Part shown: positions 1 through 64,000 of the stretch, piece by piece
Position numbering within the stretch: the stretch's first letter is position 1
Layout: each line of letters begins with the position of its first letter
From: Pirellulales bacterium
GTDB lineage: Bacteria; Planctomycetota; Planctomycetia; Pirellulales; JALHPA01
Reading direction: 5' to 3'
DNA length: 64,000 nt
NCBI GenBank assembly: GCA_033762255.1
Contig: JANRLT010000015.1
Location: 1-64,000 of the forward strand
The notes under the pieces: generated by a model
Told to the model about the DNA's origin: nothing
Seen by the model: only the letters and a program-made list of their open reading frames with translations
Databases searched by the model: none
Translations under genes and position numbers: made by a program

Positions 1-2
1 TG

Positions 3-1919
3 CTGCGGGAGGATCGTCGCGGCCAAGACCAAGAGGCGACCGTGCTGCGGTTTTCGCAATGCGCCCTCAAAGGGCAGGCCCGGCGGCCCGACCTGGAAGC
101 GCGGCTGGACGGCAAACTGGCCGACAAATTCGCCACCACCCTGGACCCCCTGGCTCCCACGGACCTGGCCACCGGGCCGCAACCCGTGCTCGAAGCCGTG
201 CACAGCATGGTCCAAGAATCAGATCGCAATTATGTGGTGCACGTCGTGTCGGATTTTCGGGCCAAGGACTGGACCGAAACCGCGGCCCTGGAACAAGCGA
301 TTAAATCTCTTAATACATCCGGCGTTGAGCCTAACTTTATCACCGTGGTGGACCAGCGGCGTCCCAACCTGAGCTTGGTCAGCTTGCGGGTCTTGCCGGG
401 AGCAAGGGCCGAAAATGTCCCCATAGGCGTGGAACTGGCGTTGGCAAATCTGGGGACCGAACAAGTCAAAAACGTTCCGGTAGCGATTATTGTCGATGAT
501 AAAAAGCCCGGGTTTGTCGAGCAATTTGAATCAATCAAACCAGGAGAAACCGCCTTTAAAAAGTTTGAAATCGGCAAGCTCAAGGCGGGACAACACACGA
601 TCCTAGCCAAAGTGGAAAACCCCAAACCGACCGAGGACACCTTGCCTCCGGACAATCAGCGGCAAACCACGCTCGAGATCGAAGCGGCCGCCCGCATCCT
701 GTTAATCGAAGGGGCCAAGGTCGATTCCACTAATAAGACCGCCGTGGACACGCATTATTTGCAAATGGCCCTGGATCAAAAAGCGGCGGGATTGCAAACC
801 ACCACCGCCGATCCCCGCATTTTGCGCGATCCCAAGGTAAAACTGACGGACTTTCACGCGATCTTCGTGGCTAATGTCCGCCGTCTGGAAGAATCCGAGC
901 TTAAGGCGCTCGAGGACTACGCCCGCGCGGGGGGCGGGGTGGCGTTTTTTATGGGGGACGAGGTTGATCCGCAGTATTACACCCAGCGGTTGTACAATAA
1001 GGGGGCGGGGATCTTTCCGGTTCCGCTGGTCGATACCACGATTCTACCGCCCAAAAAAGACGATCGACCGGATTTGATTTTTACGCCCCACGAAATCTTT
1101 TTTGACAATGTGCAGGACGCCTCGGCCGGGCGGGGGGGGGACGTGACTACGGCGTTTTTGCAGGCGGTGCTGGTTCAGCGTTATTTGGCCGTGGAAAAAG
1201 GTTGGGCCCCCTCGGCCAAGAGCACGGCCAAAATTATCGCCAAGTTGCGGAATGGCGCGCCGTTGATCCTGGAGAGCCGGTTTGGCGATGGGCGAATTTT
1301 GACGTTTCTCAGCGCGGCCAGTCCCGCCATGAAAAATGACGATCCAGCCACCATTTGGAATAACTGGGGGCGCGGCAATCCTAGTTTTCCCACCACCATT
1401 CAGCAAAGCCAGCGGTTTTTATCCGTCTGGAAACAGACCGATCCCATTCGTTTGGTCGGCTCGCCCATCCTCTGGGAAAGCCCGCCTGTGGAAAATCTGC
1501 TGGAGGATGTCGAGATCGAAACGCCCTACAGCGGCGTGCTGGCCACTTCCAAGGTGAAAATCGACAAAGCCAAAAATCCCTGGCGGCTCCAATACACCGA
1601 CACCAACCTTGCGGGATTGTATTTCTTGGGATTTACCCGCCCCGATGGCAAAAAATTCACGCTCCGTTATCCCTACAATATCGACCCGCGCGAGGGAGAC
1701 CTGGCCACGGTAAGCGGCCAGACCCTGACCGAGAGAATGCCCGACGCCAAATTTGTGTTTGTCAGTCGGGACGCCAGCGCCGCGGCCAGCGGCGACCGCG
1801 ATAAAAACAATATCAGCATTTGGGTTTTGTACCTTTTGATTGCGCTGCTGGTTGGCGAACAGATTTTGGCTTATTCGGCCAGTTATCACTTGCCCTCGCG
1901 AACGGGGGGTGCGCCATGA
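3..1919 (+). CDS. BatA/VWA-like membrane protein, 5' truncated by window edge
   Basis: The frame is open through the left edge, so this is the C-terminal 638 residues of a longer protein and the GTG at 42 is only an internal codon. Visible parts are the end of a VWA-like fold (VVHVVSDFRAKDW near base 235), a CARDB/Ig-like stretch (about 370-640) in which proteins discuss paired beta strands, a class-I GATase-like Rossmann segment beginning ARILLIEGAK (about 690), and one hydrophobic helix (SIWVLYLLIALLVGEQILAY) near the C-terminus. Planctomycete BatA proteins carry two N-terminal membrane helices and a VWA domain, which would lie outside the window. It overlaps the next gene by ATGA, so the two are translationally coupled. 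Its role is unknown; the Bat family is loosely linked to stress tolerance and envelope integrity. An eight-to-nine-base G run at about 1132-1140 is a possible sequencing risk, but the frame stays open. Confidence 0.82.
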   Translation: MREDRRGQDQEATVLRFSQCALKGQARRPDLEARLDGKLADKFATTLDPLAPTDLATGPQPVLEAVHSMVQESDRNYVVHVVSDFRAKDWTETAALEQAIKSLNTSGVEPNFITVVDQRRPNLSLVSLRVLPGARAENVPIGVELALANLGTEQVKNVPVAIIVDDKKPGFVEQFESIKPGETAFKKFEIGKLKAGQHTILAKVENPKPTEDTLPPDNQRQTTLEIEAAARILLIEGAKVDSTNKTAVDTHYLQMALDQKAAGLQTTTADPRILRDPKVKLTDFHAIFVANVRRLEESELKALEDYARAGGGVAFFMGDEVDPQYYTQRLYNKGAGIFPVPLVDTTILPPKKDDRPDLIFTPHEIFFDNVQDASAGRGGDVTTAFLQAVLVQRYLAVEKGWAPSAKSTAKIIAKLRNGAPLILESRFGDGRILTFLSAASPAMKNDDPATIWNNWGRGNPSFPTTIQQSQRFLSVWKQTDPIRLVGSPILWESPPVENLLEDVEIETPYSGVLATSKVKIDKAKNPWRLQYTDTNLAGLYFLGFTRPDGKKFTLRYPYNIDPREGDLATVSGQTLTERMPDAKFVFVSRDASAAASGDRDKNNISIWVLYLLIALLVGEQILAYSASYHLPSRTGGAP

Positions 1920-4552
1920 CGCAGGCAATCTCACTATCAATGGAAGGGATGGCAAATTTGTCAGGCATTCTCGGTTTTCCATTGCTATTGGGGCAAACAC
2001 TTCCCCCCCGCTACGAATTTGCCCGGCTGCAGACCTTTACCGAAAACTGGCATTACGCCCTGTTGGCTGTCGTCTGCGCCGCGGTCATTGGATTTGTCAT
2101 TTATATGTATCGCCGCGACAGCGCCGAACTCCACCCCGGCGTGGGCGTGGCGCTGATGTTCTTGCGATTGGTTGCGTTTACGGGATTGCTGTTGCATTTT
2201 TTACATCTGGAAAAGCGCGACCCGCGGGTCGCGGTGGAACATTCGCAGGTGTTGGTCGCCATCGACAGCAGCGTTAGCATGGATCGCGCCGATATGTCGC
2301 CGGGGGGAGGGACCAGCGGCCCGGGACGGTTAGAGGCGGTGATCGAGTTTTTAAAAACCAGCCCCTGGTTGGATGAGTTGCGCAAACAGCACGAGGTGCT
2401 GCTGTACCGCTTTGATAACGAACGGCGGGCCATCGCCCGGCTGCCTAAGTTAAATACTCCCGCCGCCACCGGAAATAATGCTCCCCCATCAACCGCCACC
2501 ACGGGTCCAGAACCCGGCGGTACGGCCGGGACTGGCGGTATTTCCGGATTGAACAATGGCGAATACACCCTGCGCCCCCAGGACATCCGCTGGGAAGAAT
2601 TGACGGCAAATAAGGGGACGGAATCGCGCTATGGGCAGATGTTACGCGAATTCATCGCCGACCAAGGAAAGCAGCCCACGCTGTCCGCTTTGCTCTTGAT
2701 TGGCGATTTTGCCCATAACTCGGGCCTTGCTCCGGATATCGCGGCCAAGGACGCCGCCGCCGCCAAATTGCCTGTGCATACCGTGGGCGTGGGTTCCGCG
2801 GAAGTCCCGGTCAATATCAGCATCGCGGACTTTCGCGTGCCGCCGCGGGCCTATCCGCGGGATAAGTTCAAAATCGGGGCGCTGTTAACCGCACGGGGAC
2901 TGCCCCGACGCGGCGCTGGTACGGACGCCCAACAGGGCAGTTGCACGGTGACCGCGGACCTCTATATGAAGCCCGCCGCCGCCGATGGCAAGGAATCCGC
3001 CGATCCTGGGACGCTGGTCACAAGTCAAACGCTGAATTTGCGCGAAGGGACCGAGGAACCGTTCGAACATGAATTGCCGGGATTGCCCGATCCCGGCAAA
3101 TTGACTTTTACTTTGGTGCTCAAGGGGAGCGACCTTGCCAAGGACGCCAACAAGGCGGACAACCAGGCCCAGGGTGACCTAGAGATCGTGGCCCGTTCCA
3201 ATCGGGTGCTGCTATTTGCAGGCGGACCGATGCGCGAATACCAGTTTTTGCGCAATCAGTTGCATCGGGACAAATTCTCGGAGGTCCACATCTGCCTGCA
3301 AAGCGCGGAAGAGGGGATATCCCAGGACACGGGAAAAATTTTGGACTACTTTCCGCAAACGCGCGAGGAACTCGCCCAATACGATGTGATCGTGGCTTTT
3401 GATCCCAATTGGCAGGAATTGACCGAGGAACAAATTAAGCTGTTGGATGATTGGGTGGCCAAGGATTCGGGGGGCTTGGTGCTGATTGCCGGGCCGGTAT
3501 TTATGGACGAATGGTTACAGACGGACGAGCGCACTCGCAAACAGCTTAAAACAATTCGTTCGCTCTACCCGGTCGAATTTGACAGTCGACTGAGCGCGAT
3601 CAACAACTCCAAATTCGAAAACGAAACCGCTTGGCCGATCGAGTTTACCCCGGAAGGACGCTTGGCCGACTTTTTGTGGCTAGGTTCCACGGCCGAAGAG
3701 AGCGAACAAAACTGGCAGGACTTTACTGGCGTGTATGGTTTTTACCAGGTTCGCGGGCCAAAGCCGGGCGCGCTGGTGTATGGGTATTTTTCCAATCCCG
3801 ACGCCTCCAGCACCAGCGGCAAGCCGGTCTACATGGCGGAACAGTTTTGGGGGTCGGGCCGGGTGTTTTATCTGGGAAGCGGTGAAATGTGGCGGCTGCG
3901 ACGGTTGGGGGATGGTTATGTCGAGCAGTTCTATACAAAGCTGATGCGGCATGTCTCGCAGGGGCGGTTGTTGCGCGGGTCGCGCCAGGGGGCGTTGCTG
4001 CTCGACAGAGAGCGTTATGTCCAGGGAAGCCAGATCCCCTTGCGGGCCACCCTGCAGAACAGCCGGTACGAACCATTAGAGGCCGCCAGTGTCGAGGCCC
4101 GCGTGCTCTTGCCGGATTTAACTTCAAAGACCGTCCTCTTAAAAGCGACCCCCGACCGGCCGGGGTTGTTTAGCGGATTTTTTAACCCGCTGACCGTGGG
4201 GACGTATCAACTGCAACTTCCCATTCCCGACACCGACGAAATATTAACCAAACGGATTCAGATTACCGCCCCGCAGTTAGAGGTGGATAATCCCCAACGA
4301 AACGATGCCGTGGGCAAGACCATCGCCGATTTGACGGGGGGAAAATACTATGTCGGGTTGGCTGACTTACTGGGCAATACCGAGCGTGGCGTGCCACCGC
4401 TGGCGTCGCTGCTGACCGACCAAACGCGGGAGAAACGCGAATACGGCGTGGACCAGGACTTTGAGCGGGAATGGCTCAAGTGGCTCATGATCGGCATTGT
4501 GACGGCGCTTTGCCTGGAATGGATTATCCGCCGAGTTTGCCGTCTGGCTTGA
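1916..4552 (+). CDS. VWA / GATase-like membrane protein
   Basis: An 878-residue protein. I chose the ATG at 1916 because it overlaps the stop of the upstream gene (ATGA); the longer frame from 1820 lies inside that gene. Two N-terminal membrane helices (residues about 46-65 and 76-98) are followed by a VWA domain with a MIDAS-like DSSVS motif at residues 117-121 and a later LLLIGDF strand. A Gly/Thr/Pro-rich insert sits inside the VWA domain (about residues 180-220). The middle contains a class-I GATase-like fold (NRVLLFAGGPMREYQFL), without an obvious catalytic Cys, and the protein ends in one more helix (WLMIGIVTALCLEWIIRR). The MIDAS suggests metal-dependent protein binding at the membrane. 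The pairing of BatA-like and VWA/GATase-like proteins is common in planctomycetes. Biochemical function is unknown. Confidence 0.88.
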   Translation: MTQAISLSMEGMANLSGILGFPLLLGQTLPPRYEFARLQTFTENWHYALLAVVCAAVIGFVIYMYRRDSAELHPGVGVALMFLRLVAFTGLLLHFLHLEKRDPRVAVEHSQVLVAIDSSVSMDRADMSPGGGTSGPGRLEAVIEFLKTSPWLDELRKQHEVLLYRFDNERRAIARLPKLNTPAATGNNAPPSTATTGPEPGGTAGTGGISGLNNGEYTLRPQDIRWEELTANKGTESRYGQMLREFIADQGKQPTLSALLLIGDFAHNSGLAPDIAAKDAAAAKLPVHTVGVGSAEVPVNISIADFRVPPRAYPRDKFKIGALLTARGLPRRGAGTDAQQGSCTVTADLYMKPAAADGKESADPGTLVTSQTLNLREGTEEPFEHELPGLPDPGKLTFTLVLKGSDLAKDANKADNQAQGDLEIVARSNRVLLFAGGPMREYQFLRNQLHRDKFSEVHICLQSAEEGISQDTGKILDYFPQTREELAQYDVIVAFDPNWQELTEEQIKLLDDWVAKDSGGLVLIAGPVFMDEWLQTDERTRKQLKTIRSLYPVEFDSRLSAINNSKFENETAWPIEFTPEGRLADFLWLGSTAEESEQNWQDFTGVYGFYQVRGPKPGALVYGYFSNPDASSTSGKPVYMAEQFWGSGRVFYLGSGEMWRLRRLGDGYVEQFYTKLMRHVSQGRLLRGSRQGALLLDRERYVQGSQIPLRATLQNSRYEPLEAASVEARVLLPDLTSKTVLLKATPDRPGLFSGFFNPLTVGTYQLQLPIPDTDEILTKRIQITAPQLEVDNPQRNDAVGKTIADLTGGKYYVGLADLLGNTERGVPPLASLLTDQTREKREYGVDQDFEREWLKWLMIGIVTALCLEWIIRRVCRLA

Positions 4553-4623
4553 TTCCTACTTTCGATGCGTAATTTACCCGCTGATACCTTAAACTTTCAT
4601 TGCAGATTTTTACTTCCAGACGC

Positions 4624-7143
4624 ATGGCCACCGCTTCCGCACACGACCGCGCATTTTCGCAACTTTCCGAATTGCTCTCGAGCGTCCGCGCGCGATTGAG
4701 ACGGCATATTTGGCTGGAAGGGGCGTTGGCCATCTTAGCGCTCTTGTTTGCCGCTTTTTGGGTCACCCTGGGGATTGATTGGACCTTTGAGCCTCCTCCC
4801 TGGGTGCGGGGCCTCATGTTGGGGGTGGTGGGGGCGGGGGTCTGTTTTTTTATCGAGCGTTATTGGCTGCGGCGTCTGCGAGTGCCGGTCACCACTAACA
4901 ATCTGGCGGTGCTGCTGGAACGGCGTTATGGAAACTTTCGGGACAGTCTGATCACCACGGTCGAGCTGGACGCCCAGCCCGTCCATGCCGGGCAGTTCCA
5001 TCCCGACATGCTGGCCGCGACGCGCGGGATGGCGCTTGACCAGGTGCGGGAAGTGTCAATCGACCGCCTGTTTGATCGTACGGCCCTGACGCAAAAGTTT
5101 TTATTGGCGGCGCTCTTGGGGGGCGGGATGCTGGTATTTGCCCTTAATGCGGCGGAGCCGTTTCAGGTTTGGGTGCGGCGGTGCTTGTTATTATCCCCGG
5201 AACTTTGGCCGCGCAAGACGGCGCTGTCGATCACCGGTTTTGCCGATAAGGTCGAAAAGGTCGGCCGCGGGGGGGAGTACACCATCGTGGTGCAGGCCGA
5301 TCCAGCCAAGGTCGTGCCGGAAAAAGTCCTGATCCGCTATCAATACGAAGACGGTCTGCGGGAATCCCAACCCATGGAAGCGGCCCGCGTTACCGCCCCG
5401 GGGGAGCCGCGCTTATTTACATTCAAAATGGCGGACCTAAAGCAATCCGTCGCGTTTGACATTAGCGGCGGGGACGCCCGTCTCAGCGGTTACCAGATCA
5501 AAGTGGTGGATAACCCGGCTGTCGTCGAAAAAGCCATCCAGCAGACGTTTCCCGGCTATATGGGCCTGTCGCCAGCAACGGTCAAGGTGACCGACGCCCA
5601 GCAAATTCGCCTGGCGACAAACGCCGTCATTCGCGCCCGTACAAATAAGCCCCTGGCATCGCTGCGTGTCCAGCGCATCCAGGGGGAAGACGCCGCTACT
5701 GAATCGCTGGGCTATCGGTTGATCGATCCCACGCAGTTTGAGGTTGTGTTGGGGCCGGTGCTGGCCGACCAGACCATTACCTTTTCCCTGACCGACACTG
5801 ATGGCATCACCAGCCGTGATCCGGCGCGGTTGATGCTTAGCGTGTTGCCGGATGAGCCTCCCCAGGTGGGACTGCGCCTGACGGGTATCGGCAACGCCAT
5901 CACGCCGCAGGCCCGGCTTCCCCTGGTCGGGACACTCAATGATGATTACGGAATATCGCGCGTCTGGGTGGAATATCAAATCGAACAATCGGCCGACTTG
6001 CATCAACGGGAATTGATTTTGCCCCCTCCGCGCGGTTCGGAAAGTGTCAAAACCGTGGATTGGAATCCGCAGACCGTTCCCGACCGGTACAAGGAATACA
6101 CCGACGAAGCGCAATACCTGGGGCTGGACCTAGAGCGGTTGCGGCAAGCGGCCGAAGCGGCAAAGAAAAATGCCGCGGCGGCGCCTGCACCGGCTGTGCC
6201 TACACCAGCTGCGCCGGAATCCGCCGCACAGCCCGATCAAAACCCGGCCGCCGCCGGACCAGGGGCCGATGCCCCTACCGCCACCCCGCTCACGGTCAAA
6301 GTGGGCCAAAAGTTGGTTGTATTAACCAAGGCTCTGGATAATTCGACCTTGGAAAAGGGGCCATTTTTGGGGGCGGGAGAACGTTATACCCTGGAGGTGG
6401 TCTCGCCAGAGACCTTGGCCGCCATGCTCGAGGCGCGGGAAGTCGCCTTAAGGCAGCGTTTCGAGCGGATCATCGAGGAATTCAACATTACGCGCGATGA
6501 CTTGTACGCGATGCAGTTCACCATTCGGCAAAAATCGACCGAGACGGACCTGGACGAGTTGGAACGCGGCATGACCGAAGGAGCCCCCGGCACGGAGAAC
6601 GCCGCGGGTACGGGCACCGCACCGACACCGGCGGAACAACTGGAAATTCTCAGCCTGGAACGGCAGGAACTGACCAACCGCTCTCTGGAAAAACTGGAAC
6701 GCAGCTCCTTTGAAACACTCACCGTGGCGAACGCGTTTTTGGACATCTTGGCCGAATTCGAAAACAACCGCATCGGCAATGAGCAAATCGATCAGCGTTT
6801 ACGGCAGGAAATCGCCCAACCGTTAATCAATATTGCTGAAAAAATCGTTCCCCCCGCAACCACGGCCCAGCCGGTCAACAGCCAGCGGGAATCCCTGAAG
6901 GAACTCTTGGAACAGTTTAAGGCGGTTATCAACGACCCGGTGGCGGGTCCGCGGCGGCAAGCCGAATGTGTCGAACTGGCCGACAAGATTCTTTCCGAAA
7001 TGCGGGGAGTCCTGGATAAGATGCTGGAACTCGAGGATTATAACGCCCTGTTGGCAAAGCTGCGTAAGCTGATTGAGGAACAAAATCAACTCAATGATAA
7101 AACTCGCCAGGAGCAAAAGCGGCAACTTTTGGAAGGAACCTAG
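4624..7143 (+). CDS. DUF4175-like membrane protein with coiled-coil C-terminus
   Basis: An 839-residue protein. The ATG at 4624 is preferred to an in-frame TTG at 4600. Three hydrophobic helices lie in the first 180 residues (EGALAILALLFAAFWVTLG, a second near 62-80, and LLAALLGGGMLVFALNAA near 157-176). A long extracytoplasmic beta-rich part follows, then an Ala/Pro linker (about bases 6160-6290) and a charged, probably coiled-coil C-terminus rich in Glu, Arg and Gln. The layout resembles DUF4175 proteins of alphaproteobacteria, but this is resemblance of architecture rather than a clear motif match. It follows the VWA gene after 71 bases on the same strand and probably belongs to the same operon. 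The helical C-terminus could contact the equally helical C-terminus of the next gene product; that is inference. Confidence 0.8.
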   Translation: MATASAHDRAFSQLSELLSSVRARLRRHIWLEGALAILALLFAAFWVTLGIDWTFEPPPWVRGLMLGVVGAGVCFFIERYWLRRLRVPVTTNNLAVLLERRYGNFRDSLITTVELDAQPVHAGQFHPDMLAATRGMALDQVREVSIDRLFDRTALTQKFLLAALLGGGMLVFALNAAEPFQVWVRRCLLLSPELWPRKTALSITGFADKVEKVGRGGEYTIVVQADPAKVVPEKVLIRYQYEDGLRESQPMEAARVTAPGEPRLFTFKMADLKQSVAFDISGGDARLSGYQIKVVDNPAVVEKAIQQTFPGYMGLSPATVKVTDAQQIRLATNAVIRARTNKPLASLRVQRIQGEDAATESLGYRLIDPTQFEVVLGPVLADQTITFSLTDTDGITSRDPARLMLSVLPDEPPQVGLRLTGIGNAITPQARLPLVGTLNDDYGISRVWVEYQIEQSADLHQRELILPPPRGSESVKTVDWNPQTVPDRYKEYTDEAQYLGLDLERLRQAAEAAKKNAAAAPAPAVPTPAAPESAAQPDQNPAAAGPGADAPTATPLTVKVGQKLVVLTKALDNSTLEKGPFLGAGERYTLEVVSPETLAAMLEAREVALRQRFERIIEEFNITRDDLYAMQFTIRQKSTETDLDELERGMTEGAPGTENAAGTGTAPTPAEQLEILSLERQELTNRSLEKLERSSFETLTVANAFLDILAEFENNRIGNEQIDQRLRQEIAQPLINIAEKIVPPATTAQPVNSQRESLKELLEQFKAVINDPVAGPRRQAECVELADKILSEMRGVLDKMLELEDYNALLAKLRKLIEEQNQLNDKTRQEQKRQLLEGT

Positions 7144-7178
7144 GCAGGGCGCGGAGGGCCAGGGAGGATGGCAATGAC

Positions 7179-7203
7179 ACAAAGCCGCCGATGCTAGCGG
7201 CGG
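7179..7203 (+). repeat. Short palindromic repeat, copy A
   Basis: It reads ACAAAG followed by CCGCCG-ATGCTAG-CGGCGG, a 6-bp stem with a 7-base loop. The same ACAAAGCCGCCGATG core recurs at 24362-24386 (minus strand) and 42259-42283, and a decayed copy lies at 63710-63735. All copies are intergenic. Confidence 0.7.
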
Positions 7204-7344
7204 GTATAGGGGGGGCACAGGGGCAGGGGGGTGGCGTTGCCCTGGAAGGCCTCACTTTTTCGGTATAATTGGAACTTTTTTACCCCTTGGGGTACTAAGT
7301 ATTAACCAGAATTTGCTAGCCAGCTTTTGGTCAAATATGTTAAA

Positions 7345-7374
7345 TTGATGAAAATTGTGTTTGCGCGGTATAAT
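7345..7374 (+). promoter_or_regulatory. Possible sigma70-type promoter in the 373-base gap before the SG-repeat gene
   Basis: TTGATG (7345-7350) and TATAAT (7369-7374) are 18 bases apart, about 140 bases upstream of the ATG at 7517. A second TATAAT lies at 7264-7269 without a good -35 box. The gap (7144-7516) is otherwise AT-rich and shows no ORF. It also contains palindromic repeat copy A. The call rests on box matches only. Confidence 0.4.
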
Positions 7375-7516
7375 TTGGCATGAAAAGTGTTGGTTAACCT
7401 GGAATTTGGGATTTCCCCCCCTTTTCCGGGCTTATGATGGCTAGCTGCCTAGGAACTAGGCGATCCGACGCTCTTACCCCTTTCAAAGTCCACTTTTGCT
7501 AGCTTCTGGGTCCTCT

Positions 7517-9751
7517 ATGCACTCCTCCCCACGCCTCATTTGGAATGTTTTTTTAAGTCTGCTCTTGGGGATTGGTCTGGTTAAACTGGCCCTAGCCCAA
7601 CAAGAGGGGGAAGAGTCGACCACCCCCGTGATCAAGGGTTCGCTGCCGCAAACGCAGGAACGCCTGGGGAACGAATTTCAAGATATCGAAAAGCTGATTT
7701 CCCGCTTAGCGCAGTCTTATGCCAAACAAGACCCTAAAAAGGCGGAGATCTTGCGACAGGCGTTTTCCACCAGCAAGCAAACGGGGATTGCGCTCAAATT
7801 TGACGAAATCGCGGCCTTGCTGCAGGAAGGGGAGTTTGCCAACGCGGGCAAGGGGCAGGGCCAATTGCAAAAAGACCTGCAAAAATTGCTGGAACTGCTG
7901 CAAAGCGGGGACCAACAAAAGGAGATCGATGACGAAAAAGCCCGGCTCAAGGAATACATTGCCCGGCTGCAGCGGCTGATTAAGGACCAAGAAGGCAAAA
8001 TCGCCCAGAATGAAGGGGGGGTGGACCCGCGTGAACTGGCCACCCAGCAGAACAACACCGCGGACAAGACGGGTCAACTGGCGGACGACATTGCCAAAAC
8101 CGAGGGCAAAAACGGCAAGAACCAATCGGGCGAGCAAGATTCCGGCAACAACCAAAATGGCAAAAACGCCAACGGCAAAAACGAGTCCGGCGATAATAAA
8201 TCCGGGGATCGCAAGAATGGTGACAGTAAATCGGGCGATGCAAAATCCGGTGACTCTAAATCGGGCGATTCCAAATCCGGCGACAGTAAAAATGGCGACA
8301 GTAAATCCGGTGATAGTGAAAAGGGAAACAGTGAAAAAGGAAACAGCGAATCTGGCAAAAACGAATCGGGCGACAGTAAATCCGGTGACTCTAAATCGGG
8401 TGATTCCAAATCCGGTGACAGTAAAAATGGCGACAGTAAATCTGGTGATAGTGAAAAAGGAAACAGTGAAAATGGAAACAGCGAATCGGGCAAATCCGAA
8501 TCGGGCAAATCCGAATCGGGCGACAGTAAATCCGGCGACTCAAAATCAGGGGACAGCAAGTCCGGGGATAGCAAATCCGGAGATAGTAAGTCCGGGGATA
8601 GCGAAAGTGGCAAATCCGAGTCCGGCAAAAGCGAGTCTGGTAAAAGCGAATCTGGCAAGTCTGAATCGGGAAAGAGCAAGTCCGGCAATAGCAAATCCGG
8701 CGACTCTAAATCGGGCGAGTCCAAATCCGGCGACAGTAAGTCAGGAAATAGCGAATCAGGGGATAGCGAATCGGGAAATACCGAAAGCGAAGGGGGCGAA
8801 TCAGGCAATAGCCAATCGGGTGACAGCAAATCCGGGGATAGCAAGTCCGGGGATTCCATCACCCGCCGCGGGGATCAATCGGGTGAAGAGGGCGAAAACG
8901 CCGAACCCCCTCCCGCCGGCTCGGAAGACGTACCCGCCCGTAAGCGGTTAAAAGCCGCCGAAGAACGGATGCGCGAGGCCAAAATCAAGCTGGAAAACGC
9001 CAAGCGTACCCAAGCCCTCGATGCGCAAAAGAAAGCCCTCCAAGAACTTCAGGCTGCCAAGCAAGAATTGGAAGAGATTTTACGCCAGTTGCGAGAAGAA
9101 GAATTGGAGCGGGTGTTGGCCCAATTGGAGGCCCGCTTTCGCAAGATGCTGCAACTGCAAATTCAAGTCTACATGGCAACCAAGGGGATGGACAACCGCC
9201 CGGACGAGGAGCGGGGCCGCGACTTTGAAGTGGAAGCGGTCAAACTTAGCAAGCGTGAAAAAGTCATCATGGACGAATGCGATAAAGCGCTCATGGTGCT
9301 CAAGGAAGAAGGCTCCGGCGTCGCCTTTGCCGAGGCCGCGGAACTCATGCGCGAAGACATGGGGGGAGTCGCCAACCGACTCGAACGAACGAATGTGGGC
9401 GTGGTCACCCAGGGACTGGAAGAAGACATTATTCGCGCCCTTGAGGAAATGATCGCCGCCCTGCAAAAAGCCCAAAAAGAATTGCAGGCGGGAAAAGGTG
9501 GCGGCGGGGGAGGCGGGGGCGGACAACCGGATGACCAGCCCCTGGTTGATAAAATCGCCGAACTAAAAATGATTCGCTCCATGCAAGAACGCATTTTGCT
9601 GCGCACCCAGCGTTATGGCAAATTGCTGCAAGGCCCTGATGTCGAACAAGCGGAAAAACCCGAATTGGTCGAAGCGATACAGGGATTGGGAGAGCGCGAA
9701 GAGCGTTTGCACAAGGTTACCCGCGATATTGTGGTTGGACGCACCGAATAA
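7517..9751 (+). CDS. Secreted protein with Ser/Gly/Asp/Lys pentad repeats and coiled-coil flanks
   Basis: A 744-residue protein. The ATG at 7517 gives a normal signal peptide (IWNVFLSLLLGIGLVKLALA, cleavage before QQEGEE); the upstream TTG at 7496 only adds residues. The N-terminal third is helical and charged. Roughly bases 8100-8860 encode about 45 imperfect five-residue units of the type S-G-D-S-K, varied to N-G-D-S-K, E-K-G-N-S and S-G-K-S-E. The C-terminal part is again helical (LKAAEERMREAKIKLENAK), with a Gly7 run near base 9505. The repeat should be hydrophilic and disordered, a spacer between two coiled coils in the periplasm. A block of about nine pentads is duplicated at DNA level (see findings). 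It sits between the DUF4175-like gene and another low-complexity secreted protein, suggesting one envelope assembly. I do not recognise a named family. Confidence 0.88.
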   Translation: MHSSPRLIWNVFLSLLLGIGLVKLALAQQEGEESTTPVIKGSLPQTQERLGNEFQDIEKLISRLAQSYAKQDPKKAEILRQAFSTSKQTGIALKFDEIAALLQEGEFANAGKGQGQLQKDLQKLLELLQSGDQQKEIDDEKARLKEYIARLQRLIKDQEGKIAQNEGGVDPRELATQQNNTADKTGQLADDIAKTEGKNGKNQSGEQDSGNNQNGKNANGKNESGDNKSGDRKNGDSKSGDAKSGDSKSGDSKSGDSKNGDSKSGDSEKGNSEKGNSESGKNESGDSKSGDSKSGDSKSGDSKNGDSKSGDSEKGNSENGNSESGKSESGKSESGDSKSGDSKSGDSKSGDSKSGDSKSGDSESGKSESGKSESGKSESGKSESGKSKSGNSKSGDSKSGESKSGDSKSGNSESGDSESGNTESEGGESGNSQSGDSKSGDSKSGDSITRRGDQSGEEGENAEPPPAGSEDVPARKRLKAAEERMREAKIKLENAKRTQALDAQKKALQELQAAKQELEEILRQLREEELERVLAQLEARFRKMLQLQIQVYMATKGMDNRPDEERGRDFEVEAVKLSKREKVIMDECDKALMVLKEEGSGVAFAEAAELMREDMGGVANRLERTNVGVVTQGLEEDIIRALEEMIAALQKAQKELQAGKGGGGGGGGGQPDDQPLVDKIAELKMIRSMQERILLRTQRYGKLLQGPDVEQAEKPELVEAIQGLGEREERLHKVTRDIVVGRTE

Positions 9752-9813
9752 CCCGGCCTGGTTTTGCTTTTTTGGATGAGACGACATATTTTCCTTGGCG
9801 AGGCGGATTACTC

Positions 9814-11139
9814 ATGAAACTGAAATTATTGCGACAACAGGGCCTGTGGGTCTGCCAGGCAGCAAGTGTGATGGCAGACCGTAAAACGGCAGTCCAAAAG
9901 GGGACGGCCTTGGTGGCTTGTTGGGGCGTGGCGTTGTTCATCGTCGCAGGTTCTTTATTTGCCCAGGATGCCCCCGCACCCGCGTCAGATCCGGCAGTGC
10001 CCGCCTCTGATCCGGCAGTGCCCGCGACGACCCCAGCTACGCCGACACCAACCACGCCCGCGGAAACGCCTGCGCCTGGCGCGGTTCCCACACCCCCCGC
10101 CGAGTCCCCCCCGCTAATTCAATCCAATTTTGGCGCGAATGAATTCACCAGTCAGGCCTCTTGGTCAATCCCCACGGCGGCCACGGCGCGGCGGCAGTTA
10201 ATGGAATATCTGGACCAAATCCAAGCGACCGCGCAGCAGCGAGATCAAGTATTGACCCTGTGGCCCGAGACGGAATCGGGGGCCTTGCAGCCTGGAGAGA
10301 TGCTTGACCGTTTGGCCGGCAGCCTGGCCGTGGTGGATCCCCGGGTGGCGGCCTTAGCGGATTTTTGCCGTCAACACCGGTCTGAGCGACTCTCCTGGAA
10401 CTTTGACTGGCTCAACGATAGCGCCACGCATCCATTTGTCTCCCGCAACCTGCGGGTCTATTTTGGCCGTTGGTTGACCCAAGAGCGCTATTACGAGGAA
10501 TCGCTGCTCATGTTGGAAAAACTGCAACCGACCGAGGTGCTGGATCCGATCTCGTTGTTGTTTTTTCAAAGTGTGAACTATCACACCCTGCTTTTCAAAA
10601 ACGAAGGCCTGCAGACCATTGCCAAACTTTTTCAGCGGGCCGAGGAACTGCCTAAGCGCTATCGCTACCTGGGCTTGAGTATGCAACTGGATTTGCAGGG
10701 TCTCAAGGAGGATTCATTAGACCACGTGTCGCGGCGGATGAGCGATATTCAGCGGCGGCTCGATTTTGGCCGATCCGGCAAAAAGGTCCAGGGGGAAGAG
10801 CGAAAAGTGATTGCCGCCTTGGATAAACTCATCGAAGAATTAGAGAAAGAGAAAAACGGCCAAGGTCAGGGACAAGGCCAGGGCCAGGGTCAAGGGCAGG
10901 GACAGGGATCGGGCCCGCCAAATGGCATACAATCCAGCGGCCCCGCCAGCGAGAGCCAGATCGCGCGTGGCAAGGGGAACGGCGATAACGCCCGTAAAAA
11001 TATCGGCAGCAAATCGGGCTGGGGAACGTTGCCAGCCAAGGAACGGGAAGAAGCCCTTCAGCAAATGGGGAAGGATTTTCCTTCGCATTACCGCGAAATT
11101 GTCGAGGAATACTTTCGCCGCCTGGCGGAGGCCGAATAA
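9814..11139 (+). CDS. Secreted or membrane-anchored Pro/Ala- and Gln/Gly-rich protein, function unknown
   Basis: A 441-residue protein from the ATG at 9814. An alternative ATG at 9871 would put the hydrophobic segment (TALVACWGVALFIVAGSLFA) closer to the N-terminus, which is more usual for a signal peptide. An Ala/Pro tract follows (about bases 9966-10110), with the unit DPAVPAS repeated. The middle is helical, possibly repeat-like, with no motif I can name. A run of about seven Gly-Gln dipeptides lies at about 10858-10910, and the C-terminus (ALQQMGKDFPSHYREIVEEYFRRLAE) resembles the tail seen in many planctomycete proteins next to DUF4175-like genes. It is 62 bases downstream of the SG-repeat gene on the same strand and probably co-transcribed with it. 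Confidence 0.82.
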   Translation: MKLKLLRQQGLWVCQAASVMADRKTAVQKGTALVACWGVALFIVAGSLFAQDAPAPASDPAVPASDPAVPATTPATPTPTTPAETPAPGAVPTPPAESPPLIQSNFGANEFTSQASWSIPTAATARRQLMEYLDQIQATAQQRDQVLTLWPETESGALQPGEMLDRLAGSLAVVDPRVAALADFCRQHRSERLSWNFDWLNDSATHPFVSRNLRVYFGRWLTQERYYEESLLMLEKLQPTEVLDPISLLFFQSVNYHTLLFKNEGLQTIAKLFQRAEELPKRYRYLGLSMQLDLQGLKEDSLDHVSRRMSDIQRRLDFGRSGKKVQGEERKVIAALDKLIEELEKEKNGQGQGQGQGQGQGQGQGSGPPNGIQSSGPASESQIARGKGNGDNARKNIGSKSGWGTLPAKEREEALQQMGKDFPSHYREIVEEYFRRLAEAE

Positions 11140-11379
11140 TCCCGCTCCGGATTTTCGCACTGCAAGGCGATTTTGCCTATAATGGACACAATGAGGCACC
11201 CAGGCTGGGCGGGATGCCAATACTCGGTGGTTCCGGTGAACTTGCCGGTAGGTGACTTGCCAGGCAGGGACCGATTGTATTAGGCGGTATCCCGGCCAAG
11301 GCAGCCTCCCCGGGGGCATTGAATGCTACCGGCGCGGCAGTTGCCAGTTTTTAATGTAAATTTCCCGCGGGAATTATCC

Positions 11380-12585
11380 ATGCAAGTATTTTGGGCCATC
11401 TTATCAGGCGTTTTATTGGCGGCTAGCGATGGGGATTGGACCGTTGCCACCATGGATGGCCAGAACATCCAGGGTAAAATAGGCAGCTTTTCCCCCACGG
11501 CCTTGGAGCTGACCACTCCCGCGGGTTCCACGGTTTCCATTCGCGCCAATCAGCTCAAGACGCTTACACCCCTGGTCGCTCCCGCTCCCTCCCTTACAAA
11601 GCCCGCGGTCTGGGTGGAGTTATTGGACCGCACGCGTTTGGCCGCACTCACCTTTGAGACCAAAGGCCAATTCGCGCAAGTTGAGTTACTGAATGGGGAA
11701 AAATTGGAGATTCCCCTCGCCGAATTGGCCACGGTTCAGTTTAGCGAAGAATTTAACCCCGATTTGCGCGCCAAGCAGGCGGAGGCCGCGGGGGATCAAA
11801 TTGGCGTGAAAAAGAAAGCCAGTGTGGATTATCTCGAAGGCGTTCTGGGGGACGTAACCCGGGACGCGGTCAATTTTAAACTGGATGGCGACAACATTCC
11901 CGTGAATCGCAATAAAATAGCCAATCTGATCTATGTTGCTAAAAATCCCCGGGAATTCGACGCGCCCTTCGGTTTATTAATCGACTCCATGGGTGCGGAA
12001 TATGCCGTGGCCAGATTGACACTCACCCCCGCAAAATTTCAAGTAACAACTTTAGCGGGCATCACGGTGGGGGTGCCGCGGGACACCGTGCGCAAGTGGG
12101 ACTTTAGCGGCGGCAAACAGCAGTATCTTAGTGAATTAACCCACGAGAGCATCGCCGTCACTCCTAATCCTCTCTTGTATAAGGCGGATGTGCCCAATTT
12201 GGCGTTATATTTTGCCCCGCGATTTGATCGAGGGCATTTTGGCGAAAAATTTTTATTAGAGGGGCAGGAGTATGCCAAGGGAATCGGTTTGTCCACCAAA
12301 ACCGAATTGATCTACAAACTTCCCCCCGGATACAAACGCCTGCAGGGACTGGTTGGCCTGGATGATGAAGTGGGGGATGAGGGGGAAGTATTATTCGTCA
12401 TTTTGGCCGATGGCAAAGAACTGCTCCGGCAAGTGGTCCGTGGCGCGGATAAGCCGCTAGGTGTGGATGTCAGTATTGCCAATGTGCGCAAGTTGACATT
12501 AATCGCCGATTATGGCGAAGGGGCTCCACTGGCGTTGGACCTGGGGGATAAACTGAATTTTGTCGACGCGCGTTTGATAAAGTAA
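11380..12585 (+). CDS. NPCBM-like secreted protein
   Basis: A 401-residue protein. The ATG at 11380 gives a short signal-like segment (MQVFWAILSGVLLAAS); the TTG at 11323 would add residues that do not look like a leader. Several LTTPAGSTVSI and GEKLEIPLAELATVQF segments look like repeated small beta domains, common in planctomycete proteins. The C-terminal 150 residues match the NPCBM (novel putative carbohydrate-binding module) pattern: GQEYAKGIGLSTKTEL, a YKRLQGLVGLDDEVG strand-turn and a final LTLIADYGEG strand, which in that family precede a carbohydrate-binding face. Likely envelope or exported carbohydrate binding; not proven. It ends the co-directional cluster before the protease trio. 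Confidence 0.8.
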   Translation: MQVFWAILSGVLLAASDGDWTVATMDGQNIQGKIGSFSPTALELTTPAGSTVSIRANQLKTLTPLVAPAPSLTKPAVWVELLDRTRLAALTFETKGQFAQVELLNGEKLEIPLAELATVQFSEEFNPDLRAKQAEAAGDQIGVKKKASVDYLEGVLGDVTRDAVNFKLDGDNIPVNRNKIANLIYVAKNPREFDAPFGLLIDSMGAEYAVARLTLTPAKFQVTTLAGITVGVPRDTVRKWDFSGGKQQYLSELTHESIAVTPNPLLYKADVPNLALYFAPRFDRGHFGEKFLLEGQEYAKGIGLSTKTELIYKLPPGYKRLQGLVGLDDEVGDEGEVLFVILADGKELLRQVVRGADKPLGVDVSIANVRKLTLIADYGEGAPLALDLGDKLNFVDARLIK

Positions 12586-12687
12586 CACTTGATTTTCCCC
12601 GCCGATATCCGCCGCCGCGGTGGATGTCCCAATTCGTGAGGCTGCTTTTACCCCCGCGATCATTTCCCTTCCTTTTGAAAGCTGGCT

Positions 12688-14718
12688 ATGACAAAGATTC
12701 TTATATCCGGGATGACGCGCCGAAAAATCGCGGTCACAAGCGGGTTATTGTTGGCCGGGTTCATTTGGGGTGGGGGATGGTTTGCTCCGACACATTCTCC
12801 CGCCGCCGAACTCGATCCCGCCGTCGCCCAGCTAGAAGCCGCGCGCATCGCCGCCGTGAATAAGGCGCAGCCCAGCGTGGTGGCCGTCTTTGCCAAAGGG
12901 GGCGAAGGGGGTGGCTCTGGCGTGGTCATAACGCCCGACGGCTACGCCCTGACCAACTTTCACGTGGCCAAACCCTGTGGCAACTTCATGAAATGCGGAC
13001 TCCCCGATGGCAAGTTATATGACGCGGTCATCGTGGGAATTGATCCCGTGGGGGATGTCGCGCTGATTAAGCTGCATGGGCGGGAGGATTTTCCCGTGGC
13101 GGAAATGGCCGACAGCGACCAGGTGCAGGTGGGGGACTGGTGCTTTGCCATGGGAAATCCGTTTTTGTTTGCGACCGATTTTACGCCGACCATTTCCTAT
13201 GGCGTGATCTCGGGGACGCATCGCTATCAGTATCCGGCGGGGACGCTCTTGGAGTATGCCGACTGCCTACAGACCGATGCCGCGATCAATCCCGGCAACT
13301 CCGGCGGGCCCCTCTTTGACGCCGCCGGACGGCTCATTGGCATCAACGGGCGCGGCTCTTTTGAAAAACGCGGACGCGTAAATGTGGGCGTGGGTTACGC
13401 GATTTCCATCAATCAAATCAAAAAATTCCTGGGGGCATTGCGTAGCGGGAGAATTTTAGACCATGCGACCATGGGGGCTCAACTCAGCACGTCCGACACC
13501 GGCAAAGTGGTGGTAACAAATATACTGGAGGAATCGGACGCGTTTCGGCGGGGATTACGCCCCGATGACGAAGTTTTATCGTTCGCGGGCAAGCCCGTGA
13601 AAACCGTCAACGGTTTTAAAAACATCCTGGGGACCATTCCCCGGGATTGGAGGGTGCCGCTCACTTTTCGCCGCGAAAATGAGGAATTTAGCATTTTAGT
13701 TCGCCTGCGCGGCGTCCATCGCGAGGACGAATTGGCGGCGATCATGGCCGGCGAAGGGGAAGAAAAGCCTCCCGGCAAAAGGCCGGATGGACCCCCGCCA
13801 GAGAAAAAACCGGCGATCCCCGGTTTGCCCCTGGAAAAATTGTTTGGCAAGGAAAAAGAAGATGGTCCCCCGGCGGAGCTAAAAAAGCAGTTTGAGGCAC
13901 GCACCGGTTATGCCAACTATTTTTTTAACAAGCTGGAACAAGACCGCCTGTGGCGGCAATTGAATCAACTGGGGGACTTTAAGGATTTATCCGGCACCTG
14001 GAAGCTATCCGGCGAGGTTGGACCCCGCGCCCCGTTTGAATTCGAACTCGGCCCGCAATCGGCCAAGGCGACGCTGCCGGTCGGAGATACCGAAATCGAT
14101 GTGACGGGTGGTTTGGCCGAGGCGCTGAATCCCCCCGGCAGCGGCGGACTGTTGGCCGCGCTGCACCTGTGGAAAAAATACGTCGTGGGGGGACCGGCTA
14201 AATTTGGCAAGTTGGTTTACCTGGGCCAGTTGCCCTTGGCCAATCGACCGGACCTATGCGATGTGCTGGTCGGCACCACCGACGAGGTGGATATCCGCTT
14301 TTACTTTGATCCGCAAAGCCATTTGCTGACCGCCCTCGAGTTATTCACCGATGAAGCCAACGATCCCTGCGAGGTGTACTTTGATGGTTATCAAGAAATC
14401 GAAGGACGCCAGTGGCCGCGGCAGTTGACTGTGCAGTACGGCGACCGGACGTTTGGCGTGTTTCCCCTGACAAAAGTCGTGGCGGAATCCGCACTCAAAA
14501 AACCTGATGAAAAAGCCGCGGCCGCGCCCGCCACTGCCGGTGCGGCAGCGGAAAACGCCGCCACCATGAAAGATCCTCCCGCCGCTGATTCAGCGGAACC
14601 CGCGACCACAGAGGAAAAAACTACTCCGGCCGATTCCACCCCCGAAAAGCCCGCCGCCGACCCCTTTGGCGATTCTGCTCCCAGCGAAAAAACTCCCCCC
14701 ACGGAACCGGGCAAATAG
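12688..14718 (+). CDS. S1C (HtrA/DegP-like) serine protease with PDZ and C-terminal extension
   Basis: A 676-residue secreted protein. The catalytic triad is intact: His92 in TNFHV, Asp123 in GDVALIKL, and Ser205 in NPGNSGGPL. A hydrophobic leader (TSGLLLAGFIWGGGW) precedes the protease domain (about 50-235). A PDZ domain follows (about 245-345, VVVTNILEESDAFRRGLRPDD). Residues about 345-400 are a charged Pro/Lys/Glu linker, and a beta-rich domain fills about 410-605 (FYFDPQSHLLTALELFTDEA), loosely like LolA-type lipoprotein carriers; the tail is Ala/Glu/Pro-rich. HtrA-family proteins degrade misfolded envelope proteins. It is the first of three adjacent trypsin-fold genes and the only one with a working triad. 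A TTG-like in-frame start exists only at the second Met; the ATG at 12688 is kept. Regulation is not visible. Confidence 0.93.
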   Translation: MTKILISGMTRRKIAVTSGLLLAGFIWGGGWFAPTHSPAAELDPAVAQLEAARIAAVNKAQPSVVAVFAKGGEGGGSGVVITPDGYALTNFHVAKPCGNFMKCGLPDGKLYDAVIVGIDPVGDVALIKLHGREDFPVAEMADSDQVQVGDWCFAMGNPFLFATDFTPTISYGVISGTHRYQYPAGTLLEYADCLQTDAAINPGNSGGPLFDAAGRLIGINGRGSFEKRGRVNVGVGYAISINQIKKFLGALRSGRILDHATMGAQLSTSDTGKVVVTNILEESDAFRRGLRPDDEVLSFAGKPVKTVNGFKNILGTIPRDWRVPLTFRRENEEFSILVRLRGVHREDELAAIMAGEGEEKPPGKRPDGPPPEKKPAIPGLPLEKLFGKEKEDGPPAELKKQFEARTGYANYFFNKLEQDRLWRQLNQLGDFKDLSGTWKLSGEVGPRAPFEFELGPQSAKATLPVGDTEIDVTGGLAEALNPPGSGGLLAALHLWKKYVVGGPAKFGKLVYLGQLPLANRPDLCDVLVGTTDEVDIRFYFDPQSHLLTALELFTDEANDPCEVYFDGYQEIEGRQWPRQLTVQYGDRTFGVFPLTKVVAESALKKPDEKAAAAPATAGAAAENAATMKDPPAADSAEPATTEEKTTPADSTPEKPAADPFGDSAPSEKTPPTEPGK

Positions 14719-14797
14719 CCGCTTTCCCGGATATCACGCGTGATGGCCCGTAAGGCACGTTTCCAACTTGAGTTCCCTTTATTCATTAACATTATCC

Positions 14798-15880
14798 ATG
14801 TCCTCCCGACTTTATTTTTGCCTTGCCGGGCGACACCTGGCGGTTTTGATTTTGGCCGCGCTTTGGGCGGGGTCAGCGCTGGATTGCCCGGGGGGGACAA
14901 ATTTGCCCCAGATTATTCGCGACGCGCAGGCCAAGCAAGTCAAGTTATACGGGGCGGGTGGGTTTCGCGGGTTAGAATCCTACCAGTCTGGTTTTTTAAT
15001 TTCGCCGGCGGGGCATATCTTGACGGCGTACAGTTATGTTTTGGATGCGGACTATATCACGGCCACCCTGGACGACGGGCGCAAGTTTGAAGCCAAGTTG
15101 TTGGGGGCCGATCCCAAATTGGAAGTCGCGGTGCTAAAAATCGAAGCCCCCGACAAAGAACTACCTTTTTATGATTTGACCCAGGTGGCCACGGCCGTTC
15201 CCGGGACGCGGGTGCTGGCGTTTAGCAATTTGTACGGCGTGGCCACTGGCGACGAACCGGTCAGCGTGCAGCGGGGCGTGGTTTCCTCCTCCACAAATTT
15301 AGAAGCCCGCCGCGGCGGCTATGACACCTTGTATAACGGTCCGGTCTATGTACTGGACGCCATGACCAACAATCCCGGAGCCGCGGGGGGAGCGCTCGTT
15401 AACTTGCGGGGCGAACTGCTGGGCATGCTGGGCAAAGAACTGCGCAACGCCCGCAATAACATCTGGCTAAACTACGCGGTCCCGATTTCCGCGCTAACCG
15501 AGGCGATCGAACGAATCAAATCCGGCAAAGCGCCCCCCGTGGGTAATGACCGGCCCAACCGCAAATTGCCCAACCCGCTCACGCTAAAGGCTTTGGGGAT
15601 TGTGCTGGTCCCGAATGTCTTGGAACGCACGCCGCCGTTTATTGACGAGGTGCAATCCGGTTCACCCGCGGCGCGGGCGGGTCTGATGGCTGATGATCTG
15701 ATCTTGTTTGTGGATGAACAATTGGTGCAGTCATGCCAGGCGCTCAATCGCTTGCTCGAGCGGATCGAACTGGAAACCCCGGTTAAGGTCATCATCATGC
15801 GTGAACGGATGCAGGTTCAGGAATTATTGGAAGTCACGTTGCAAGTGACCGCCGAACCTGCCGCCGCGGCCAACCCCTAG
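14798..15880 (+). CDS. Trypsin-fold pseudoprotease with PDZ (all three triad residues replaced)
   Basis: A 360-residue secreted protein (leader LAVLILAALWAGSALDCP). It aligns by eye to the S1C protease upstream: the usual TNFHV position reads TAYSYV (His to Ser79), GDVAL reads KLEVAV (Asp to Glu109), and NPGNSGGP reads NPGAAGGA (Ser to Ala196). The fold-defining glycines and the strand pattern remain, so the domain is probably folded but not a peptidase. One PDZ domain lies at about 270-350 (IDEVQSGSPAARAGLMADD). The reading frame is complete and the substitutions are conservative in size, which argues for a maintained role, such as substrate binding or regulation of a neighbour, and against random decay. 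The gap to the preceding gene is 79 bases. The start at 14798 (ATG) is preferred to TTG at 14768. Confidence 0.88.
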   Translation: MSSRLYFCLAGRHLAVLILAALWAGSALDCPGGTNLPQIIRDAQAKQVKLYGAGGFRGLESYQSGFLISPAGHILTAYSYVLDADYITATLDDGRKFEAKLLGADPKLEVAVLKIEAPDKELPFYDLTQVATAVPGTRVLAFSNLYGVATGDEPVSVQRGVVSSSTNLEARRGGYDTLYNGPVYVLDAMTNNPGAAGGALVNLRGELLGMLGKELRNARNNIWLNYAVPISALTEAIERIKSGKAPPVGNDRPNRKLPNPLTLKALGIVLVPNVLERTPPFIDEVQSGSPAARAGLMADDLILFVDEQLVQSCQALNRLLERIELETPVKVIIMRERMQVQELLEVTLQVTAEPAAAANP

Positions 15881-15943
15881 GGTTGCGATTGATCGGGGTT
15901 GTTGTGCTTTTCACCCTACAAAATTTTACCAACGGCTGATCGT

Positions 15944-17986
15944 ATGTTTTGCGTGTTTGGGAATTGGCGAACTTGGTTGTTACTTGCCGCCGCGCTGTTG
16001 GTTGGCCCCGCTGTCGGCCGTTCCCAAGAATCGCCCCCCGGCGTCGATCCGTACGAAGCCGCCATCCAGGCCGCCGCTGAAAGCGTGGCTCCCCTGCTGG
16101 TGCGCATCGAGACACTCGGCGGATTTGAAAAAGTGGGTGACACCTTGATCGGGTCGGGGCCTACGACGGGTCTGGTGGTCAGCGCCGAAGGGCACATTCT
16201 TTCCAGCGCGTTCAACTTTGCCCAAAAGCCCGCGCAAATCCTGGTGTATCTGCCTGATAATACCCGTTATCCCGCGCAGTTGGTCGCCACGGATCATGGA
16301 CATAACGTCGTTTTGCTAAAGATCGAAACCGATCGCCAGTTGCCGCTTCCCTCGGCCGCTCCGGCGGCGGAGATTGCCGTGGGACAAACGGCGATCGCCG
16401 TGGGGCGGGCCTTTGACGGCGATAAGCCAAACCTCTCTGTTGGCGTGGTAAGCGCGGTAAATCGTATTTGGGGCCGCGCCATCCAGACCGATGCCAAAAT
16501 CTCCCCCAACAATTACGGCGGTCCGCTGATTGATCTGCGCGGCAGGGTGTTGGGCATACTTACACCGCTTAGCTTGACCCCCGGGGCGGATGACGCCGGT
16601 GTCGAATTGTACGATTCCGGGATTGGTTTTGCCGTTCCGCTGGCTTCCCTCGAGCGCGTCCTGCCGCGACTGAAAAAAGGGGAAGACCTGTATCCGGGGC
16701 TAATGGGTATCAGCCTCAAGGGGGGAGACCTGTATGGCACTCCCGCGGTGATCTCCGCGGTGCAGCCCAACACTCCCGCGTATGCGGCGGGATTTAAGGC
16801 GGGGGACACCGTGGTAATGATCAATGAAAAGCCGATCACCCGCCAGGCCGAGTTAAAGCATGCCCTGGGGCCGTTTTTTGCCGGGGATACCGTCACCGTC
16901 ACGGTGAAGCGTGGAAAAAAGGAGACTCTGGAGCGGCAGATTAAGCTGATCGCCAAATTGGCCAAATACCAACACCCCTTTTTGGGGATCTTGCCGTTAC
17001 GGGCCGCTGATCAGGAAAATGTAAAGGAAAAAGAGGACGCGGCGGACAATGAAAACAAACCGGCAAGCTCCAACGAAGGTGGCTTGGTGGTGCGGTCCGT
17101 GTATCCCGATTCCCCCGCCGCCAAAGGAGGCGTGCAACCGGGGGACGTGGTCATTTACGCGGATGAAAAGCCCATTGAGGAACGCGCGGCCTTGGCGGAT
17201 TATTTAAATTCCCTGACAGTCGCGGACAAAGTCACACTGCGCGTGCGTCGCGCCGGGGGAGAGCATACCATCGCCTGCACCCTGGACAAACTGCCCGAAA
17301 CCGTTCCGCTGGATTTACCCCCCGCGCGCCAGCCAGCGACGCCCCCCGCCGGAGATCCCCCCCGCACCGGCTTGATCACCTTTAAACTGCCCGAAATCGC
17401 CAATGAATGTGTCGCCTACGTTCCAGAAAGTTATCAAGCCAACGTGCCGCACGGTTTGGTGATCTGGCTGCATCCCGCTGGCGCTTATAAAAACGAGGAA
17501 TTAGCCGCCCAATGGAAGGATCTCTGCTCCAAATATGACCTGATATTGGTTGCTCCCAAAAGCGCTGATGTGACACGCTGGCAAAAAAGCGAGTTGGAGT
17601 TCATTCGCAAGGCAGCGGACGACATCATGGCCAAATATAATATCGACCGCCCGCGGATCACCGCCATCGGCCAGGATGGCGGGGGAGCCATGGCGGCACT
17701 CTTGGCGGCGCAGCATCGCGCACTGGTGCGGGGTGTGGTGTTGATCAACTCCCTGCTGCCCAACGGCATCAAAATTCCCGAAAATGACCCTAATTATCGC
17801 CTTGCCATGGTATTGGCGGGGCCGGGATTGGGAAAGACCGGCGAAAAATATCAGGAACTGGTAAAAAAACTGCGTGACATGAATTATCCCGTCAGCGTGC
17901 TCAATCAAGGGGAAGTCGGGCGTCCCCTGACGGAACGCGAACTACTGGAGGTGATTCGCTGGCAAGATTGTTTGGATCGATTGTAA
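15944..17986 (+). CDS. Trypsin-fold pseudoprotease, two PDZ domains and an alpha/beta-hydrolase domain with no nucleophile Ser
   Basis: A 680-residue secreted protein; the ATG at 15944 is followed by a signal peptide (WLLLAAALLVGPAVGRSQ). The trypsin fold lies at about 40-235; the triad positions read Phe90 (for His, in ILSSAFNFA), Asn121 (for Asp, in GHNVVLLKI) and Tyr191 (for Ser, in SPNNYGGPL). Two PDZ domains follow (about 255-345, with AYAAGFKAGDTVVMI, and 385-460, with AAKGGVQPGDVVIYA), then a Pro linker and an alpha/beta-hydrolase domain of the esterase/PHB-depolymerase type (WLHPAG near 508, and IGQDGGGAMAAL). The usual G-x-S-x-G nucleophile elbow reads G-Q-D-G-G, placing Asp578 at the nucleophile. 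The whole protein therefore looks non-catalytic. It follows the previous gene after 63 bases. Confidence 0.88.
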   Translation: MFCVFGNWRTWLLLAAALLVGPAVGRSQESPPGVDPYEAAIQAAAESVAPLLVRIETLGGFEKVGDTLIGSGPTTGLVVSAEGHILSSAFNFAQKPAQILVYLPDNTRYPAQLVATDHGHNVVLLKIETDRQLPLPSAAPAAEIAVGQTAIAVGRAFDGDKPNLSVGVVSAVNRIWGRAIQTDAKISPNNYGGPLIDLRGRVLGILTPLSLTPGADDAGVELYDSGIGFAVPLASLERVLPRLKKGEDLYPGLMGISLKGGDLYGTPAVISAVQPNTPAYAAGFKAGDTVVMINEKPITRQAELKHALGPFFAGDTVTVTVKRGKKETLERQIKLIAKLAKYQHPFLGILPLRAADQENVKEKEDAADNENKPASSNEGGLVVRSVYPDSPAAKGGVQPGDVVIYADEKPIEERAALADYLNSLTVADKVTLRVRRAGGEHTIACTLDKLPETVPLDLPPARQPATPPAGDPPRTGLITFKLPEIANECVAYVPESYQANVPHGLVIWLHPAGAYKNEELAAQWKDLCSKYDLILVAPKSADVTRWQKSELEFIRKAADDIMAKYNIDRPRITAIGQDGGGAMAALLAAQHRALVRGVVLINSLLPNGIKIPENDPNYRLAMVLAGPGLGKTGEKYQELVKKLRDMNYPVSVLNQGEVGRPLTERELLEVIRWQDCLDRL

Positions 17987-18126
17987 TTTTTTCCAGGGAC
18001 GCCATTCAACCGGCATCCAGGATTCCATTATTCGGGGGTAAATTGCCGTCTCGACGCCCGTTCTTTTTTTACCCTTGGTAAACCAGTTCCACGATTGAAA
18101 CTTACCGGTGGTATTGCCCGGACGCC

Positions 18127-18435
18127 ATGCCTTTTATGTTATCTCGACAACAAAGCCTGGGCTGGTTGGCGGCGGGGCTATTGTTGGCGGCGGGGGTGCT
18201 GGCCTGGAACCCCTGGGGTGGGGGCCATACCGAACATGCTGCTTATTCGCTGGTGCGGATGGGAGTTTTGGTGGGAATCTTATGGCTGGCGTGGCCAGAC
18301 CTGCGGCGGCTCAATCCTTGGATGGTGGGGTTGGGCATGGGGGCGGGGTTGAGCCTGATTCTGTGGCCAAAGGTCTTTCCCGTGCTGGCGGTCCTCTTGG
18401 TGGCGGTTTATTTTTTGCGGCCCCGCTCGGCATAA
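18127..18435 (+). CDS. Small membrane protein, unknown
   Basis: A 102-residue, very hydrophobic protein with three or four predicted helices (LGWLAAGLLLAAGVLAW, AYSLVRMGVLVGILWLAW, MVGLGMGAGLSLILW, VFPVLAVLLVAVYFL). The ATG at 18127 has another in-frame ATG nine bases on. No family is recognised. It lies 141 bases after the pseudoprotease gene and 142 bases before dnaJ on the same strand. The sequence has no charged catalytic residues to suggest an enzyme, so a structural or accessory role in the membrane is the only reasonable guess. Confidence 0.7.
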   Translation: MPFMLSRQQSLGWLAAGLLLAAGVLAWNPWGGGHTEHAAYSLVRMGVLVGILWLAWPDLRRLNPWMVGLGMGAGLSLILWPKVFPVLAVLLVAVYFLRPRSA

Positions 18436-18454
18436 GGGCCTTTCCGCAGCCCGA

Positions 18455-18482
18455 TTGTGGCACACGCAGGATTTGCTAAAAT
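18455..18482 (+). promoter_or_regulatory. Possible promoter before dnaJ
   Basis: TTGTGG (18455-18460) and TAAAAT (18477-18482) are separated by 16 bases and lie about 95 bases upstream of the dnaJ ATG. Both inverted repeats described next would then be in the 5' untranslated region. Box matches are moderate. Confidence 0.3.
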
Positions 18483-18492
18483 TATATATTCA

Positions 18493-18567
18493 CCGCCGCG
18501 TGGCGGAAAATCTTCCGTAAAAAACGGCAGTCAGCAAACTAATCCCAACTCTCCGCCCCGGGGCGGA
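18493..18567 (+). repeat. Twin inverted repeats before dnaJ
   Basis: CCGCC-GCGT-GGCGG at 18493-18506 and the perfect 16-base palindrome TCCGCCCCGGGGCGGA at 18552-18567 share the pattern CCGCC-N4-GGCGGAA, and each is followed by CTT within a few bases. The second ends nine bases before the dnaJ start, so it could occlude the ribosome site. Neither resembles the CIRCE element of heat-shock genes. Operator or RNA hairpin are both possible. Confidence 0.6.
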
Positions 18568-18576
18568 ATTCTTGGC

Positions 18577-19521
18577 ATGGCCGAAGATTACTATAGTTTA
18601 CTGGGCGTGCCCCGCACGGCGACCAGCGCGGAAATCCTCAAGGCGTATCGCGGCCTGGCGCGCAAGCACCATCCCGACCTCAATCCCGACGATAAGCAGG
18701 CCAAACAAAAGTTTCAGCAAATCCAAAAAGCTTTTGAAACGTTGAATGACGCCGAGAAGCGAAAGTTGTACGACCAGTTTGGAGCCGATTATGAGCAACT
18801 CGGTGCCGGTGGCAGGCCGGGGGGTGGAGCTCCTTACGGCGGGGAATGGTCGGGAACCATGCCGGAGGGATTTGAGGGGATCGATCTAGGGGATTTATTG
18901 CGGGGATTTGGCATGGGCGGGGGGCCGACGCCCGATCCCGTTCGCGGGACCAAGACCCGCGCCCGTCGCGGTCGCGCGGCGCAACCGGGTGACGACGTGC
19001 AGCGTGAAATCCTGGTCCCGTTTACCACGGCGGTTTTGGGGGGCAGCCTGGATGTGCCGGTCCAGCGGCCCGATGGCACGCTCGAGACCCTGGCCGTAAA
19101 AATCCCAGCGGGAATCGCCGCGGGGGGCAAAATTCGCTTGCGGGGCAAGGGAGGCCCCGGCGTCAACGGCGGTCCGGCGGGAGATCTGCTGCTGATCGCC
19201 AAGCTGGGGGGGCATCCCTATTTTAGCCGGGACGAACTGGATTTAGAGGTCAAGCTGCCCATCACCCTGGCCGAGGCGCTCCACGGTGCCAAGGTGGATG
19301 TGCCGACACCGGCAGGAGTGATCGCGCTAAAGATTCCCCCCGGGACAAATAGCGGCCGCCGCTTGAGGGCCAAGGGGCGGGGCATTGCCAAGGGGGACGG
19401 TACCACCGGCGATTTATACGCCGTGGTCCAAATTCAACTCCCTGAGGAAATTTCCCCGCAACTGCGCGCCGCCATAGACCAACTTCCAGAGGAAAATCCG
19501 CGCCAGGACCTAAAGTGGTAA
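18577..19521 (+). CDS. DnaJ/CbpA-type co-chaperone
   Basis: A 314-residue protein from the ATG at 18577; the upstream extension to 18457 runs through the inverted repeats and is not expected to be coding. The J domain fills residues 1-70 (DYYSLLGVPRTATSAEI, with the HPD motif that stimulates DnaK ATPase in KHHPDLNPDD). A Gly-rich region follows. The central zinc-finger repeats (CxxCxGxG) of full DnaJ are absent, which marks it as CbpA/DnaJ type B. The C-terminal substrate-binding sandwich is present (QREILVPFTTAVLGGSLDV, IPAGIAAGGKIRLRGKG). It acts in the cytoplasm with DnaK in protein folding. No dnaK or grpE is in the window. Confidence 0.93.
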   Translation: MAEDYYSLLGVPRTATSAEILKAYRGLARKHHPDLNPDDKQAKQKFQQIQKAFETLNDAEKRKLYDQFGADYEQLGAGGRPGGGAPYGGEWSGTMPEGFEGIDLGDLLRGFGMGGGPTPDPVRGTKTRARRGRAAQPGDDVQREILVPFTTAVLGGSLDVPVQRPDGTLETLAVKIPAGIAAGGKIRLRGKGGPGVNGGPAGDLLLIAKLGGHPYFSRDELDLEVKLPITLAEALHGAKVDVPTPAGVIALKIPPGTNSGRRLRAKGRGIAKGDGTTGDLYAVVQIQLPEEISPQLRAAIDQLPEENPRQDLKW

Positions 19522-19536
19522 TCCGGCGGGACTTTT

Positions 19537-20646
19537 TTACGCCGCTTCATACAGCTCGCGAAGTTGCCGCAGCGCTAGGGGTAGTTGCCGCGGCGGCTGG
19601 CGGGGTTGACCGGCCCGCCGTTCGCATTCAGTCAACAACCGCAAGTCCGCATACGCGTCATGGGTTTCTAATTGGCGCGCTAATAACAATTCCCGCGGCT
19701 CCCGAAGTTCTCCCCGCAACAGCGGCAAATGCCGGATCAACCACTCTTGGCGGGGACTCATGATCCCCTCCAGCGCGTCCAATCCGGCGGCGACGGGGTC
19801 TTCCAGATCAATGGCCAATCCCACATCAGCCACCAGCGCGACCAGGGCCAGTTCCGTATCGGCCGGGCGGGCGCGGCGAACTTCCTCAAAAAACGCGAGC
19901 GCGTGCTCGAGCGCTGTCCCGGCCTGGGGGTCGCCGGTTTGTCCCCGCGGGGAATGCGGGACCCGGGCCAGCGGTTCGAGCAGCAGTTCAAATATTTGAA
20001 ACCGGTCGATTTTGGCTTCCGCCTCTAACACCTCTTGCTCGAGGCAGGCGTCGGGATATTCATCGGCCAGCAAGCGGGTCAATTCGGCGATGCTGGCCCG
20101 TTCGATCGGTCGCCCCGTGATAGAGCTTTTGAGCACGGTATTGGCCTGGTTGGCCGGATAGAGGGTCAGTTCATAGGGATATTCGCCCACAATATGCAGA
20201 TGCGTAAAGATTCGTTCGCCCGCCTCCTTTTTGACCCGTTTGCGCTCGATAGAATACGCGATCCCCGCGGCGGCCAGTGCGGCGGTGACGGGTTCCAGGG
20301 CGTCGGCAAACAGATGCACGTCAATATCCGATCCTTGGCGGATTGATCCGGACAGTACGCTGCCGATCAATCGGGGGCGAAAATTCGCCAGGATACGCAT
20401 CAATCGCAGGGCCGCCAACCGCATCCGCCGCAACGCCCCCGAATTCTGTTCTCCCTCCAGCATCCGCGTGAGCGACTGCAACTGGCCGCGAACCTCGGCG
20501 TTGCTGGGCAGGTCCCGCGGGCGGACATCCGCCCCGCAGAGCCGCCGCGCGGCTTTGAGCTTGGCCCGTAGATATTCGGATTCGTCCCGCTCGTACATCA
20601 GACGGGCGGCCTCGTGGGCGATTTGCTGGCGGAGTTTGCCGGACAT
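19537..20646 (-). CDS. Pol-beta-type nucleotidyltransferase domain protein
   Basis: A 369-residue protein from the ATG at 20646; the longer frame to 20766 starts in unlikely sequence. The pol-beta nucleotidyltransferase motif is clear: G100-S101, then G105-S106-D107-I-D109 in GSIRQGSDIDVHLF, where the two Asp bind metal. A basic N-terminal helical part (residues 1-90) precedes it. The C-terminal half is helical and contains HALAFFEEVRRARP and LVALVADVGLAIDLEDP, which look like the HD-domain region of tRNA nucleotidyltransferases but with LVADVGL where HD metal ligands would be, so any HD domain is degenerate. Substrate is unknown. It runs convergently to dnaJ; the stops are 16 bases apart. 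Confidence 0.82.
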   Translation of the reverse strand: MSGKLRQQIAHEAARLMYERDESEYLRAKLKAARRLCGADVRPRDLPSNAEVRGQLQSLTRMLEGEQNSGALRRMRLAALRLMRILANFRPRLIGSVLSGSIRQGSDIDVHLFADALEPVTAALAAAGIAYSIERKRVKKEAGERIFTHLHIVGEYPYELTLYPANQANTVLKSSITGRPIERASIAELTRLLADEYPDACLEQEVLEAEAKIDRFQIFELLLEPLARVPHSPRGQTGDPQAGTALEHALAFFEEVRRARPADTELALVALVADVGLAIDLEDPVAAGLDALEGIMSPRQEWLIRHLPLLRGELREPRELLLARQLETHDAYADLRLLTECERRAGQPRQPPRQLPLALRQLRELYEAA

Positions 20647-20774
20647 GGTCACCGTCCCTGGTGAAAAGAACAGGCGGGAAAAAGCACATACAGCGGCCGC
20701 GTGGTTGGGGTCGGGCATGCGCCGCCGGGCGCGCCAAAATTTTGGCCGGAATGTCGCGGCCCACACGGGTCGGC

Positions 20775-21344
20775 TTATTTTTTGCCGGGCTTCGCGGTTT
20801 CCTCTGTGGCGGCATCGTCATCCCGCGGCTTTTCCTCCACGATCTCAATTTGTGCGGGATCGCGGATTTCGATTTCGGGTTTTCCCTTGTGCATTTCAAT
20901 CTTGCCCGTAACGCGAATCAGCTTGCCCGCAAAATGCAGCGCGGGATCGTCAATCTGGGCTTCTTTAAACTTTTCCAGATCCTTGGGAAAAATCACCACC
21001 TGAAAGTTGTCCTTGTCCTTGTAGTTTCCCTTGGAATTTAAAAAACAGGGGGATTTTTCGTTTTTTAAGTTCGACGACAGCACCTTAAATTCCACCACGC
21101 ATAATTTGCCAACGTGGTCGGCCGCTTCCGCCAGCTTGATGGGGTGCGGTTTTTCCTGGTCGGCTTCCTGATCGGTGGCTTCCTTTTTAGGGGCTTTTTT
21201 ATCGGCACCGCCCGCCGGGGGGGCTGGCTCCGCGGCTTGAACCACGCCCGGGGCGTGTTGCCACAACTCTATCGCCCCGCAGATGGCCCATGACAGACAA
21301 AACAACCGGGCAAATCGGCAAATCATCAGATGTGGCCCGCGCAT
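20775..21344 (-). CDS. Secreted OB-fold-like protein
   Basis: About 189 residues. The ATG at 21344 starts MRGPHLMICRF; a second ATG at 21326 gives a cleaner leader (FARLFCLSWAICGAIELW), and the choice between them is open. After the leader comes an Ala/Pro/Lys/Glu-rich stretch, then a beta-barrel-like segment (CVVEFKVLSSNLKN, NFQVVIFPKDLEKF, LIRVTGKIEMHKGKPEIEI) typical of OB-fold domains found in exported planctomycete proteins. Such domains bind oligosaccharides, nucleic acids or proteins; no ligand can be named here. The C-terminal tail is acidic and Lys-rich. It precedes the ABC permease gene in the same direction. Confidence 0.72.
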   Translation of the reverse strand: MRGPHLMICRFARLFCLSWAICGAIELWQHAPGVVQAAEPAPPAGGADKKAPKKEATDQEADQEKPHPIKLAEAADHVGKLCVVEFKVLSSNLKNEKSPCFLNSKGNYKDKDNFQVVIFPKDLEKFKEAQIDDPALHFAGKLIRVTGKIEMHKGKPEIEIRDPAQIEIVEEKPRDDDAATEETAKPGKK

Positions 21345-21493
21345 GGAGGTGGTCCCCGGGGTTGGTAGCAAAGTGGTAATAAAAAAAGTTCAACCGCGCT
21401 TGGACGTTTATGCCAACTATTGTAAACCGACCGGAAAAATTTCGCCTAGGGAATTTGCCAAATTTTGCCGCCCCACCCTTAACAATGGCCTAT

Positions 21494-23305
21494 TTATGGC
21501 TCCGACGAGTCCCAGGGGCTGGCGGGGCGGTGCAGTTGGGCCCGCGCTTGTTCGGCCTGGTCGAGGGCGACGCGTGTGGGGACCATTAGCCGTTCTTGCC
21601 GCATTTCGGCCATGATTCCGGGCAAATTAGCCAGCAGGCAGGCCCCTCCCGCCACTAGGACAAAGACCACCGGCGACTCCCGGTCGTAAATTCGATTTGC
21701 CGAATTCGAATACTCCAGAATAATCATCCAAAACGGATTGGTCCAATAGATCAAGGAATCCGCCGATACCACCGGGCGATCCAAAAAAACCAGATAAATC
21801 ATCGGCCAGCCGATCCCGCACAGGATCATCAGCACATGCACCAAAATCCGCAAAAAAAACGAGCCGACATACGATCGCTGGGCATAGCGCAGAAAGATCG
21901 CCCCCAGGCCGAGGTACAGCATAAGATATCCGCCGATCATGAGCGCGACGCGGGTCATGCTAAAATTTAGTCTCCAGGACTGATAATAGTTATTTAAATT
22001 TGAAGTCTGCAAACTGGAAAACCAATAATATTCCAAAAACACAAACATCGCCGCCACGGCGATATAGTTGGCCAGCGCGTACAAATATCCCCGTCCCGGA
22101 CCGGGGTACAGCCAGCTAAAAAAGACTTTGGCAAGCTCTGACCGGGGTAGTTCCCGCTTGACCCGGGGGGAGAGCAAATCGGATTCGCCGGTGGCGAATA
22201 CGCCCATGATGTACCAATAGGCGGCGGAAACCAGAAACAGCAGGCGCATGATCAACTGGGCCTCGCCGGGGGAGTTATCGTTGATGATCAGTTGCAGCAG
22301 CGCGCAGGCCCAGCCAAAGAATAGCGCGTGCTGGATGACTGTCCAGACCCGCAGCGCGGTGGCCCGGTTGTCGCTGGGAAAAGTGATTTGCGATGCCCCG
22401 GCTAGATAAAACAGATAGCCGGTGGTGGTGATTGCCAGGATTAATCCGACCTGCACAATCCAATAGAGGGGAGTCTCTAACCCGCGGGAAAAGACTTGGC
22501 TTTGGATTAACTCGTACATCAGGGGCTGGCAGCCATAAAAGGCCAAAAACAGGCCAATGATCAGACCCACCATGACCAGCGTTTGCCAAAAGCGTTCCTT
22601 GGTCACGGTGGCCAGCATGAGCGCCGCGGTGGTGAATAAAAGCGACGCCAACACCAAATAAAGCAATACAAAACCGATCGTGGGAAAGTCAATCCCCCGC
22701 AGCATGTAGGTAAAGGTCAAACAAGGGACGACCGCGCTAAAATAGAGCAGCATTTGCACGACCGCGCTGGCGAATTTACCCCCCACGATCTGTCGAGGAG
22801 TCAGGTTGGTGACGGAGAGTAGCTCAAACGTCTTGTCCTCGGTCTCGGTCGCGAGCGAGCGAAAGGCCATAAACGGCACAATAATCAACAACGGAAAAGA
22901 AAGGATCGCGCTGTATCCCTGAAAGACAAAATCTCCGGGGGTTTGCTGCTGTTGGCCGGAACGGATCCACGTTGCGCTAAAAAACGACCAGATCCAGCAG
23001 GCCCCCAACATCAGCAAAAAGGTAATGAGGAATTGCCGGCTTTTGAGCGCTTGGCGGCATTCCTTGACCAAGATGGGGTTAAACCATTCCCCGGCGGTTT
23101 CCAACGTATCGTCGATCGCGTTGGCCCAGCCGCGCGGCGCGAGGCCCAGGGGAATATCAAGCGCGGCGGCTCCTCCCGCGGTACCCATCGTGGCTGTCGG
23201 GTGGGAAATAGCTGACCCTATACCACCGAGTCCCTCCCGGCCCCGGGATGTTAAGTCCGACTCGACGGCATCCGGGCCTGGGGAAATTGAAATGGGATCG
23301 CTCAT
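21494..23305 (-). CDS. ABC-2-type transporter permease
   Basis: A 603-residue integral membrane protein. An N-terminal cytoplasmic segment of about 75 residues is followed by about twelve hydrophobic helices, starting FLITFLLMLGACWIWSFF and including SFPLLIIVPFMAFRSLATE and TEDKTFELLSVTNL, the pattern of ABC-2 permeases. The ATG at 23305 overlaps the ATPase gene by 4 bases (23302-23305), so the two are coupled. It is presumably the membrane part of a transporter with the ATPase and, possibly, the large protein at 24485-26710. The permease is larger than a usual ABC-2 subunit, perhaps a fused two-half form. Substrate is unknown. Confidence 0.9.
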   Translation of the reverse strand: MSDPISISPGPDAVESDLTSRGREGLGGIGSAISHPTATMGTAGGAAALDIPLGLAPRGWANAIDDTLETAGEWFNPILVKECRQALKSRQFLITFLLMLGACWIWSFFSATWIRSGQQQQTPGDFVFQGYSAILSFPLLIIVPFMAFRSLATETEDKTFELLSVTNLTPRQIVGGKFASAVVQMLLYFSAVVPCLTFTYMLRGIDFPTIGFVLLYLVLASLLFTTAALMLATVTKERFWQTLVMVGLIIGLFLAFYGCQPLMYELIQSQVFSRGLETPLYWIVQVGLILAITTTGYLFYLAGASQITFPSDNRATALRVWTVIQHALFFGWACALLQLIINDNSPGEAQLIMRLLFLVSAAYWYIMGVFATGESDLLSPRVKRELPRSELAKVFFSWLYPGPGRGYLYALANYIAVAAMFVFLEYYWFSSLQTSNLNNYYQSWRLNFSMTRVALMIGGYLMLYLGLGAIFLRYAQRSYVGSFFLRILVHVLMILCGIGWPMIYLVFLDRPVVSADSLIYWTNPFWMIILEYSNSANRIYDRESPVVFVLVAGGACLLANLPGIMAEMRQERLMVPTRVALDQAEQARAQLHRPASPWDSSEP

Positions 23306-24261
23306 TGGACTAGCCCCTTGGTGACTTGGATAAAGACTTCTTCGAGGGATTTCTTTTGCGCGCCAAAGGCCACCACGGGAAAATCCGCCAGGATGAGTTG
23401 CCGCAGCAGGGCGGCCTCGTCCAGTTCGTTCCCTTCCAGGGCAAAGCTAAGCGTTTCGCCGCTGCGCTGCACTTCGGCGATTTTGCCGGTGGCCAGCAGC
23501 CATTCGCGCGCCGCGGCGGCCCCTCCATCACCCAGCACGCGCAGGCGAATCCAGACCCGCCGGTCGTCCCCCGATTGTTCATGGGTCAGGCGCTCTGGCG
23601 GACCGACGTACAAGATGCGTCCCTGTTCGATAATTCCCACCAGGTCGCACATTTCGCCCAATTCGCTGAGGATGTGAGAGCTGATAAGGATTGTTTTGCC
23701 ATCGGCGGCAAGCTGGCGGATCATTTCCCGCAGTTCGATCCGCGCCCGGGGGTCCAGCCCCGCGGCGGGTTCGTCCATGATCAGCACCGCCGGGTCATGG
23801 ATGATGGTGCGTCCCAGGCAAAGCCGCTGCTTCATCCCTTTGCTCAGGCCGGTGATCGGTTTATCGGCCAGTTGATCAAGCTGGGTAAAGTGCATCACGC
23901 GGGAGAGCGCGCGGCGGCGGTCGGTCCCCCGCAGGCCGTAGGAGCGGGCAAAAAAGTCCAGGTATTCACGGACGTTGACGTTTGGATAAACGCCAAAGCT
24001 ATCCGGCATAAAGCCCAGCCGCGCGCGGACGCGGTCGGGATCATTGATGGATGAAAATCCATCCACAAAGGCATCGCCATAGTTAGGCAGTTCCAACGTG
24101 GCCAAGATCCGCATGCTGGTGGTTTTGCCCGCGCCATTTGGCCCGATATAGCCAAAGACCTGGCCCCGGGGCACGCAAAACGAAATATCATTGACCGCCT
24201 TGGTCTTGCCAAAGGAGCGGTGCAAATGACGAAACTCGATCATCGGTTGCGTGGCTATCAT
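23302..24261 (-). CDS. ABC transporter ATP-binding protein
   Basis: A 319-residue ATPase. Walker A is GPNGAGKT (40-47), the signature reads LSKGMKQR, Walker B is LIMDEPAAGLDP with the catalytic Glu, and the H-loop is in LISSHIL. It is of the DrrA/CcmA-like group that pairs with ABC-2 permeases, and the overlap with the permease gene confirms the pairing. The C-terminal 100 residues are a regulatory-like extension, ending in SLEEVFIQVTKGL, also typical of this group. It couples ATP hydrolysis to transport across the inner membrane. Confidence 0.95.
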   Translation of the reverse strand: MIATQPMIEFRHLHRSFGKTKAVNDISFCVPRGQVFGYIGPNGAGKTTSMRILATLELPNYGDAFVDGFSSINDPDRVRARLGFMPDSFGVYPNVNVREYLDFFARSYGLRGTDRRRALSRVMHFTQLDQLADKPITGLSKGMKQRLCLGRTIIHDPAVLIMDEPAAGLDPRARIELREMIRQLAADGKTILISSHILSELGEMCDLVGIIEQGRILYVGPPERLTHEQSGDDRRVWIRLRVLGDGGAAAAREWLLATGKIAEVQRSGETLSFALEGNELDEAALLRQLILADFPVVAFGAQKKSLEEVFIQVTKGLVQ

Positions 24262-24361
24262 GGAAGTTGCTTCAATTACAAATTACAAATTAAGAATTAC
24301 GAATTGATTCGCAATCATAAATCGTTCTGACTGCCGCGACCCACGATTCTCGACCCTTAAC

Positions 24362-24386
24362 CCGCCGATGCCATCGGCGGCTTTGT
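24362..24386 (-). repeat. Short palindromic repeat, copy B
   Basis: On the minus strand it reads ACAAAG followed by CCGCCGATG-G-CATCGGCGG, a perfect 9-bp stem with a single-base centre. It lies in the 223-base gap between the ABC ATPase and the large membrane protein, next to a pyrimidine-rich stretch of repeated CTCCCGT units (about 24420-24484) and an AT-rich AATTACAAATT tract (about 24276-24305). Copy C is at 42259-42283. Confidence 0.75.
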
Positions 24387-24484
24387 TAATTTCAGGCTCA
24401 ATCCCCAACGACATATCTGCCTCCCGTCTCCCGTCTCCCGCCTGCCTTCTCCCGTCTCTCGCAACCCGCCTCCCGCGACTCGCC

Positions 24485-26710
24485 TCACCATTTTCCAATC
24501 ACCAAATGCAGTCCATGCGGTTCCACACTAGCGGCGGTCCCCAACTCCAGATCGGGTTGCTGCTCTAAAATGGCGTAGTAGGTCCGTCGGGGGGCGGAGT
24601 CGGTCAAGCTCAACCAACGGCCGTTGATGGCCGCCTCCAGGGGATCGCCTTGCGGCAGGCCCCCCGTGGGATCAACCAAAGAGGGAAAGGGATTGCTGGT
24701 GCTCGAGTTGTACCCGCCGCTGATAAAAAAATCCAAATCCGCCCCTTTGGCAAAATCGACACACTGCTGATTGACACTCCCCGCGGGAATAGCGGTGGCG
24801 TTGGCCGCGGCATTATCTTCAAGATTGGCCAGGACATGCCAATTCCCCTGTTCATCCTTGATCAGCGCTTTTAAAATTTTGGACCCCAGCAAGTTTTGCA
24901 CCCGCAACGTTCCGGAGCTGTCGGCGAACTTTAACTGACGACGGCTGGTCTGGACCCGGTTGGTCAAAAATTGCACCGGCACGCGGGAAAGCAGCCACCC
25001 CTGCCTGAGCGATTGGATCTTCCGCGAGTTTGCATCCCCCTCCGCCAGCCAATCCAGCCGCAATTCATTTCGGGAATTATGATCTTGCCTAATGAGCGGG
25101 TAGATCGCGGTCTGGTCGGAAAACGCCAGCCCCGCGCTGGGGGCGATACCCGCAAAGTACGACAACCGTCCCCGGACAATTTGCCGTTCGGCCGATTGAT
25201 CCAGCCAGGTGACGCTGCGGGTCCGCAGGCGCACCCCCAAGCCGTCAGAATACAAGGTATACAACAATAATCCGCTGGTAATAACCAACGCGCTTAGCGG
25301 GATGGTTATGAGCAGCCAACTCAGCCTCTTTTTGCGGATCAAATAAAACAAATTCATCGGGCCGATAAATAGCACAAACAGCGTGATCAATATTTGAAAC
25401 GCGGTGATCGGTGGTTCTCCCACGCCGGCGATATAAAAATCGGTGGGGTTGGAAGAATGGGGGGAAGAGCTGGACTCGACCCCTTGTTGTTGCGACCAAG
25501 TGGGAAGGTGATGCAAAATTGGCGTGTAGTCGGGGTTGTTGTTTGCCTCGACCGCCACGCCGATCACCCAGCCGCTGCCAAACGGGCGGCAGGCGATCAA
25601 CGTATCCGCGGGCCAGCCAGCTTGAATCAGCCGCTGCCGGTAATCGTCCGTCTGGGCGCCGGAATGGGGATTTTGCAGGCGATCCGGCACTTTCCAACCG
25701 GAAAAGGCTTTTTCATTTTCAGCCGCTTGATTCGCGGGCACATTTTCCACCCAATCATCCACCTTTTGCCAGATACTTCCTTGGGTTGGATCCGGTGGAA
25801 GCTCCTGCTCCACGACCAAGAACCCCCCGCTGGCAACCCAGTCCCGCAGCGCGCGGGCTTGGGGGGGGAAATTCTTTTGTAGGTTGGTCAGGTCGTCGGG
25901 CCTGGCCAAGGTTGCCACTAGCGTGGAATACCCTAGCCAGTTGGTGGGAAGTTCCGACAGCGAGGAAAGTTGCGTCTCTTGAAAATTGGGGTTTTGGTAC
26001 ATTAAAAATGATGTCGGTTGCCCCTGGGAACGGGTATTGGCAATTTGCAAATGGGAATTTGCCATGGCGGGAGAAGTGGCCACGCGTAGGACATGGGTTT
26101 GGAAACTATCCCCCCCCACGGTCTGATAATTTGGAGGGATCTGAAAATCCGAAAGAGTCAGAAATGGCGAGGTATTATTAAACTGTCCCCGCTGATTTAC
26201 AAAGTAAAAGTTTTGAAAAGAAAGTTCGGGCACGGGCTTGCCGTCGATGGAAGTTTCAAAATCATAATTGCCATAAAAAAACGACGCCGGAACCAGCATG
26301 CTATGTGCTGATTTGGCATTGGCCGGCAAAATCATCCTGTCGGAAATGCGCCAGGAGTTTTGCGAAAGCCGATGGCTGTAGACAAATTGAATTTCCCGAT
26401 CGACGGCCACGGGAGCGGTGGTTTTTACCGTAATTCGCAACGGACGATAACCTGGACCATCCGGCCAGGTGTTGTCCAGTTCTAATTCTAATTGCGAGGG
26501 ATTGGCAACGGGTACCGAACCGGGAGGAAAATTAATCGAGAAATTGGTTAGCCCCTGCGCCGTGGATCCGGGATTAAGTGTGGAATTAGGATTAACAGAC
26601 GATTGCTGAAAACCCGGGAGATAAATTTTTACTCCCTGCGCCGCCGCCGGGAAAGCGGCGCAAAACGCCACGCAGACCGACGCCAAGATGGTTATCGTCC
26701 AAGTTCGCAT
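24485..26710 (-). CDS. Large exported membrane protein with GATase-like segment, ABC-partner candidate
   Basis: A 741-residue protein from the ATG at 26710 (two codons inside the longest frame). The signal peptide is clear (ITILASVCVAFCAAFPAAAQG). A beta-rich exported domain follows; then YSTLVATLARPDDL and ALRDWVASGGFLVVEQELPP, the pattern of class-I GATase-like or DUF4350 domains. Two hydrophobic helices near the middle (ITLFVLFIGPMNLFYLI and WLLITIPLSALVITSGLLLY) are followed by another exported part. Similar proteins sit beside ABC-2 transporters of the gliding/GldG type, and here it is 224 bases upstream of the ABC ATPase in the same direction. A partner role in that transporter is inference. 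No catalytic residue is evident. Confidence 0.83.
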   Translation of the reverse strand: MRTWTITILASVCVAFCAAFPAAAQGVKIYLPGFQQSSVNPNSTLNPGSTAQGLTNFSINFPPGSVPVANPSQLELELDNTWPDGPGYRPLRITVKTTAPVAVDREIQFVYSHRLSQNSWRISDRMILPANAKSAHSMLVPASFFYGNYDFETSIDGKPVPELSFQNFYFVNQRGQFNNTSPFLTLSDFQIPPNYQTVGGDSFQTHVLRVATSPAMANSHLQIANTRSQGQPTSFLMYQNPNFQETQLSSLSELPTNWLGYSTLVATLARPDDLTNLQKNFPPQARALRDWVASGGFLVVEQELPPDPTQGSIWQKVDDWVENVPANQAAENEKAFSGWKVPDRLQNPHSGAQTDDYRQRLIQAGWPADTLIACRPFGSGWVIGVAVEANNNPDYTPILHHLPTWSQQQGVESSSSPHSSNPTDFYIAGVGEPPITAFQILITLFVLFIGPMNLFYLIRKKRLSWLLITIPLSALVITSGLLLYTLYSDGLGVRLRTRSVTWLDQSAERQIVRGRLSYFAGIAPSAGLAFSDQTAIYPLIRQDHNSRNELRLDWLAEGDANSRKIQSLRQGWLLSRVPVQFLTNRVQTSRRQLKFADSSGTLRVQNLLGSKILKALIKDEQGNWHVLANLEDNAAANATAIPAGSVNQQCVDFAKGADLDFFISGGYNSSTSNPFPSLVDPTGGLPQGDPLEAAINGRWLSLTDSAPRRTYYAILEQQPDLELGTAASVEPHGLHLVIGKW

Positions 26711-26811
26711 GCCCACGACCCGTTATAAAAAGGGTAAAAACAAAGCCGAGGATGGTGTCGGCGGTGTGAGTATCATGGGTTGTGGCCCATTGAGATTTTG
26801 CCTGTGCCGCG

Positions 26812-27105
26812 TTATTCGTTTTCCGAGATATTGGCCGGTCGCATGCCGACGGGGGATTCTTGTTCCGCGCCCGGGACCATGGCCGGTGTGACCGAGCGGC
26901 GAAACGGGGTCAATAGCCCCATGGCATAGACTAGCCCGAATAGTAATGCCGCCGAGAGGGCGCTGGCCAGCAGCAACAACCCCGCCGCCGCGGCCCCATA
27001 CATCCAACTGCGGTCGCTTTGAAATAAGGTAATACAAAAGAGCAGTAACGCGCCGATCAGAATACCCAGGAGCAACCGGCTCAGAGTGAATTGCGGCAAT
27101 AGCAT
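26812..27105 (-). CDS. Small membrane protein, unknown
   Basis: A 97-residue protein from the ATG at 27105, with two hydrophobic helices (LLLGILIGALLLFCITLF and YGAAAAGLLLLASALSAALLFGLVYAMGLL) and a short polar tail (PGAEQESPVGMRPANISENE). An N-terminal extension to 27204 is possible but does not look like a leader. No family is recognised. It is 101 bases upstream of the large exported protein on the same strand and may be expressed with it. The 260 bases before it (27106-27365) show no gene or obvious signal. Confidence 0.6.
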   Translation of the reverse strand: MLLPQFTLSRLLLGILIGALLLFCITLFQSDRSWMYGAAAAGLLLLASALSAALLFGLVYAMGLLTPFRRSVTPAMVPGAEQESPVGMRPANISENE

Positions 27106-27365
27106 GCTGGATTTCCGTAATAGTAAATATACATGGGCGAAAAGCGCGGGATTTGGGATCGTTGTCGCTGGCTCCAATATAAAGATATTTTCCCGCCACT
27201 GCAAAAGAGAAACCGGTCAAAGCCGAATCGCCAACGCAGTCCCGCCCAAGCATGTATTCCGCCTGCAACCATTCGCTCCGTGGTTAAAAATCTTGGCAAA
27301 TGGTCAAAACCCCCCCTTCCGGGCCAGTATTTCCGATAGGGCCGTTTTCTTGATTTGAAACGGAA

Positions 27366-28076
27366 TCAATCCCGAGGCACAACTTGCAAGGGGCGTAAAA
27401 ACGCCTCGATCACTTGCCGCTGGCGCTCCTCCCCGGTCTGTTGAAATACGGTCCACAGATTTAACAAAATGCGTCCCAGCCATTGCGGGTGCGCGGCAAG
27501 CGGAAGTTCATCCCATGTGAGTTGAATGGACTGCCCCAGCACGCGCGAAAGCTGCTCGGCGGCTTCCGCGGTGGAGAGCAGTCGTCCCCCGGCAAAGGGA
27601 TCAATAAGTTGCCAATCGGTCGTGGCAGAGCCGTCCGCCATGACCGCCGCCAAAAAATGCCCCGGCGTGTTGACCCCCTCCACCACTAAGCCCACGCGCT
27701 CGGCGACGGCTTTGTAGACCAGCGTTAACAGCACCGGCAAACCCCTCCGCCGCTCCAAGACCAGGGGCAAATAACTCATTTGCGGCTGATAATAATTTTC
27801 GGGATCGCCACGAAATCCCAGCGTGGCAAATAATTCTTCGTGCAAGTGGGCCAATACCGCCGTCGGCGCGCGGCTGGTCAAGGGACGAATCACCGTGGAG
27901 GCGATATCGTCAAGTTGGCGAAGTGACTGATCGGGATGCCAGTCGCTGTTGACCTGCCAGGCAATTGCCCCCACCCCCCGCACCAGCGAGTCCGTCTGGT
28001 CCAGTGTGGCCAGTTGCGCCTGGTAAAATTGCCAGACCTCGGGCCGGATCAGGTGGGGAGAAATTGGCATGGTCAT
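27366..28076 (-). CDS. SirB1-family transglutaminase-like protein
   Basis: A 236-residue protein with the features of the SirB1/transglutaminase-core-2 family: YYQPQMSYLPLVLERRRGLPVLLTLVY in the first half, then GVNTPGHFLAAV and LIDPFAGGRLLS. These match the family signature of R-[KR]-G-[IL]-P, GVN-x-PGHF and IDPF. Such proteins are usually annotated by similarity to the SirB1 cluster, and true enzymatic activity is not established. No TPR region, often seen at the C-terminus, is obvious here; the last 50 residues (LGRILLNLWTVFQQTGEE) keep the helical pattern. It stands alone between two unrelated genes. Confidence 0.85.
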   Translation of the reverse strand: MTMPISPHLIRPEVWQFYQAQLATLDQTDSLVRGVGAIAWQVNSDWHPDQSLRQLDDIASTVIRPLTSRAPTAVLAHLHEELFATLGFRGDPENYYQPQMSYLPLVLERRRGLPVLLTLVYKAVAERVGLVVEGVNTPGHFLAAVMADGSATTDWQLIDPFAGGRLLSTAEAAEQLSRVLGQSIQLTWDELPLAAHPQWLGRILLNLWTVFQQTGEERQRQVIEAFLRPLQVVPRD

Positions 28077-28211
28077 TTATTGGCAACAAGTCGGAAAGAC
28101 GGTTTCGGCGTCATTGCGAATCGTTAAATTCTTCAAGCAGCCTAAAGTTTATTCGATTTCCAACTCACAGATAGCAACATGCGATTGATCCCACAGGCCA
28201 TTTGTAAATGT

Positions 28212-28264
28212 GGGCCATAGGCCCAACCTATCCCAGCCTAGGGCAAGCGCAGCGTCGCCCTAGG
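28212..28264. repeat. Two adjacent hairpins in the gap between the SirB1-like and S46 genes
   Basis: GGGCC-ATA-GGCCC at 28212-28224 is followed by a perfect 8-bp stem CCTAGGGC/GCCCTAGG (28237-28244 and 28257-28264) with a 12-base loop. No T run follows on either strand, so a classic terminator is not shown. The rest of the gap (28077-28371) has no ORF that I trust. Confidence 0.55.
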
Positions 28265-28371
28265 TTAATAGAAACCACAATAAGCAGGGTCATCGGCCCG
28301 ATTCATCCGCCTCGACCCACGGTAATTTGGCGGCCAGTTCCTTGGATTTGAAGCTGCGGCCCCCACGACAA

Positions 28372-30537
28372 TTACTTACCTTTCCGCAGTTCCTCCACCA
28401 ACTCGCGGGCGTCGTACACTTTATCCAACGCTTCGATGATTCCCGCCGAATGAACCGAAACCGCGCGGGCCTGGGTGTCGGAATAGGCAAAATCAAGCAC
28501 TAATGACTGGATATTGCCATCAAAGATGATCCCCACGATTTCGCCCGCGCGATTTACCACCGGGCTACCGCTATTACCGCCGATGATGTCCGCCGTGCTT
28601 ATAAAGTTAAACGGCGTATCAAGGCGCAGGCGATCCTTGGCCTTGATCCAACTTTCGGGAAGTTGAAACGGGTATTTATTGTCATGCTTTTGCGCATGTT
28701 CAAAGGCCCCTCCCAGCGTGGTCCACGGAGGGACCACCGTGCCGTCCGGCTCTGTAAAGCCACGCACCGTCCCAAAGGCCAGCCGCAGGGTAAACGTGGC
28801 GTCGGGATAGACGCTGGTCCCGGCGGTGGCAAAACGGGCTTTGGCGATTTTAGCATACGCCTGGCGCAGTGGTTCCTCCAGGACCGACTCCATCGTCTTG
28901 CGCACTTCGCGGGCGGCCGGATCCACCAACAATGCGAGCTTGATCATCGGGTCTTCGCTGGCCTTGATCGCCGCCAAGCCCCCATCAAAGAGTTCCTGCC
29001 GATAGGCAATATCCCGCAATTTGCTGCCGCGAATCAGTTCCGCCGCCCGTTCCCGGGGGGATTTGCCCGCTAGCACCTGGGCCAGCAGTTCGTGCCGCCG
29101 TTGGCTGGTGGCGGAATCGGGCTGCACCGCCCAGCCATCACCGGCTTGCATTTCCTGGTACAAGCCCAGGGAGTCGGCCAATTTGGCGATTTCCAGTGCT
29201 TCGTAAAGAGGCGCGGCGGAAAAGAGTTCTTGCTTGAGCGAGTCCAAGGCGGATTCGCGGTACTCGCGCAGGCGTTCGGCGTTGGGTTTTTCCCGCTCGA
29301 TCGCCAGGCGCACCAGATCGCGGGCGATGTCAAAATAGCGGGAATCAAACGCCTCCGCCCGCTCCAACAGCAGCAATTCAAAGTAAATCGGTTTGATCCC
29401 CGCCAAACCGTCGGCAATTTCGGTCCAGGCGGCGGCGTTCTCTGATTGGGAGGGATCGTTTTTGAGAGTGGCCCGCAGGTGGTTCTCGGCGGCGACTTTG
29501 GCCTGCATCACGGCGGGATCTTGCAAGCCCGCCAACCCCCCCAACCGCGCTTTGCGGCTATTTTGAATGCCAAACAATTCATCCTGGGCCTGGAGCGCGT
29601 TTTCGGCATTGCGGTCGCTGTAGTTCTTTAATAGGACTTCGCGCCGTTTGAGCAAATTAAGCTGCCAGGGGAATGTCCAATCTCGCATAAATTCCAGATG
29701 GGCGACGGTGTTTTGGCGATCGGTCTTGCCGGGATGGCCGGCGACAAAGACCAGCTCATTTTCCGCCGCGCCGTGCGCGCTCCAGGTCAGATGGTGAGGC
29801 ACCTGGGCGGGTTGGCCGTTTTCGTACGCGCGAAAAAAGCAAATATCCAAGTCATAGCGGGGAAATTCAAAATTGTCCGGATCCCCACCAAAGAACGCGA
29901 TCTTGTGTTCCGGGGCAAAGACCAGCCGCACATCGGTGTATTGCTTATAAGAGTACAGATGATATTCGCCCCCCTGGTACAGGGTGACCACATCGCTGCG
30001 CAGGCCGGTTTTTTCCTTGGCCGATTGTTCGATGGTGTTCATCGCGGCGCGGCGGGCTTTTTCGGCGTCGGCGGAGGACATTCCGTCCTTGACCGCCGCC
30101 ATGACCTGGGGCGTGACATCCTCAATTTTGACCAGAACATTTAGTTCCAGATCGAGGCACTTGATTTCTTGATCCAGGGACCGGGCATGAAAACCGTCGT
30201 TGAGATAGTCGTGCTCGGGAGAGCTCAACTTGGCCAGCGCGTCCGCCCCAACGTGATGATTGGTCATGACCAATCCCCGTGGCGAGACAAACGATCCGCT
30301 GCCGCCGCTATTAAAGCGCACCGCCGATTGCCGCAGATGGGACAGCCACTCGGCGGAGGGGGAAAAATCATAGCGCTCCCGCAGGGTGGCCAATGGCGGA
30401 TTGGTAAAGAGCCACATCCCCTCATCGGCGCTCAGCCGGGGTGCGTGTGATAATAGAAAGGTGGTTGGCATCAACAGGGAGGCCATAAACAACCCGAAGG
30501 AAAAGAAAGTTGATCGTAAATTCGAGGCGGATGCCAT
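28372..30537 (-). CDS. S46-family dipeptidyl peptidase, DPP7-like
   Basis: A 721-residue exported peptidase of the family found in Porphyromonas DPP7 and DPP11. After a hydrophobic leader (FSFGLFMASLLMPTTFLLS, cut near ADEGMW) the trypsin-like core has the His in MTNHHVG (second His, residue 95), the Asp in FPRYDLDICFFRAY and the Ser in GGNSGSPVVN. Eighteen residues after the Ser is a Gly (FDGN). The family position there is Gly in DPP7 and Arg in DPP11, so the sequence suggests release of dipeptides after hydrophobic rather than acidic residues. This is inference from counting. It would supply amino acids by degrading extracellular or periplasmic peptides. The length agrees with the family. 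It is divergent from the toxin-antitoxin genes. Confidence 0.93.
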   Translation of the reverse strand: MASASNLRSTFFSFGLFMASLLMPTTFLLSHAPRLSADEGMWLFTNPPLATLRERYDFSPSAEWLSHLRQSAVRFNSGGSGSFVSPRGLVMTNHHVGADALAKLSSPEHDYLNDGFHARSLDQEIKCLDLELNVLVKIEDVTPQVMAAVKDGMSSADAEKARRAAMNTIEQSAKEKTGLRSDVVTLYQGGEYHLYSYKQYTDVRLVFAPEHKIAFFGGDPDNFEFPRYDLDICFFRAYENGQPAQVPHHLTWSAHGAAENELVFVAGHPGKTDRQNTVAHLEFMRDWTFPWQLNLLKRREVLLKNYSDRNAENALQAQDELFGIQNSRKARLGGLAGLQDPAVMQAKVAAENHLRATLKNDPSQSENAAAWTEIADGLAGIKPIYFELLLLERAEAFDSRYFDIARDLVRLAIEREKPNAERLREYRESALDSLKQELFSAAPLYEALEIAKLADSLGLYQEMQAGDGWAVQPDSATSQRRHELLAQVLAGKSPRERAAELIRGSKLRDIAYRQELFDGGLAAIKASEDPMIKLALLVDPAAREVRKTMESVLEEPLRQAYAKIAKARFATAGTSVYPDATFTLRLAFGTVRGFTEPDGTVVPPWTTLGGAFEHAQKHDNKYPFQLPESWIKAKDRLRLDTPFNFISTADIIGGNSGSPVVNRAGEIVGIIFDGNIQSLVLDFAYSDTQARAVSVHSAGIIEALDKVYDARELVEELRKGK

Positions 30538-30688
30538 AAAAATATTCCAAGAAAACTAGGCGCAATTGTGGGTTACGAAAGAAATGATTCTCCCGCACAC
30601 GCCTATTTTATCGGTTGTCTGTGGAAATGCCAGAGCGGAGGTAGCGGGGCGGAGAACAACCAAATCATTTTCGCGGGGCGAATAAATC

Positions 30689-30726
30689 TCGACAAATTAT
30701 CTGTTTCCGATAAAATAATGATATCA
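30689..30726 (+). promoter_or_regulatory. Candidate promoter and operator of the first toxin-antitoxin pair
   Basis: TCGACA (30689-30694) and TAAAAT (30711-30716) are 16 bases apart, and an 8-bp palindrome TGATATCA (30719-30726) lies directly downstream of the -10 box, 15 bases before the antitoxin start. Antitoxins of this kind often repress their own promoter, so the palindrome is a fair operator guess. GGAG at about 30733 may serve as the ribosome site. Confidence 0.4.
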
Positions 30727-30741
30727 CTAAATGGAGTTTAA

Positions 30742-31074
30742 ATGATGCAACGCGATCAAGTCTTACACGCCGCCATGGCATTACCAGTAATAGATCGTGA
30801 ATATGTGATTCTCGCGCTGGAAAAAAGTTTGGTGCAAGTTGACACACCACAGCCCGATGAAATTCGAGAATCCGAATCGGGTTTATTCGACCAGGATTTG
30901 CTAGAGGAATTACAATCGCGTTCCGCTGGTTATCGTAATGGAACGATTCAGGCCCGATCCGCAGAAGAAGTGTTAGCCGATCTGCAAAGCTCGCTAGCGG
31001 ACGAAATCCATTGTGAATATTCGGATTTTAGCCGACGCGCAAGCGGAGATTCAGGCTGCGCAACAGTATTTTAA
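30742..31074 (+). CDS. Addiction-module antitoxin
   Basis: A 110-residue protein. It starts with MMQRDQVLHAAMALPVIDREYVILALEKSL, the helix pattern of short antitoxins of ParE-type pairs: a helical N-terminus, then a toxin-wrapping C-terminus. Two Met codons at the start (30742 and 30745) make the exact start uncertain. The last 21 residues lie over the toxin reading frame (62 bases of overlap), longer than the usual four-base overlap, so the natural end may be earlier and this tail may be noise. It is placed directly upstream of the ParE-like gene and should neutralise it. The intact homologous antitoxin at 59122-59361 is 79 residues, which supports the idea that this one is extended. Confidence 0.75.
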   Translation: MMQRDQVLHAAMALPVIDREYVILALEKSLVQVDTPQPDEIRESESGLFDQDLLEELQSRSAGYRNGTIQARSAEEVLADLQSSLADEIHCEYSDFSRRASGDSGCATVF

Positions 31075-31321
31075 TTCCCAGCAAGATGGACTAGGGCGGC
31101 GTTTTATAGACGAATTATGGGAAACATTCGGAAGGATCAAAAAACGCCCCTATATGTTTGGGAAACTAGAAACTTTGCCCCCAAGCTCCCCGTATCGCAG
31201 AGGGTTGCTAAAAACTTTTCGTTATGCGGTCATCTATTAAATATTACTGGACGAAATTCTAGTCGTGGCGGTGTGTCATACCAGTCGTAAGCCAAATTAT
31301 TGGCTGCGTAGAAAAAAGTAA
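31013..31321 (+). pseudogene. ParE/RelE-like toxin interrupted by an in-frame TAA
   Basis: From the GTG at 31013 the protein begins with MNIRILADAQAEIQ and GLGRRFIDEL, a ParE/RelE-fold toxin. It stops at TAA 31238-31240 after RYAVIY. The same frame then continues without a break as ILLDEILVVAVCHTSRKPNYW and ends at TAA 31319-31321. That continuation is the expected C-terminus of the family: the intact toxin at 58836-59129 reads IIYRILHNDECLVVAIAHTSREPGYW. A single codon in the middle of the last strand is therefore a nonsense change. The likely product is 75 residues and lacks the C-terminal strand and catalytic tail, so it is probably not toxic. The stop of the frame is four bases from the stop of cls on the opposite strand. 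Confidence 0.88.
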
Positions 31322-31325
31322 CCCC

Positions 31326-32810
31326 CTACAGCATCGGCGAAAAGAGCCGCGCGACCCCGTCCCGCAGTTTTATCAGCCACTGACGCCTGTGAAGTGCGTC
31401 CCGGGTGATCCGCACGGCCCCCGCGATTCGCCGATCCGCGTGAACCAACAATTCGCGAACAAGTGTTTCGTCGTAACATTCCACATTAAATTCAAAATTC
31501 AGCCGCAGGCTACGCGGGTCCCAATTTGCCGAGCCAAACAACGTCCACACGCCATCCACCACCAGTAGCTTGGAATGATCAAAGATGCCAGGCGTTTTCC
31601 AGACGCGGCAGTCCCGCTCGAGGACAAGCGGCAAAGTCCCCTGGCACGCCCATTGCACCAATTGCAGATTATTGGTGGCGGGCAAAATGATATCTACCCG
31701 CACGCCGCGTAAGACGGCGACGTGCAGGGCCTCGATCAAGGTGTCATCCGGCAGAAAATACGGGGTCATGATGACGATACGCTGTTTAGCCAGGGTGATC
31801 GCCGCGACCAGCGTGGTGCGCAGTTCGCCCCGGTCCTCGTCGGGTCCCGAGGGAGCTCCGCGGGCCAGCATTTTTCCCGCCGGTGAAATTTCGGGAAACC
31901 AGCGTTCATTGTCTAATATTTCCTGCGTGGTGAAGTACCAGTCCTCCGCAAAGGCCTCTTGCAGTTGTCCCACCACCGGCCCCGCGCACAAAAAGTGCAA
32001 ATCCTCAAGCGGGGCGCAGCGGTGCGGGTCCTCGCCGCAGGTCCCCGCGCGAATGTTCATCCCGCCGGTAAATCCCGTTTGACCGTCGATAACCATGATT
32101 TTGCGATGCAGGCGCAAATTGCTATAGGCAAACCGCGTCGGCAAGAACGTCCGCATAAAGCATTCGACCTGCACCCCTGCCGCGCGCAAGGGCCCCACCA
32201 CGGTAGGCCAACTGTACCGCGAACCCACATCATCGATCAGCACGCGGACCGCCACGCCGCGCTGCACCGCCGCCGCTAGCGCGGCGATAAACTGCTTTCC
32301 TAAAAGATCGTTATCAAAAATATAGGTGCATAGATTGATTGAATCGCGCGCGTCGCCTATCGCCGCCAGCATTTCCGCATAGGCCAGCTTTCCTCCCCAC
32401 AACGGCCGGCAGTTGTTTCCCTCTAACAATGGTTGTTCCGTGAGTGTGTCTAACAACGGCACCAGCGATTCCAGGTGGCGCGCGGCGGCGGGAAGATTTT
32501 CTCCCGAGGGTTCGGCGGGTACCCGCGATTCTTTATAAAAAGTCCGCTGGTATGATTTTCGCGACCGTAGGCGTTTGGCTTTACGTTCGATCCGATTAAC
32601 GCCAAACAAGATATACAACACCGCGCCAATCAGGGGGGTCAAATAAATCAGGCCCACCCATAAGATCGCGGAGCGCGTGTCCCGCTTGTTTAAGACAGCG
32701 TGAATGCCGCACCCAAATTCTAATAAAAATCCCCCCGCCGCCACGAGCACCACCCACGACTCGGAAAGCCAGGCCATCATCTCTGAGTTGGCAAAAAGCG
32801 GGTATGGCAT
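31326..32810 (-). CDS. cls: Cardiolipin synthase (phospholipase D family)
   Basis: A 494-residue membrane protein from the ATG at 32810; the longer frame begins with a GTG at 32885. Two N-terminal helices (SWVVLVAAGGFLLEFGCGIHAV and AILWVGLIYLTPLIGAVLYILFGV) are followed by two PLD-type H-x-K-x4-D motifs: HRKIMVID with GGMN, and HSKLLVVD with GSANWD. It condenses two phosphatidylglycerol molecules (or related donors) to cardiolipin and glycerol in the inner membrane. Both motifs are complete, so activity is expected. It is divergent from the ABC exporter and converges with the damaged toxin gene. Confidence 0.94.
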   Translation of the reverse strand: MPYPLFANSEMMAWLSESWVVLVAAGGFLLEFGCGIHAVLNKRDTRSAILWVGLIYLTPLIGAVLYILFGVNRIERKAKRLRSRKSYQRTFYKESRVPAEPSGENLPAAARHLESLVPLLDTLTEQPLLEGNNCRPLWGGKLAYAEMLAAIGDARDSINLCTYIFDNDLLGKQFIAALAAAVQRGVAVRVLIDDVGSRYSWPTVVGPLRAAGVQVECFMRTFLPTRFAYSNLRLHRKIMVIDGQTGFTGGMNIRAGTCGEDPHRCAPLEDLHFLCAGPVVGQLQEAFAEDWYFTTQEILDNERWFPEISPAGKMLARGAPSGPDEDRGELRTTLVAAITLAKQRIVIMTPYFLPDDTLIEALHVAVLRGVRVDIILPATNNLQLVQWACQGTLPLVLERDCRVWKTPGIFDHSKLLVVDGVWTLFGSANWDPRSLRLNFEFNVECYDETLVRELLVHADRRIAGAVRITRDALHRRQWLIKLRDGVARLFSPML

Positions 32811-33000
32811 AAATATTGCTATGTTTGTGGGAGTTTGCCAGGTAATCGTCTCGCTTGATAGGCAGCGCGGGCGGATCGCCCACATTGCCGGATCAGGGGC
32901 ATTGCCATATCAAGGAGGGGGAATTTTTGCTACTGTAAGGTAAATTGCCAAATTGTGTAACAGTTATTGTGATGTTTCCCGCCGCCTGTGTAACTCTCCC

Positions 33001-34830
33001 GTGAGTCCCCCCCCCGCGAAATCGACCCCGGCTCCCTCTTCCTGGGCGTTATTGTTACGTCTGCTCGGCCTCGGGTGGAAGTACCGCCTGGCATGTCTGC
33101 ATGTGCTGGCGCAGCAGCTACTTTTGGTGGGGTTGTCGCTGGGGCAACTGTATTTAGCCGGATTGGGGATCGATGTGATTCGGTGGCAATTAGACTCCGC
33201 GGCCCAGGCAAATCCCTGGCCCGCCTGGCTGGAGTTTCCCCGGGCGTGGAGTCCGCTCACCCAGGTGGCGGCGATCGCGGGGGTGATTTTATTCGCGGCG
33301 GTGTTCCACGCGGTGATGCGGTACCGGGCAACCATCGTCATGACCCGCTTGGCGCAAATGAAAATTGTGTTTCAGTTGCGGACCGCCGTTTATGACAAAT
33401 TGCAGCGGCTCAGTTTTCGTTTTTTTGACGCGAACCAAAGCGGTTCCATCATTAATCGCGTTACCGGCGATGTGCAAGCCGTGCGGATGTTTATCGACGG
33501 CGTGCTGATCCAAGTGCTGACGGTCGGATTATCTTTGGCCTTGTATCTGGCCTATATGCTGAGCATCCATGTATGGCTGACGCTGGCCTGTTTGGCCACG
33601 ACGCCGCTCTTATGGCTGGGCGCGGTGGTCTTTTCGCGGATTGTGCGTCCCCAATACCAGCAAAACAGCAAACTGGTCGATCAGATCATGCTGGTCCTTT
33701 CGGAAAATGTGCAGGGGCAATCCGTGGTCAAGGGCTTTGGCCGGCAAGCGGCGGAGATCGAGAAATTTGCCGCCGCCAACGCCGCCGTCCGCGACCAAAA
33801 AAATCAAATCTTTGCCACTGTCTCTTGGTTCCAGCCTTTAATGGGGTTTTTGACCCAAATTAACATGGTCGTGTTGCTGGGTTATGGGGGATATCTGGTT
33901 GTTTCGCGTCAACTAGAGTTAGGCCTAGGCCTGTTCGTGTTTGCCAAACTCTTGCACGAGTTTGCCAACCAGGTCGGCCAAATCACCAATATAGCCAATT
34001 CCATCCAGGCCAGCTTTACCGGCGCTGAACGGGTGTTCGAGATTTTGGATACGCCGTTGGAGGTGCAAAATCCCCCCGCGCCCCGGATACCCCCGGTCCT
34101 CTTGGGAGAAGTCCAGTTTGAGAATGTCAATTTTCAGTATCTATCTGGCACACCCATCCTGCAGCAAGTTGAATTTACCGCCCGACCGGGGCAGTGCGTG
34201 GCGATTTTGGGGGCGACCGGCGCGGGTAAAAGCACGCTGGTCAGCCTCATCCCGCGATTTTATGACGCCACCGCGGGGCGCATCCTGGTGGATGGGCTGG
34301 ATGTCCGCGAGTGGGACCTGGACGTGCTACGCCGCAATGTGGGCCTGGTGTTTCAAGAGAGCTTTTTGTTTAGTAATACGGTGGCGGCGAATATCGCGTT
34401 TGGCCATCCGGGGGCGACCCGCGAACAGATCGAGCGAGCGGCAAAAATTGCCGCCGCGCATGAGTTTATTGTGGATTTGCCACACGGGTACGACACGGTT
34501 ATTGGCGAATACGGCACGGACCTTTCTGGTGGGCAGCGGCAACGGTTGGCCATCGCGCGGGCGGTGCTGCTGGAACCGACGATCTTGATCATGGATGACG
34601 CCCTGGCCGCGGTCGATCCCGAGACCGAAGGGGAAATCGTGGCCGCCATGGAAAGCGCCATGCGCGGCCGAACGACGTTTGTCATTGCGCACAGATTAAG
34701 CACGATCCGACGCGCGGATTTGGTGTTGGTATTGCAAAATGGAAAAATTATCCAGCGCGGCACGCCAGCGGATTTGTTAGAGACCGCGGGACACTACCGC
34801 GCCGTGGCGGAACTACAGCTAAGTAATTAA
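33001..34830 (+). CDS. ABC exporter half-transporter 1 (degenerate Walker B, consensus signature)
   Basis: A 609-residue exporter with membrane helices (residues about 30-310) fused to an ATPase. I chose the GTG at 33001 over TTG at 32953; no ATG is near. Walker A is GATGAGKS (about 404), the signature is consensus LSGGQ (about 507), but Walker B ends in LIMDDALAAVD, where the catalytic Glu is Asp. In heterodimeric exporters such as TM287/288 this pairs with a degenerate signature in the partner. The partner gene begins 55 bases downstream and has exactly that complementary state. Substrate is unknown; such pairs export drugs or lipids. Confidence 0.93.
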   Translation: MSPPPAKSTPAPSSWALLLRLLGLGWKYRLACLHVLAQQLLLVGLSLGQLYLAGLGIDVIRWQLDSAAQANPWPAWLEFPRAWSPLTQVAAIAGVILFAAVFHAVMRYRATIVMTRLAQMKIVFQLRTAVYDKLQRLSFRFFDANQSGSIINRVTGDVQAVRMFIDGVLIQVLTVGLSLALYLAYMLSIHVWLTLACLATTPLLWLGAVVFSRIVRPQYQQNSKLVDQIMLVLSENVQGQSVVKGFGRQAAEIEKFAAANAAVRDQKNQIFATVSWFQPLMGFLTQINMVVLLGYGGYLVVSRQLELGLGLFVFAKLLHEFANQVGQITNIANSIQASFTGAERVFEILDTPLEVQNPPAPRIPPVLLGEVQFENVNFQYLSGTPILQQVEFTARPGQCVAILGATGAGKSTLVSLIPRFYDATAGRILVDGLDVREWDLDVLRRNVGLVFQESFLFSNTVAANIAFGHPGATREQIERAAKIAAAHEFIVDLPHGYDTVIGEYGTDLSGGQRQRLAIARAVLLEPTILIMDDALAAVDPETEGEIVAAMESAMRGRTTFVIAHRLSTIRRADLVLVLQNGKIIQRGTPADLLETAGHYRAVAELQLSN

Positions 34831-34885
34831 GAATTAAAAATTAAGAATTAAGAATTACCGCACTCCTCCAAACACCACTTCCACC

Positions 34886-36703
34886 GTGTCCGCCACCGCC
34901 TACAGCTATCAGCGCACTCTCACCCGCGTGGAAAAGCGCGAGGATGAGGAATACGAGCAGCGTCCGCTGGACTATGCGCTGGTGCGGCGGATCATGGGCT
35001 ATATTCGTCCCTATGCCCGCGAGCGCAACCTGCTGTTTATCAGTTGTCTACTGCGGGCGGTGCAGCTTCCCGCGCTGGCGGCGATCATAGCCATGGCGAT
35101 CAAGGGCCCAATCGCCGCGGGGGACATGACCGGCGTGGTGTGGCACATGCTGGCGTTTTTGGCCTTGGCGGCATTCACGTCTTATACGTTCCACTATCGC
35201 CAAAAGCTGTCGCTGGTCCTGGGGGAGGCCGTGGTCCATGACCTGCGCAACGATCTCTTTCGCCATTTACAAACCATGCCCATGGCCTTCTTTCACCGGA
35301 CCAAGCTAGGCCGCATTATCAGCCGCATGGCGTCCGATGTTGAGGAAGTCCGCCTAGGCGTGCAAGAAGTCCTGTTTATCGCGGTGGTGTCGCTGGGTCA
35401 GATGGTCATTTCCGCCGCGTTCATGTTGTATTATGACGCGGGGCTGTTTCTGTTGGTCTTGGCCATGGCACCCGGTTTGTGGTTGATCAATCGCACCTTT
35501 CATAAAAGCATGAGCGATGTCCTGCGCCGCCTGCGCGAGTCCTTTAGCCGGGTGACCGCCACCCTGGCCGAAAGCGTTAACGGCATCCGCGTGACGCAAG
35601 GGTACGTCCGCCAGGATACCAACGCCCGGATGTTTGGCGAACTTTTGGGGGATCACGCGCGCTACAACTATCAATACAGTCGAATTAACGGCATCTTCTT
35701 ACCGCTGTTGGATCTCAACAATCAGGCGCTGGTCGCGGTGTTGTTAATTATCGGCGGGTGGCGGGCGCTCGCCCCCGAACCGACCATTGCGGTGGGGGAT
35801 CTGGTCGGCTTTTTCTTTATGGCCCACACGTTCTTTGGTCCGATCACCATATTGGGCAATCAATACAATCAAGCCTTGACCAGCATGGCGGGGGCGGAGC
35901 GGGTTTTTAAACTATTGGACACGCCCCCCGACTGGCGGGATGATCCCCAGGCGACGGAACTAACGGATTTTCAAGGGAAAGTGGAGTTTCGCGGCATTAC
36001 ATTTGGTTACGACCCCGCCCGGCCCGTCCTGCACGACATTTGCTTTACTGCCCAGCCGGGGGAATCGATCGCGCTGGTGGGCCATACGGGGAGTGGCAAA
36101 ACGTCCATCATTAACCTGCTGGCCAAGTTTTATCTACCACAAAGCGGCGAACTCTTGTTGGATGGCCGCGACATCCGCCAAATCACGGGTGAATCACTGC
36201 ACCAGCGGATCGCGCTCGTCCTACAGATGAATTTTTTGTTTTCCGGCAGTGTCGCCCACAATATCCGTTATGGACGGTTGGACGCGACGGATGAGCAGAT
36301 TGAGGATGTCCTGCGGCGGTTGAATTGTTGGGACCTGATCGCGAAGTTGCCGCAGGGGTTGGAGACGCCGGTGGGAGAGCGCGGTTCGCTGATTTCGCTG
36401 GGACAGCGGCAAGTGATCTGTTTTGCCCGGGCGCTGATCGCCGATCCGCGAATCTTAATTTTGGACGAGGCGACCAGCAGCGTCGATGCCCTGACCGAGG
36501 CGCGGTTGCAACTAGCCCTGGGCGTGCTCATGCGCGGGCGGACCAGCTTTGTCATCGCCCACCGGCTGAGCACCATCCGCCAAGCCAACCAGGTGTTGAT
36601 GCTGGATCATGGGCGGATCGTGGAACGGGGGACGCATGCGGAGTTGCTGGCTGCGGCGGGACCCTACGCCCGGTTGTACGAGCGATTTTTGGCGGGGCGG
36701 TAG
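34886..36703 (+). CDS. ABC exporter half-transporter 2 (consensus Walker B, degenerate signature)
   Basis: A 605-residue exporter. The start is GTG at 34886. It has the six-helix membrane domain and an ATPase with Walker A GHTGSGKT (about 398), signature ISLGQ in place of LSGGQ (about 501) and Walker B ILILDEATSSVD with the catalytic Glu. With its upstream neighbour it would make one consensus site (its Walker B with the other subunit's LSGGQ) and one degenerate site. An N-terminal basic and acidic stretch (KREDEEYEQRP) precedes the first helix. AT-rich AATTAAGAATTA repeats fill the 55-base gap between the two genes. Confidence 0.93.
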   Translation: MSATAYSYQRTLTRVEKREDEEYEQRPLDYALVRRIMGYIRPYARERNLLFISCLLRAVQLPALAAIIAMAIKGPIAAGDMTGVVWHMLAFLALAAFTSYTFHYRQKLSLVLGEAVVHDLRNDLFRHLQTMPMAFFHRTKLGRIISRMASDVEEVRLGVQEVLFIAVVSLGQMVISAAFMLYYDAGLFLLVLAMAPGLWLINRTFHKSMSDVLRRLRESFSRVTATLAESVNGIRVTQGYVRQDTNARMFGELLGDHARYNYQYSRINGIFLPLLDLNNQALVAVLLIIGGWRALAPEPTIAVGDLVGFFFMAHTFFGPITILGNQYNQALTSMAGAERVFKLLDTPPDWRDDPQATELTDFQGKVEFRGITFGYDPARPVLHDICFTAQPGESIALVGHTGSGKTSIINLLAKFYLPQSGELLLDGRDIRQITGESLHQRIALVLQMNFLFSGSVAHNIRYGRLDATDEQIEDVLRRLNCWDLIAKLPQGLETPVGERGSLISLGQRQVICFARALIADPRILILDEATSSVDALTEARLQLALGVLMRGRTSFVIAHRLSTIRQANQVLMLDHGRIVERGTHAELLAAAGPYARLYERFLAGR

Positions 36704-36795
36704 GGGGGGAATTTCACTATAAAAATTATGCTCGTACCGAACATTGTGCGAATACAAGCCCAGAGGGCTGAAATCTTTATAGTTTCTACAGAAAT

Positions 36796-37731
36796 TTAAT
36801 TATGTGTTTGTGTATAAAAGTATATGCTACTCGCCAAGATTAACATTAGTAAATATCCCGGTTCCGGCACCAGCAAGGCCGCCTGGGCACCTAGGATCGT
36901 GTGGACGCGGCCCGTGGGATGCACGCCATCAAAAAAGACGTAACTGTCGGGGTCGGGCGTGACCAACTCGTAGGCCAGGCCAAAGTTGGGGTCCAGTAAT
37001 GTCGCCGAATCGGTCGTATTGACAAAGCCGAATGCCGCGGGATCGGCGAGGACATCATCAAACAATCCCTGCACATCCAATAAGTAAAATTGCGCATTGT
37101 AGCGTGTGGCCAGCACGCCCAGTGCACCGGGTAACATGGCGTTAAACTCAGCCGCAGCCGCATCCAGGACGCCGGAGAGCGGGGTGGTGCGATAGCTGGG
37201 CGTCAGCCCTAGCGGGGGCAAATTGGGGACGATGAATTCCCGTGCGCCAGCCAGTGCCAAACGCTCCAGCACATCGCCGAGTGCCTCAACCACACTGCTA
37301 GGTGTAATGCCGGCCGTGGGATTATCCGCCGCAAAGAACAGGTCATTGGCCCCGCCCCAGACAGTGAACAGATCGCCGGGCTGGGGCGAATGCACTGCCA
37401 AGTACCGCGTGGCCTGGGTTTGCAGATCCGGCGCGCCAAAGGGAGAACTTCCCGCGATACGCGCGCCGCCGTAGGCATAATTTGTCCCGCCAGTCAGGCT
37501 GGGCGTGGGTGCCGACTGGCCGATGGCGCGGGCCAAATGCTCGATCCAAACCGGCCCGCTGCTAAATCGTCCCGGAAAGTACGGGGGGGCGGGGGGAACA
37601 AAGCCATTGGTGGCCGCGCGAAAATTGCCGGTATCCGACAGACTATCTCCCAAGGAGATAATCGCGGCGGGGACGGGAGTAACCTGCAAGAGTAGGCAAA
37701 ATACCGCAGAAATCAGAAGCTGTTTAAGCAT
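36796..37731 (-). CDS. GDSL/SGNH hydrolase with a C-terminal anchor resembling PEP-CTERM
   Basis: A 311-residue exported protein (leader LLISAVFCLLLQVTPVPA; ATG at 37731). The SGNH blocks are present: GDSLSD with the nucleophile Ser30, GGARI and GANDL for the oxyanion and Asn, and DGVHPT with the Asp and His. It is expected to act as an esterase or lipase on the outside of the cell. The C-terminus reads VPEPGYLLMLILASSIYFY, a VPEP motif followed by a hydrophobic helix, as in PEP-CTERM sorting signals. The usual basic cluster at the end is missing (TQTHN), so processing by an exosortase is uncertain. Confidence 0.88.
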   Translation of the reverse strand: MLKQLLISAVFCLLLQVTPVPAAIISLGDSLSDTGNFRAATNGFVPPAPPYFPGRFSSGPVWIEHLARAIGQSAPTPSLTGGTNYAYGGARIAGSSPFGAPDLQTQATRYLAVHSPQPGDLFTVWGGANDLFFAADNPTAGITPSSVVEALGDVLERLALAGAREFIVPNLPPLGLTPSYRTTPLSGVLDAAAAEFNAMLPGALGVLATRYNAQFYLLDVQGLFDDVLADPAAFGFVNTTDSATLLDPNFGLAYELVTPDPDSYVFFDGVHPTGRVHTILGAQAALLVPEPGYLLMLILASSIYFYTQTHN

Positions 37732-37831
37732 GGGATATTTGGCTTCCGTGAAAATATGGCAGATCCGCGGCAATAAGCAGAAATTACATGAGAGCATAAC
37801 AATGTTTAAACTTATTGTCATGTTACTGCAA

Positions 37832-38058
37832 CTACAACAACGCGCGAAAATCCTCCCTGCTCAACTCACAATCCCGCAATATCTTGCTGAGTAATCCTGG
37901 GCCAATAGTTTCGCCACTATGAACCGGAATTACTGTGGCGCGACCGTCAGGATGCTTAAAAAAATGATGGCTACCACGCACCCACTCTTCATTAAAACCG
38001 ATGCTGTGATCGCCTTAATGATTTCCATTCCCGTGAGTGCCGGAAGCTTTCCGCTCAT
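37832..38058 (-). pseudogene. hicA: HicA-like toxin with a one-base deletion
   Basis: From the ATG at 38058 (overlapping the HicB stop by ATGA) the frame reads MSGKLPALTGMEIIKAITAS and then leaves the HicA pattern. If one base is restored near 37999, the next frame reads GFNEEWVRGSHHFFKHPDGR and ends in CELSREDFRALL at 37832. The second part is the family core, with the GSHHFF motif that carries the catalytic His and the HPDGR. The span is 227 bases, one short of 76 codons. HicA is an mRNA-targeting toxin; this copy should be inactive unless frameshifting occurs. It may be a sequencing error, which I cannot exclude. Confidence 0.83.
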
Positions 38059-38270
38059 GATGCAACCGTTACGCGTTGCACGCCCACAAATTCCAGTCCT
38101 ACACCAGAATATTCCTCGCTGTCTTGATATAAGCAGATCGCCTCGCGAATCCGCTCGATCAGTTCATCCAGGGATTGGGCTTGGGTATGGCAGCCGGGTA
38201 AAGCGGGAACCGAGGCGATGAAGAATCCCTCTTCGTCGCGCTCAATTACCACATGAAATTCTTTGCTCAT
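38055..38270 (-). CDS. hicB: HicB-like antitoxin
   Basis: A 71-residue protein: EFHVVIERDEEGFFIASVPALPGCHTQAQSLDELIERIREAI is the classic HicB fold (paired strands with the GFFIASVPALPGC turn). It lacks the C-terminal ribbon-helix-helix that some HicB proteins carry, so DNA binding is doubtful. Order here is hicB then hicA with a 4-base overlap; the more common order is hicA-hicB. The toxin is broken, yet the antitoxin reads intact, the usual pattern when a toxin is inactivated first. Confidence 0.85.
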   Translation of the reverse strand: MSKEFHVVIERDEEGFFIASVPALPGCHTQAQSLDELIERIREAICLYQDSEEYSGVGLEFVGVQRVTVAS

Positions 38271-38667
38271 GATAATTACCAGTTATGGTTGTAAAATGCC
38301 TTGTGTCAGTGATGCAATGCAATACTTTGAATTATCGCTTAAAAGTAAGTGATTTCAAGCATGGACAATTTCTGAGGTAGGCCAAAGTTATTAAATCATG
38401 CGATAGGAGAATCCCGTAATTACGAGCAAGCTGACGACTCTGCATAGTTTTAGGCCAGTTTGGTTGGTTAGATATTGTCGAAAAATATTGTTAATCTCCG
38501 ACATATTCTAACTAGGCGAAAACATGTGGGTGGAAAGTTGAAATGGATCAGTTGTATAAAAATCGTGCCGCCTATTCACACATCCTTCCCACCATTCGCC
38601 TTCACAGTTTTTGCAACTAGCTACAAATTCTGCATTTTTCATTCTGAATTCTTAATTGTCAGCCCCC
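38271..38667. other. AT-rich gap between hicB and pyruvate carboxylase, no gene seen
   Basis: About 400 bases, AT-rich, without a credible ORF or clear hairpin. It ends with an AATTCTTAATT motif, a low-complexity pattern seen again at about 24285, 34831 and 63960. Confidence 0.6.
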
Positions 38668-41600
38668 CTACTCCAGCACCGCCAGCAGTTCCCCCGCTTC
38701 GACCGGCGTTCCTGGTTTGACCAGCATCTCGGCGATGCGTCCTTCCTGTTCCGCGTACAGTGTCGTTTCCATCTTCATCGCCTCCAGCGTGATCAGCTTT
38801 TGCCCCTTGGCCACCTGATCCCCCGGCTTGGCCGCGACCAAGACCACCAGCCCCGGCATGGGGGCGGCGATTTGCTTAGGGTTATTGGGATCGGCCTTCG
38901 GCCGCTTGGTGATTTCCCCCTCCAGGGATTTATCGATGACGGTCACACTGCGCGGTTGGCCGTTCAGCTCAAAAAAGACCGTCCGGCTGCCATCGGCGTG
39001 TGGCTCGCTCACGGTCAAAAACCGCACAATCAGTGTTTTGCCCCGCTCGATTTCTAGCGTTAGCTCTTCGCCGGTTTGCTGCCCATACAAAAAATACGGC
39101 GTGGGTAGTGTGCTGGTGTCGGCATATTTTAGTACGTGCTGGCAAAAATCTTGATACACCCGCGGATACAGCACATAGGTGATCGTTTCTTGGCTAGTTG
39201 GCGCGCGGCCCAGAATCGGTTGCAGTTTTTCCGCCGCAGCGGCCAGGTCGGCTGGCGGCAGCGATTCCCCCGGGCGGCCCGTCATCGCGGGCGTGTCTCG
39301 CAAAATCCGTTGCATCACCTGCGGCGGAAAGCCACCCGGCGGCTGGCCCATGCGTCCCCCGACTAGGTCAATCACCGACTCGGGAAAGGCAAATTCGCGG
39401 TCGGATCGCAGCAAATCCGCGCACGTCAGATTGTTTGTCACCAAAAATAGGGCCAAATCACCCACTGATTTACTCGTGGGCGTGACTTTGACGATGTCGC
39501 CCACAAGCTGGTTAACCTCGGCATAGGCTTGGCAGACTTCTTCCCAGCGGTTGGACAATCCAAGCGCGCGGGCTTGCTCCTGCAGGTTGGTAAATTGACC
39601 GCCGGGCATTTCGTGCAGGTACAAGTCGGCGTCGCTGGCCCGCATATCGCTTTCAAAGGGGACGTAATACTGCCGCACATCCTGCCAATAGTGGGCCAGG
39701 CGGCGAAGTTGTTCGTGGTCAACGGTGGTGGAGCGGGGCGTGTGGCGCAGGGCCTCGACCAGGGCGTTCAGGTTGGGTTGGGATGTCAAACCGCTAAACG
39801 GGGCTAGCGCTCCGTCAATGACATCCACTCCGGCGTCGGCCGCCTGCAGCAAACTGGCTCCGCTTATGCCGCTGGTGTCGTGCGTATGGAAATGGATGGG
39901 GATGCCGATTTCTTGCTTGAGTGCTGCGACCAGTTGTTTCGCGGCGTAGGGTTTGCACAGGCCCGCCATGTCCTTGATGGCCAAAAAGTGAGCCCCCATT
40001 TTTTCTAGTTCCTTGGCCAATTCGACATAGTACTTGAGGTTATACTTGGGCCGGGCGGGATCGAGAATATCGCCGGTGTAGCAGATCGCCGCTTCGCAGA
40101 TACCGCCGTGGCGTAGGACTCCTTCCATGGCCACGCGCATGTTAGGGACCCAGTTAAGCGGGTCGAAGATGCGAAACACGTCCATGCCCGCCTGGACGCA
40201 TTCGCGGATAAAGACATCCACGACGTTGTCGGGATAATTGGTGTAGCCCACGGCGTTGCTGGCGCGCAGGAGCATCTGAAAGAGAATGTTGGGGATTTTT
40301 TCGCGTAATTGCGCCAGCCGCTGCCAGGGACATTCCTTGAGGAACCGCATACTGGTGTCAAAGGTCGCTCCTCCCCACATTTCCAGGGAAAAGAGTTGCG
40401 GGGCCATGCGGGCATACGCGTCGGCGATTTGCAGCATGTCATAGGTCCGCATGCGCGTGGCTAAGAGCGACTGATGCGCATCGCGCATGGTGGTATCAGT
40501 GACAAAGACCTGGTCCTGCTGGCGCACCCAGGCGGCGAATTTGGCCGGGCCCAGCTTTTTTAGTTGATCACGGGTCCCTGACGCGGGAGTAACCGTGGCG
40601 TCGTATGTCGGCAAGCGCGCGGGATCGCGAAAGGTCGCCCGGGGACGGTCCTTGACCAGGCTGTTGCCATTGACGATCACCTCGCCCAGAAACTGTAGGA
40701 GTTTGGTCGCGCGGTCCTTGCGGGAAGTAAACTGAAACAGTTCGGGGGTTTCGTCGATAAACCGGGTGGTGCACTGGCCAGCTAAAAATTTGGGATTCAG
40801 GATCAGATTGACTAGGAATGGCACATTGGTTTTTACGCCCCGGACGCGAAATTCTTGCAGACAGCGTTCCATTCGGCGGGCGGATTCCTCAAGAGTGCGG
40901 CCCCGGGCGCAGACCTTGACCAAGAGCGAATCATAATAAGGAGTCACAAGTGCGCCGCTAAACGCCGTCCCGGCGTCCAGGCGAATGCCCAACCCGCTAG
41001 CGGAACGATAAGCAGTCATTCGGCCATAATCCGGCACAAACCGGTTTTCGGGATCTTCGGTCGTGACGCGGCATTGAATGCAAAAACCGCTAGTCTGTAT
41101 GGCTCCCTGATTCCCCAGGCCAATCGCGGGATCGGATAGTTTTAGCCCCTGCGCTACCAAGATTTGCGTGCGGACAATATCCAGGCCGGTCACTTCCTCG
41201 GTCACGGTATGTTCCACCTGAATGCGGGGATTGACCTCGATAAAGTAAAACTGATTAGTGTCGGCATCGACCAGGAATTCCACCGTTCCCGCGTTTTGAT
41301 ATTTTACCGCCCGGCCAATCGCCAGCGCGGCGTCGCATAGTTGCTTCCGCAGGTTTGAATCCAGATTGGGGGCGGGGGCGATTTCGACCACCTTTTGATG
41401 CCGCCGCTGCAGCGTGCAATCCCGTTCCCAAAGGTGCACCAGATTGCCGTGCGCATCCCCCATGATTTGGACTTCGATGTGTCGTGCCCGGGCGACAAAC
41501 TTTTCCAAAAAGACATCCCCGCTGCCAAACGCGGCGTTTGCCTCGCGTTGGGCGCTTTCAAGTTGCGGAGCCAGTTCCGCGGCGGTCTGCACGATCCGCA

Positions 41601-42111
41601 TGCCGCGCCCGCCGCCGCCATGCGCCGCCTTTAACATGATGGGGTAGCCCAGCCCGTCGGCCAGTTGGGTTGCTTCGGCCAGGTCCTTAACCGGGGAAGA
41701 ACTGCCAGCTAGGATCGGCACGTTGGCCAGGCGGGCAATATCCCGCGCGGCGGTTTTGTCCCCCAGCTTTTGCAGGGACTCCAGCTTGGGTCCGACAAAG
41801 ATAATGCCATTGGCGTCGCAAGCGCGGCGCAATTCGGGATTTTCGCTGAGGAAACCATAACCGGGGTGAATGGCGTCGATCTGGTGCGCTTTGCAGATCG
41901 CCATGATTCCCGGTATGTCCAGGTAGGCGCGGATCGGCTCCCCCGCCTTGCCGATTAAGTACGATTCATCGGCCTTGAAACGATGCAGCGCGTAGCGATC
42001 CTCGTGGGAATAAATAGCCACCGTCCGAATGCCCAGCTCGTGGGCGGTGCGAAAGACGCGAATGGCGATCTCGCTACGATTGGCAACCAGCAGTTTGCGA
42101 ATAGTGGGCAT
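38668..42111 (-). CDS. pyc: Pyruvate carboxylase
   Basis: A 1147-residue, full-length enzyme from the ATG at 42111; the longer frame to 42177 is unlikely. Order of parts: biotin carboxylase (residues 1-450, RKLLVANRSEIAIRVFR, ATP-grasp KAAHGGGGRGMR), carboxyltransferase (about 520-830, DTTMRDAHQSLLATRMRT, metal-binding HFHTHDTSG and the AIKDMAGLC Lys), the PYC-specific allosteric/tetramer region, and a C-terminal biotinyl domain with EAMKMET (Lys about 1113). It carboxylates pyruvate to oxaloacetate with ATP and bicarbonate, the anaplerotic step. The single polypeptide is of the alpha4 type. No biotin ligase or regulator is next to it. Confidence 0.97.
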   Translation of the reverse strand: MPTIRKLLVANRSEIAIRVFRTAHELGIRTVAIYSHEDRYALHRFKADESYLIGKAGEPIRAYLDIPGIMAICKAHQIDAIHPGYGFLSENPELRRACDANGIIFVGPKLESLQKLGDKTAARDIARLANVPILAGSSSPVKDLAEATQLADGLGYPIMLKAAHGGGGRGMRIVQTAAELAPQLESAQREANAAFGSGDVFLEKFVARARHIEVQIMGDAHGNLVHLWERDCTLQRRHQKVVEIAPAPNLDSNLRKQLCDAALAIGRAVKYQNAGTVEFLVDADTNQFYFIEVNPRIQVEHTVTEEVTGLDIVRTQILVAQGLKLSDPAIGLGNQGAIQTSGFCIQCRVTTEDPENRFVPDYGRMTAYRSASGLGIRLDAGTAFSGALVTPYYDSLLVKVCARGRTLEESARRMERCLQEFRVRGVKTNVPFLVNLILNPKFLAGQCTTRFIDETPELFQFTSRKDRATKLLQFLGEVIVNGNSLVKDRPRATFRDPARLPTYDATVTPASGTRDQLKKLGPAKFAAWVRQQDQVFVTDTTMRDAHQSLLATRMRTYDMLQIADAYARMAPQLFSLEMWGGATFDTSMRFLKECPWQRLAQLREKIPNILFQMLLRASNAVGYTNYPDNVVDVFIRECVQAGMDVFRIFDPLNWVPNMRVAMEGVLRHGGICEAAICYTGDILDPARPKYNLKYYVELAKELEKMGAHFLAIKDMAGLCKPYAAKQLVAALKQEIGIPIHFHTHDTSGISGASLLQAADAGVDVIDGALAPFSGLTSQPNLNALVEALRHTPRSTTVDHEQLRRLAHYWQDVRQYYVPFESDMRASDADLYLHEMPGGQFTNLQEQARALGLSNRWEEVCQAYAEVNQLVGDIVKVTPTSKSVGDLALFLVTNNLTCADLLRSDREFAFPESVIDLVGGRMGQPPGGFPPQVMQRILRDTPAMTGRPGESLPPADLAAAAEKLQPILGRAPTSQETITYVLYPRVYQDFCQHVLKYADTSTLPTPYFLYGQQTGEELTLEIERGKTLIVRFLTVSEPHADGSRTVFFELNGQPRSVTVIDKSLEGEITKRPKADPNNPKQIAAPMPGLVVLVAAKPGDQVAKGQKLITLEAMKMETTLYAEQEGRIAEMLVKPGTPVEAGELLAVLE

Positions 42112-42258
42112 AGTCTGCGCGCGGAAGGGAATTGCGGGTGCGGTGAAAACTCGGGCCAAACGGGCAACATATTCCATAGTGCGCCCTGGGCCACATTATG
42201 GGGGATGCCGCGAAAATTAGGAATAGAGGGGGGGCGGGGAAGATCGCGGAGTCTAATT

Positions 42259-42283
42259 ACAAAGCCGCCGATGGTATCGGCGG
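42259..42283 (+). repeat. Short palindromic repeat, copy C
   Basis: It reads ACAAAG then CCGCCGAT-GGT-ATCGGCGG, an 8-bp stem with a three-base loop. It lies in the 194-base gap between pyc and tsaB. Same core as copies A and B; the loop and closing bases vary but the stem pairing is kept. Confidence 0.75.
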
Positions 42284-42371
42284 AGGTTTATTCGAGGTAA
42301 TTCATACCAATTATAATTTCCTAGCAGGCAAAGCACTGCTGTAAATGACAGCTGTTGCGCCCTCTTTTCCC

Positions 42372-43079
42372 CTACCGCCGGGCTTCTTCCGCGTAACTGG
42401 GCCGCATATAGAGCGGTAAGAGTTGGAAGGGATCTTCGGTTTCGCCACGCGCATGTCGGGCCACCACTAGTTTGCCGATGGTTGTTGCGGAGGGGAGCCA
42501 GGTCTCCGCGGGAGCCGGGGTTATCCCATTCGGTAACACCACATCGGGGCGTGACAGAACCGACCCTGCCGCCACCGTTCCCGGGGATAAATGATCCAGC
42601 CAAGCTGCAATCGATAGCAGTTGCGGCTCTTTTTCATTGCCAAGGATTGCCCATGCGCTACCGGATAAATGATAAGTTGCCTGAAAAACTTGTTGCCGCA
42701 GGGCGTCAATTGCCACGGAGATGGCGGAAGAGTCTGATTTGCCTGACTGTTTCAAATGGTCAGCCACTTGCGTCGCAATGGCGTCAGTGGTTAACACCCC
42801 CAGCACGGGAATGCGCAATCCATAGGCCAGCGTCTTGGCCAGGGTCACTCCAATCCGCAAACCCGTAAACGACCCCGGTCCCGTGGCAACGGCCAGCAAA
42901 TCCAGACTAGCGGATCGCCAGCCGAGTTGTTGTAGCAATCGATCAATCGCCGGAGCCAGGGTTATCCCGCTAGGAGGCCGCAATGGTAACACCAACGAAT
43001 CTTGGACCTGATCTCCGACCAGACAGGCGATCGAACCGGGAGGATGGGAAGTTTCTACTGCAAGGGTGCGAAGCGACAT
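42372..43079 (-). CDS. tsaB: tRNA threonylcarbamoyladenosine biosynthesis protein TsaB
   Basis: A 235-residue protein with the TsaB pattern: LRTLAVETSHPPGSIACL at the N-terminus (ASKHA fold) and ATGPGSFTGLRIGVTLAKTLAYG in the middle. TsaB is the non-catalytic partner of TsaD in making t6A37 on ANN-decoding tRNAs. The C-terminal half is more variable, as in the family, and ends in LYMRPSYAEEARR, the usual final motif. It stands divergent from the choloylglycine-hydrolase-like gene (239 bases between starts). Confidence 0.92.
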   Translation of the reverse strand: MSLRTLAVETSHPPGSIACLVGDQVQDSLVLPLRPPSGITLAPAIDRLLQQLGWRSASLDLLAVATGPGSFTGLRIGVTLAKTLAYGLRIPVLGVLTTDAIATQVADHLKQSGKSDSSAISVAIDALRQQVFQATYHLSGSAWAILGNEKEPQLLSIAAWLDHLSPGTVAAGSVLSRPDVVLPNGITPAPAETWLPSATTIGKLVVARHARGETEDPFQLLPLYMRPSYAEEARR

Positions 43080-43318
43080 GGTCGAAAGGGTTGGGTGCGG
43101 TCCGACGCGAAGGAAAGATGTCAGCGGGGGGGATCAATCGGTGGAAAGAAATTGATAAAGTCGGGGAAGGAGGAGTAGGATGAAAAGCATAAAATGGTAT
43201 AAGATGAACAATAGAATGGTCGGATCGCGGTTACTTTCAGTGTAGCGACCCGCGCCCCCGCTGGCCAAGCATGTTTAAGCCGATTTCTAGAACAACCATT
43301 CCCTGACCAAACTCACCA

Positions 43319-44362
43319 ATGCGCTCGCTACTTTTTTATTTTGTGTTGATATCCGGCATTGCTTTTAGTGATTCGCTCGCGCGGTCATGTTCGCGGGTGT
43401 TATGGAATGACAATGGTCGGATCACGTTGGTGGGACGCAACATGGATTGGTTTGAGGACTTAAAAAGCAATATCTGGCAGCTTCCGCGGGGAATGCGGCG
43501 GAACGGTCTTACACCCCAAAATCCGCTTGCCTGGACCAGCAAATATGGCAGCGTGGTGATCACGGCCTATGACTCGGCGACGGCCGATGGTATCAACGAA
43601 GCCGGCTTGGCCGCCCATATGTTGTATTTGCCCGAGACCAAAACCGCCCCCCGGGACGAAAAAATCCCGGGCCTGTCCATTAGTCTTTGGCTGCAATATT
43701 ATTTGGACAATTTTGCCACGGTTACAGAAGCGGTCGATTCCTTTGAGAAACAACCATATCAACTGCAGATGGCCGTGGAGCCGGGCAGCGGCAAGGCGGG
43801 AACCATTCACATCGCCCTGAACGATGGGACGGGGGATTCGGCAATTTTGGAATGCATCGACGGAAAAATTGTGATTTATCACAGCCGTGAATATGTGGTG
43901 ATGACCAATCAACCCACCTTTGATAAGCAATTGGAAAATCTGCGTCAGTATCGGGGTTTTGGCGGGGAAAAACGGCTGCCGGGAACCCATGAGCCAGCGG
44001 ATCGATTTGTGCGCGGGGCATATTATGTAAAAAATCTTCCCCGCCCCCAAACCGACCGCGAAGCCATTGCCGCTTTATTAAGCGTGATGCGGAATGTTTC
44101 CGCTCCCTTTGGCATCGCCGATCCCGAGCGTCCCAATGTCTCTACCACGATTTGGCGCACGATTACCGATTTGGATCATCGAGTGCTCTATTTTGACAGC
44201 GTGCTTAGTCCGCAAATATTTTGGATCAGCCTGGGCAAGCTGGATTTTTCAGCCGGCCAGCCCGTGCGCAAGCTAACGGTCGTGGACAACTATGACTTGC
44301 AAGGCGAAGTGTCCGGCCAGTTTGTTCCCGCTCCCATGTTTGAATTTTTGTGCCCGGAATAA
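43319..44362 (+). CDS. Choloylglycine hydrolase / penicillin V acylase family protein, exported
   Basis: A 347-residue protein with a leader (LLFYFVLISGIAFSDSLAR) followed by Cys24, the expected N-terminal nucleophile after cleavage (ARSCSRVLW). Other family residues: GRNMDW (Arg40, Asp43), MTNQPTFDKQ (the Asn) and TTIWRTITDLDHR near the end. These Ntn hydrolases cleave amide bonds of bile salts, penicillin V or acyl-homoserine lactones; the substrate cannot be read from sequence. The signal peptide placing Cys exactly at the mature N-terminus fits known export. A T-rich stretch follows its stop (44373-44390), but no stem. Confidence 0.87.
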   Translation: MRSLLFYFVLISGIAFSDSLARSCSRVLWNDNGRITLVGRNMDWFEDLKSNIWQLPRGMRRNGLTPQNPLAWTSKYGSVVITAYDSATADGINEAGLAAHMLYLPETKTAPRDEKIPGLSISLWLQYYLDNFATVTEAVDSFEKQPYQLQMAVEPGSGKAGTIHIALNDGTGDSAILECIDGKIVIYHSREYVVMTNQPTFDKQLENLRQYRGFGGEKRLPGTHEPADRFVRGAYYVKNLPRPQTDREAIAALLSVMRNVSAPFGIADPERPNVSTTIWRTITDLDHRVLYFDSVLSPQIFWISLGKLDFSAGQPVRKLTVVDNYDLQGEVSGQFVPAPMFEFLCPE

Positions 44363-44689
44363 GGGTGGCATTTTTTCGGCTTTTTTTTAGGGATAAATCG
44401 AGGTCAGTCGCCATGCACGGAGCCATTATTTCGCTTTGCCATGCTGGCCACTTCCCGTTCAGGAGGAATCTGCGGCTTTTGACCTTTGTTTTTTGGAGTT
44501 TTCAGTCGCTTTTTTGGCCAAAATCCCCATTCCGCGACGTATATCAGCGTACAATTTGGGGAATCTTGCCGTTTTTCCTTTCCAGCTAGGCTAACTGCGG
44601 TAAATATCCTAAAATAGTCAGTTTTACCCGGACGCGGGCTATTATTTCGCCTCCCTCGGTTTTAACATTTGTCGCATAACGGACCCCCT
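44363..44689. other. Gap before the phosphoesterase gene, no gene seen
   Basis: A 327-base stretch with T-rich patches and no credible ORF. TAAAAT at 44610-44615 could be a -10 box for the phosphoesterase, but I see no matching -35 box. Confidence 0.5.
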
Positions 44690-45442
44690 GTGAAACGCGC
44701 TTTGATCAGTGACGTACATGGCAATTTAGAAGCCCTGGAGGCTGTGCTGGCGGACATTCGCGCGCAAGGAATTGACGAAATTTTTTGTCTCGGCGATATC
44801 ATTGGCTATGGCCCCAATCCCTGTGAGTGCGTCGATAAGGTGATGAAGCACTGTCGGATCACCATCTTGGGAAATCATGACCAGGGGGCGTTGTTTGATC
44901 CGGATGGTTTTAACAAAAACGCCGAACGGGCGATCTTTTGGACGCGCGAGCAACTGGAATCATCCCGCGTCAATATTGAAAATCGCAGCCTTCGCTGGGA
45001 GTTTTTAGGGGAATTGCCCCGCAGTCACCGGGAAAACGGCTTTTTATTTGTGCATGGGTCGCCCCGCAATCCGTTAAATGAATACGTCTTTCCCGAAGAC
45101 GTTTACATGACCAAAAAAATGGAAAAGCTCTTTTCCTTGATTGAAAAGACCTGCTTTCAGGGGCATACCCATGTGCCGGGTATCTTTACCCAAAGCCTGA
45201 ATTTCATCAGCCCCGAGGAAGTGAATTACCGATACCCCCTCCCCGCCGAAAAGATCATGGTCAATGTTGGCTCGGTAGGCCAGCCGCGCGACGGAGACCG
45301 CCGGGCCTGTTATGTGATCTTAGAAGACAACCTGATCACCTTTCGTCGGATTGATTACCCTGCGGAAGAAACCCGTGCAAAAATATATAATATCCCCGAT
45401 TTGGACAATAACTTGGGGGATCGGCTCCTCTCGGGCCGCTAA
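44690..45442 (+). CDS. Calcineurin-like metallophosphoesterase
   Basis: A 250-residue protein. The GTG at 44690 is preferred to TTG at 44669. It carries the metal-binding blocks of the family: [11 protein letters not shown] (Asp, His), [11 protein letters not shown] (Asp), LGNHDQG (Asn-His-Asp) and FQGHTHVP (His-His). The [10 protein letters not shown] form is that of the YfcE-like/diadenosine-tetraphosphatase-related group widely found in bacteria. Likely a soluble phosphodiesterase or phosphatase; the substrate is unknown. It is the first gene of the stretch leading to yidC. Confidence 0.92.
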
Positions 45443-45596
45443 GTTTTACCTTTATTTCCCGCTGGTGACAGTTCGCCCGGGCGTGGCTCAATCGCTGGTA
45501 GCTGGCCAATTTTTCCTTCCAGGGGGCGAATAAACCCTACTGCAAGTTTGTAATTTGGCCTGCCGAACCCCCCCGTGAATGGATAAAATTAGTTTT

Positions 45597-45616
45597 AGAG
45601 GTGGCATCACGCCTCT
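45597..45616. other. Hairpin upstream of yidC
   Basis: AGAGGTG and CACGCCTCT can pair in a seven-base stem with one wobble pair, about 70 bases before the yidC start. No known riboswitch was recognised. Confidence 0.35.
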
Positions 45617-45685
45617 GAATGGAATTCTGTTAATAGTGGAATCCCATAACACCCACGCAGCCAATTCTCTTTGGAAAATTCCCCA

Positions 45686-48175
45686 GTGGATCGACGGTTT
45701 ATCTTATTTTTGACGATCAGTTTTGCGATCTTGATCACCAGCCAGGCGCTCAATCGGTGGCTGTATCCCCCGAAAGATCCCCCCCCCGTCAAAAAAATCG
45801 CCAAGAATGGTAAAAATGACCCCGCCAAAGGCCAACCGGCTAAGGGGGCGGAGAAAAACGGCCCCGGTGATAATCCGGCCCTGCCTGCCAATCCCGCCGT
45901 GGACGACGATCCGGCGCGGGCCGAGGCCAAGCCGCGGGACATCGTCCCCGCCGCCTGGTATAGCCTGGGTGGGATGGACGAAAAACACCGTTTGCATGTC
46001 ACACTGACCAATCGGGGGGCGGCGATCGAACGGGTCGAAATTCCCAGTATGGTCAATTTAGAAGATCACTTGGCCTTTGGCATGACCAAGGCCGGCCCCA
46101 ACGGCGAAAAATTCTTTTGGAATCGCGCGGCCTACGTGGGGACGATTACTCCCACTCCCGCCCAGCCCGCCGGGGTAACTGTCAACACCGTCAGCGCGGG
46201 GACGCCCGCGGCACGGGCCGGATTGCAGGTTGGCGACGTGATCCGCACGGTCAAGACCGATAGCCTGGAATTTGCCATACGCGGCGTGGTGGACTGGAAT
46301 CACGCCCTGCAGCAAATCCGTCCCGAAACGGTCATCACGCTGGAGATTTTGCGCAAGAACATGGCGGGAGAGCCTACCCCGCAAACCGTGCTGGTCAATT
46401 CCGTCTGGTCCCCCGTGCAGGTCATTCGCCCTGAATGGAAAAACCATCCCTTGACCGTGGTCGAGGCGGGTAAGCACGATCCCTACTCATTAAACATGCG
46501 CCTGGCCGAATTGGACGGCCAGCAACTGGAAGAACCAATCGCCGAAGCCGTCGATAATTCCCTTCCCCCCAAGAATTTCAAGCTGGAGTTGGCGGGCGCG
46601 GAATTGAGCCAGGTCTATTGGCAAGGCCGCCAGGTCAACGAGAACGAAGTGGAATTTACCACGGAATTGCCCGCTAGCCGCATTCGGGCGATCAAACGTT
46701 ATCGTTTAACCCCCGCCGAACCGGGAAAGCCCGCGGGATACCTGTTGCGGGTCGAGGTGGCGTTTGAAAATCTGGACAATGCGCCGCATGTGCTGGCCTA
46801 TCAATTGCTGGGTCCCAATAGCCTTACCATCGAGGGATGGTGGTACGCGTTTAAAAATCGGATTTCGACGGACATGTGGCAGGGGATTGGGCTGCGGGAC
46901 ATGGCCTGGAGTTTTGAGAATTCGGCGGCCAGGCTGGTTGGCTCGTTGGATATTGTGAATAAAAAAGCGCTGAATGTCTGGAAAAGCGAGGATGAAGCCG
47001 CGCTGGTGTATGCCGGGTGCGACTGTCAGTATTTTGCCGCGGTGCTGATCCCCCGGCGGGCCGGGGCGGCCCCCTGGTTAGCGCGGATTGAACCAGCGCT
47101 CGTGGGGGATGTGCCAATCCCCGATGAAAAAAAGCTGGCCAATGTGACCGCGCTGCTGACGTCCAATCAACTTAAGCTTCCCCCCGGGCAGACCGTGACT
47201 CACGCGTATGACCTGTTTGTGGGGCCAAAAAAGTCCGAATTACTCGCCCAGGTGCAGTCCGACCCGGTGGCGGCGGATGCCGAGCCCACATCCCTTTCCG
47301 GTTTGTTTTATTTAGGCTGGATGATCTTTGCGATCCCCGCGTCGCTGATGCTTTGGATATTGCACTTTTTTCACACGCTAATTCCCAATTATGGCGTCAA
47401 TATCGTGATGCTGACCATATTGGTCCGTTCGTGCATGTTTCCGCTAAGCAAAAAGCAGGCCCTCTCCGCGCAAAAGATGCAGGAAATCCAGCCCGAGATG
47501 AACCGGCTAAAGGAAAAATACAAGGACAACCGCGAAGAACAGGGAAAAAAGCTGCAAGAATTGTTTCGCAAGCACAATTACAATCCTTTTGGCGGATGCC
47601 TGCTCGCTTTTGTCCAGTTGCCGATTTTTATGGGCCTGTACCGGGCCTTGATGATTGATCCGGAGCTGCGCGGCGCGCCCCTGTTTGGTGAGTCGATCTA
47701 CTGGTGCAGCAACCTGAGCGCGCCGGACATGCTGTGGAACTGGGAGCCCTATTTGCCTCTGTTCCTGTCTAGTCCGCATGGTTACCTGGGGCCATTTTTG
47801 AATATATTGCCGCTGATCACGGTGTCGCTATTTGTCATTCAACAAAAGGCGATCTTACCGCCGCCAACCGATGAGCAATCGGCCATGCAGCAAAAAATGA
47901 TGAAGTACATGACGATCCTCATGGGCTTTTTATTTTATAATGTTCCTAGTGGGCTCTGCCTGTACTTTATTGCTTCCAGTTGTTGGAGCATGGTCGAACG
48001 CAAAGTGATCAAGAACATGACGGGCTATCATCCCGGCCAGGCGGCTCCGACATCTGAAAAAAAAATGGCGGAGACTGCGACCCCCGGTAAAAACGGCCAG
48101 GCCAATGGTACGACCAATGGCGCCCTGGGAGGCCAGCGAAAAGATAAAAAGAAAAAGCAACGCGATAATCGGTAG
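45686..48175 (+). CDS. yidC: Membrane protein insertase YidC with PDZ-like insert
   Basis: An 829-residue protein. I chose GTG at 45686 (reading MDRRFILFL), the pattern at the start of related proteins; TTG at 45671 would add five residues. One N-terminal helix precedes the periplasmic P1 domain. Residues about 163-225 look like a PDZ domain placed within P1 (VNTVSAGTPAARAGLQVGDVIRTV and VITLEILRKN). The C-terminal conserved part has the five-helix core (GVNIVMLTILVRSCMFPLS with the conserved groove Arg, FGGCLLAFVQLPIFMGLYRAL, MTILMGFLFYNVPSGLCLYF). The tail is basic and hydrophilic. It inserts and folds inner-membrane proteins, with or without SecYEG. mnmE follows after 53 bases, as in the common rpmH-rnpA-yidC-mnmE order. 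Confidence 0.94.
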   Translation: MDRRFILFLTISFAILITSQALNRWLYPPKDPPPVKKIAKNGKNDPAKGQPAKGAEKNGPGDNPALPANPAVDDDPARAEAKPRDIVPAAWYSLGGMDEKHRLHVTLTNRGAAIERVEIPSMVNLEDHLAFGMTKAGPNGEKFFWNRAAYVGTITPTPAQPAGVTVNTVSAGTPAARAGLQVGDVIRTVKTDSLEFAIRGVVDWNHALQQIRPETVITLEILRKNMAGEPTPQTVLVNSVWSPVQVIRPEWKNHPLTVVEAGKHDPYSLNMRLAELDGQQLEEPIAEAVDNSLPPKNFKLELAGAELSQVYWQGRQVNENEVEFTTELPASRIRAIKRYRLTPAEPGKPAGYLLRVEVAFENLDNAPHVLAYQLLGPNSLTIEGWWYAFKNRISTDMWQGIGLRDMAWSFENSAARLVGSLDIVNKKALNVWKSEDEAALVYAGCDCQYFAAVLIPRRAGAAPWLARIEPALVGDVPIPDEKKLANVTALLTSNQLKLPPGQTVTHAYDLFVGPKKSELLAQVQSDPVAADAEPTSLSGLFYLGWMIFAIPASLMLWILHFFHTLIPNYGVNIVMLTILVRSCMFPLSKKQALSAQKMQEIQPEMNRLKEKYKDNREEQGKKLQELFRKHNYNPFGGCLLAFVQLPIFMGLYRALMIDPELRGAPLFGESIYWCSNLSAPDMLWNWEPYLPLFLSSPHGYLGPFLNILPLITVSLFVIQQKAILPPPTDEQSAMQQKMMKYMTILMGFLFYNVPSGLCLYFIASSCWSMVERKVIKNMTGYHPGQAAPTSEKKMAETATPGKNGQANGTTNGALGGQRKDKKKKQRDNR

Positions 48176-48228
48176 TGGTTAGTGATGAGTGGAGAGTGGT
48201 TAGTAGGGGGCAGAGACTCAATTATCCC

Positions 48229-49713
48229 ATGCACGTTTTGGCCGCCGATACCATCGCCGCGACTGCATCGGCGCCTGGCGTCTCGGTGCGGGGTATTATC
48301 CGGCTCAGCGGCCCGCGGTTGCCTGCGGTTTTACGCCAATTTCTATTAGCGGGCGGGGTGGCTGCCCCTTTTGATCCCTGGCCCGGTTCCCCACGAGCTT
48401 ATCCTCTTTTATGGCAAGTCTTTACCCCGCAGGGAGATGCATTGTCGCCATCCCCCTTGGCAAAGCTTCCCACGGTCCCATTGCTGGTGTATTTGTGGCC
48501 CACGGGGCGTAGTTATACTGGCCAGCCTTTGTGCGAACTGCATTTTCCCGGCAGTCCCGCGCTAGGGGCCATCTTATTAAAGTATGTCCTGGCGGCGGGA
48601 GCCCGGCTGGCCCAGCCGGGGGAATTCACCCTCCGCGCGTTTCTAGCCGGAAAACTCGATCTGCTGCAAGCGGAAGCGGTGCTGGGCGTCATCGACGCCG
48701 CGGGGGAACAACCCCTGCGAACGGCGCTCCGTCAATTGGCCGGAGGGGTGTCGCGGCCCTTAGAGGAATTACGGCAAAACTTACTAAATCTCTTGGCGGA
48801 TTTGGAGGCGGGGTTGGACTTTGTGGACGAAGATTTGCAGTTTATCTCTAATGATCGAATTCTAGCTGAACTACAGTCCGCCGAAACTCTACTAGCACTG
48901 TTAGGCCGGCAATTGCGCACCCGGGCGAATCCCGCCGAGTTGCCGCAAGTGGTGCTCTATGGCCGACCCAACGCCGGAAAAAGCCAACTATTTAACGCTT
49001 TGGCGGGTCAAGCGGCGGCAATCGTCTCGCCTTTGGCGGGGACCACGCGGGACTACCTGCGGGCAGAGGTGGATTGTGCGGGAACGCGCGTGGAACTGAT
49101 TGATACGGCGGGTCTAGAGACTGTGGAAGCCCCCGATCAGTTCCAAGCGTCACGGGATGTATCAGATTGCCACACCGGGGCAGTAGCGGGGGATAACTCC
49201 CAAAATGCAAAAATTAGTGTCGCGGCCCAGGGGTTTACCCTCGATCAATTGCATACCGCCGATTTGTGTCTGCTTTGTCTGGATTTATCCCAGCCGCTCA
49301 CCCCCCGCGATGAACAGGAACTAGCCCATCTAACCGACAATTTCCGGGGTCGGACCTTTGTGGTAGGGACCAAGGCGGATTTGCCGCGGCAACTGCGAGG
49401 CGAAGAGAGCTGGCTGCCGACCAGTGGCATGACCGGCCAAGGGCTGCCGGAATTGCGGGCCGCCATTCGAGAGGCCCTGGGGGAGCAACCCGCCTCGGTG
49501 GTGGGGGCGACCGCGGTTCGCTGCGAAGAGACGCTAAGGGGGTGCCAGGGGCATATTTCCAGCGCGCGGCAACTGGCCCAAACCCAGGCCGGCGAGGAAT
49601 TACTGGCCGCGGAAGTTCGGGCCGCGCTCGACGAATTGGGCCAGATGACCGGCGCTATCTATACCGAGGATTTGCTGGACCGGATTTTTAGCCGTTTTTG
49701 CATTGGCAAATGA
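48229..49713 (+). CDS. mnmE: tRNA modification GTPase MnmE, diverged
   Basis: A 494-residue protein from the ATG at 48229. It begins with DTIAATASAPGVSVRGIIRLSGP (folate-binding domain) and has G1 GRPNAGKS, G3 DTAGLE, G4-like GTKADL and the C-terminal FCIGK with the conserved Cys. With MnmG it installs the (carboxymethyl)aminomethyl group at U34 of tRNAs. Odd points: Thr replaces Asn in the G4 NKxD, and the segment after G3, which normally holds DEVE with the Glu that promotes hydrolysis, is rewritten (VEAPDQFQASRD, then a polar insert). GTPase control may differ. A 12-base palindrome GTGGAATTCCAC (49737-49748) lies 24 bases after the stop. Confidence 0.9.
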   Translation: MHVLAADTIAATASAPGVSVRGIIRLSGPRLPAVLRQFLLAGGVAAPFDPWPGSPRAYPLLWQVFTPQGDALSPSPLAKLPTVPLLVYLWPTGRSYTGQPLCELHFPGSPALGAILLKYVLAAGARLAQPGEFTLRAFLAGKLDLLQAEAVLGVIDAAGEQPLRTALRQLAGGVSRPLEELRQNLLNLLADLEAGLDFVDEDLQFISNDRILAELQSAETLLALLGRQLRTRANPAELPQVVLYGRPNAGKSQLFNALAGQAAAIVSPLAGTTRDYLRAEVDCAGTRVELIDTAGLETVEAPDQFQASRDVSDCHTGAVAGDNSQNAKISVAAQGFTLDQLHTADLCLLCLDLSQPLTPRDEQELAHLTDNFRGRTFVVGTKADLPRQLRGEESWLPTSGMTGQGLPELRAAIREALGEQPASVVGATAVRCEETLRGCQGHISSARQLAQTQAGEELLAAEVRAALDELGQMTGAIYTEDLLDRIFSRFCIGK

Positions 49714-50032
49714 GACGTGTTTCTTACTGATTCTTGGTGGAATTCCACTAGTTGGGTGGGGAAATGGAAGGGAAATGGCTGATCATGGCTCCAGGGGTAG
49801 CAAAATCGCCTGGAGGCTTCCTGCCATAAATCGCTGGGAAATAAAAGCGAGTGTCCGCTACGACGCTAGCCAGGAGGGGTTACTTCACGCATTTCGAGGC
49901 CGCGCCTTCCATTGGGGTGACAAGCTCCATGCGAGGGGTGTTGAGTGAGGATTTCGAGTGATTCGAGTATTGCGTCTATTTCGATTCTGTGGTAGAATTC
50001 CTTTTGTTGGGCCTAAAAAGAGGAGGATAACC
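49714..50032. other. Gap after mnmE with palindrome and TA promoter
   Basis: About 320 bases without a credible gene; an ORF at 49703-49948 overlaps mnmE and has no motif. It holds the palindrome GTGGAATTCCAC (49737-49748), the near-identical pair ATTTCGAGTG and ATTCGAGTA (about 49951-49970), and the promoter reported next. Confidence 0.55.
49970..49998 (+). promoter_or_regulatory. Candidate promoter of the PIN toxin-antitoxin pair
   Basis: TTGCGT (49970-49975) and TAGAAT (49993-49998) are 17 bases apart; the antitoxin ATG is at 50033. Direct repeats TTCGAGTG/TTCGAGTA just upstream are an operator candidate. AGGAGG at 50021-50026 is a perfect ribosome site 6 bases before the ATG, rare in this window. 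Confidence 0.5.
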
Positions 50033-50500
50033 ATGTCCACGTTAATCCCGGAGAACTTCGAGACTGTTGCCCCCAGTGAGGCCGATGCTTTACTGGCCCG
50101 CGAGTCGAGCCGTCTGTTGTCCACCCGCAAACTTGGCAAGCGTTCCAGCATCCGACTCTGCCTTGATGATGGCGACGAGGGCGAAGCGGTAGTCGTGCCC
50201 ACATCCGCCGTGCGGCTGTTCTTACACCTTCTTACGGAAATGTCCCAAGGCAACTCCGTATGCCTGATTCCAATCCACGCGGAACTCACGACCCAGCAAG
50301 CGGCTGACCTGCTCAACGTCTCCCGGCCCTATGTGGTCAAGCTGCTCGACGAGGGTAAGATTCCGTCCCGCTCCGTCGGAAAGTATCGCCGTGTGCGCTT
50401 TGATGACCTGATGGCCTACAAGCGGAAGGAGGACGATGCGCGAGCCAAGATCGCGGATGACCTCACGGCCTTGTCCCAAGAACTGGGGATGTATGACTGA
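50033..50500 (+). CDS. Excisionase-type DNA-binding antitoxin
   Basis: A 155-residue protein. The ATG at 50033 is fixed by AGGAGG at 50021-50026; the longer frame begins before the ribosome site. The C-terminal part is a MerR/excisionase-like helix-turn-helix: ELTTQQAADLLNVSRPYVVKLLDEGKIPSRSVGKYRRVRF. The first 85 residues form a separate beta-strand region (SSIRLCLDDGDEGEAVVVP). It overlaps the PIN gene by one base (TGATG), which indicates a translationally coupled antitoxin that binds both its promoter and the toxin. Base composition and the strong ribosome site stand out from the surrounding genes, consistent with transfer. Confidence 0.85.
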   Translation: MSTLIPENFETVAPSEADALLARESSRLLSTRKLGKRSSIRLCLDDGDEGEAVVVPTSAVRLFLHLLTEMSQGNSVCLIPIHAELTTQQAADLLNVSRPYVVKLLDEGKIPSRSVGKYRRVRFDDLMAYKRKEDDARAKIADDLTALSQELGMYD

Positions 50501-51072
50501 TGCAGCACCCCGTTATCGCTCTGTGCGATGCGAACGTCTTATACCCGGCAGCGCTGCGCGACTTGTTTGTACGGCTGTCGTTAGCGGGATTGGTGGCTTT
50601 TCGTTGCACGGATCGGATCCATGAGGAATGGATGCGAAACGTGATTCAAAACTACCCCGACATTACCCGCGAGAAGGTCGAGCGGGTTCGCGATCTGATG
50701 AACTTGGCCATTCCCAGCGGGATGGTGACGGGATACGAAGACCTGATAGATTCCCTGACCTTGCCCGACCCCGACGACCGCCACGTCCTCGCGGCGGCGA
50801 TACGGGCGAATGCCGAAGTCATTATCACTTTCAACCTGAAGGACTTCCCGGCCACGGTCCTAGCCAGCAACAACATCGAAGCGCAGCACCCGGACGAATT
50901 TCTGGTGTCATTGTTCATGGCCGCTCCTGGTCCAGTTTGCGGTGCCGTCAAACGGCAGCGGGAGGGACTGCGAAACCCGCCTAAGTCCGCTGTGGAATTG
51001 CTCGCCACGTTGGAGAGCCAGGGCTTGGTCCAGACGGTCAGCCAGTTGCGGCAATTCGCTGGTTTGCTGTGA
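50500..51072 (+). CDS. PIN-domain toxin, VapC-like
   Basis: A 190-residue protein starting on the ATG that overlaps the antitoxin stop. Acidic PIN residues are visible: Asp10 and Asn12 in LCDANVLYP, Glu42/43 in HEEWMRN, Asp92/Asp93 in DPDDRHVLAAA, and Asp115 in TFNLKDFP. The fold is a metal-dependent ribonuclease; VapC relatives cut tRNA or rRNA. About 50 extra residues at the C-terminus after the PIN core are not seen in small VapC and may bind the partner. All acidic residues are intact, so activity is likely. Together with the preceding gene this is an excisionase/PIN type II pair. Confidence 0.88.
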   Translation: MQHPVIALCDANVLYPAALRDLFVRLSLAGLVAFRCTDRIHEEWMRNVIQNYPDITREKVERVRDLMNLAIPSGMVTGYEDLIDSLTLPDPDDRHVLAAAIRANAEVIITFNLKDFPATVLASNNIEAQHPDEFLVSLFMAAPGPVCGAVKRQREGLRNPPKSAVELLATLESQGLVQTVSQLRQFAGLL

Positions 51073-51453
51073 ACTTTTGACTCCGCGGAACCCAATTTCG
51101 GGCCGGAAGGGATATTGCTATATACTATGCAAAATCGGCGACCCTAGCATTCGCCCTTTGAGCCATGGACTTCAAGCATTACTATCCACTCCGCGTAAAT
51201 CAGCCCAATCCGCTATTTTTGTCTTCCTAGCTGACCTTGGCTGTGGCGGATCACATCCGCCCTACGGGGAATGCTAGCACGCTCTCTCTGATCGCTCTTG
51301 GCCGGTTGGCGGATTTCCGCTACAGTCTCGGCCCAGAGATTCTGTTTTCTGGCAAATTACCCTAGCCATGGTGACTGCGGGGGCAAGCTAGCCCAAGCTG
51401 TCGCTTTTCGGCCAGGAAATTTCCTTTCCCTTTTCCCAATCAAAATTATCGCC
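51073..51453. other. Gap with hairpin, no gene seen
   Basis: About 380 bases. GGCGGAT-CAC-ATCCGCC (51245-51261) is a perfect 7-bp stem with a three-base loop. TATACT at 51121-51126 is a -10-like box without a good -35. No ORF with a family motif is present. Confidence 0.55.
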
Positions 51454-53139
51454 ATGTCTCCCAATTCTCCCGTGCAGCGATTGACCGTGGCTGTGATCGT
51501 TCGCGATGCCGAAAGCGCCTTGGCGGCGACGCTGGATTCCGTGCGGGAACTGGCGGATGAGATCGTCGTGGTCGATACCGGTTCGCGGGATCGAACGCTG
51601 GAAATCGCCCGCCGTCGCGCGACCAAAGTGTGCGAATTCCCCTGGTGTGATGATTTTTCCGCGGCCCGCAACGCCGCCTGGCCGCTCATGACGGGGGATT
51701 GGGTGTTGTGGCTGGACGCGGGCGAAACCGTGTCCGCGGAATCCGCGGCCCAGATTCGCCAATTTGTGGATAGGCAGGCGCGGCCGGAATGTGGGTATTT
51801 GCTGCTCATTCAAATTTCCGCCGCGGCGGCGTCGCTCGCCGCAACGACTGATTTGACACAGCCGGAACTTGCCGCCAATTATGAACAAGCCGCCCGATTG
51901 CGGTTACTCCCCCGTCGTGGCGATTTGCGCTATGTCGGTTTGGTGCGCGAGCAAATCCATTTTGACGCGCAGCGGGGAATGCTGGAAGTCTGCGTCGCTC
52001 CGGGGATCATTCAGCGTCAATCCGCCCCCAACGAATCTCAATTACGGCAGGCCCGCGCCGCGCGGAACTTGCGCTTGGCCGAACGGGAAGACCGCCAAAC
52101 GGGAGCCAGCGCCCGGCTCGAATTGGTCCGGGGGGACGCCTATCTGGTCCAGGGCCAGCCCGAGCAAGCGCGGTTGGCCTATCGTCGCGGTGTCGAACTG
52201 GCCGAGCGCGGCAGCGCGGAAATGCTAGAGGCTTATTATGGTTGGCTAACCGCCTGTGATGAAATTTCCACGGCCAAGGACGAACAACTGGCCGTGGCGG
52301 CCGCCGCGCTCGAGATCTTTCCCCTGGATGCCCAATTGCACTGCGCGGTGGGGACTTATTTGCTGGCGCGGGGCCGGGCGGATTTGGCGGCCAGGTCCTT
52401 TCAAATGGCCGCGGAACATGGCCAAATCAATTTGGAAACCTGGCACCTGGTCGGTTTGGCCGAAATTTCCGCCAGTTGTTGGGCTAAAGCCCTGGAAATG
52501 CTGGGCCAGACGGAACAGGCGTTAAAGCTGCTCGAACGGTTGGCTTTATCGGAAGACGCGTCGGAACGGCTCTTGAGGCAACTGTTGGATTTTTATATCG
52601 CCCGTGATCGTCGGCAAGCGGCGCTAGAGCTGGTGCGTCGCCTGCCGATGGAGCTATCCGCGCGGGAACTACTGCGAACCGTGGTGCGGGGCGCATGCCT
52701 GGCCGCCCAGGGAAATTTTGCCGCGGCGCTTCCATTTTTGCGCGCCGCGTATGATGGGGGGTGCCGGGAAAATCTGTGCTATGTCTGGCTGGCAAACTGC
52801 CTGCAAGAACTGGGGCTGCATGGGGAGGTGTCTCCAATATTGGCGGATTGGCAACGGCACTGGCCCCGCTCGGCGGAATATCGCCGGAAAGTGCGCGAAA
52901 GCGGCGCGCGTGTCATGGCCACCCCCGTGGCGCCCCGGGTGGGCGGGACACCGCCCGCGGAAAATACCCGGCAACAGCGAGTATTTCGGCATGATCCCCT
53001 TCCCCTGGCAACCGGGCCTGCGCCTTTTTCCCCCCCATTGGCCCTGCCAACGGCGGGAAGCGCCGCGCAATATTTGACCATGGGGAATCAGCTTTACCCC
53101 GCCGAGGGGATGGCGTTTCAGCAATTTGCCCTTTCTTAA
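51454..53139 (+). CDS. Glycosyltransferase family 2 with TPR-like C-terminus
   Basis: A 561-residue protein from the ATG at 51454; the long upstream extension does not look coding. The N-terminal GT-A domain has VAVIVRDAESALAATLDSV, VVVDTGSRDRT and the LWLDAGE motif, where the usual DADE reads DAGE. This is the core of GT2 enzymes that transfer sugars from nucleotide donors. Residues about 230-490 look like TPR/helical repeats (ARLELVRGDAYLVQGQPEQARLAYRRGV and later ALKLLERLALSEDASERLLRQLLDFYI). Such GT2-TPR fusions are common in planctomycetes and probably modify envelope glycans or proteins. The substrate is unknown. Confidence 0.88.
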   Translation: MSPNSPVQRLTVAVIVRDAESALAATLDSVRELADEIVVVDTGSRDRTLEIARRRATKVCEFPWCDDFSAARNAAWPLMTGDWVLWLDAGETVSAESAAQIRQFVDRQARPECGYLLLIQISAAAASLAATTDLTQPELAANYEQAARLRLLPRRGDLRYVGLVREQIHFDAQRGMLEVCVAPGIIQRQSAPNESQLRQARAARNLRLAEREDRQTGASARLELVRGDAYLVQGQPEQARLAYRRGVELAERGSAEMLEAYYGWLTACDEISTAKDEQLAVAAAALEIFPLDAQLHCAVGTYLLARGRADLAARSFQMAAEHGQINLETWHLVGLAEISASCWAKALEMLGQTEQALKLLERLALSEDASERLLRQLLDFYIARDRRQAALELVRRLPMELSARELLRTVVRGACLAAQGNFAAALPFLRAAYDGGCRENLCYVWLANCLQELGLHGEVSPILADWQRHWPRSAEYRRKVRESGARVMATPVAPRVGGTPPAENTRQQRVFRHDPLPLATGPAPFSPPLALPTAGSAAQYLTMGNQLYPAEGMAFQQFALS

Positions 53140-53359
53140 TCGGTTTTTCACGCATCATCCCGACAATTTGCCAATGATGGTTCCATGGGAGGGAAGAATT
53201 ACGGGATGGGAGGAACGCCGTTGCAGGACTGGTCCGACACGTTGCCAACGTCCAGCGTCCCTCCTGGCATGGGTCCATCTACTGCAAACACTCAACCGAA
53301 TCTGAAAATTTGGGCGCGCGAACGGGCTACTCCCCCAGCTGATCGAGTAAAACTGCTCC

Positions 53360-53388
53360 TTGACAAATAACGTTGGGCTTTTTAACAC
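53360..53388 (+). promoter_or_regulatory. Possible promoter upstream of the acidic protein
   Basis: TTGACA (53360-53365) is an exact -35 box; TAACAC (53383-53388) is 17 bases on but a weak -10. It lies about 75 bases before the acidic-protein start. The rest of the gap 53140-53463 shows no gene. Confidence 0.3.
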
Positions 53389-53463
53389 TACAAGGGTGCC
53401 GCTGGGGACGTCCTATCGCGTTTCCAGCATTTTTTTCATGTTGGCGTTTAATCGGAATCCCTT

Positions 53464-53853
53464 ATGTCTGTCAAGTTATTAGATATCCCCCCGATTTTCA
53501 CGGCGGATGGGCAAGCGGGGAGTCCCCCTGTCCCCGGAATCGGCGGCCAAATCCGCTGGCACGCCATTAGCGCCGAAGAGGATGATGACGAAACCGACGA
53601 TGACGATGGGGATGATGACGACGACGACGATGATGACGATTTGGATGACGATGTCCTGCCCGGAGAAGAGCCCCTGACCGTGGAGGACGACGAGTTTTTT
53701 GATGAGGATGACTTTGACGACGACTTCGACGATGACTTTGAAGAAGAGTATGAGGAATTAGAGGCCGACTTTGACGATGCCGAAGTTGATGAAAAAGAAT
53801 CTGGCGGTGAAGGGGACGATGAAAGCATGGAATTTGCCGATGATGATTTTTAG
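53464..53853 (+). CDS. Highly acidic Asp/Glu-rich protein
   Basis: A 129-residue protein. After about 37 ordinary residues (VKLLDIPPIFTADGQ) nearly every residue is Asp, Glu or a spacer; a run of ten Asp lies at about 53611-53640. It is probably disordered and strongly negative, able to bind cations or basic proteins. No family can be named. Codon use (GAT and GAC mixed) suggests old repeats with drift. It is 60 bases upstream of a TPR protein on the same strand. Confidence 0.75.
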   Translation: MSVKLLDIPPIFTADGQAGSPPVPGIGGQIRWHAISAEEDDDETDDDDGDDDDDDDDDDLDDDVLPGEEPLTVEDDEFFDEDDFDDDFDDDFEEEYEELEADFDDAEVDEKESGGEGDDESMEFADDDF

Positions 53854-53913
53854 CGTCCAGGGGCGCGAATCCGCCGCGGCTGGTCGGAACGCTATCGCAA
53901 AAAGGACTTTGCC

Positions 53914-54348
53914 ATGAATAAACCCTTCAATTGCCAACCCCCGGTTTGCTCCAAATCCCCCGCGCGCTGGATTGGCGAATTGGACGAGAGCGAGTTTGAA
54001 ATTCAGTTTTACCAGCAAATTCTGGAAAAACAGCCAAATGATGTGCTGGTGTTACGTCAGTTGGGTGAGCAACTGGCCAAAACCGGCAAAGTGGCCAAGA
54101 CGCTCGAACTGGACCTCCGCCTGGTCAAATTACGCCCCCGGGACGAAGTCGCCCGTTATAATCTCGCCTGCAGCCTGGCAAAAATGGGCCAATGCGACCA
54201 GGCCATCGCCGAATTGGCCGTTTCGCTGGAACTGGGGTATGCCGATTGGGAACATATCGAGTCCGACGTCGACCTGGACAATCTTCGGGGGTTAGGCGGT
54301 TTCCGGCGGTTGTTAACATCCTGGAAAAAGACGCTGCCACGCTCCTAA
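53914..54348 (+). CDS. TPR-repeat protein
   Basis: A 144-residue protein with two or three tetratricopeptide-like units: YQQILEKQPNDVLVLRQLGEQLAKTGKVAKTLELDLRLVKLRP and VARYNLACSLAKMGQCDQAIAELAVSLELG, followed by DWEHIESDVDLDNLRGLGGFRRLL, a characteristic final stretch of small TPR proteins. TPR units mediate protein contacts; partner unknown. The ATG at 53914 follows the acidic protein by 60 bases, so the two may be co-expressed and interact. The C-terminus is basic, which would suit an acidic partner; that is inference. Confidence 0.85.
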   Translation: MNKPFNCQPPVCSKSPARWIGELDESEFEIQFYQQILEKQPNDVLVLRQLGEQLAKTGKVAKTLELDLRLVKLRPRDEVARYNLACSLAKMGQCDQAIAELAVSLELGYADWEHIESDVDLDNLRGLGGFRRLLTSWKKTLPRS

Positions 54349-54416
54349 GTGGTTCGATTTTTTGTTGGTTATAGATCTTTTTTGTTATCTCCCACCCCGC
54401 GCAAACGAGGATATCG

Positions 54417-54932
54417 ATGAGCTGGCAAAATAGGCATGGGCTCTGGTTCTTGGGCATGGGGTTGGTGGCGCTGCTAATGGGAGGGTGCGGATCCGCCGGA
54501 GAAACGCTAGCCACGCGGCAACTCGAGCAGGTGGAGAAATTGGTGAGCATTACCAAAACAATCCAAGATGACGCCACGGCCAAGAAAGCCATCGCCGAAT
54601 TACAACCCGTAATGCGCGCCATCCGCGACACTCAGGCGGAGTTTGACAAGCTCGACTTATCGAGCGAGGAAAAGCTGAAACTGCGCAATAAGTATCAAGA
54701 AAACCCCACCCTGACCGTCAAGCTGCAGCAAGAAGCGGTCCGACTGGGGCATTTACCCCTGGCCGAGGAGAATGTGCGCACCCTGGTGGGGCTGTTACTC
54801 AATAAAGAGCTTTCAGTAACAACAACGGAAAACGGGACACCGAGCGCAGCGACGGGTAACGAAAAGTCAAGCGCCGCAACGGTTGACGGGGAATCGAGCA
54901 CCCCCGCGGGAAAAGCTGAAAAATCAGAATAA
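54417..54932 (+). CDS. Lipoprotein, function unknown
   Basis: A 171-residue protein with a lipoprotein signal: LGMGLVALLMGGC, with Cys24 as the lipidated residue (LMGGC lipobox). After the Cys, the protein is helical and charged (TRQLEQVEKLVSITKTI, DDATAKKAIAELQPVM, LDLSSEEKLKLRNKYQ), likely a coiled coil, and ends in an Ala/Thr/Ser/Glu-rich tail (SSAATVDGESS). Expected to be anchored to the inner or outer membrane. No family is recognised. It is not obviously linked to ileS, which follows after 204 bases. Confidence 0.8.
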   Translation: MSWQNRHGLWFLGMGLVALLMGGCGSAGETLATRQLEQVEKLVSITKTIQDDATAKKAIAELQPVMRAIRDTQAEFDKLDLSSEEKLKLRNKYQENPTLTVKLQQEAVRLGHLPLAEENVRTLVGLLLNKELSVTTTENGTPSAATGNEKSSAATVDGESSTPAGKAEKSE

Positions 54933-55136
54933 AAAAAGTGCTAAATTCAATTCCGCCCGCGCTTCCTAAATGAATTCTTATTTGGCGTGATTTTTACCGA
55001 TCCGCCGGGATAGAGCCACTACCGTGGCAAGCGGGGCCACTTCTGTCAAAGTGGGAAATAAAGTAAAATAAGCTCTTTATACTCCTGGTAGGGGGACTAG
55101 GAGCCTCGATGATCAATTTTGCGGTAGGTTGGCCAC

Positions 55137-58100
55137 ATGTTTGCAGCGGTGCCCGGTCAGATTCGCTTTCCTGAATTGGAAGAACGCATTGGCGAATTTT
55201 GGAAATCGAACCAAATCTACCAGCAATCCCTGGCCAACCGGGCGGGCGCGCCCCGTTTTGTCTTTTTTGAAGGCCCCCCTACGGCCAACGGCATGCCGCA
55301 TCCCGGGCACTGCCTGACCCGCGCGATCAAGGACCTGTACCCCCGCTACAAGACCATGCGCGGGTTTCTGTGCGAACGCAAAGCCGGCTGGGACACGCAT
55401 GGCCTGCCGGTGGAGGTGGAAGTTTGCAAAGAACTGGGCATCCACAGTAAGGAAGAGATCGAAGCCTTTGGCATTGAGCCGTTCATTCACAAGTGCCAGG
55501 CCAGCGTCTGGCGGTACATGCAGCAGTGGGAACGCCTGACGGAGCGGCTGGGCTTTTGGGTCGATCTCCGCCAAGCGTACGTGACCTACCATCAAACCTT
55601 TGTCGAAAGTGTTTGGTGGTCGCTCAAGCAACTCTTTGAGCGGGGGCTGCTATACCAGGGACACAAGATCGTCTGGTGGTGGGCCCAGGGGGGGACCGCG
55701 CTCAGTAGCGGCGAAGTGGGCCAGGGGTACCGCCAAGTCGCCGACCCCAGCGTGTATGTCAAGTTCCCCATCGTCATGGACGACCGCGCGCGGGAATTGG
55801 GCATTCCCGAGGGGACCAGCTTGCTGGTCTGGACGACAACCCCCTGGACGCTGCCCAGCAATCAATTCGCGGCGGTGAATCCGGAGTTGGAATATGTGGT
55901 CGTGGTTGATTCCAGGCAACCAGGCCAGCCGCTTTTAGTGGCGGAGTCGCTGCGGGAAGCATTGGCCGATAAATTCAAGTCCGAATTTCAGATCACGTCC
56001 CGATACTCTGGCACACAGTTAGTTGGCCTGTGCTATTTGCCACCATTTGATATTTATATCAACAGAAATGATTCTAGGGAAAGTAACTCGGCGGATAACT
56101 ACTCTCGCAAGACGCTGGCTTGGAAGCTCGTTGCGGCGGACTTTGTCACCACCGACAGCGGCTCCGGCGCGGTCCATATTGCCCCCGCGTTTGGCGAAGT
56201 TGACTTTCAAGTTCTCTTGGAGGAGCAATCCCGGGCAAAGAATGGCTCCGGACCCCAGTTAATCAACTGCGTCGGCCCCGATGGCAAATTCACCGCCGAA
56301 GGCCCCGACTATTGTCGCGGCCGCTGGGTGAAGGACTGCGATCGGGACATCATTCGCGATCTCAAATCGCGCGGTCTGCTCGTGCATCAAGAGCAATACC
56401 TGCATGACTACCCCTTTTGCTGGCGGGCCGAAAACGACCCCCTGATCCAGTATCCGCGGCGGAGTTGGTTTATTCGCACATCCCAGTTCAAGGACCAAAT
56501 GCTGGCCAACAACGCCCAGATCAATTGGCTGCCGGAACATATCCGCGACGGGCGGTTTGGCAACTTTTTGGCCACCAATGTCGATTGGGCCTTATCCCGT
56601 GAACGCTACTGGGGCACGCCGCTGCCGATCTGGGTCTGTGATGCAACAGGCCAGATGGAAGCCGTTTGCAATTATGCCGAATTGCTCTCTAAGCCTGGTG
56701 TGACAGGGACCGAAGTTTGGGAACAGGCCGTTGCCGCCGCGCGCGCGGCAGGGCAGGAACTGGTGGAGGACCTAAAAGTTCACAAGCCGTATATCGACGC
56801 CATCACTTACGATTCCCCCTTTGCCACCGGGCCGGATGGACTGCCCGCGCGGATGCGCCGCGTGCCGGATGTGATCGATTGCTGGTATGACAGCGGGGCG
56901 ATGCCCTTTGCCCAATGGGGTTATCAGGGGGAAGCGGGGGGAACGAGCGGCGGGGAAGGGGCCGCTGCGGCGGCCCGTGAAAAATTTCACCAGCAGTTTC
57001 CCGCCGACTTTATTAGCGAGGCGATCGACCAGACCCGCGGTTGGTTTTATAGCCAATTGGCCATTAGCACGCTCCTCTTTGGCGAAAAACCCGCAAATGC
57101 TGGCCAAACCCCCGCCCGGCAGTTTGACCCCCAGCGCGACGCGCCGCAGACCCAATATCCTAAGGCTCCTTCAGCCAGTGCGCTCGCGACGGGATTTGCT
57201 CCAACCTATCCGCACCCTTTTAAAAACTGCATCGTGCTGGGCCTGATGCTAGGGGAGGATGGGCAAAAAATGTCCAAGAGCAAGCGGAACTACCGCGAGC
57301 CCAACGAGATTTTTGACAAATACGGAGCGGACGCCTTGCGCTGGTATTTTTACGCCACGCAGCCCCCCTGGACGACGATCCGTTACAGCGAGCAAGCGAT
57401 CAAGGAAAGCGTTCCGGACTTTTTATTACGGCTCTGGAATGTGTATAGCTTTTTTGTGATCTATGCCAATATCGACGGCTTTGATCCAGCCGCGCGGCTC
57501 TTGGGCGATGTGGCGCAGCTCGAGCCGGATATTTTACGGACGGCGCGGGGTTACCGACCGATCAGCCAGCGAAACGAACTGGACCGCTGGATCTGTAGTG
57601 AATTGCACCGGACGGCGGCGGGGGTGATCGCGCGCATGGACCAATATGATAATTTTGGCGCATGCGGCCTGTTAAAGGAATTTGTGGACGCGCTGTCCAA
57701 TTGGTATGTGCGCCGCAGCCGGGACCGCTTTTGGAGTAATGACAAGGAATCGCCCGAAAAGCTGGACGCCTATTGGACCCTGTATGAGTCGCTGTTGACC
57801 GCGGCCAAGTTGATCGCGCCGTTTACGCCGTTTCTGGCCGAGGAATTGTGGCAAAAGCTGGCCGCGGAACCATTTGGCAACCGCGCGGTGGAGAGTGTGC
57901 ATCTGTGCGATTATCCCACCGGCGAAGCGGATTTTATAGACGAAGCCTTATCCCTGCGGATGAATCTGGTGCGGGAAATCGCCTCCCTAGGCCGGGCCGC
58001 GCGGGGGAGCGCAAAGCTAAAAGTCCGCCAACCGCTGGCCAAGGTGGAGGTTGTCCTGGCCGATCCGGCGCAGCAGGACTGGCTAGAGCGGCACCAGGGA

Positions 58101-58706
58101 CTCATTGCCGAGGAACTGAACGTGCTGCAGGTGGAATTCACCCGCCATGCCGAACAGTATATCGACTACACAGTGCTGCCGGATCTGAAAAAACTTGGTC
58201 CTAAAATTGGCAAGCGGTTGCCACTGCTCAAGCAGGCCCTCGCCACCGCCGACGCCGCGAAACTACTGGCGGAGATGCAAGAGCGCGGCAGCGTGACGCT
58301 GCCATTGGCGGATGGGCCGCTGGAACTGACCAGCGACGAGCTGTTGATTCGCCTGCAGGCCAAGCCGGGCTGGACCGCCGCGCAGGGGACCGCGTGCGTG
58401 GTGGTCCTGGCGACGGAATTGACGCCCGAACTGCTTCGCGCCGGTTATGCGCGGGAGATCGTCCACACGGTGCAAAGCCTGCGTAAGGATTTGGAACTGG
58501 AGTACACCGATCGGATCGAAATATTGACCGCCAGCGACGACGGGCAAATTCTGGCCACTTTAACGGAACATGGCCCCTACATCCAGGCCGAAACCCTGGC
58601 AACGGCAATCTTGCCCCGGCTTGACACCACTTCTCCGCGCCGCGCTAGCGCAGTCGAGACCCTCTCTCTAGGGGAGGGACCCATAGAAATCGCGATTCGG
58701 GTGTGA
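55137..58706 (+). CDS. ileS: Isoleucyl-tRNA synthetase
   Basis: A 1189-residue enzyme with the class I motifs: HPGH (residues 55-58, in [14 protein letters not shown]) and KMSKS (710-714). The [14 protein letters not shown] in the editing domain (CP1) is present, and [17 protein letters not shown] and the anticodon-binding C-terminus ([16 protein letters not shown]) are complete. Length and the long C-terminal extension point to the type 2 (eukaryote-like) IleRS. It charges tRNA-Ile. An Ala/Gly-rich insert (about 605-620) and a Pro/Gln-rich one (about 655-690) lie between blocks. A hairpin follows the stop at 58732-58751. Confidence 0.95.
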
Positions 58707-58731
58707 GGCGTAGCGGTGAGTTCTCCCGTAA

Positions 58732-58751
58732 CGGCGAGTTTTTACTCGCCG
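58732..58751 (+). terminator. Hairpin after ileS, possible terminator
   Basis: CGGCGAGT-TTTT-ACTCGCCG is a perfect 8-bp stem with a four-base loop, 25 bases after the ileS stop. It lacks a downstream T run, so it might work as an mRNA end or in a factor-dependent way. Confidence 0.45.
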
Positions 58752-58835
58752 GAGTACCTCTGTAGCGAAACTTGCCAAGGTTTCGTGCTCTCAACTACCA
58801 CCTGGTAGCATTACTATTCAGATTAAATTCCAGCA

Positions 58836-59129
58836 CTAGCGCTCAGACCAATATCCCGGCTCCCTGCTAGTGTGGGCAATGGCCACAACCAGGCATTCAT
58901 CGTTATGCAATATACGATAAATAATTTGAAATGGAAACCTTTTTAATAAGTAGTAGTGATGGCGTTCATCACATTTTGGATAACGAAAAGGGTCAGCCGC
59001 GATTGCAATCATGGCCTGATTGACAAAAAACTCAAAGTTAATTGCAGCTGTTTTACTGCGAGCGGCATACCACCGCAGAGATTCCAGATAATCCGACTCC
59101 GCTTCCTGGCTAAATAAGATATTACTCAT
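58836..59129 (-). CDS. ParE/RelE-fold toxin, intact
   Basis: A 97-residue protein from the ATG at 59129, overlapping the antitoxin by 8 bases. It has ILFSQEAESDYLESLRWYA, then CDERHHYYLLKRFPFQIIYRI and ends in VVAIAHTSREPGYW, the whole ParE/RelE fold including the conserved C-terminal HTSRxPGYW. ParE relatives poison gyrase; RelE relatives cut ribosome-bound mRNA; sequence alone cannot decide. This copy is the reference for the broken toxin at 31013-31321. Confidence 0.88.
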   Translation of the reverse strand: MSNILFSQEAESDYLESLRWYAARSKTAAINFEFFVNQAMIAIAADPFRYPKCDERHHYYLLKRFPFQIIYRILHNDECLVVAIAHTSREPGYWSER

Positions 59130-59361
59130 GCAGTTCCACCAACTTACGCGCGTTTTCCTGGACTTCCCCCCAAGGTTTGGACGAGCTGCGTCCCGCATCA
59201 TAATTTGCGGATCGCTGTTGGGCTGCGGCTATCCACGCAGGGCTGGGCAATACCCAATCCTCCGGTGAAAGTTCTTCCCACAATGTTTCCAGCATACGCA
59301 GCCGGTCGGATGCTGACAAACCACGAGCCGCTGTGAGGATTTCATCATAAACAGGTGGCAT
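59122..59361 (-). CDS. Addiction-module antitoxin
   Basis: A 79-residue protein from the ATG at 59361, with AAGGAG (59369-59374 on the plus coordinates) as a good ribosome site 7 bases upstream. The pattern ARGLSASDRLRMLETLWEELSPED is the N-terminal helix motif of the small addiction-module family (TIGR02574 type); the C-terminus reads VQENARKLVELHE. It should neutralise the following toxin and may repress the operon. The 240-base gap before it (59425-59664) is AT-rich and holds no gene; it contains an AAGAATGAAAAATGAAGAATT low-complexity tract. Confidence 0.85.
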   Translation of the reverse strand: MPPVYDEILTAARGLSASDRLRMLETLWEELSPEDWVLPSPAWIAAAQQRSANYDAGRSSSKPWGEVQENARKLVELHE

Positions 59362-59664
59362 GGATTTGCTCCTTAACCAATGATAATCAAACAATATGTG
59401 AATGTCGTGCGCGCTGAGATGCAATTGGCTAATTGTTTTGAATATATCTATTCTACTTTTACCTACTTGCTACTGCCAGTGTGAGTCGGAATGCCTTGAT
59501 GTCTAAGGTTGGTTCCAGTCCTCCCGTCTCTGGCTTTATCCGGAGCCCCTGCTGGCTTGTCCAGCCGTATTAAGTCAATTAAAAAAATAAGAATGAAAAA
59601 TGAAGAATTGTGAATTATCATTCCCCATTCCGCCTTCTGCCTTCATACTTCATCATTTCCGTTT

Positions 59665-60954
59665 TCACATCCGCTCCACAATTAATTCCGGCGGTGCTAC
59701 CCGTTCCGGGCCAATCGTCCAGGACGTTTGCACCAGCTCCCGCGCGTGGGCCGCTTTATCCGGCGGGGCAAACATTTTAGCCAGCGGCTGGCCCCGCTCC
59801 ACCCGGTCCCCTAATCGCACCAGAATTTCCAGCCCCGTCGAGTGATCCAGCCGGTCGGTCTGTACCTTGCGCCCTCCGCCCAATTCGATGATTGCCAGAC
59901 CCAGTTGTTCGGCGTTGCAGGCGGTAATGTAGCCGCTCTCACCAGCCAGAACGTCCGCCGCGGGAGCGACCGTCAGCCGCGCCGCGGGATCCCCCCCCTG
60001 GGCGGCTACCATTTGGCAGTATTTTTCGTAGGCGCGGCCGCTGGAGAGATGCCCGGTGAGGATTTGGCTCGCCGCCGGCGCGTCTGTCGCGCGCTGCGTC
60101 ATGACCAACACTTCGACGCAGAGGGCCAGCGTGATTTCCCGCAAGTCCGCCGGACCCCCCCCCTGTAACATTTCCACCGCTTCCAGCACTTCGACCGCGT
60201 TGCCGACCATTCGGCCATTCGGCTGGCTCATATCCGTCAAAAGGGCCGTGGTCTGGACGCCCATGCGCCGCCCCGTGGCCACCAGCGAATGCGCGAGGGC
60301 GCGGGCGTCGGCCAGAGTTTTCATAAAGGCGCCGCTCCCCCATTTGACATCGAGGACGAGCGCGCTGGGGTTTTCAGCCAGCTTTTTGCTCATGATACTG
60401 GCGGTGATCAGGGCCAGGGAGGGGACGGTGCCGGTCACGTCGCGCAGGGCGTATAGTTTTTTATCGGCGGGGGCTAGTTCGGCGCACGCGCCGGTAATCA
60501 CACACCCGACGCTATTCACCACCGTTTGCATTTCGGCGATCGACAAATCCGTGCGAAAGCCGGGGATGGACTCCAGCTTGTCCAGGGTGCCGCCTGTCGC
60601 CCCCAGCCCGCGCCCCGACAGCATCGGCACCCGCAAGTCGCAACAGGCCAACAGCGGCGCGAGAATCAGTGATGATTTGTCGCCGATACCGCCAGTCGAA
60701 TGCTTATCCACCGGCGGCGGCCCGTCCGCCGGCCACTGCAGGATACTGCCGCTGTGCAGCATCGTCGCCGTCAGACTGGCGATTTCGTCGGTGGTCATCC
60801 CGCGGCAGAGGATCGCCATCGCCAGGGCTGACATTTGATAATCGGGAATCGTGCCGGCGGTAAAGCCACTAATAAAGTCGCGAATCTCATGGGCGTGCAA
60901 GACATGCCCATCACGCTTGCGGGCGATCACGGCGGCGGGGGAAAAGGGGGGCAT
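59665..60954 (-). CDS. Thymidine / pyrimidine-nucleoside phosphorylase
   Basis: A 429-residue protein from the ATG at 60954. The family signature is present: VDKHSTGGIGDKSS, then SGRGLGATGGTLDKLESIPGF, with VVNSVGCVITGACAELAPADKKLYALRDVTGTV and WGSGAFMKT following. It splits thymidine or uridine with phosphate into base and (deoxy)ribose 1-phosphate. Whether it prefers thymidine (deoA) or both pyrimidines (pdp) cannot be told; no other nucleoside-salvage gene is nearby. All catalytic blocks are present. Confidence 0.94.
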   Translation of the reverse strand: MPPFSPAAVIARKRDGHVLHAHEIRDFISGFTAGTIPDYQMSALAMAILCRGMTTDEIASLTATMLHSGSILQWPADGPPPVDKHSTGGIGDKSSLILAPLLACCDLRVPMLSGRGLGATGGTLDKLESIPGFRTDLSIAEMQTVVNSVGCVITGACAELAPADKKLYALRDVTGTVPSLALITASIMSKKLAENPSALVLDVKWGSGAFMKTLADARALAHSLVATGRRMGVQTTALLTDMSQPNGRMVGNAVEVLEAVEMLQGGGPADLREITLALCVEVLVMTQRATDAPAASQILTGHLSSGRAYEKYCQMVAAQGGDPAARLTVAPAADVLAGESGYITACNAEQLGLAIIELGGGRKVQTDRLDHSTGLEILVRLGDRVERGQPLAKMFAPPDKAAHARELVQTSWTIGPERVAPPELIVERM

Positions 60955-61041
60955 GGGGGAATGCAGAGGTAAGAATGCAGAATGATGAATAATGAAGGCA
61001 GAATTGCGGAACGGGGGTTTGGGGCGAGGTGGGAGACGGGA

Positions 61042-61074
61042 GGGTGAATTGTAGGAGGCGACTCTGTCGCCGAA
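61042..61074 (+). repeat. 33-base dispersed repeat, copy 1
   Basis: GGGTGAATTGTAGGAGGCGA followed by CTCTGTCGCCGAA; copy 2 is at 63921-63953 with three changed bases. It contains GGCGAC-TCT-GTCGCC, a perfect six-base stem kept in copy 1 and partly lost in copy 2. It lies in the gap before thymidine phosphorylase. Confidence 0.7.
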
Positions 61075-61102
61075 GCAATCTCTATTTTTCAGTCCGCGCT
61101 CT

Positions 61103-63388
61103 TCAATGATTTAAGTCTGACGCGATTTGCGGCAGCAAACCTAGCTTGGTCAATTCACCTTCGGCAGCGGAAAATAACTTGCAAAACGTCTGTCGGTGCT
61201 TTTGATAGCTTTCCGCAGAGGTTTCACGGTCGCAATTATACTTGCTTTCCTGATACTCCTTAATCAAGTCTTGCATGCACTTTATCAATAGGTCCTGTGC
61301 TTGCTTTATTTTTCCGTTGTTAGCCCAGATTTCCGCGAGGACATCCATTTCTTCCCAGCGAAAATAGTTGGGGCTGTTGTCCAGGAATTTGGTGAAAAAG
61401 GATTCAGCTAATTCATGATTTCCCGCAAGGTATGCGGCATTGCCAAGTTGGGTCAAACCCATATTATTTTGCCAAAATGGAGTAAGCTGATCAATTGCCA
61501 GCAGGATATCATGTGGCTTGTTCAAACTAGCCAGCGCCGCGGTATAATCTGAAAAATATCGTTGAATCACGCCATCAAGTCGATAGTAAGTGAATTGGCA
61601 CTCTGAGGGAGCATCCTTCGCTGTTTGTAAGAACTGGTAATAGACGTCTTTCCAGACTTCGGCGGGTGATTGATTCCGTAGGGTTGTCAGGGCCTGAACA
61701 TAATCCGCAAGGTGCTGGGCAAGCGGTCCACTTTCATGGGCCTTGGCCCTCAGTGTTGGATCGGCGACTGTTGCCGCATCCAAAAGCTTTTCGTAGGCCG
61801 TGACAATCTGTTCTGGCGATCGAGGGGGAGTGTTTCTCTTCAAGTATTTTGCTCGCTCCGCCTCATGCCCCAAGCCCAACAATTCCCGACCGATGTGCAG
61901 GGACAGGATGTAGGATTCAGTGAAGTCCGCGGGTTGCTCGGCCGTAGGATACCAACGGCTCCGCGGCCCATCCAGGACGGCAAAACCTGGTTGTTCGGCG
62001 TATGTTCCACTTGCCAATGCCACCAGCCGCGCGGGGTAGCCCAACTGCGGAGAGATTTCCGCAATGTGGCGGATGGCGGGTTGCTCAAGTTTGCCATGCC
62101 TCCATTGTTGGAGCAGGGATTCGTATTCACGGGCGTCCGTCACGTCGGAAACATCGATCAAGTTTTGATGCTCCAGCTCCCAGCAGCAATGAATGGCGTA
62201 AATGTCCTCGGGCGGACGTTCGCGCATCGACTTTGTAAAGAAACACCAAGTCATGCTCCCCACCAGGCCGATATTAGAATCATCCTCCGCGAGTCCCGTC
62301 TGATCGCGGACTGTGTAACGAATGAGCCAGAATGGTTTGAGCAATCGTTCCGGCGGCCATTCCAACCAGCGATGATCGACAATTTCCAGCGAATCCGGGG
62401 GATGACCAAGTTCATTGGGATGGGCCAGCCAGTTAGAGAAATTCGCCAGCGCCTGAAAATCTGGATCGAGGCAGACCGCCGGGATCAGCTCTTCCCGGCC
62501 CAGCTCGTGCAGGTAGCGTATCGCAACCTGGGAGTGATTGTAGTCCTCGCAATATCGGATGAGCACCTTAAATCCCGCTTCTCGCCCCACTTTTGCCGCC
62601 GCCCAGGCTGCTTCGAGCTGCACGCCGGGGTCGGGATGTTCCATTGCCAGTCGGAGGAGTTGATCCCGCGTGGCTGGATTAATAAATGGCAGGGCGGCCG
62701 TGGCGCTATGCGCGTAACTGTAGTTTTCGGGATTGGTATCCGACAGCCAGGCACGCAGCCTTTCCCAGCCCGCCGCATCGTCAAAAGGATGCTCATCCAG
62801 TTGGTCCGCCAGCGCTGATTGATTAGCGGAATCGAGCAGCGCTACCGCGATAAAACCGGCTGGCAAGGGATTGGTTAGCTCTTTATAGAGTTGGCCGCGA
62901 TGCGGATGGTCGGCGGAAAAGTTTGCCAGAATGACATGCCACATATAGTCATCCGGCGCCACGGGGCGTTTGGCGGCGGTAATGATTCGCTGCAAACCTT
63001 GGCCAGTACCATACATGGCAAATATTTTCAGAATGAATAAGAAACTGTCTTTCTCTAGAATATTTTCCTTTGTTAGCCAATCATCGACGATTTTGAATAA
63101 GAGAGCTAACCCTTGTTGTGCAAACACATCAAACGCGGGAACGTCCCCCCCCGCGACATCCTGAAAGAGGCCGATCAACGCGCGCAGGCGAGAGGATTTT
63201 TCTGGATCAGTGTCAGGTTGCTGGGCAACTTGGGCTAACGTACGGCAGACAGCGGTTGCGTCGGCCTTGGTCTCGATGGAATAGTCCCCTAATTCATGAA
63301 TCTCATGGAATAAATCCCCGTCGGATTTCATCCCACGATCGATGGCTCTGATTAATGGGCTGCTAAACACCTTGTTCTCCAAAATCAA
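61103..63388 (-). CDS. HEAT/TPR-like helical-repeat protein, unknown
   Basis: A 761-residue protein with no signal peptide, starting at ATG 63388. The middle contains HEAT-like units (PGVQLEAAWAAAKVGREAGF, VAIRYLHELGREELIPAVCL) and the C-terminal part a TPR-like pair (ALASLNKPHDILLAIDQLTP and LGNAAYLAGNHELAESFFTKFLDNSP). The sequence is rich in Trp, Tyr and acidic residues and otherwise has no catalytic motif. It is probably a cytoplasmic scaffold. Its 5' side has no neighbour within the window. Confidence 0.78.
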   Translation of the reverse strand: MILENKVFSSPLIRAIDRGMKSDGDLFHEIHELGDYSIETKADATAVCRTLAQVAQQPDTDPEKSSRLRALIGLFQDVAGGDVPAFDVFAQQGLALLFKIVDDWLTKENILEKDSFLFILKIFAMYGTGQGLQRIITAAKRPVAPDDYMWHVILANFSADHPHRGQLYKELTNPLPAGFIAVALLDSANQSALADQLDEHPFDDAAGWERLRAWLSDTNPENYSYAHSATAALPFINPATRDQLLRLAMEHPDPGVQLEAAWAAAKVGREAGFKVLIRYCEDYNHSQVAIRYLHELGREELIPAVCLDPDFQALANFSNWLAHPNELGHPPDSLEIVDHRWLEWPPERLLKPFWLIRYTVRDQTGLAEDDSNIGLVGSMTWCFFTKSMRERPPEDIYAIHCCWELEHQNLIDVSDVTDAREYESLLQQWRHGKLEQPAIRHIAEISPQLGYPARLVALASGTYAEQPGFAVLDGPRSRWYPTAEQPADFTESYILSLHIGRELLGLGHEAERAKYLKRNTPPRSPEQIVTAYEKLLDAATVADPTLRAKAHESGPLAQHLADYVQALTTLRNQSPAEVWKDVYYQFLQTAKDAPSECQFTYYRLDGVIQRYFSDYTAALASLNKPHDILLAIDQLTPFWQNNMGLTQLGNAAYLAGNHELAESFFTKFLDNSPNYFRWEEMDVLAEIWANNGKIKQAQDLLIKCMQDLIKEYQESKYNCDRETSAESYQKHRQTFCKLFSAAEGELTKLGLLPQIASDLNH

Positions 63389-63564
63389 ATAGTCGCCAGG
63401 AATTCCTGGTTAAAACCAGCCTTCCCTCAAATTTGCTTGACGGCCACAAAAATTCTCCCTTATATTAACAAGATCGCTTCTCCGTGCGAACCGGCACTCT
63501 GCCGGGGTTGATATTTTGGGGGTAGATTCGTTTTTTTACGGCAATTTTTCGCCCATGTGAAACC

Positions 63565-63690
63565 GTACTCCTCTCACTCCATGAGAGGGAAGTTACTGTA
63601 CTCCCGTCACTCCGTGAGTGAAAACTACAGTACTCCTCTTACTCCGTGAGAGCAGGGTCATTGTAATGCTCTCATTCATGAGGGAATGTG
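63565..63690. repeat. Four tandem hairpins, about 33-base period
   Basis: Units begin GTACTCC at 63565, 63598 and 63630, and GTAATGC at 63663. Each holds a short inverted repeat, for example CTCTCA-CTCCA-TGAGAG in unit 1 and CACTC-CGT-GAGTG in unit 2. The stems differ in sequence but stay paired. It is not CRISPR-like, because the whole period is repeated and there are no unique spacers. Confidence 0.7.
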
Positions 63691-63709
63691 CCTGTGAGGG
63701 TAAACAACC

Positions 63710-63735
63710 ACCAAGCCGCCGCTGGTATCGGCCGC
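63710..63735 (+). repeat. Decayed palindromic repeat, copy D
   Basis: ACCAAG followed by CCGCCGCTGGTATCGGCCGC keeps the order of copies A-C but has lost most of the pairing. Confidence 0.5.
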
Positions 63736-63853
63736 AGTAGGTCCCGTCCGCCGGACGGGGCAAGCGCGGAGGGGCAGGGGACGCGGGACGCGAGAGTAGG
63801 TCCCGTCCGCCGGTCGAGACTGGTGCGATGAGGCAGGGGACGCGAGTGGCAGG
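63736..63853 (+). repeat. Two 59-base tandem units
   Basis: AGTAGGTCCCGTCCGCCGG starts at 63736 and again at 63795; GGCAGGGGACGCG recurs in each. The units diverge between these two blocks. Both begin with a GC-rich half-palindrome GTCCGCCGGAC (complete in unit 1 only). Confidence 0.65.
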
Positions 63854-63920
63854 GCGAGGGTTGCGGGGACATATTTGCTTTTACGGCTGATGTGATAGAA
63901 GCAGGGGGGCGGAAGTGCCG

Positions 63921-63953
63921 GGGTGAATTGTAGGAGGCGACTCCGTCCCCGAA
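63921..63953 (+). repeat. 33-base dispersed repeat, copy 2
   Basis: Nearly identical to 61042-61074 over 33 bases; the internal GGCGAC/GTCGCC stem is damaged (GTCCCC in place of GTCGCC). The two copies flank thymidine phosphorylase's 5' side and the HEAT-like gene. Confidence 0.7.
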
Positions 63954-64000
63954 AATTCATAATTTTAATTCTTAGTTTCCAGAGGGTGCATTATGCAATC

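Follow-up and report, generated by a model that had tools for sequence, protein, structure and literature searches.

The gene g3, at positions 15944-17986 on the forward strand of the analysed 64,000-nucleotide stretch of a Pirellulales contig (the window), encodes a predicted exported double pseudoenzyme, in which a dead HtrA protease and a dead alpha/beta hydrolase are joined in one chain and which probably binds and regulates rather than cuts. Judged from sequence and gene order, g3 is, with moderate confidence, a conserved, non-catalytic member of an HtrA trio and acts as an adaptor or regulator partner of the live HtrA protease encoded by g1.

Translation and Pfam searches gave a protein of 680 amino acids with a signal peptide (the N-terminus was judged by eye), an HtrA domain, two PDZ domains, and a C-terminal hydrolase domain. 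The start is an in-frame ATG at 15944, with an upstream TTG at 15899 as a possible alternative. Pfam matched Trypsin_2 (E 2.2e-22) followed by PDZ_2 in two stretches (E 3.6e-29), the domain order of Do/HtrA serine endopeptidases, and matched Abhydrolase weakly at the C-terminus. The trypsin-like domain spans 16052-16633 (Trypsin_2, alignment), the first PDZ domain 16697-16924 (PDZ_2, residues 252-327), and the second 17087-17251 (PDZ_6, residues 382-436). The pseudo alpha/beta-hydrolase domain, which is esterase/PHB-depolymerase-like by profile and fold, spans 17351-17983 (residues ~470-680); the preliminary description had recognized this domain but placed its start slightly too late, at 17400. 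The full-length AlphaFold2 model has a pLDDT of 91.7.

All three residues of the protease triad are lost from g3, not Ser alone: His is replaced by Phe90/Asn91, Asp by Asn121, and Ser by Tyr191, whose TAC codon (16514-16516) lies within NNYGG at the aligned position of the nucleophile. The register of these columns was confirmed by match to DegP-like PDB proteins; that of the His is ambiguous by one residue (F90 or N91), and no orthologue has His at either position. Among 126 distinct full-length orthologues, the Ser column holds Tyr in 125 and Val in one (motif N-Y-G-G), the His region contains no His, and the Asp column no Asp. The His-Asp-Ser triad with GNSGG of active Do/HtrA endopeptidases is thus absent from g3.

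The C-terminal domain is predicted to adopt a canonical alpha/beta-hydrolase fold. Modelled in isolation with AlphaFold2 (pLDDT 94.7, pTM 0.92), its best structural match is the esterase LC-Est1C (3wyd; Z 20.6 over 182 residues), and Foldseek returned many esterases, with rice GID1 (3ed1) also among the matches. An HPAG oxyanion-loop remnant is found at 17471-17482 (residues 510-513; H510 is kept in 66 and G513 in 88 of the 126 orthologues), and a degenerate nucleophile elbow, G-Q-D-G-G, at 17669-17683 (residues 576-580), with Asp578 encoded by GAT at 17675-17677. Both motifs are present as they were first described. Had the true elbow been intact and elsewhere, the domain would need another reading; the family profile instead pairs the G-Q-D-G-G stretch with the G-x-S-x-G elbows of LC-Est1C, feruloyl esterase (8jh8), and PHB depolymerase (8daj), and it also pairs with GFSAGG/GFSSGG of planctomycete relatives that bear G-x-S-x-G. 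As candidates for such an elsewhere-placed elbow, the G-x-S-x-G strings in the C-terminal domains of other orthologues were rejected, being mostly out of register.

The nucleophile column (578) holds Gln in 44, Glu in 29, Gly in 24, Lys in 11, Arg in eight, Asp in six, Ala in three, and Ser in one of the 126 orthologues. The single Ser (L046) sits in the exact column, where its close relatives carry Lys or Arg. The elbow glycines stay (G576 in 125/126, G580 in 116/126, G581 in 106/126). The acid and His columns were located by alignment with two triad-keeping relatives (L181, L182), and neither residue, whose survival the preliminary description had left to be checked, is kept: the acid expected after strand 7 maps to GPGLG (626-630), where no acidic residue is conserved in the orthologues, and the His column is Arg660 in the window, Arg in 59/126 and His in 3/126. 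The G-x-S-x-G nucleophile with acid and His of active esterases and PHB depolymerases is absent, and g3 scores below the curated cut-offs (48.6 vs 150 for NF050058; 31.9 vs 107.85 for TIGR01840). Loss of the nucleophile from both folds, as originally proposed, is therefore seen throughout the 126 orthologues, and in the protease it extends to the whole triad. Trp546 is present in 126/126 orthologues; since Trp546, Asp568, and Arg571 also occur in the G-x-S-x-G-bearing relatives, they look inherited and structural. A search for a phage origin of the hydrolase domain gave no PHROGs match.

Two readings of the hydrolase domain can be weighed against this evidence. The idea that Asp578 is a working nucleophile in the style of haloalkane dehalogenases or epoxide hydrolases, raised earlier as a switched chemistry, draws on the Asp at the exact nucleophile position of the window protein, but is scarcely credible given that Asp occurs in so few orthologues, that the residue following it in those six is G, L, A, A, S, or T and never Trp, and that the acid and His positions are empty. 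The dehalogenase/epoxide hydrolase signature (G-x-D-W-G with a catalytic His) is missing from g3, and profile similarity to dehalogenases (E about 0.08) is confined to the elbow, compared with 5e-12 for LC-Est1C. Because the nucleophile column is variable and the acid and His are lost, Asp578 counts as a tip-level variant at a site already dead, where several different residues have taken the place of the lost Ser. That the whole domain is a decaying remnant without function would fit the lost catalytic residues and its absence from some lineages, yet this is very improbable: in close species pairs dN/dS is mostly 0.04-0.2 for the hydrolase domain (two identical comparisons give 0.36, at very low divergence), the frames are open in all full-length orthologue matches listed, and the C-terminus is fixed and conserved. 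The protease domain gives mostly 0.02-0.09 in close species pairs, and decay of g3 as a pseudogene was rejected on dN/dS and the open frames. Dead folds that stay under selection, together with an old and family-wide loss of both active sites, are what a protein that binds or regulates would be predicted to show; the original suggestion of a dedicated binding protein built from dead enzymes is thus partly supported.

The C-terminal tail, -LDRL (17972-17983), is a fixed end in 126/126 orthologues: the hydrolase-bearing proteins share a common last alignment column, and the final residue is I/L/F/M/V in 122/126. Across a 77-member set that includes the window, with the last residue numbered -1, Leu stands at -4 in every member (77/77), Asp at -3 in 76/77, and Arg at -2 in 71/77; the tail mostly reads -LDR[ILF] with a hydrophobic end. 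The C-termini of g1 and g2, in contrast, are ragged and unconserved. We hypothesize that the fixed tail may be a PDZ ligand; the C-terminus of another operon member, gB, is also fixed, so a fixed end alone is no proof of this. The last residue has a pLDDT of 55 in the domain-only model and the last four average 96 in the full-length model, a gain that hints at a contact with another domain. Hydrophobic C-termini switch HtrA PDZ domains, and DegS and AlgW have YxF and WVF ligands (PMC8545111). The fixed g3 tail would suit such a switch, but unlike these ligands it has Asp at PDZ position -2 (last residue = 0).

Nine forward-strand genes, gW to g3 (42-17986), form a block whose order is conserved across the class and in which g3 is last. 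Immediately upstream, g2 (14768-15880, start codon uncertain) encodes a second dead HtrA (Trypsin_2 and PDZ by Pfam and alignment), with the catalytic Ser changed to Ala, degenerate His and Asp columns, and conserved motifs of its own; the catalytic column is Ala or another non-Ser residue in 71/71 orthologues. Before it, g1 (12688-14718) encodes an HtrA with PDZ and an intact triad (H92, D123, S205; Pfam, alignment), the proposed live partner; all copies that could be read keep the triad (His and Asp 62/62, Ser 65/65). Further upstream are gB (11323-12585), an NPCBM-domain protein by Pfam and gene order, and gA (9772-11139), gZ (7517-9751, repeat-rich), and gY (4600-7143), operon members by conserved gene order, gA and gZ having no Pfam match and gY none above the cut-off. 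Within gZ, 8000-8900 is a long low-complexity repeat of SGDSK/SGKSE type, mirrored by long open reading frames in other frames. The vWA-type protein gX (1916-4552) was assigned from an orthologue (L177:4564-7062) that matches VWA weakly, and gW (42-1919), a partial BatA/vWA-type gene cut by the contig start, from one (L177:2188-4560) that matches BatA and VWA_2.

At loci with enough sequence, direct linkage upstream of g3 is found for g2 in 66/68, g1 in 60/61, gB in 52/53, and gA in 50/52. Relatives have MoxR and DUF58 (shown in L189 and L190), followed by gW (BatA and vWA; BatA/vWA in L177), gX (vWA), gY, and gZ; the window begins at base 1 of the contig, inside gW, and MoxR and DUF58 are thus known from the relatives alone. 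The predicted operon is MoxR-DUF58-BatA/vWA, continuing to the live HtrA, the dead HtrA, and g3. Promoter and terminator scans gave counts near those of shuffled controls. A DnaJ-type co-chaperone gene lies shortly downstream of g3, at 18574-19521; such a gene is close to g3 in few relatives only, on the other strand (L103, L108, L116).

Some match to g3 (HtrA paralogues included) was found in 97/97 genomes searched in the order, most with a clear orthologue. A scan of GTDB contigs with the single g3 protein as query gave no match; the alignment query succeeded, finding 563 relatives, and the best 80 of 563 that were kept are, by title, nearly all planctomycetes. Homologues with both domains occur throughout the order and class, so the two-domain protein is not a chance product. 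Full-length g3 with the hydrolase domain is found in the window's order and class and in one genome outside (G225), where the extra sequence upstream of the trio (L237) held no operon genes. At 12 loci elsewhere in the phylum, a dead g3 with NYGG lacks the hydrolase domain and tail; at every one of these whose contig reaches far enough, g1 (GNSGG) is its neighbour, and 10 of the 12 have a detected g2. The trio of one live and two dead HtrA proteins is thus also found in other planctomycete classes. In at least one other Pirellulales genome (G007, L187:1437-2616), g3 retains NYGG while the second PDZ domain, the hydrolase domain, and the conserved tail are all missing, and other short g3 frames in the order suggest the same absence of the hydrolase domain. 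Most simply, this distribution would reflect an old trio that acquired the hydrolase domain on the lineage towards the class, with some later losses. As g3 does without it at L187 and at the other-class loci read, the hydrolase domain is dispensable, and its role must be accessory. A search of the open-access literature found no published description of the protein or trio.

The live g1 and dead g2 beside it in the operon give g3 a likely partner, and we infer the g3-g1 partnership from gene linkage and sequence. HtrA proteases typically form trimers. Once exported, g3 and g2 would assemble with g1 through their HtrA domains (the trimer surface), PDZ-peptide contacts, or both, and act as its adaptors or regulators. 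The PDZ domains and catalytically empty hydrolase fold would offer binding sites for clients or envelope ligands, which would then be handed to g1, or would alternatively set g1 activity; the fixed hydrophobic C-terminus of g3 may dock in a PDZ domain, and Asp578 would do no chemistry. A bolder form of this proposal, tentative and on balance unlikely, is an undescribed envelope proteolysis machine of Planctomycetota, comprising a MoxR/vWA operon and a live HtrA with two dedicated dead HtrA proteins, in which the third subunit gained an already dead esterase domain in Planctomycetia and -LDR[ILF] is an intrinsic PDZ ligand by which the live protease is switched.

It is distinctly unlikely that g3 acts alone as a receptor, with the dead esterase pocket binding a small molecule or polymer and the HtrA/PDZ part transmitting or anchoring the signal. 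Parts of the fold and pocket are indeed kept (G513, G576, G580, and Trp546, at the frequencies above), and rice GID1 was among the Foldseek matches, but a nucleophile column this variable is unlike a conserved ligand contact, the residues shared with G-x-S-x-G-bearing relatives look structural, and since g3 is constantly linked to g1 and g2, a role shared with these two is the likelier. It is also quite improbable that g3 (and g2) work independently of g1 as proteolytically dead HtrA chaperones for unfolded envelope proteins, with the hydrolase domain as a structural cap: the operon has kept a live HtrA, which points to the proteins acting together. HtrA proteins can serve as chaperones in addition to being proteases (PMC3169616), and the DnaJ-type gene after g3 in the window would suit such a role, although it seldom lies near g3 in relatives. 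An adaptor or regulator of g1 remains the favoured reading of g3.

Examples of pseudoproteases and of pseudo-hydrolases are known separately, but one chain that combines a dead protease with a dead esterase and persists through a bacterial class is unusual. With genes for one live and two dead HtrA proteins in several planctomycete classes, it becomes testable whether, in bacteria, a live HtrA has its activity or its choice of substrate set by dead subunits. The arrangement also offers a clue to what an uncharacterised MoxR/vWA operon does in a phylum whose envelopes are unusual. The wider operon arrangement is of more interest than Asp578 itself.

Among known systems, g3 resembles DegP/DegQ/DegS in its trypsin-like and PDZ domains (TIGR02037 E 2.4e-54; PDB profile match to DegP E 1e-48) and differs in lacking the whole triad, scoring below the family cut-off, and carrying a hydrolase fold at the C-terminus. 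The HtrA-like pseudoprotease MamO of magnetosomes promotes proteolysis by MamE without an active site of its own; the two proteins were not found in physical contact, and a transporter domain was the part required (PMC4794232), which makes the precedent a functional one only. MamO and MamE parallel g3 and g1 in that one gene cluster encodes both the dead HtrA-type protein and the live HtrA. MamO has a TauE-like transporter domain and metal binding and comes from a different phylum, whereas g3 has two PDZ domains and a dead esterase domain, no Pfam match to a TauE-like transporter domain, and a locus that adds another dead HtrA within a MoxR/vWA operon; similarity of g1, g2, and g3 to MamE/MamO models is weak and far below the cut-off. 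With LC-Est1C, the Lihuaxuella PHB depolymerase (8daj), and feruloyl esterases, g3 shares the predicted fold, topology (Z about 20), elbow, and D-x-x-R region, but its domain is short, lies behind PDZ repeats, and lacks the nucleophile Ser, acid, and His. GID1 is a dead alpha/beta hydrolase that serves as the gibberellin receptor and so uses this fold for binding, not catalysis, as proposed for g3; it is distant from g3 in sequence and is a stand-alone plant receptor with a lid. Bat-type MoxR/vWA operons bring together a MoxR AAA+ ATPase, DUF58, and BatA/vWA proteins, as does the g3 operon of relatives, which, unlike them, runs on through genes for a repeat protein, an NPCBM protein, and three proteins of HtrA type.
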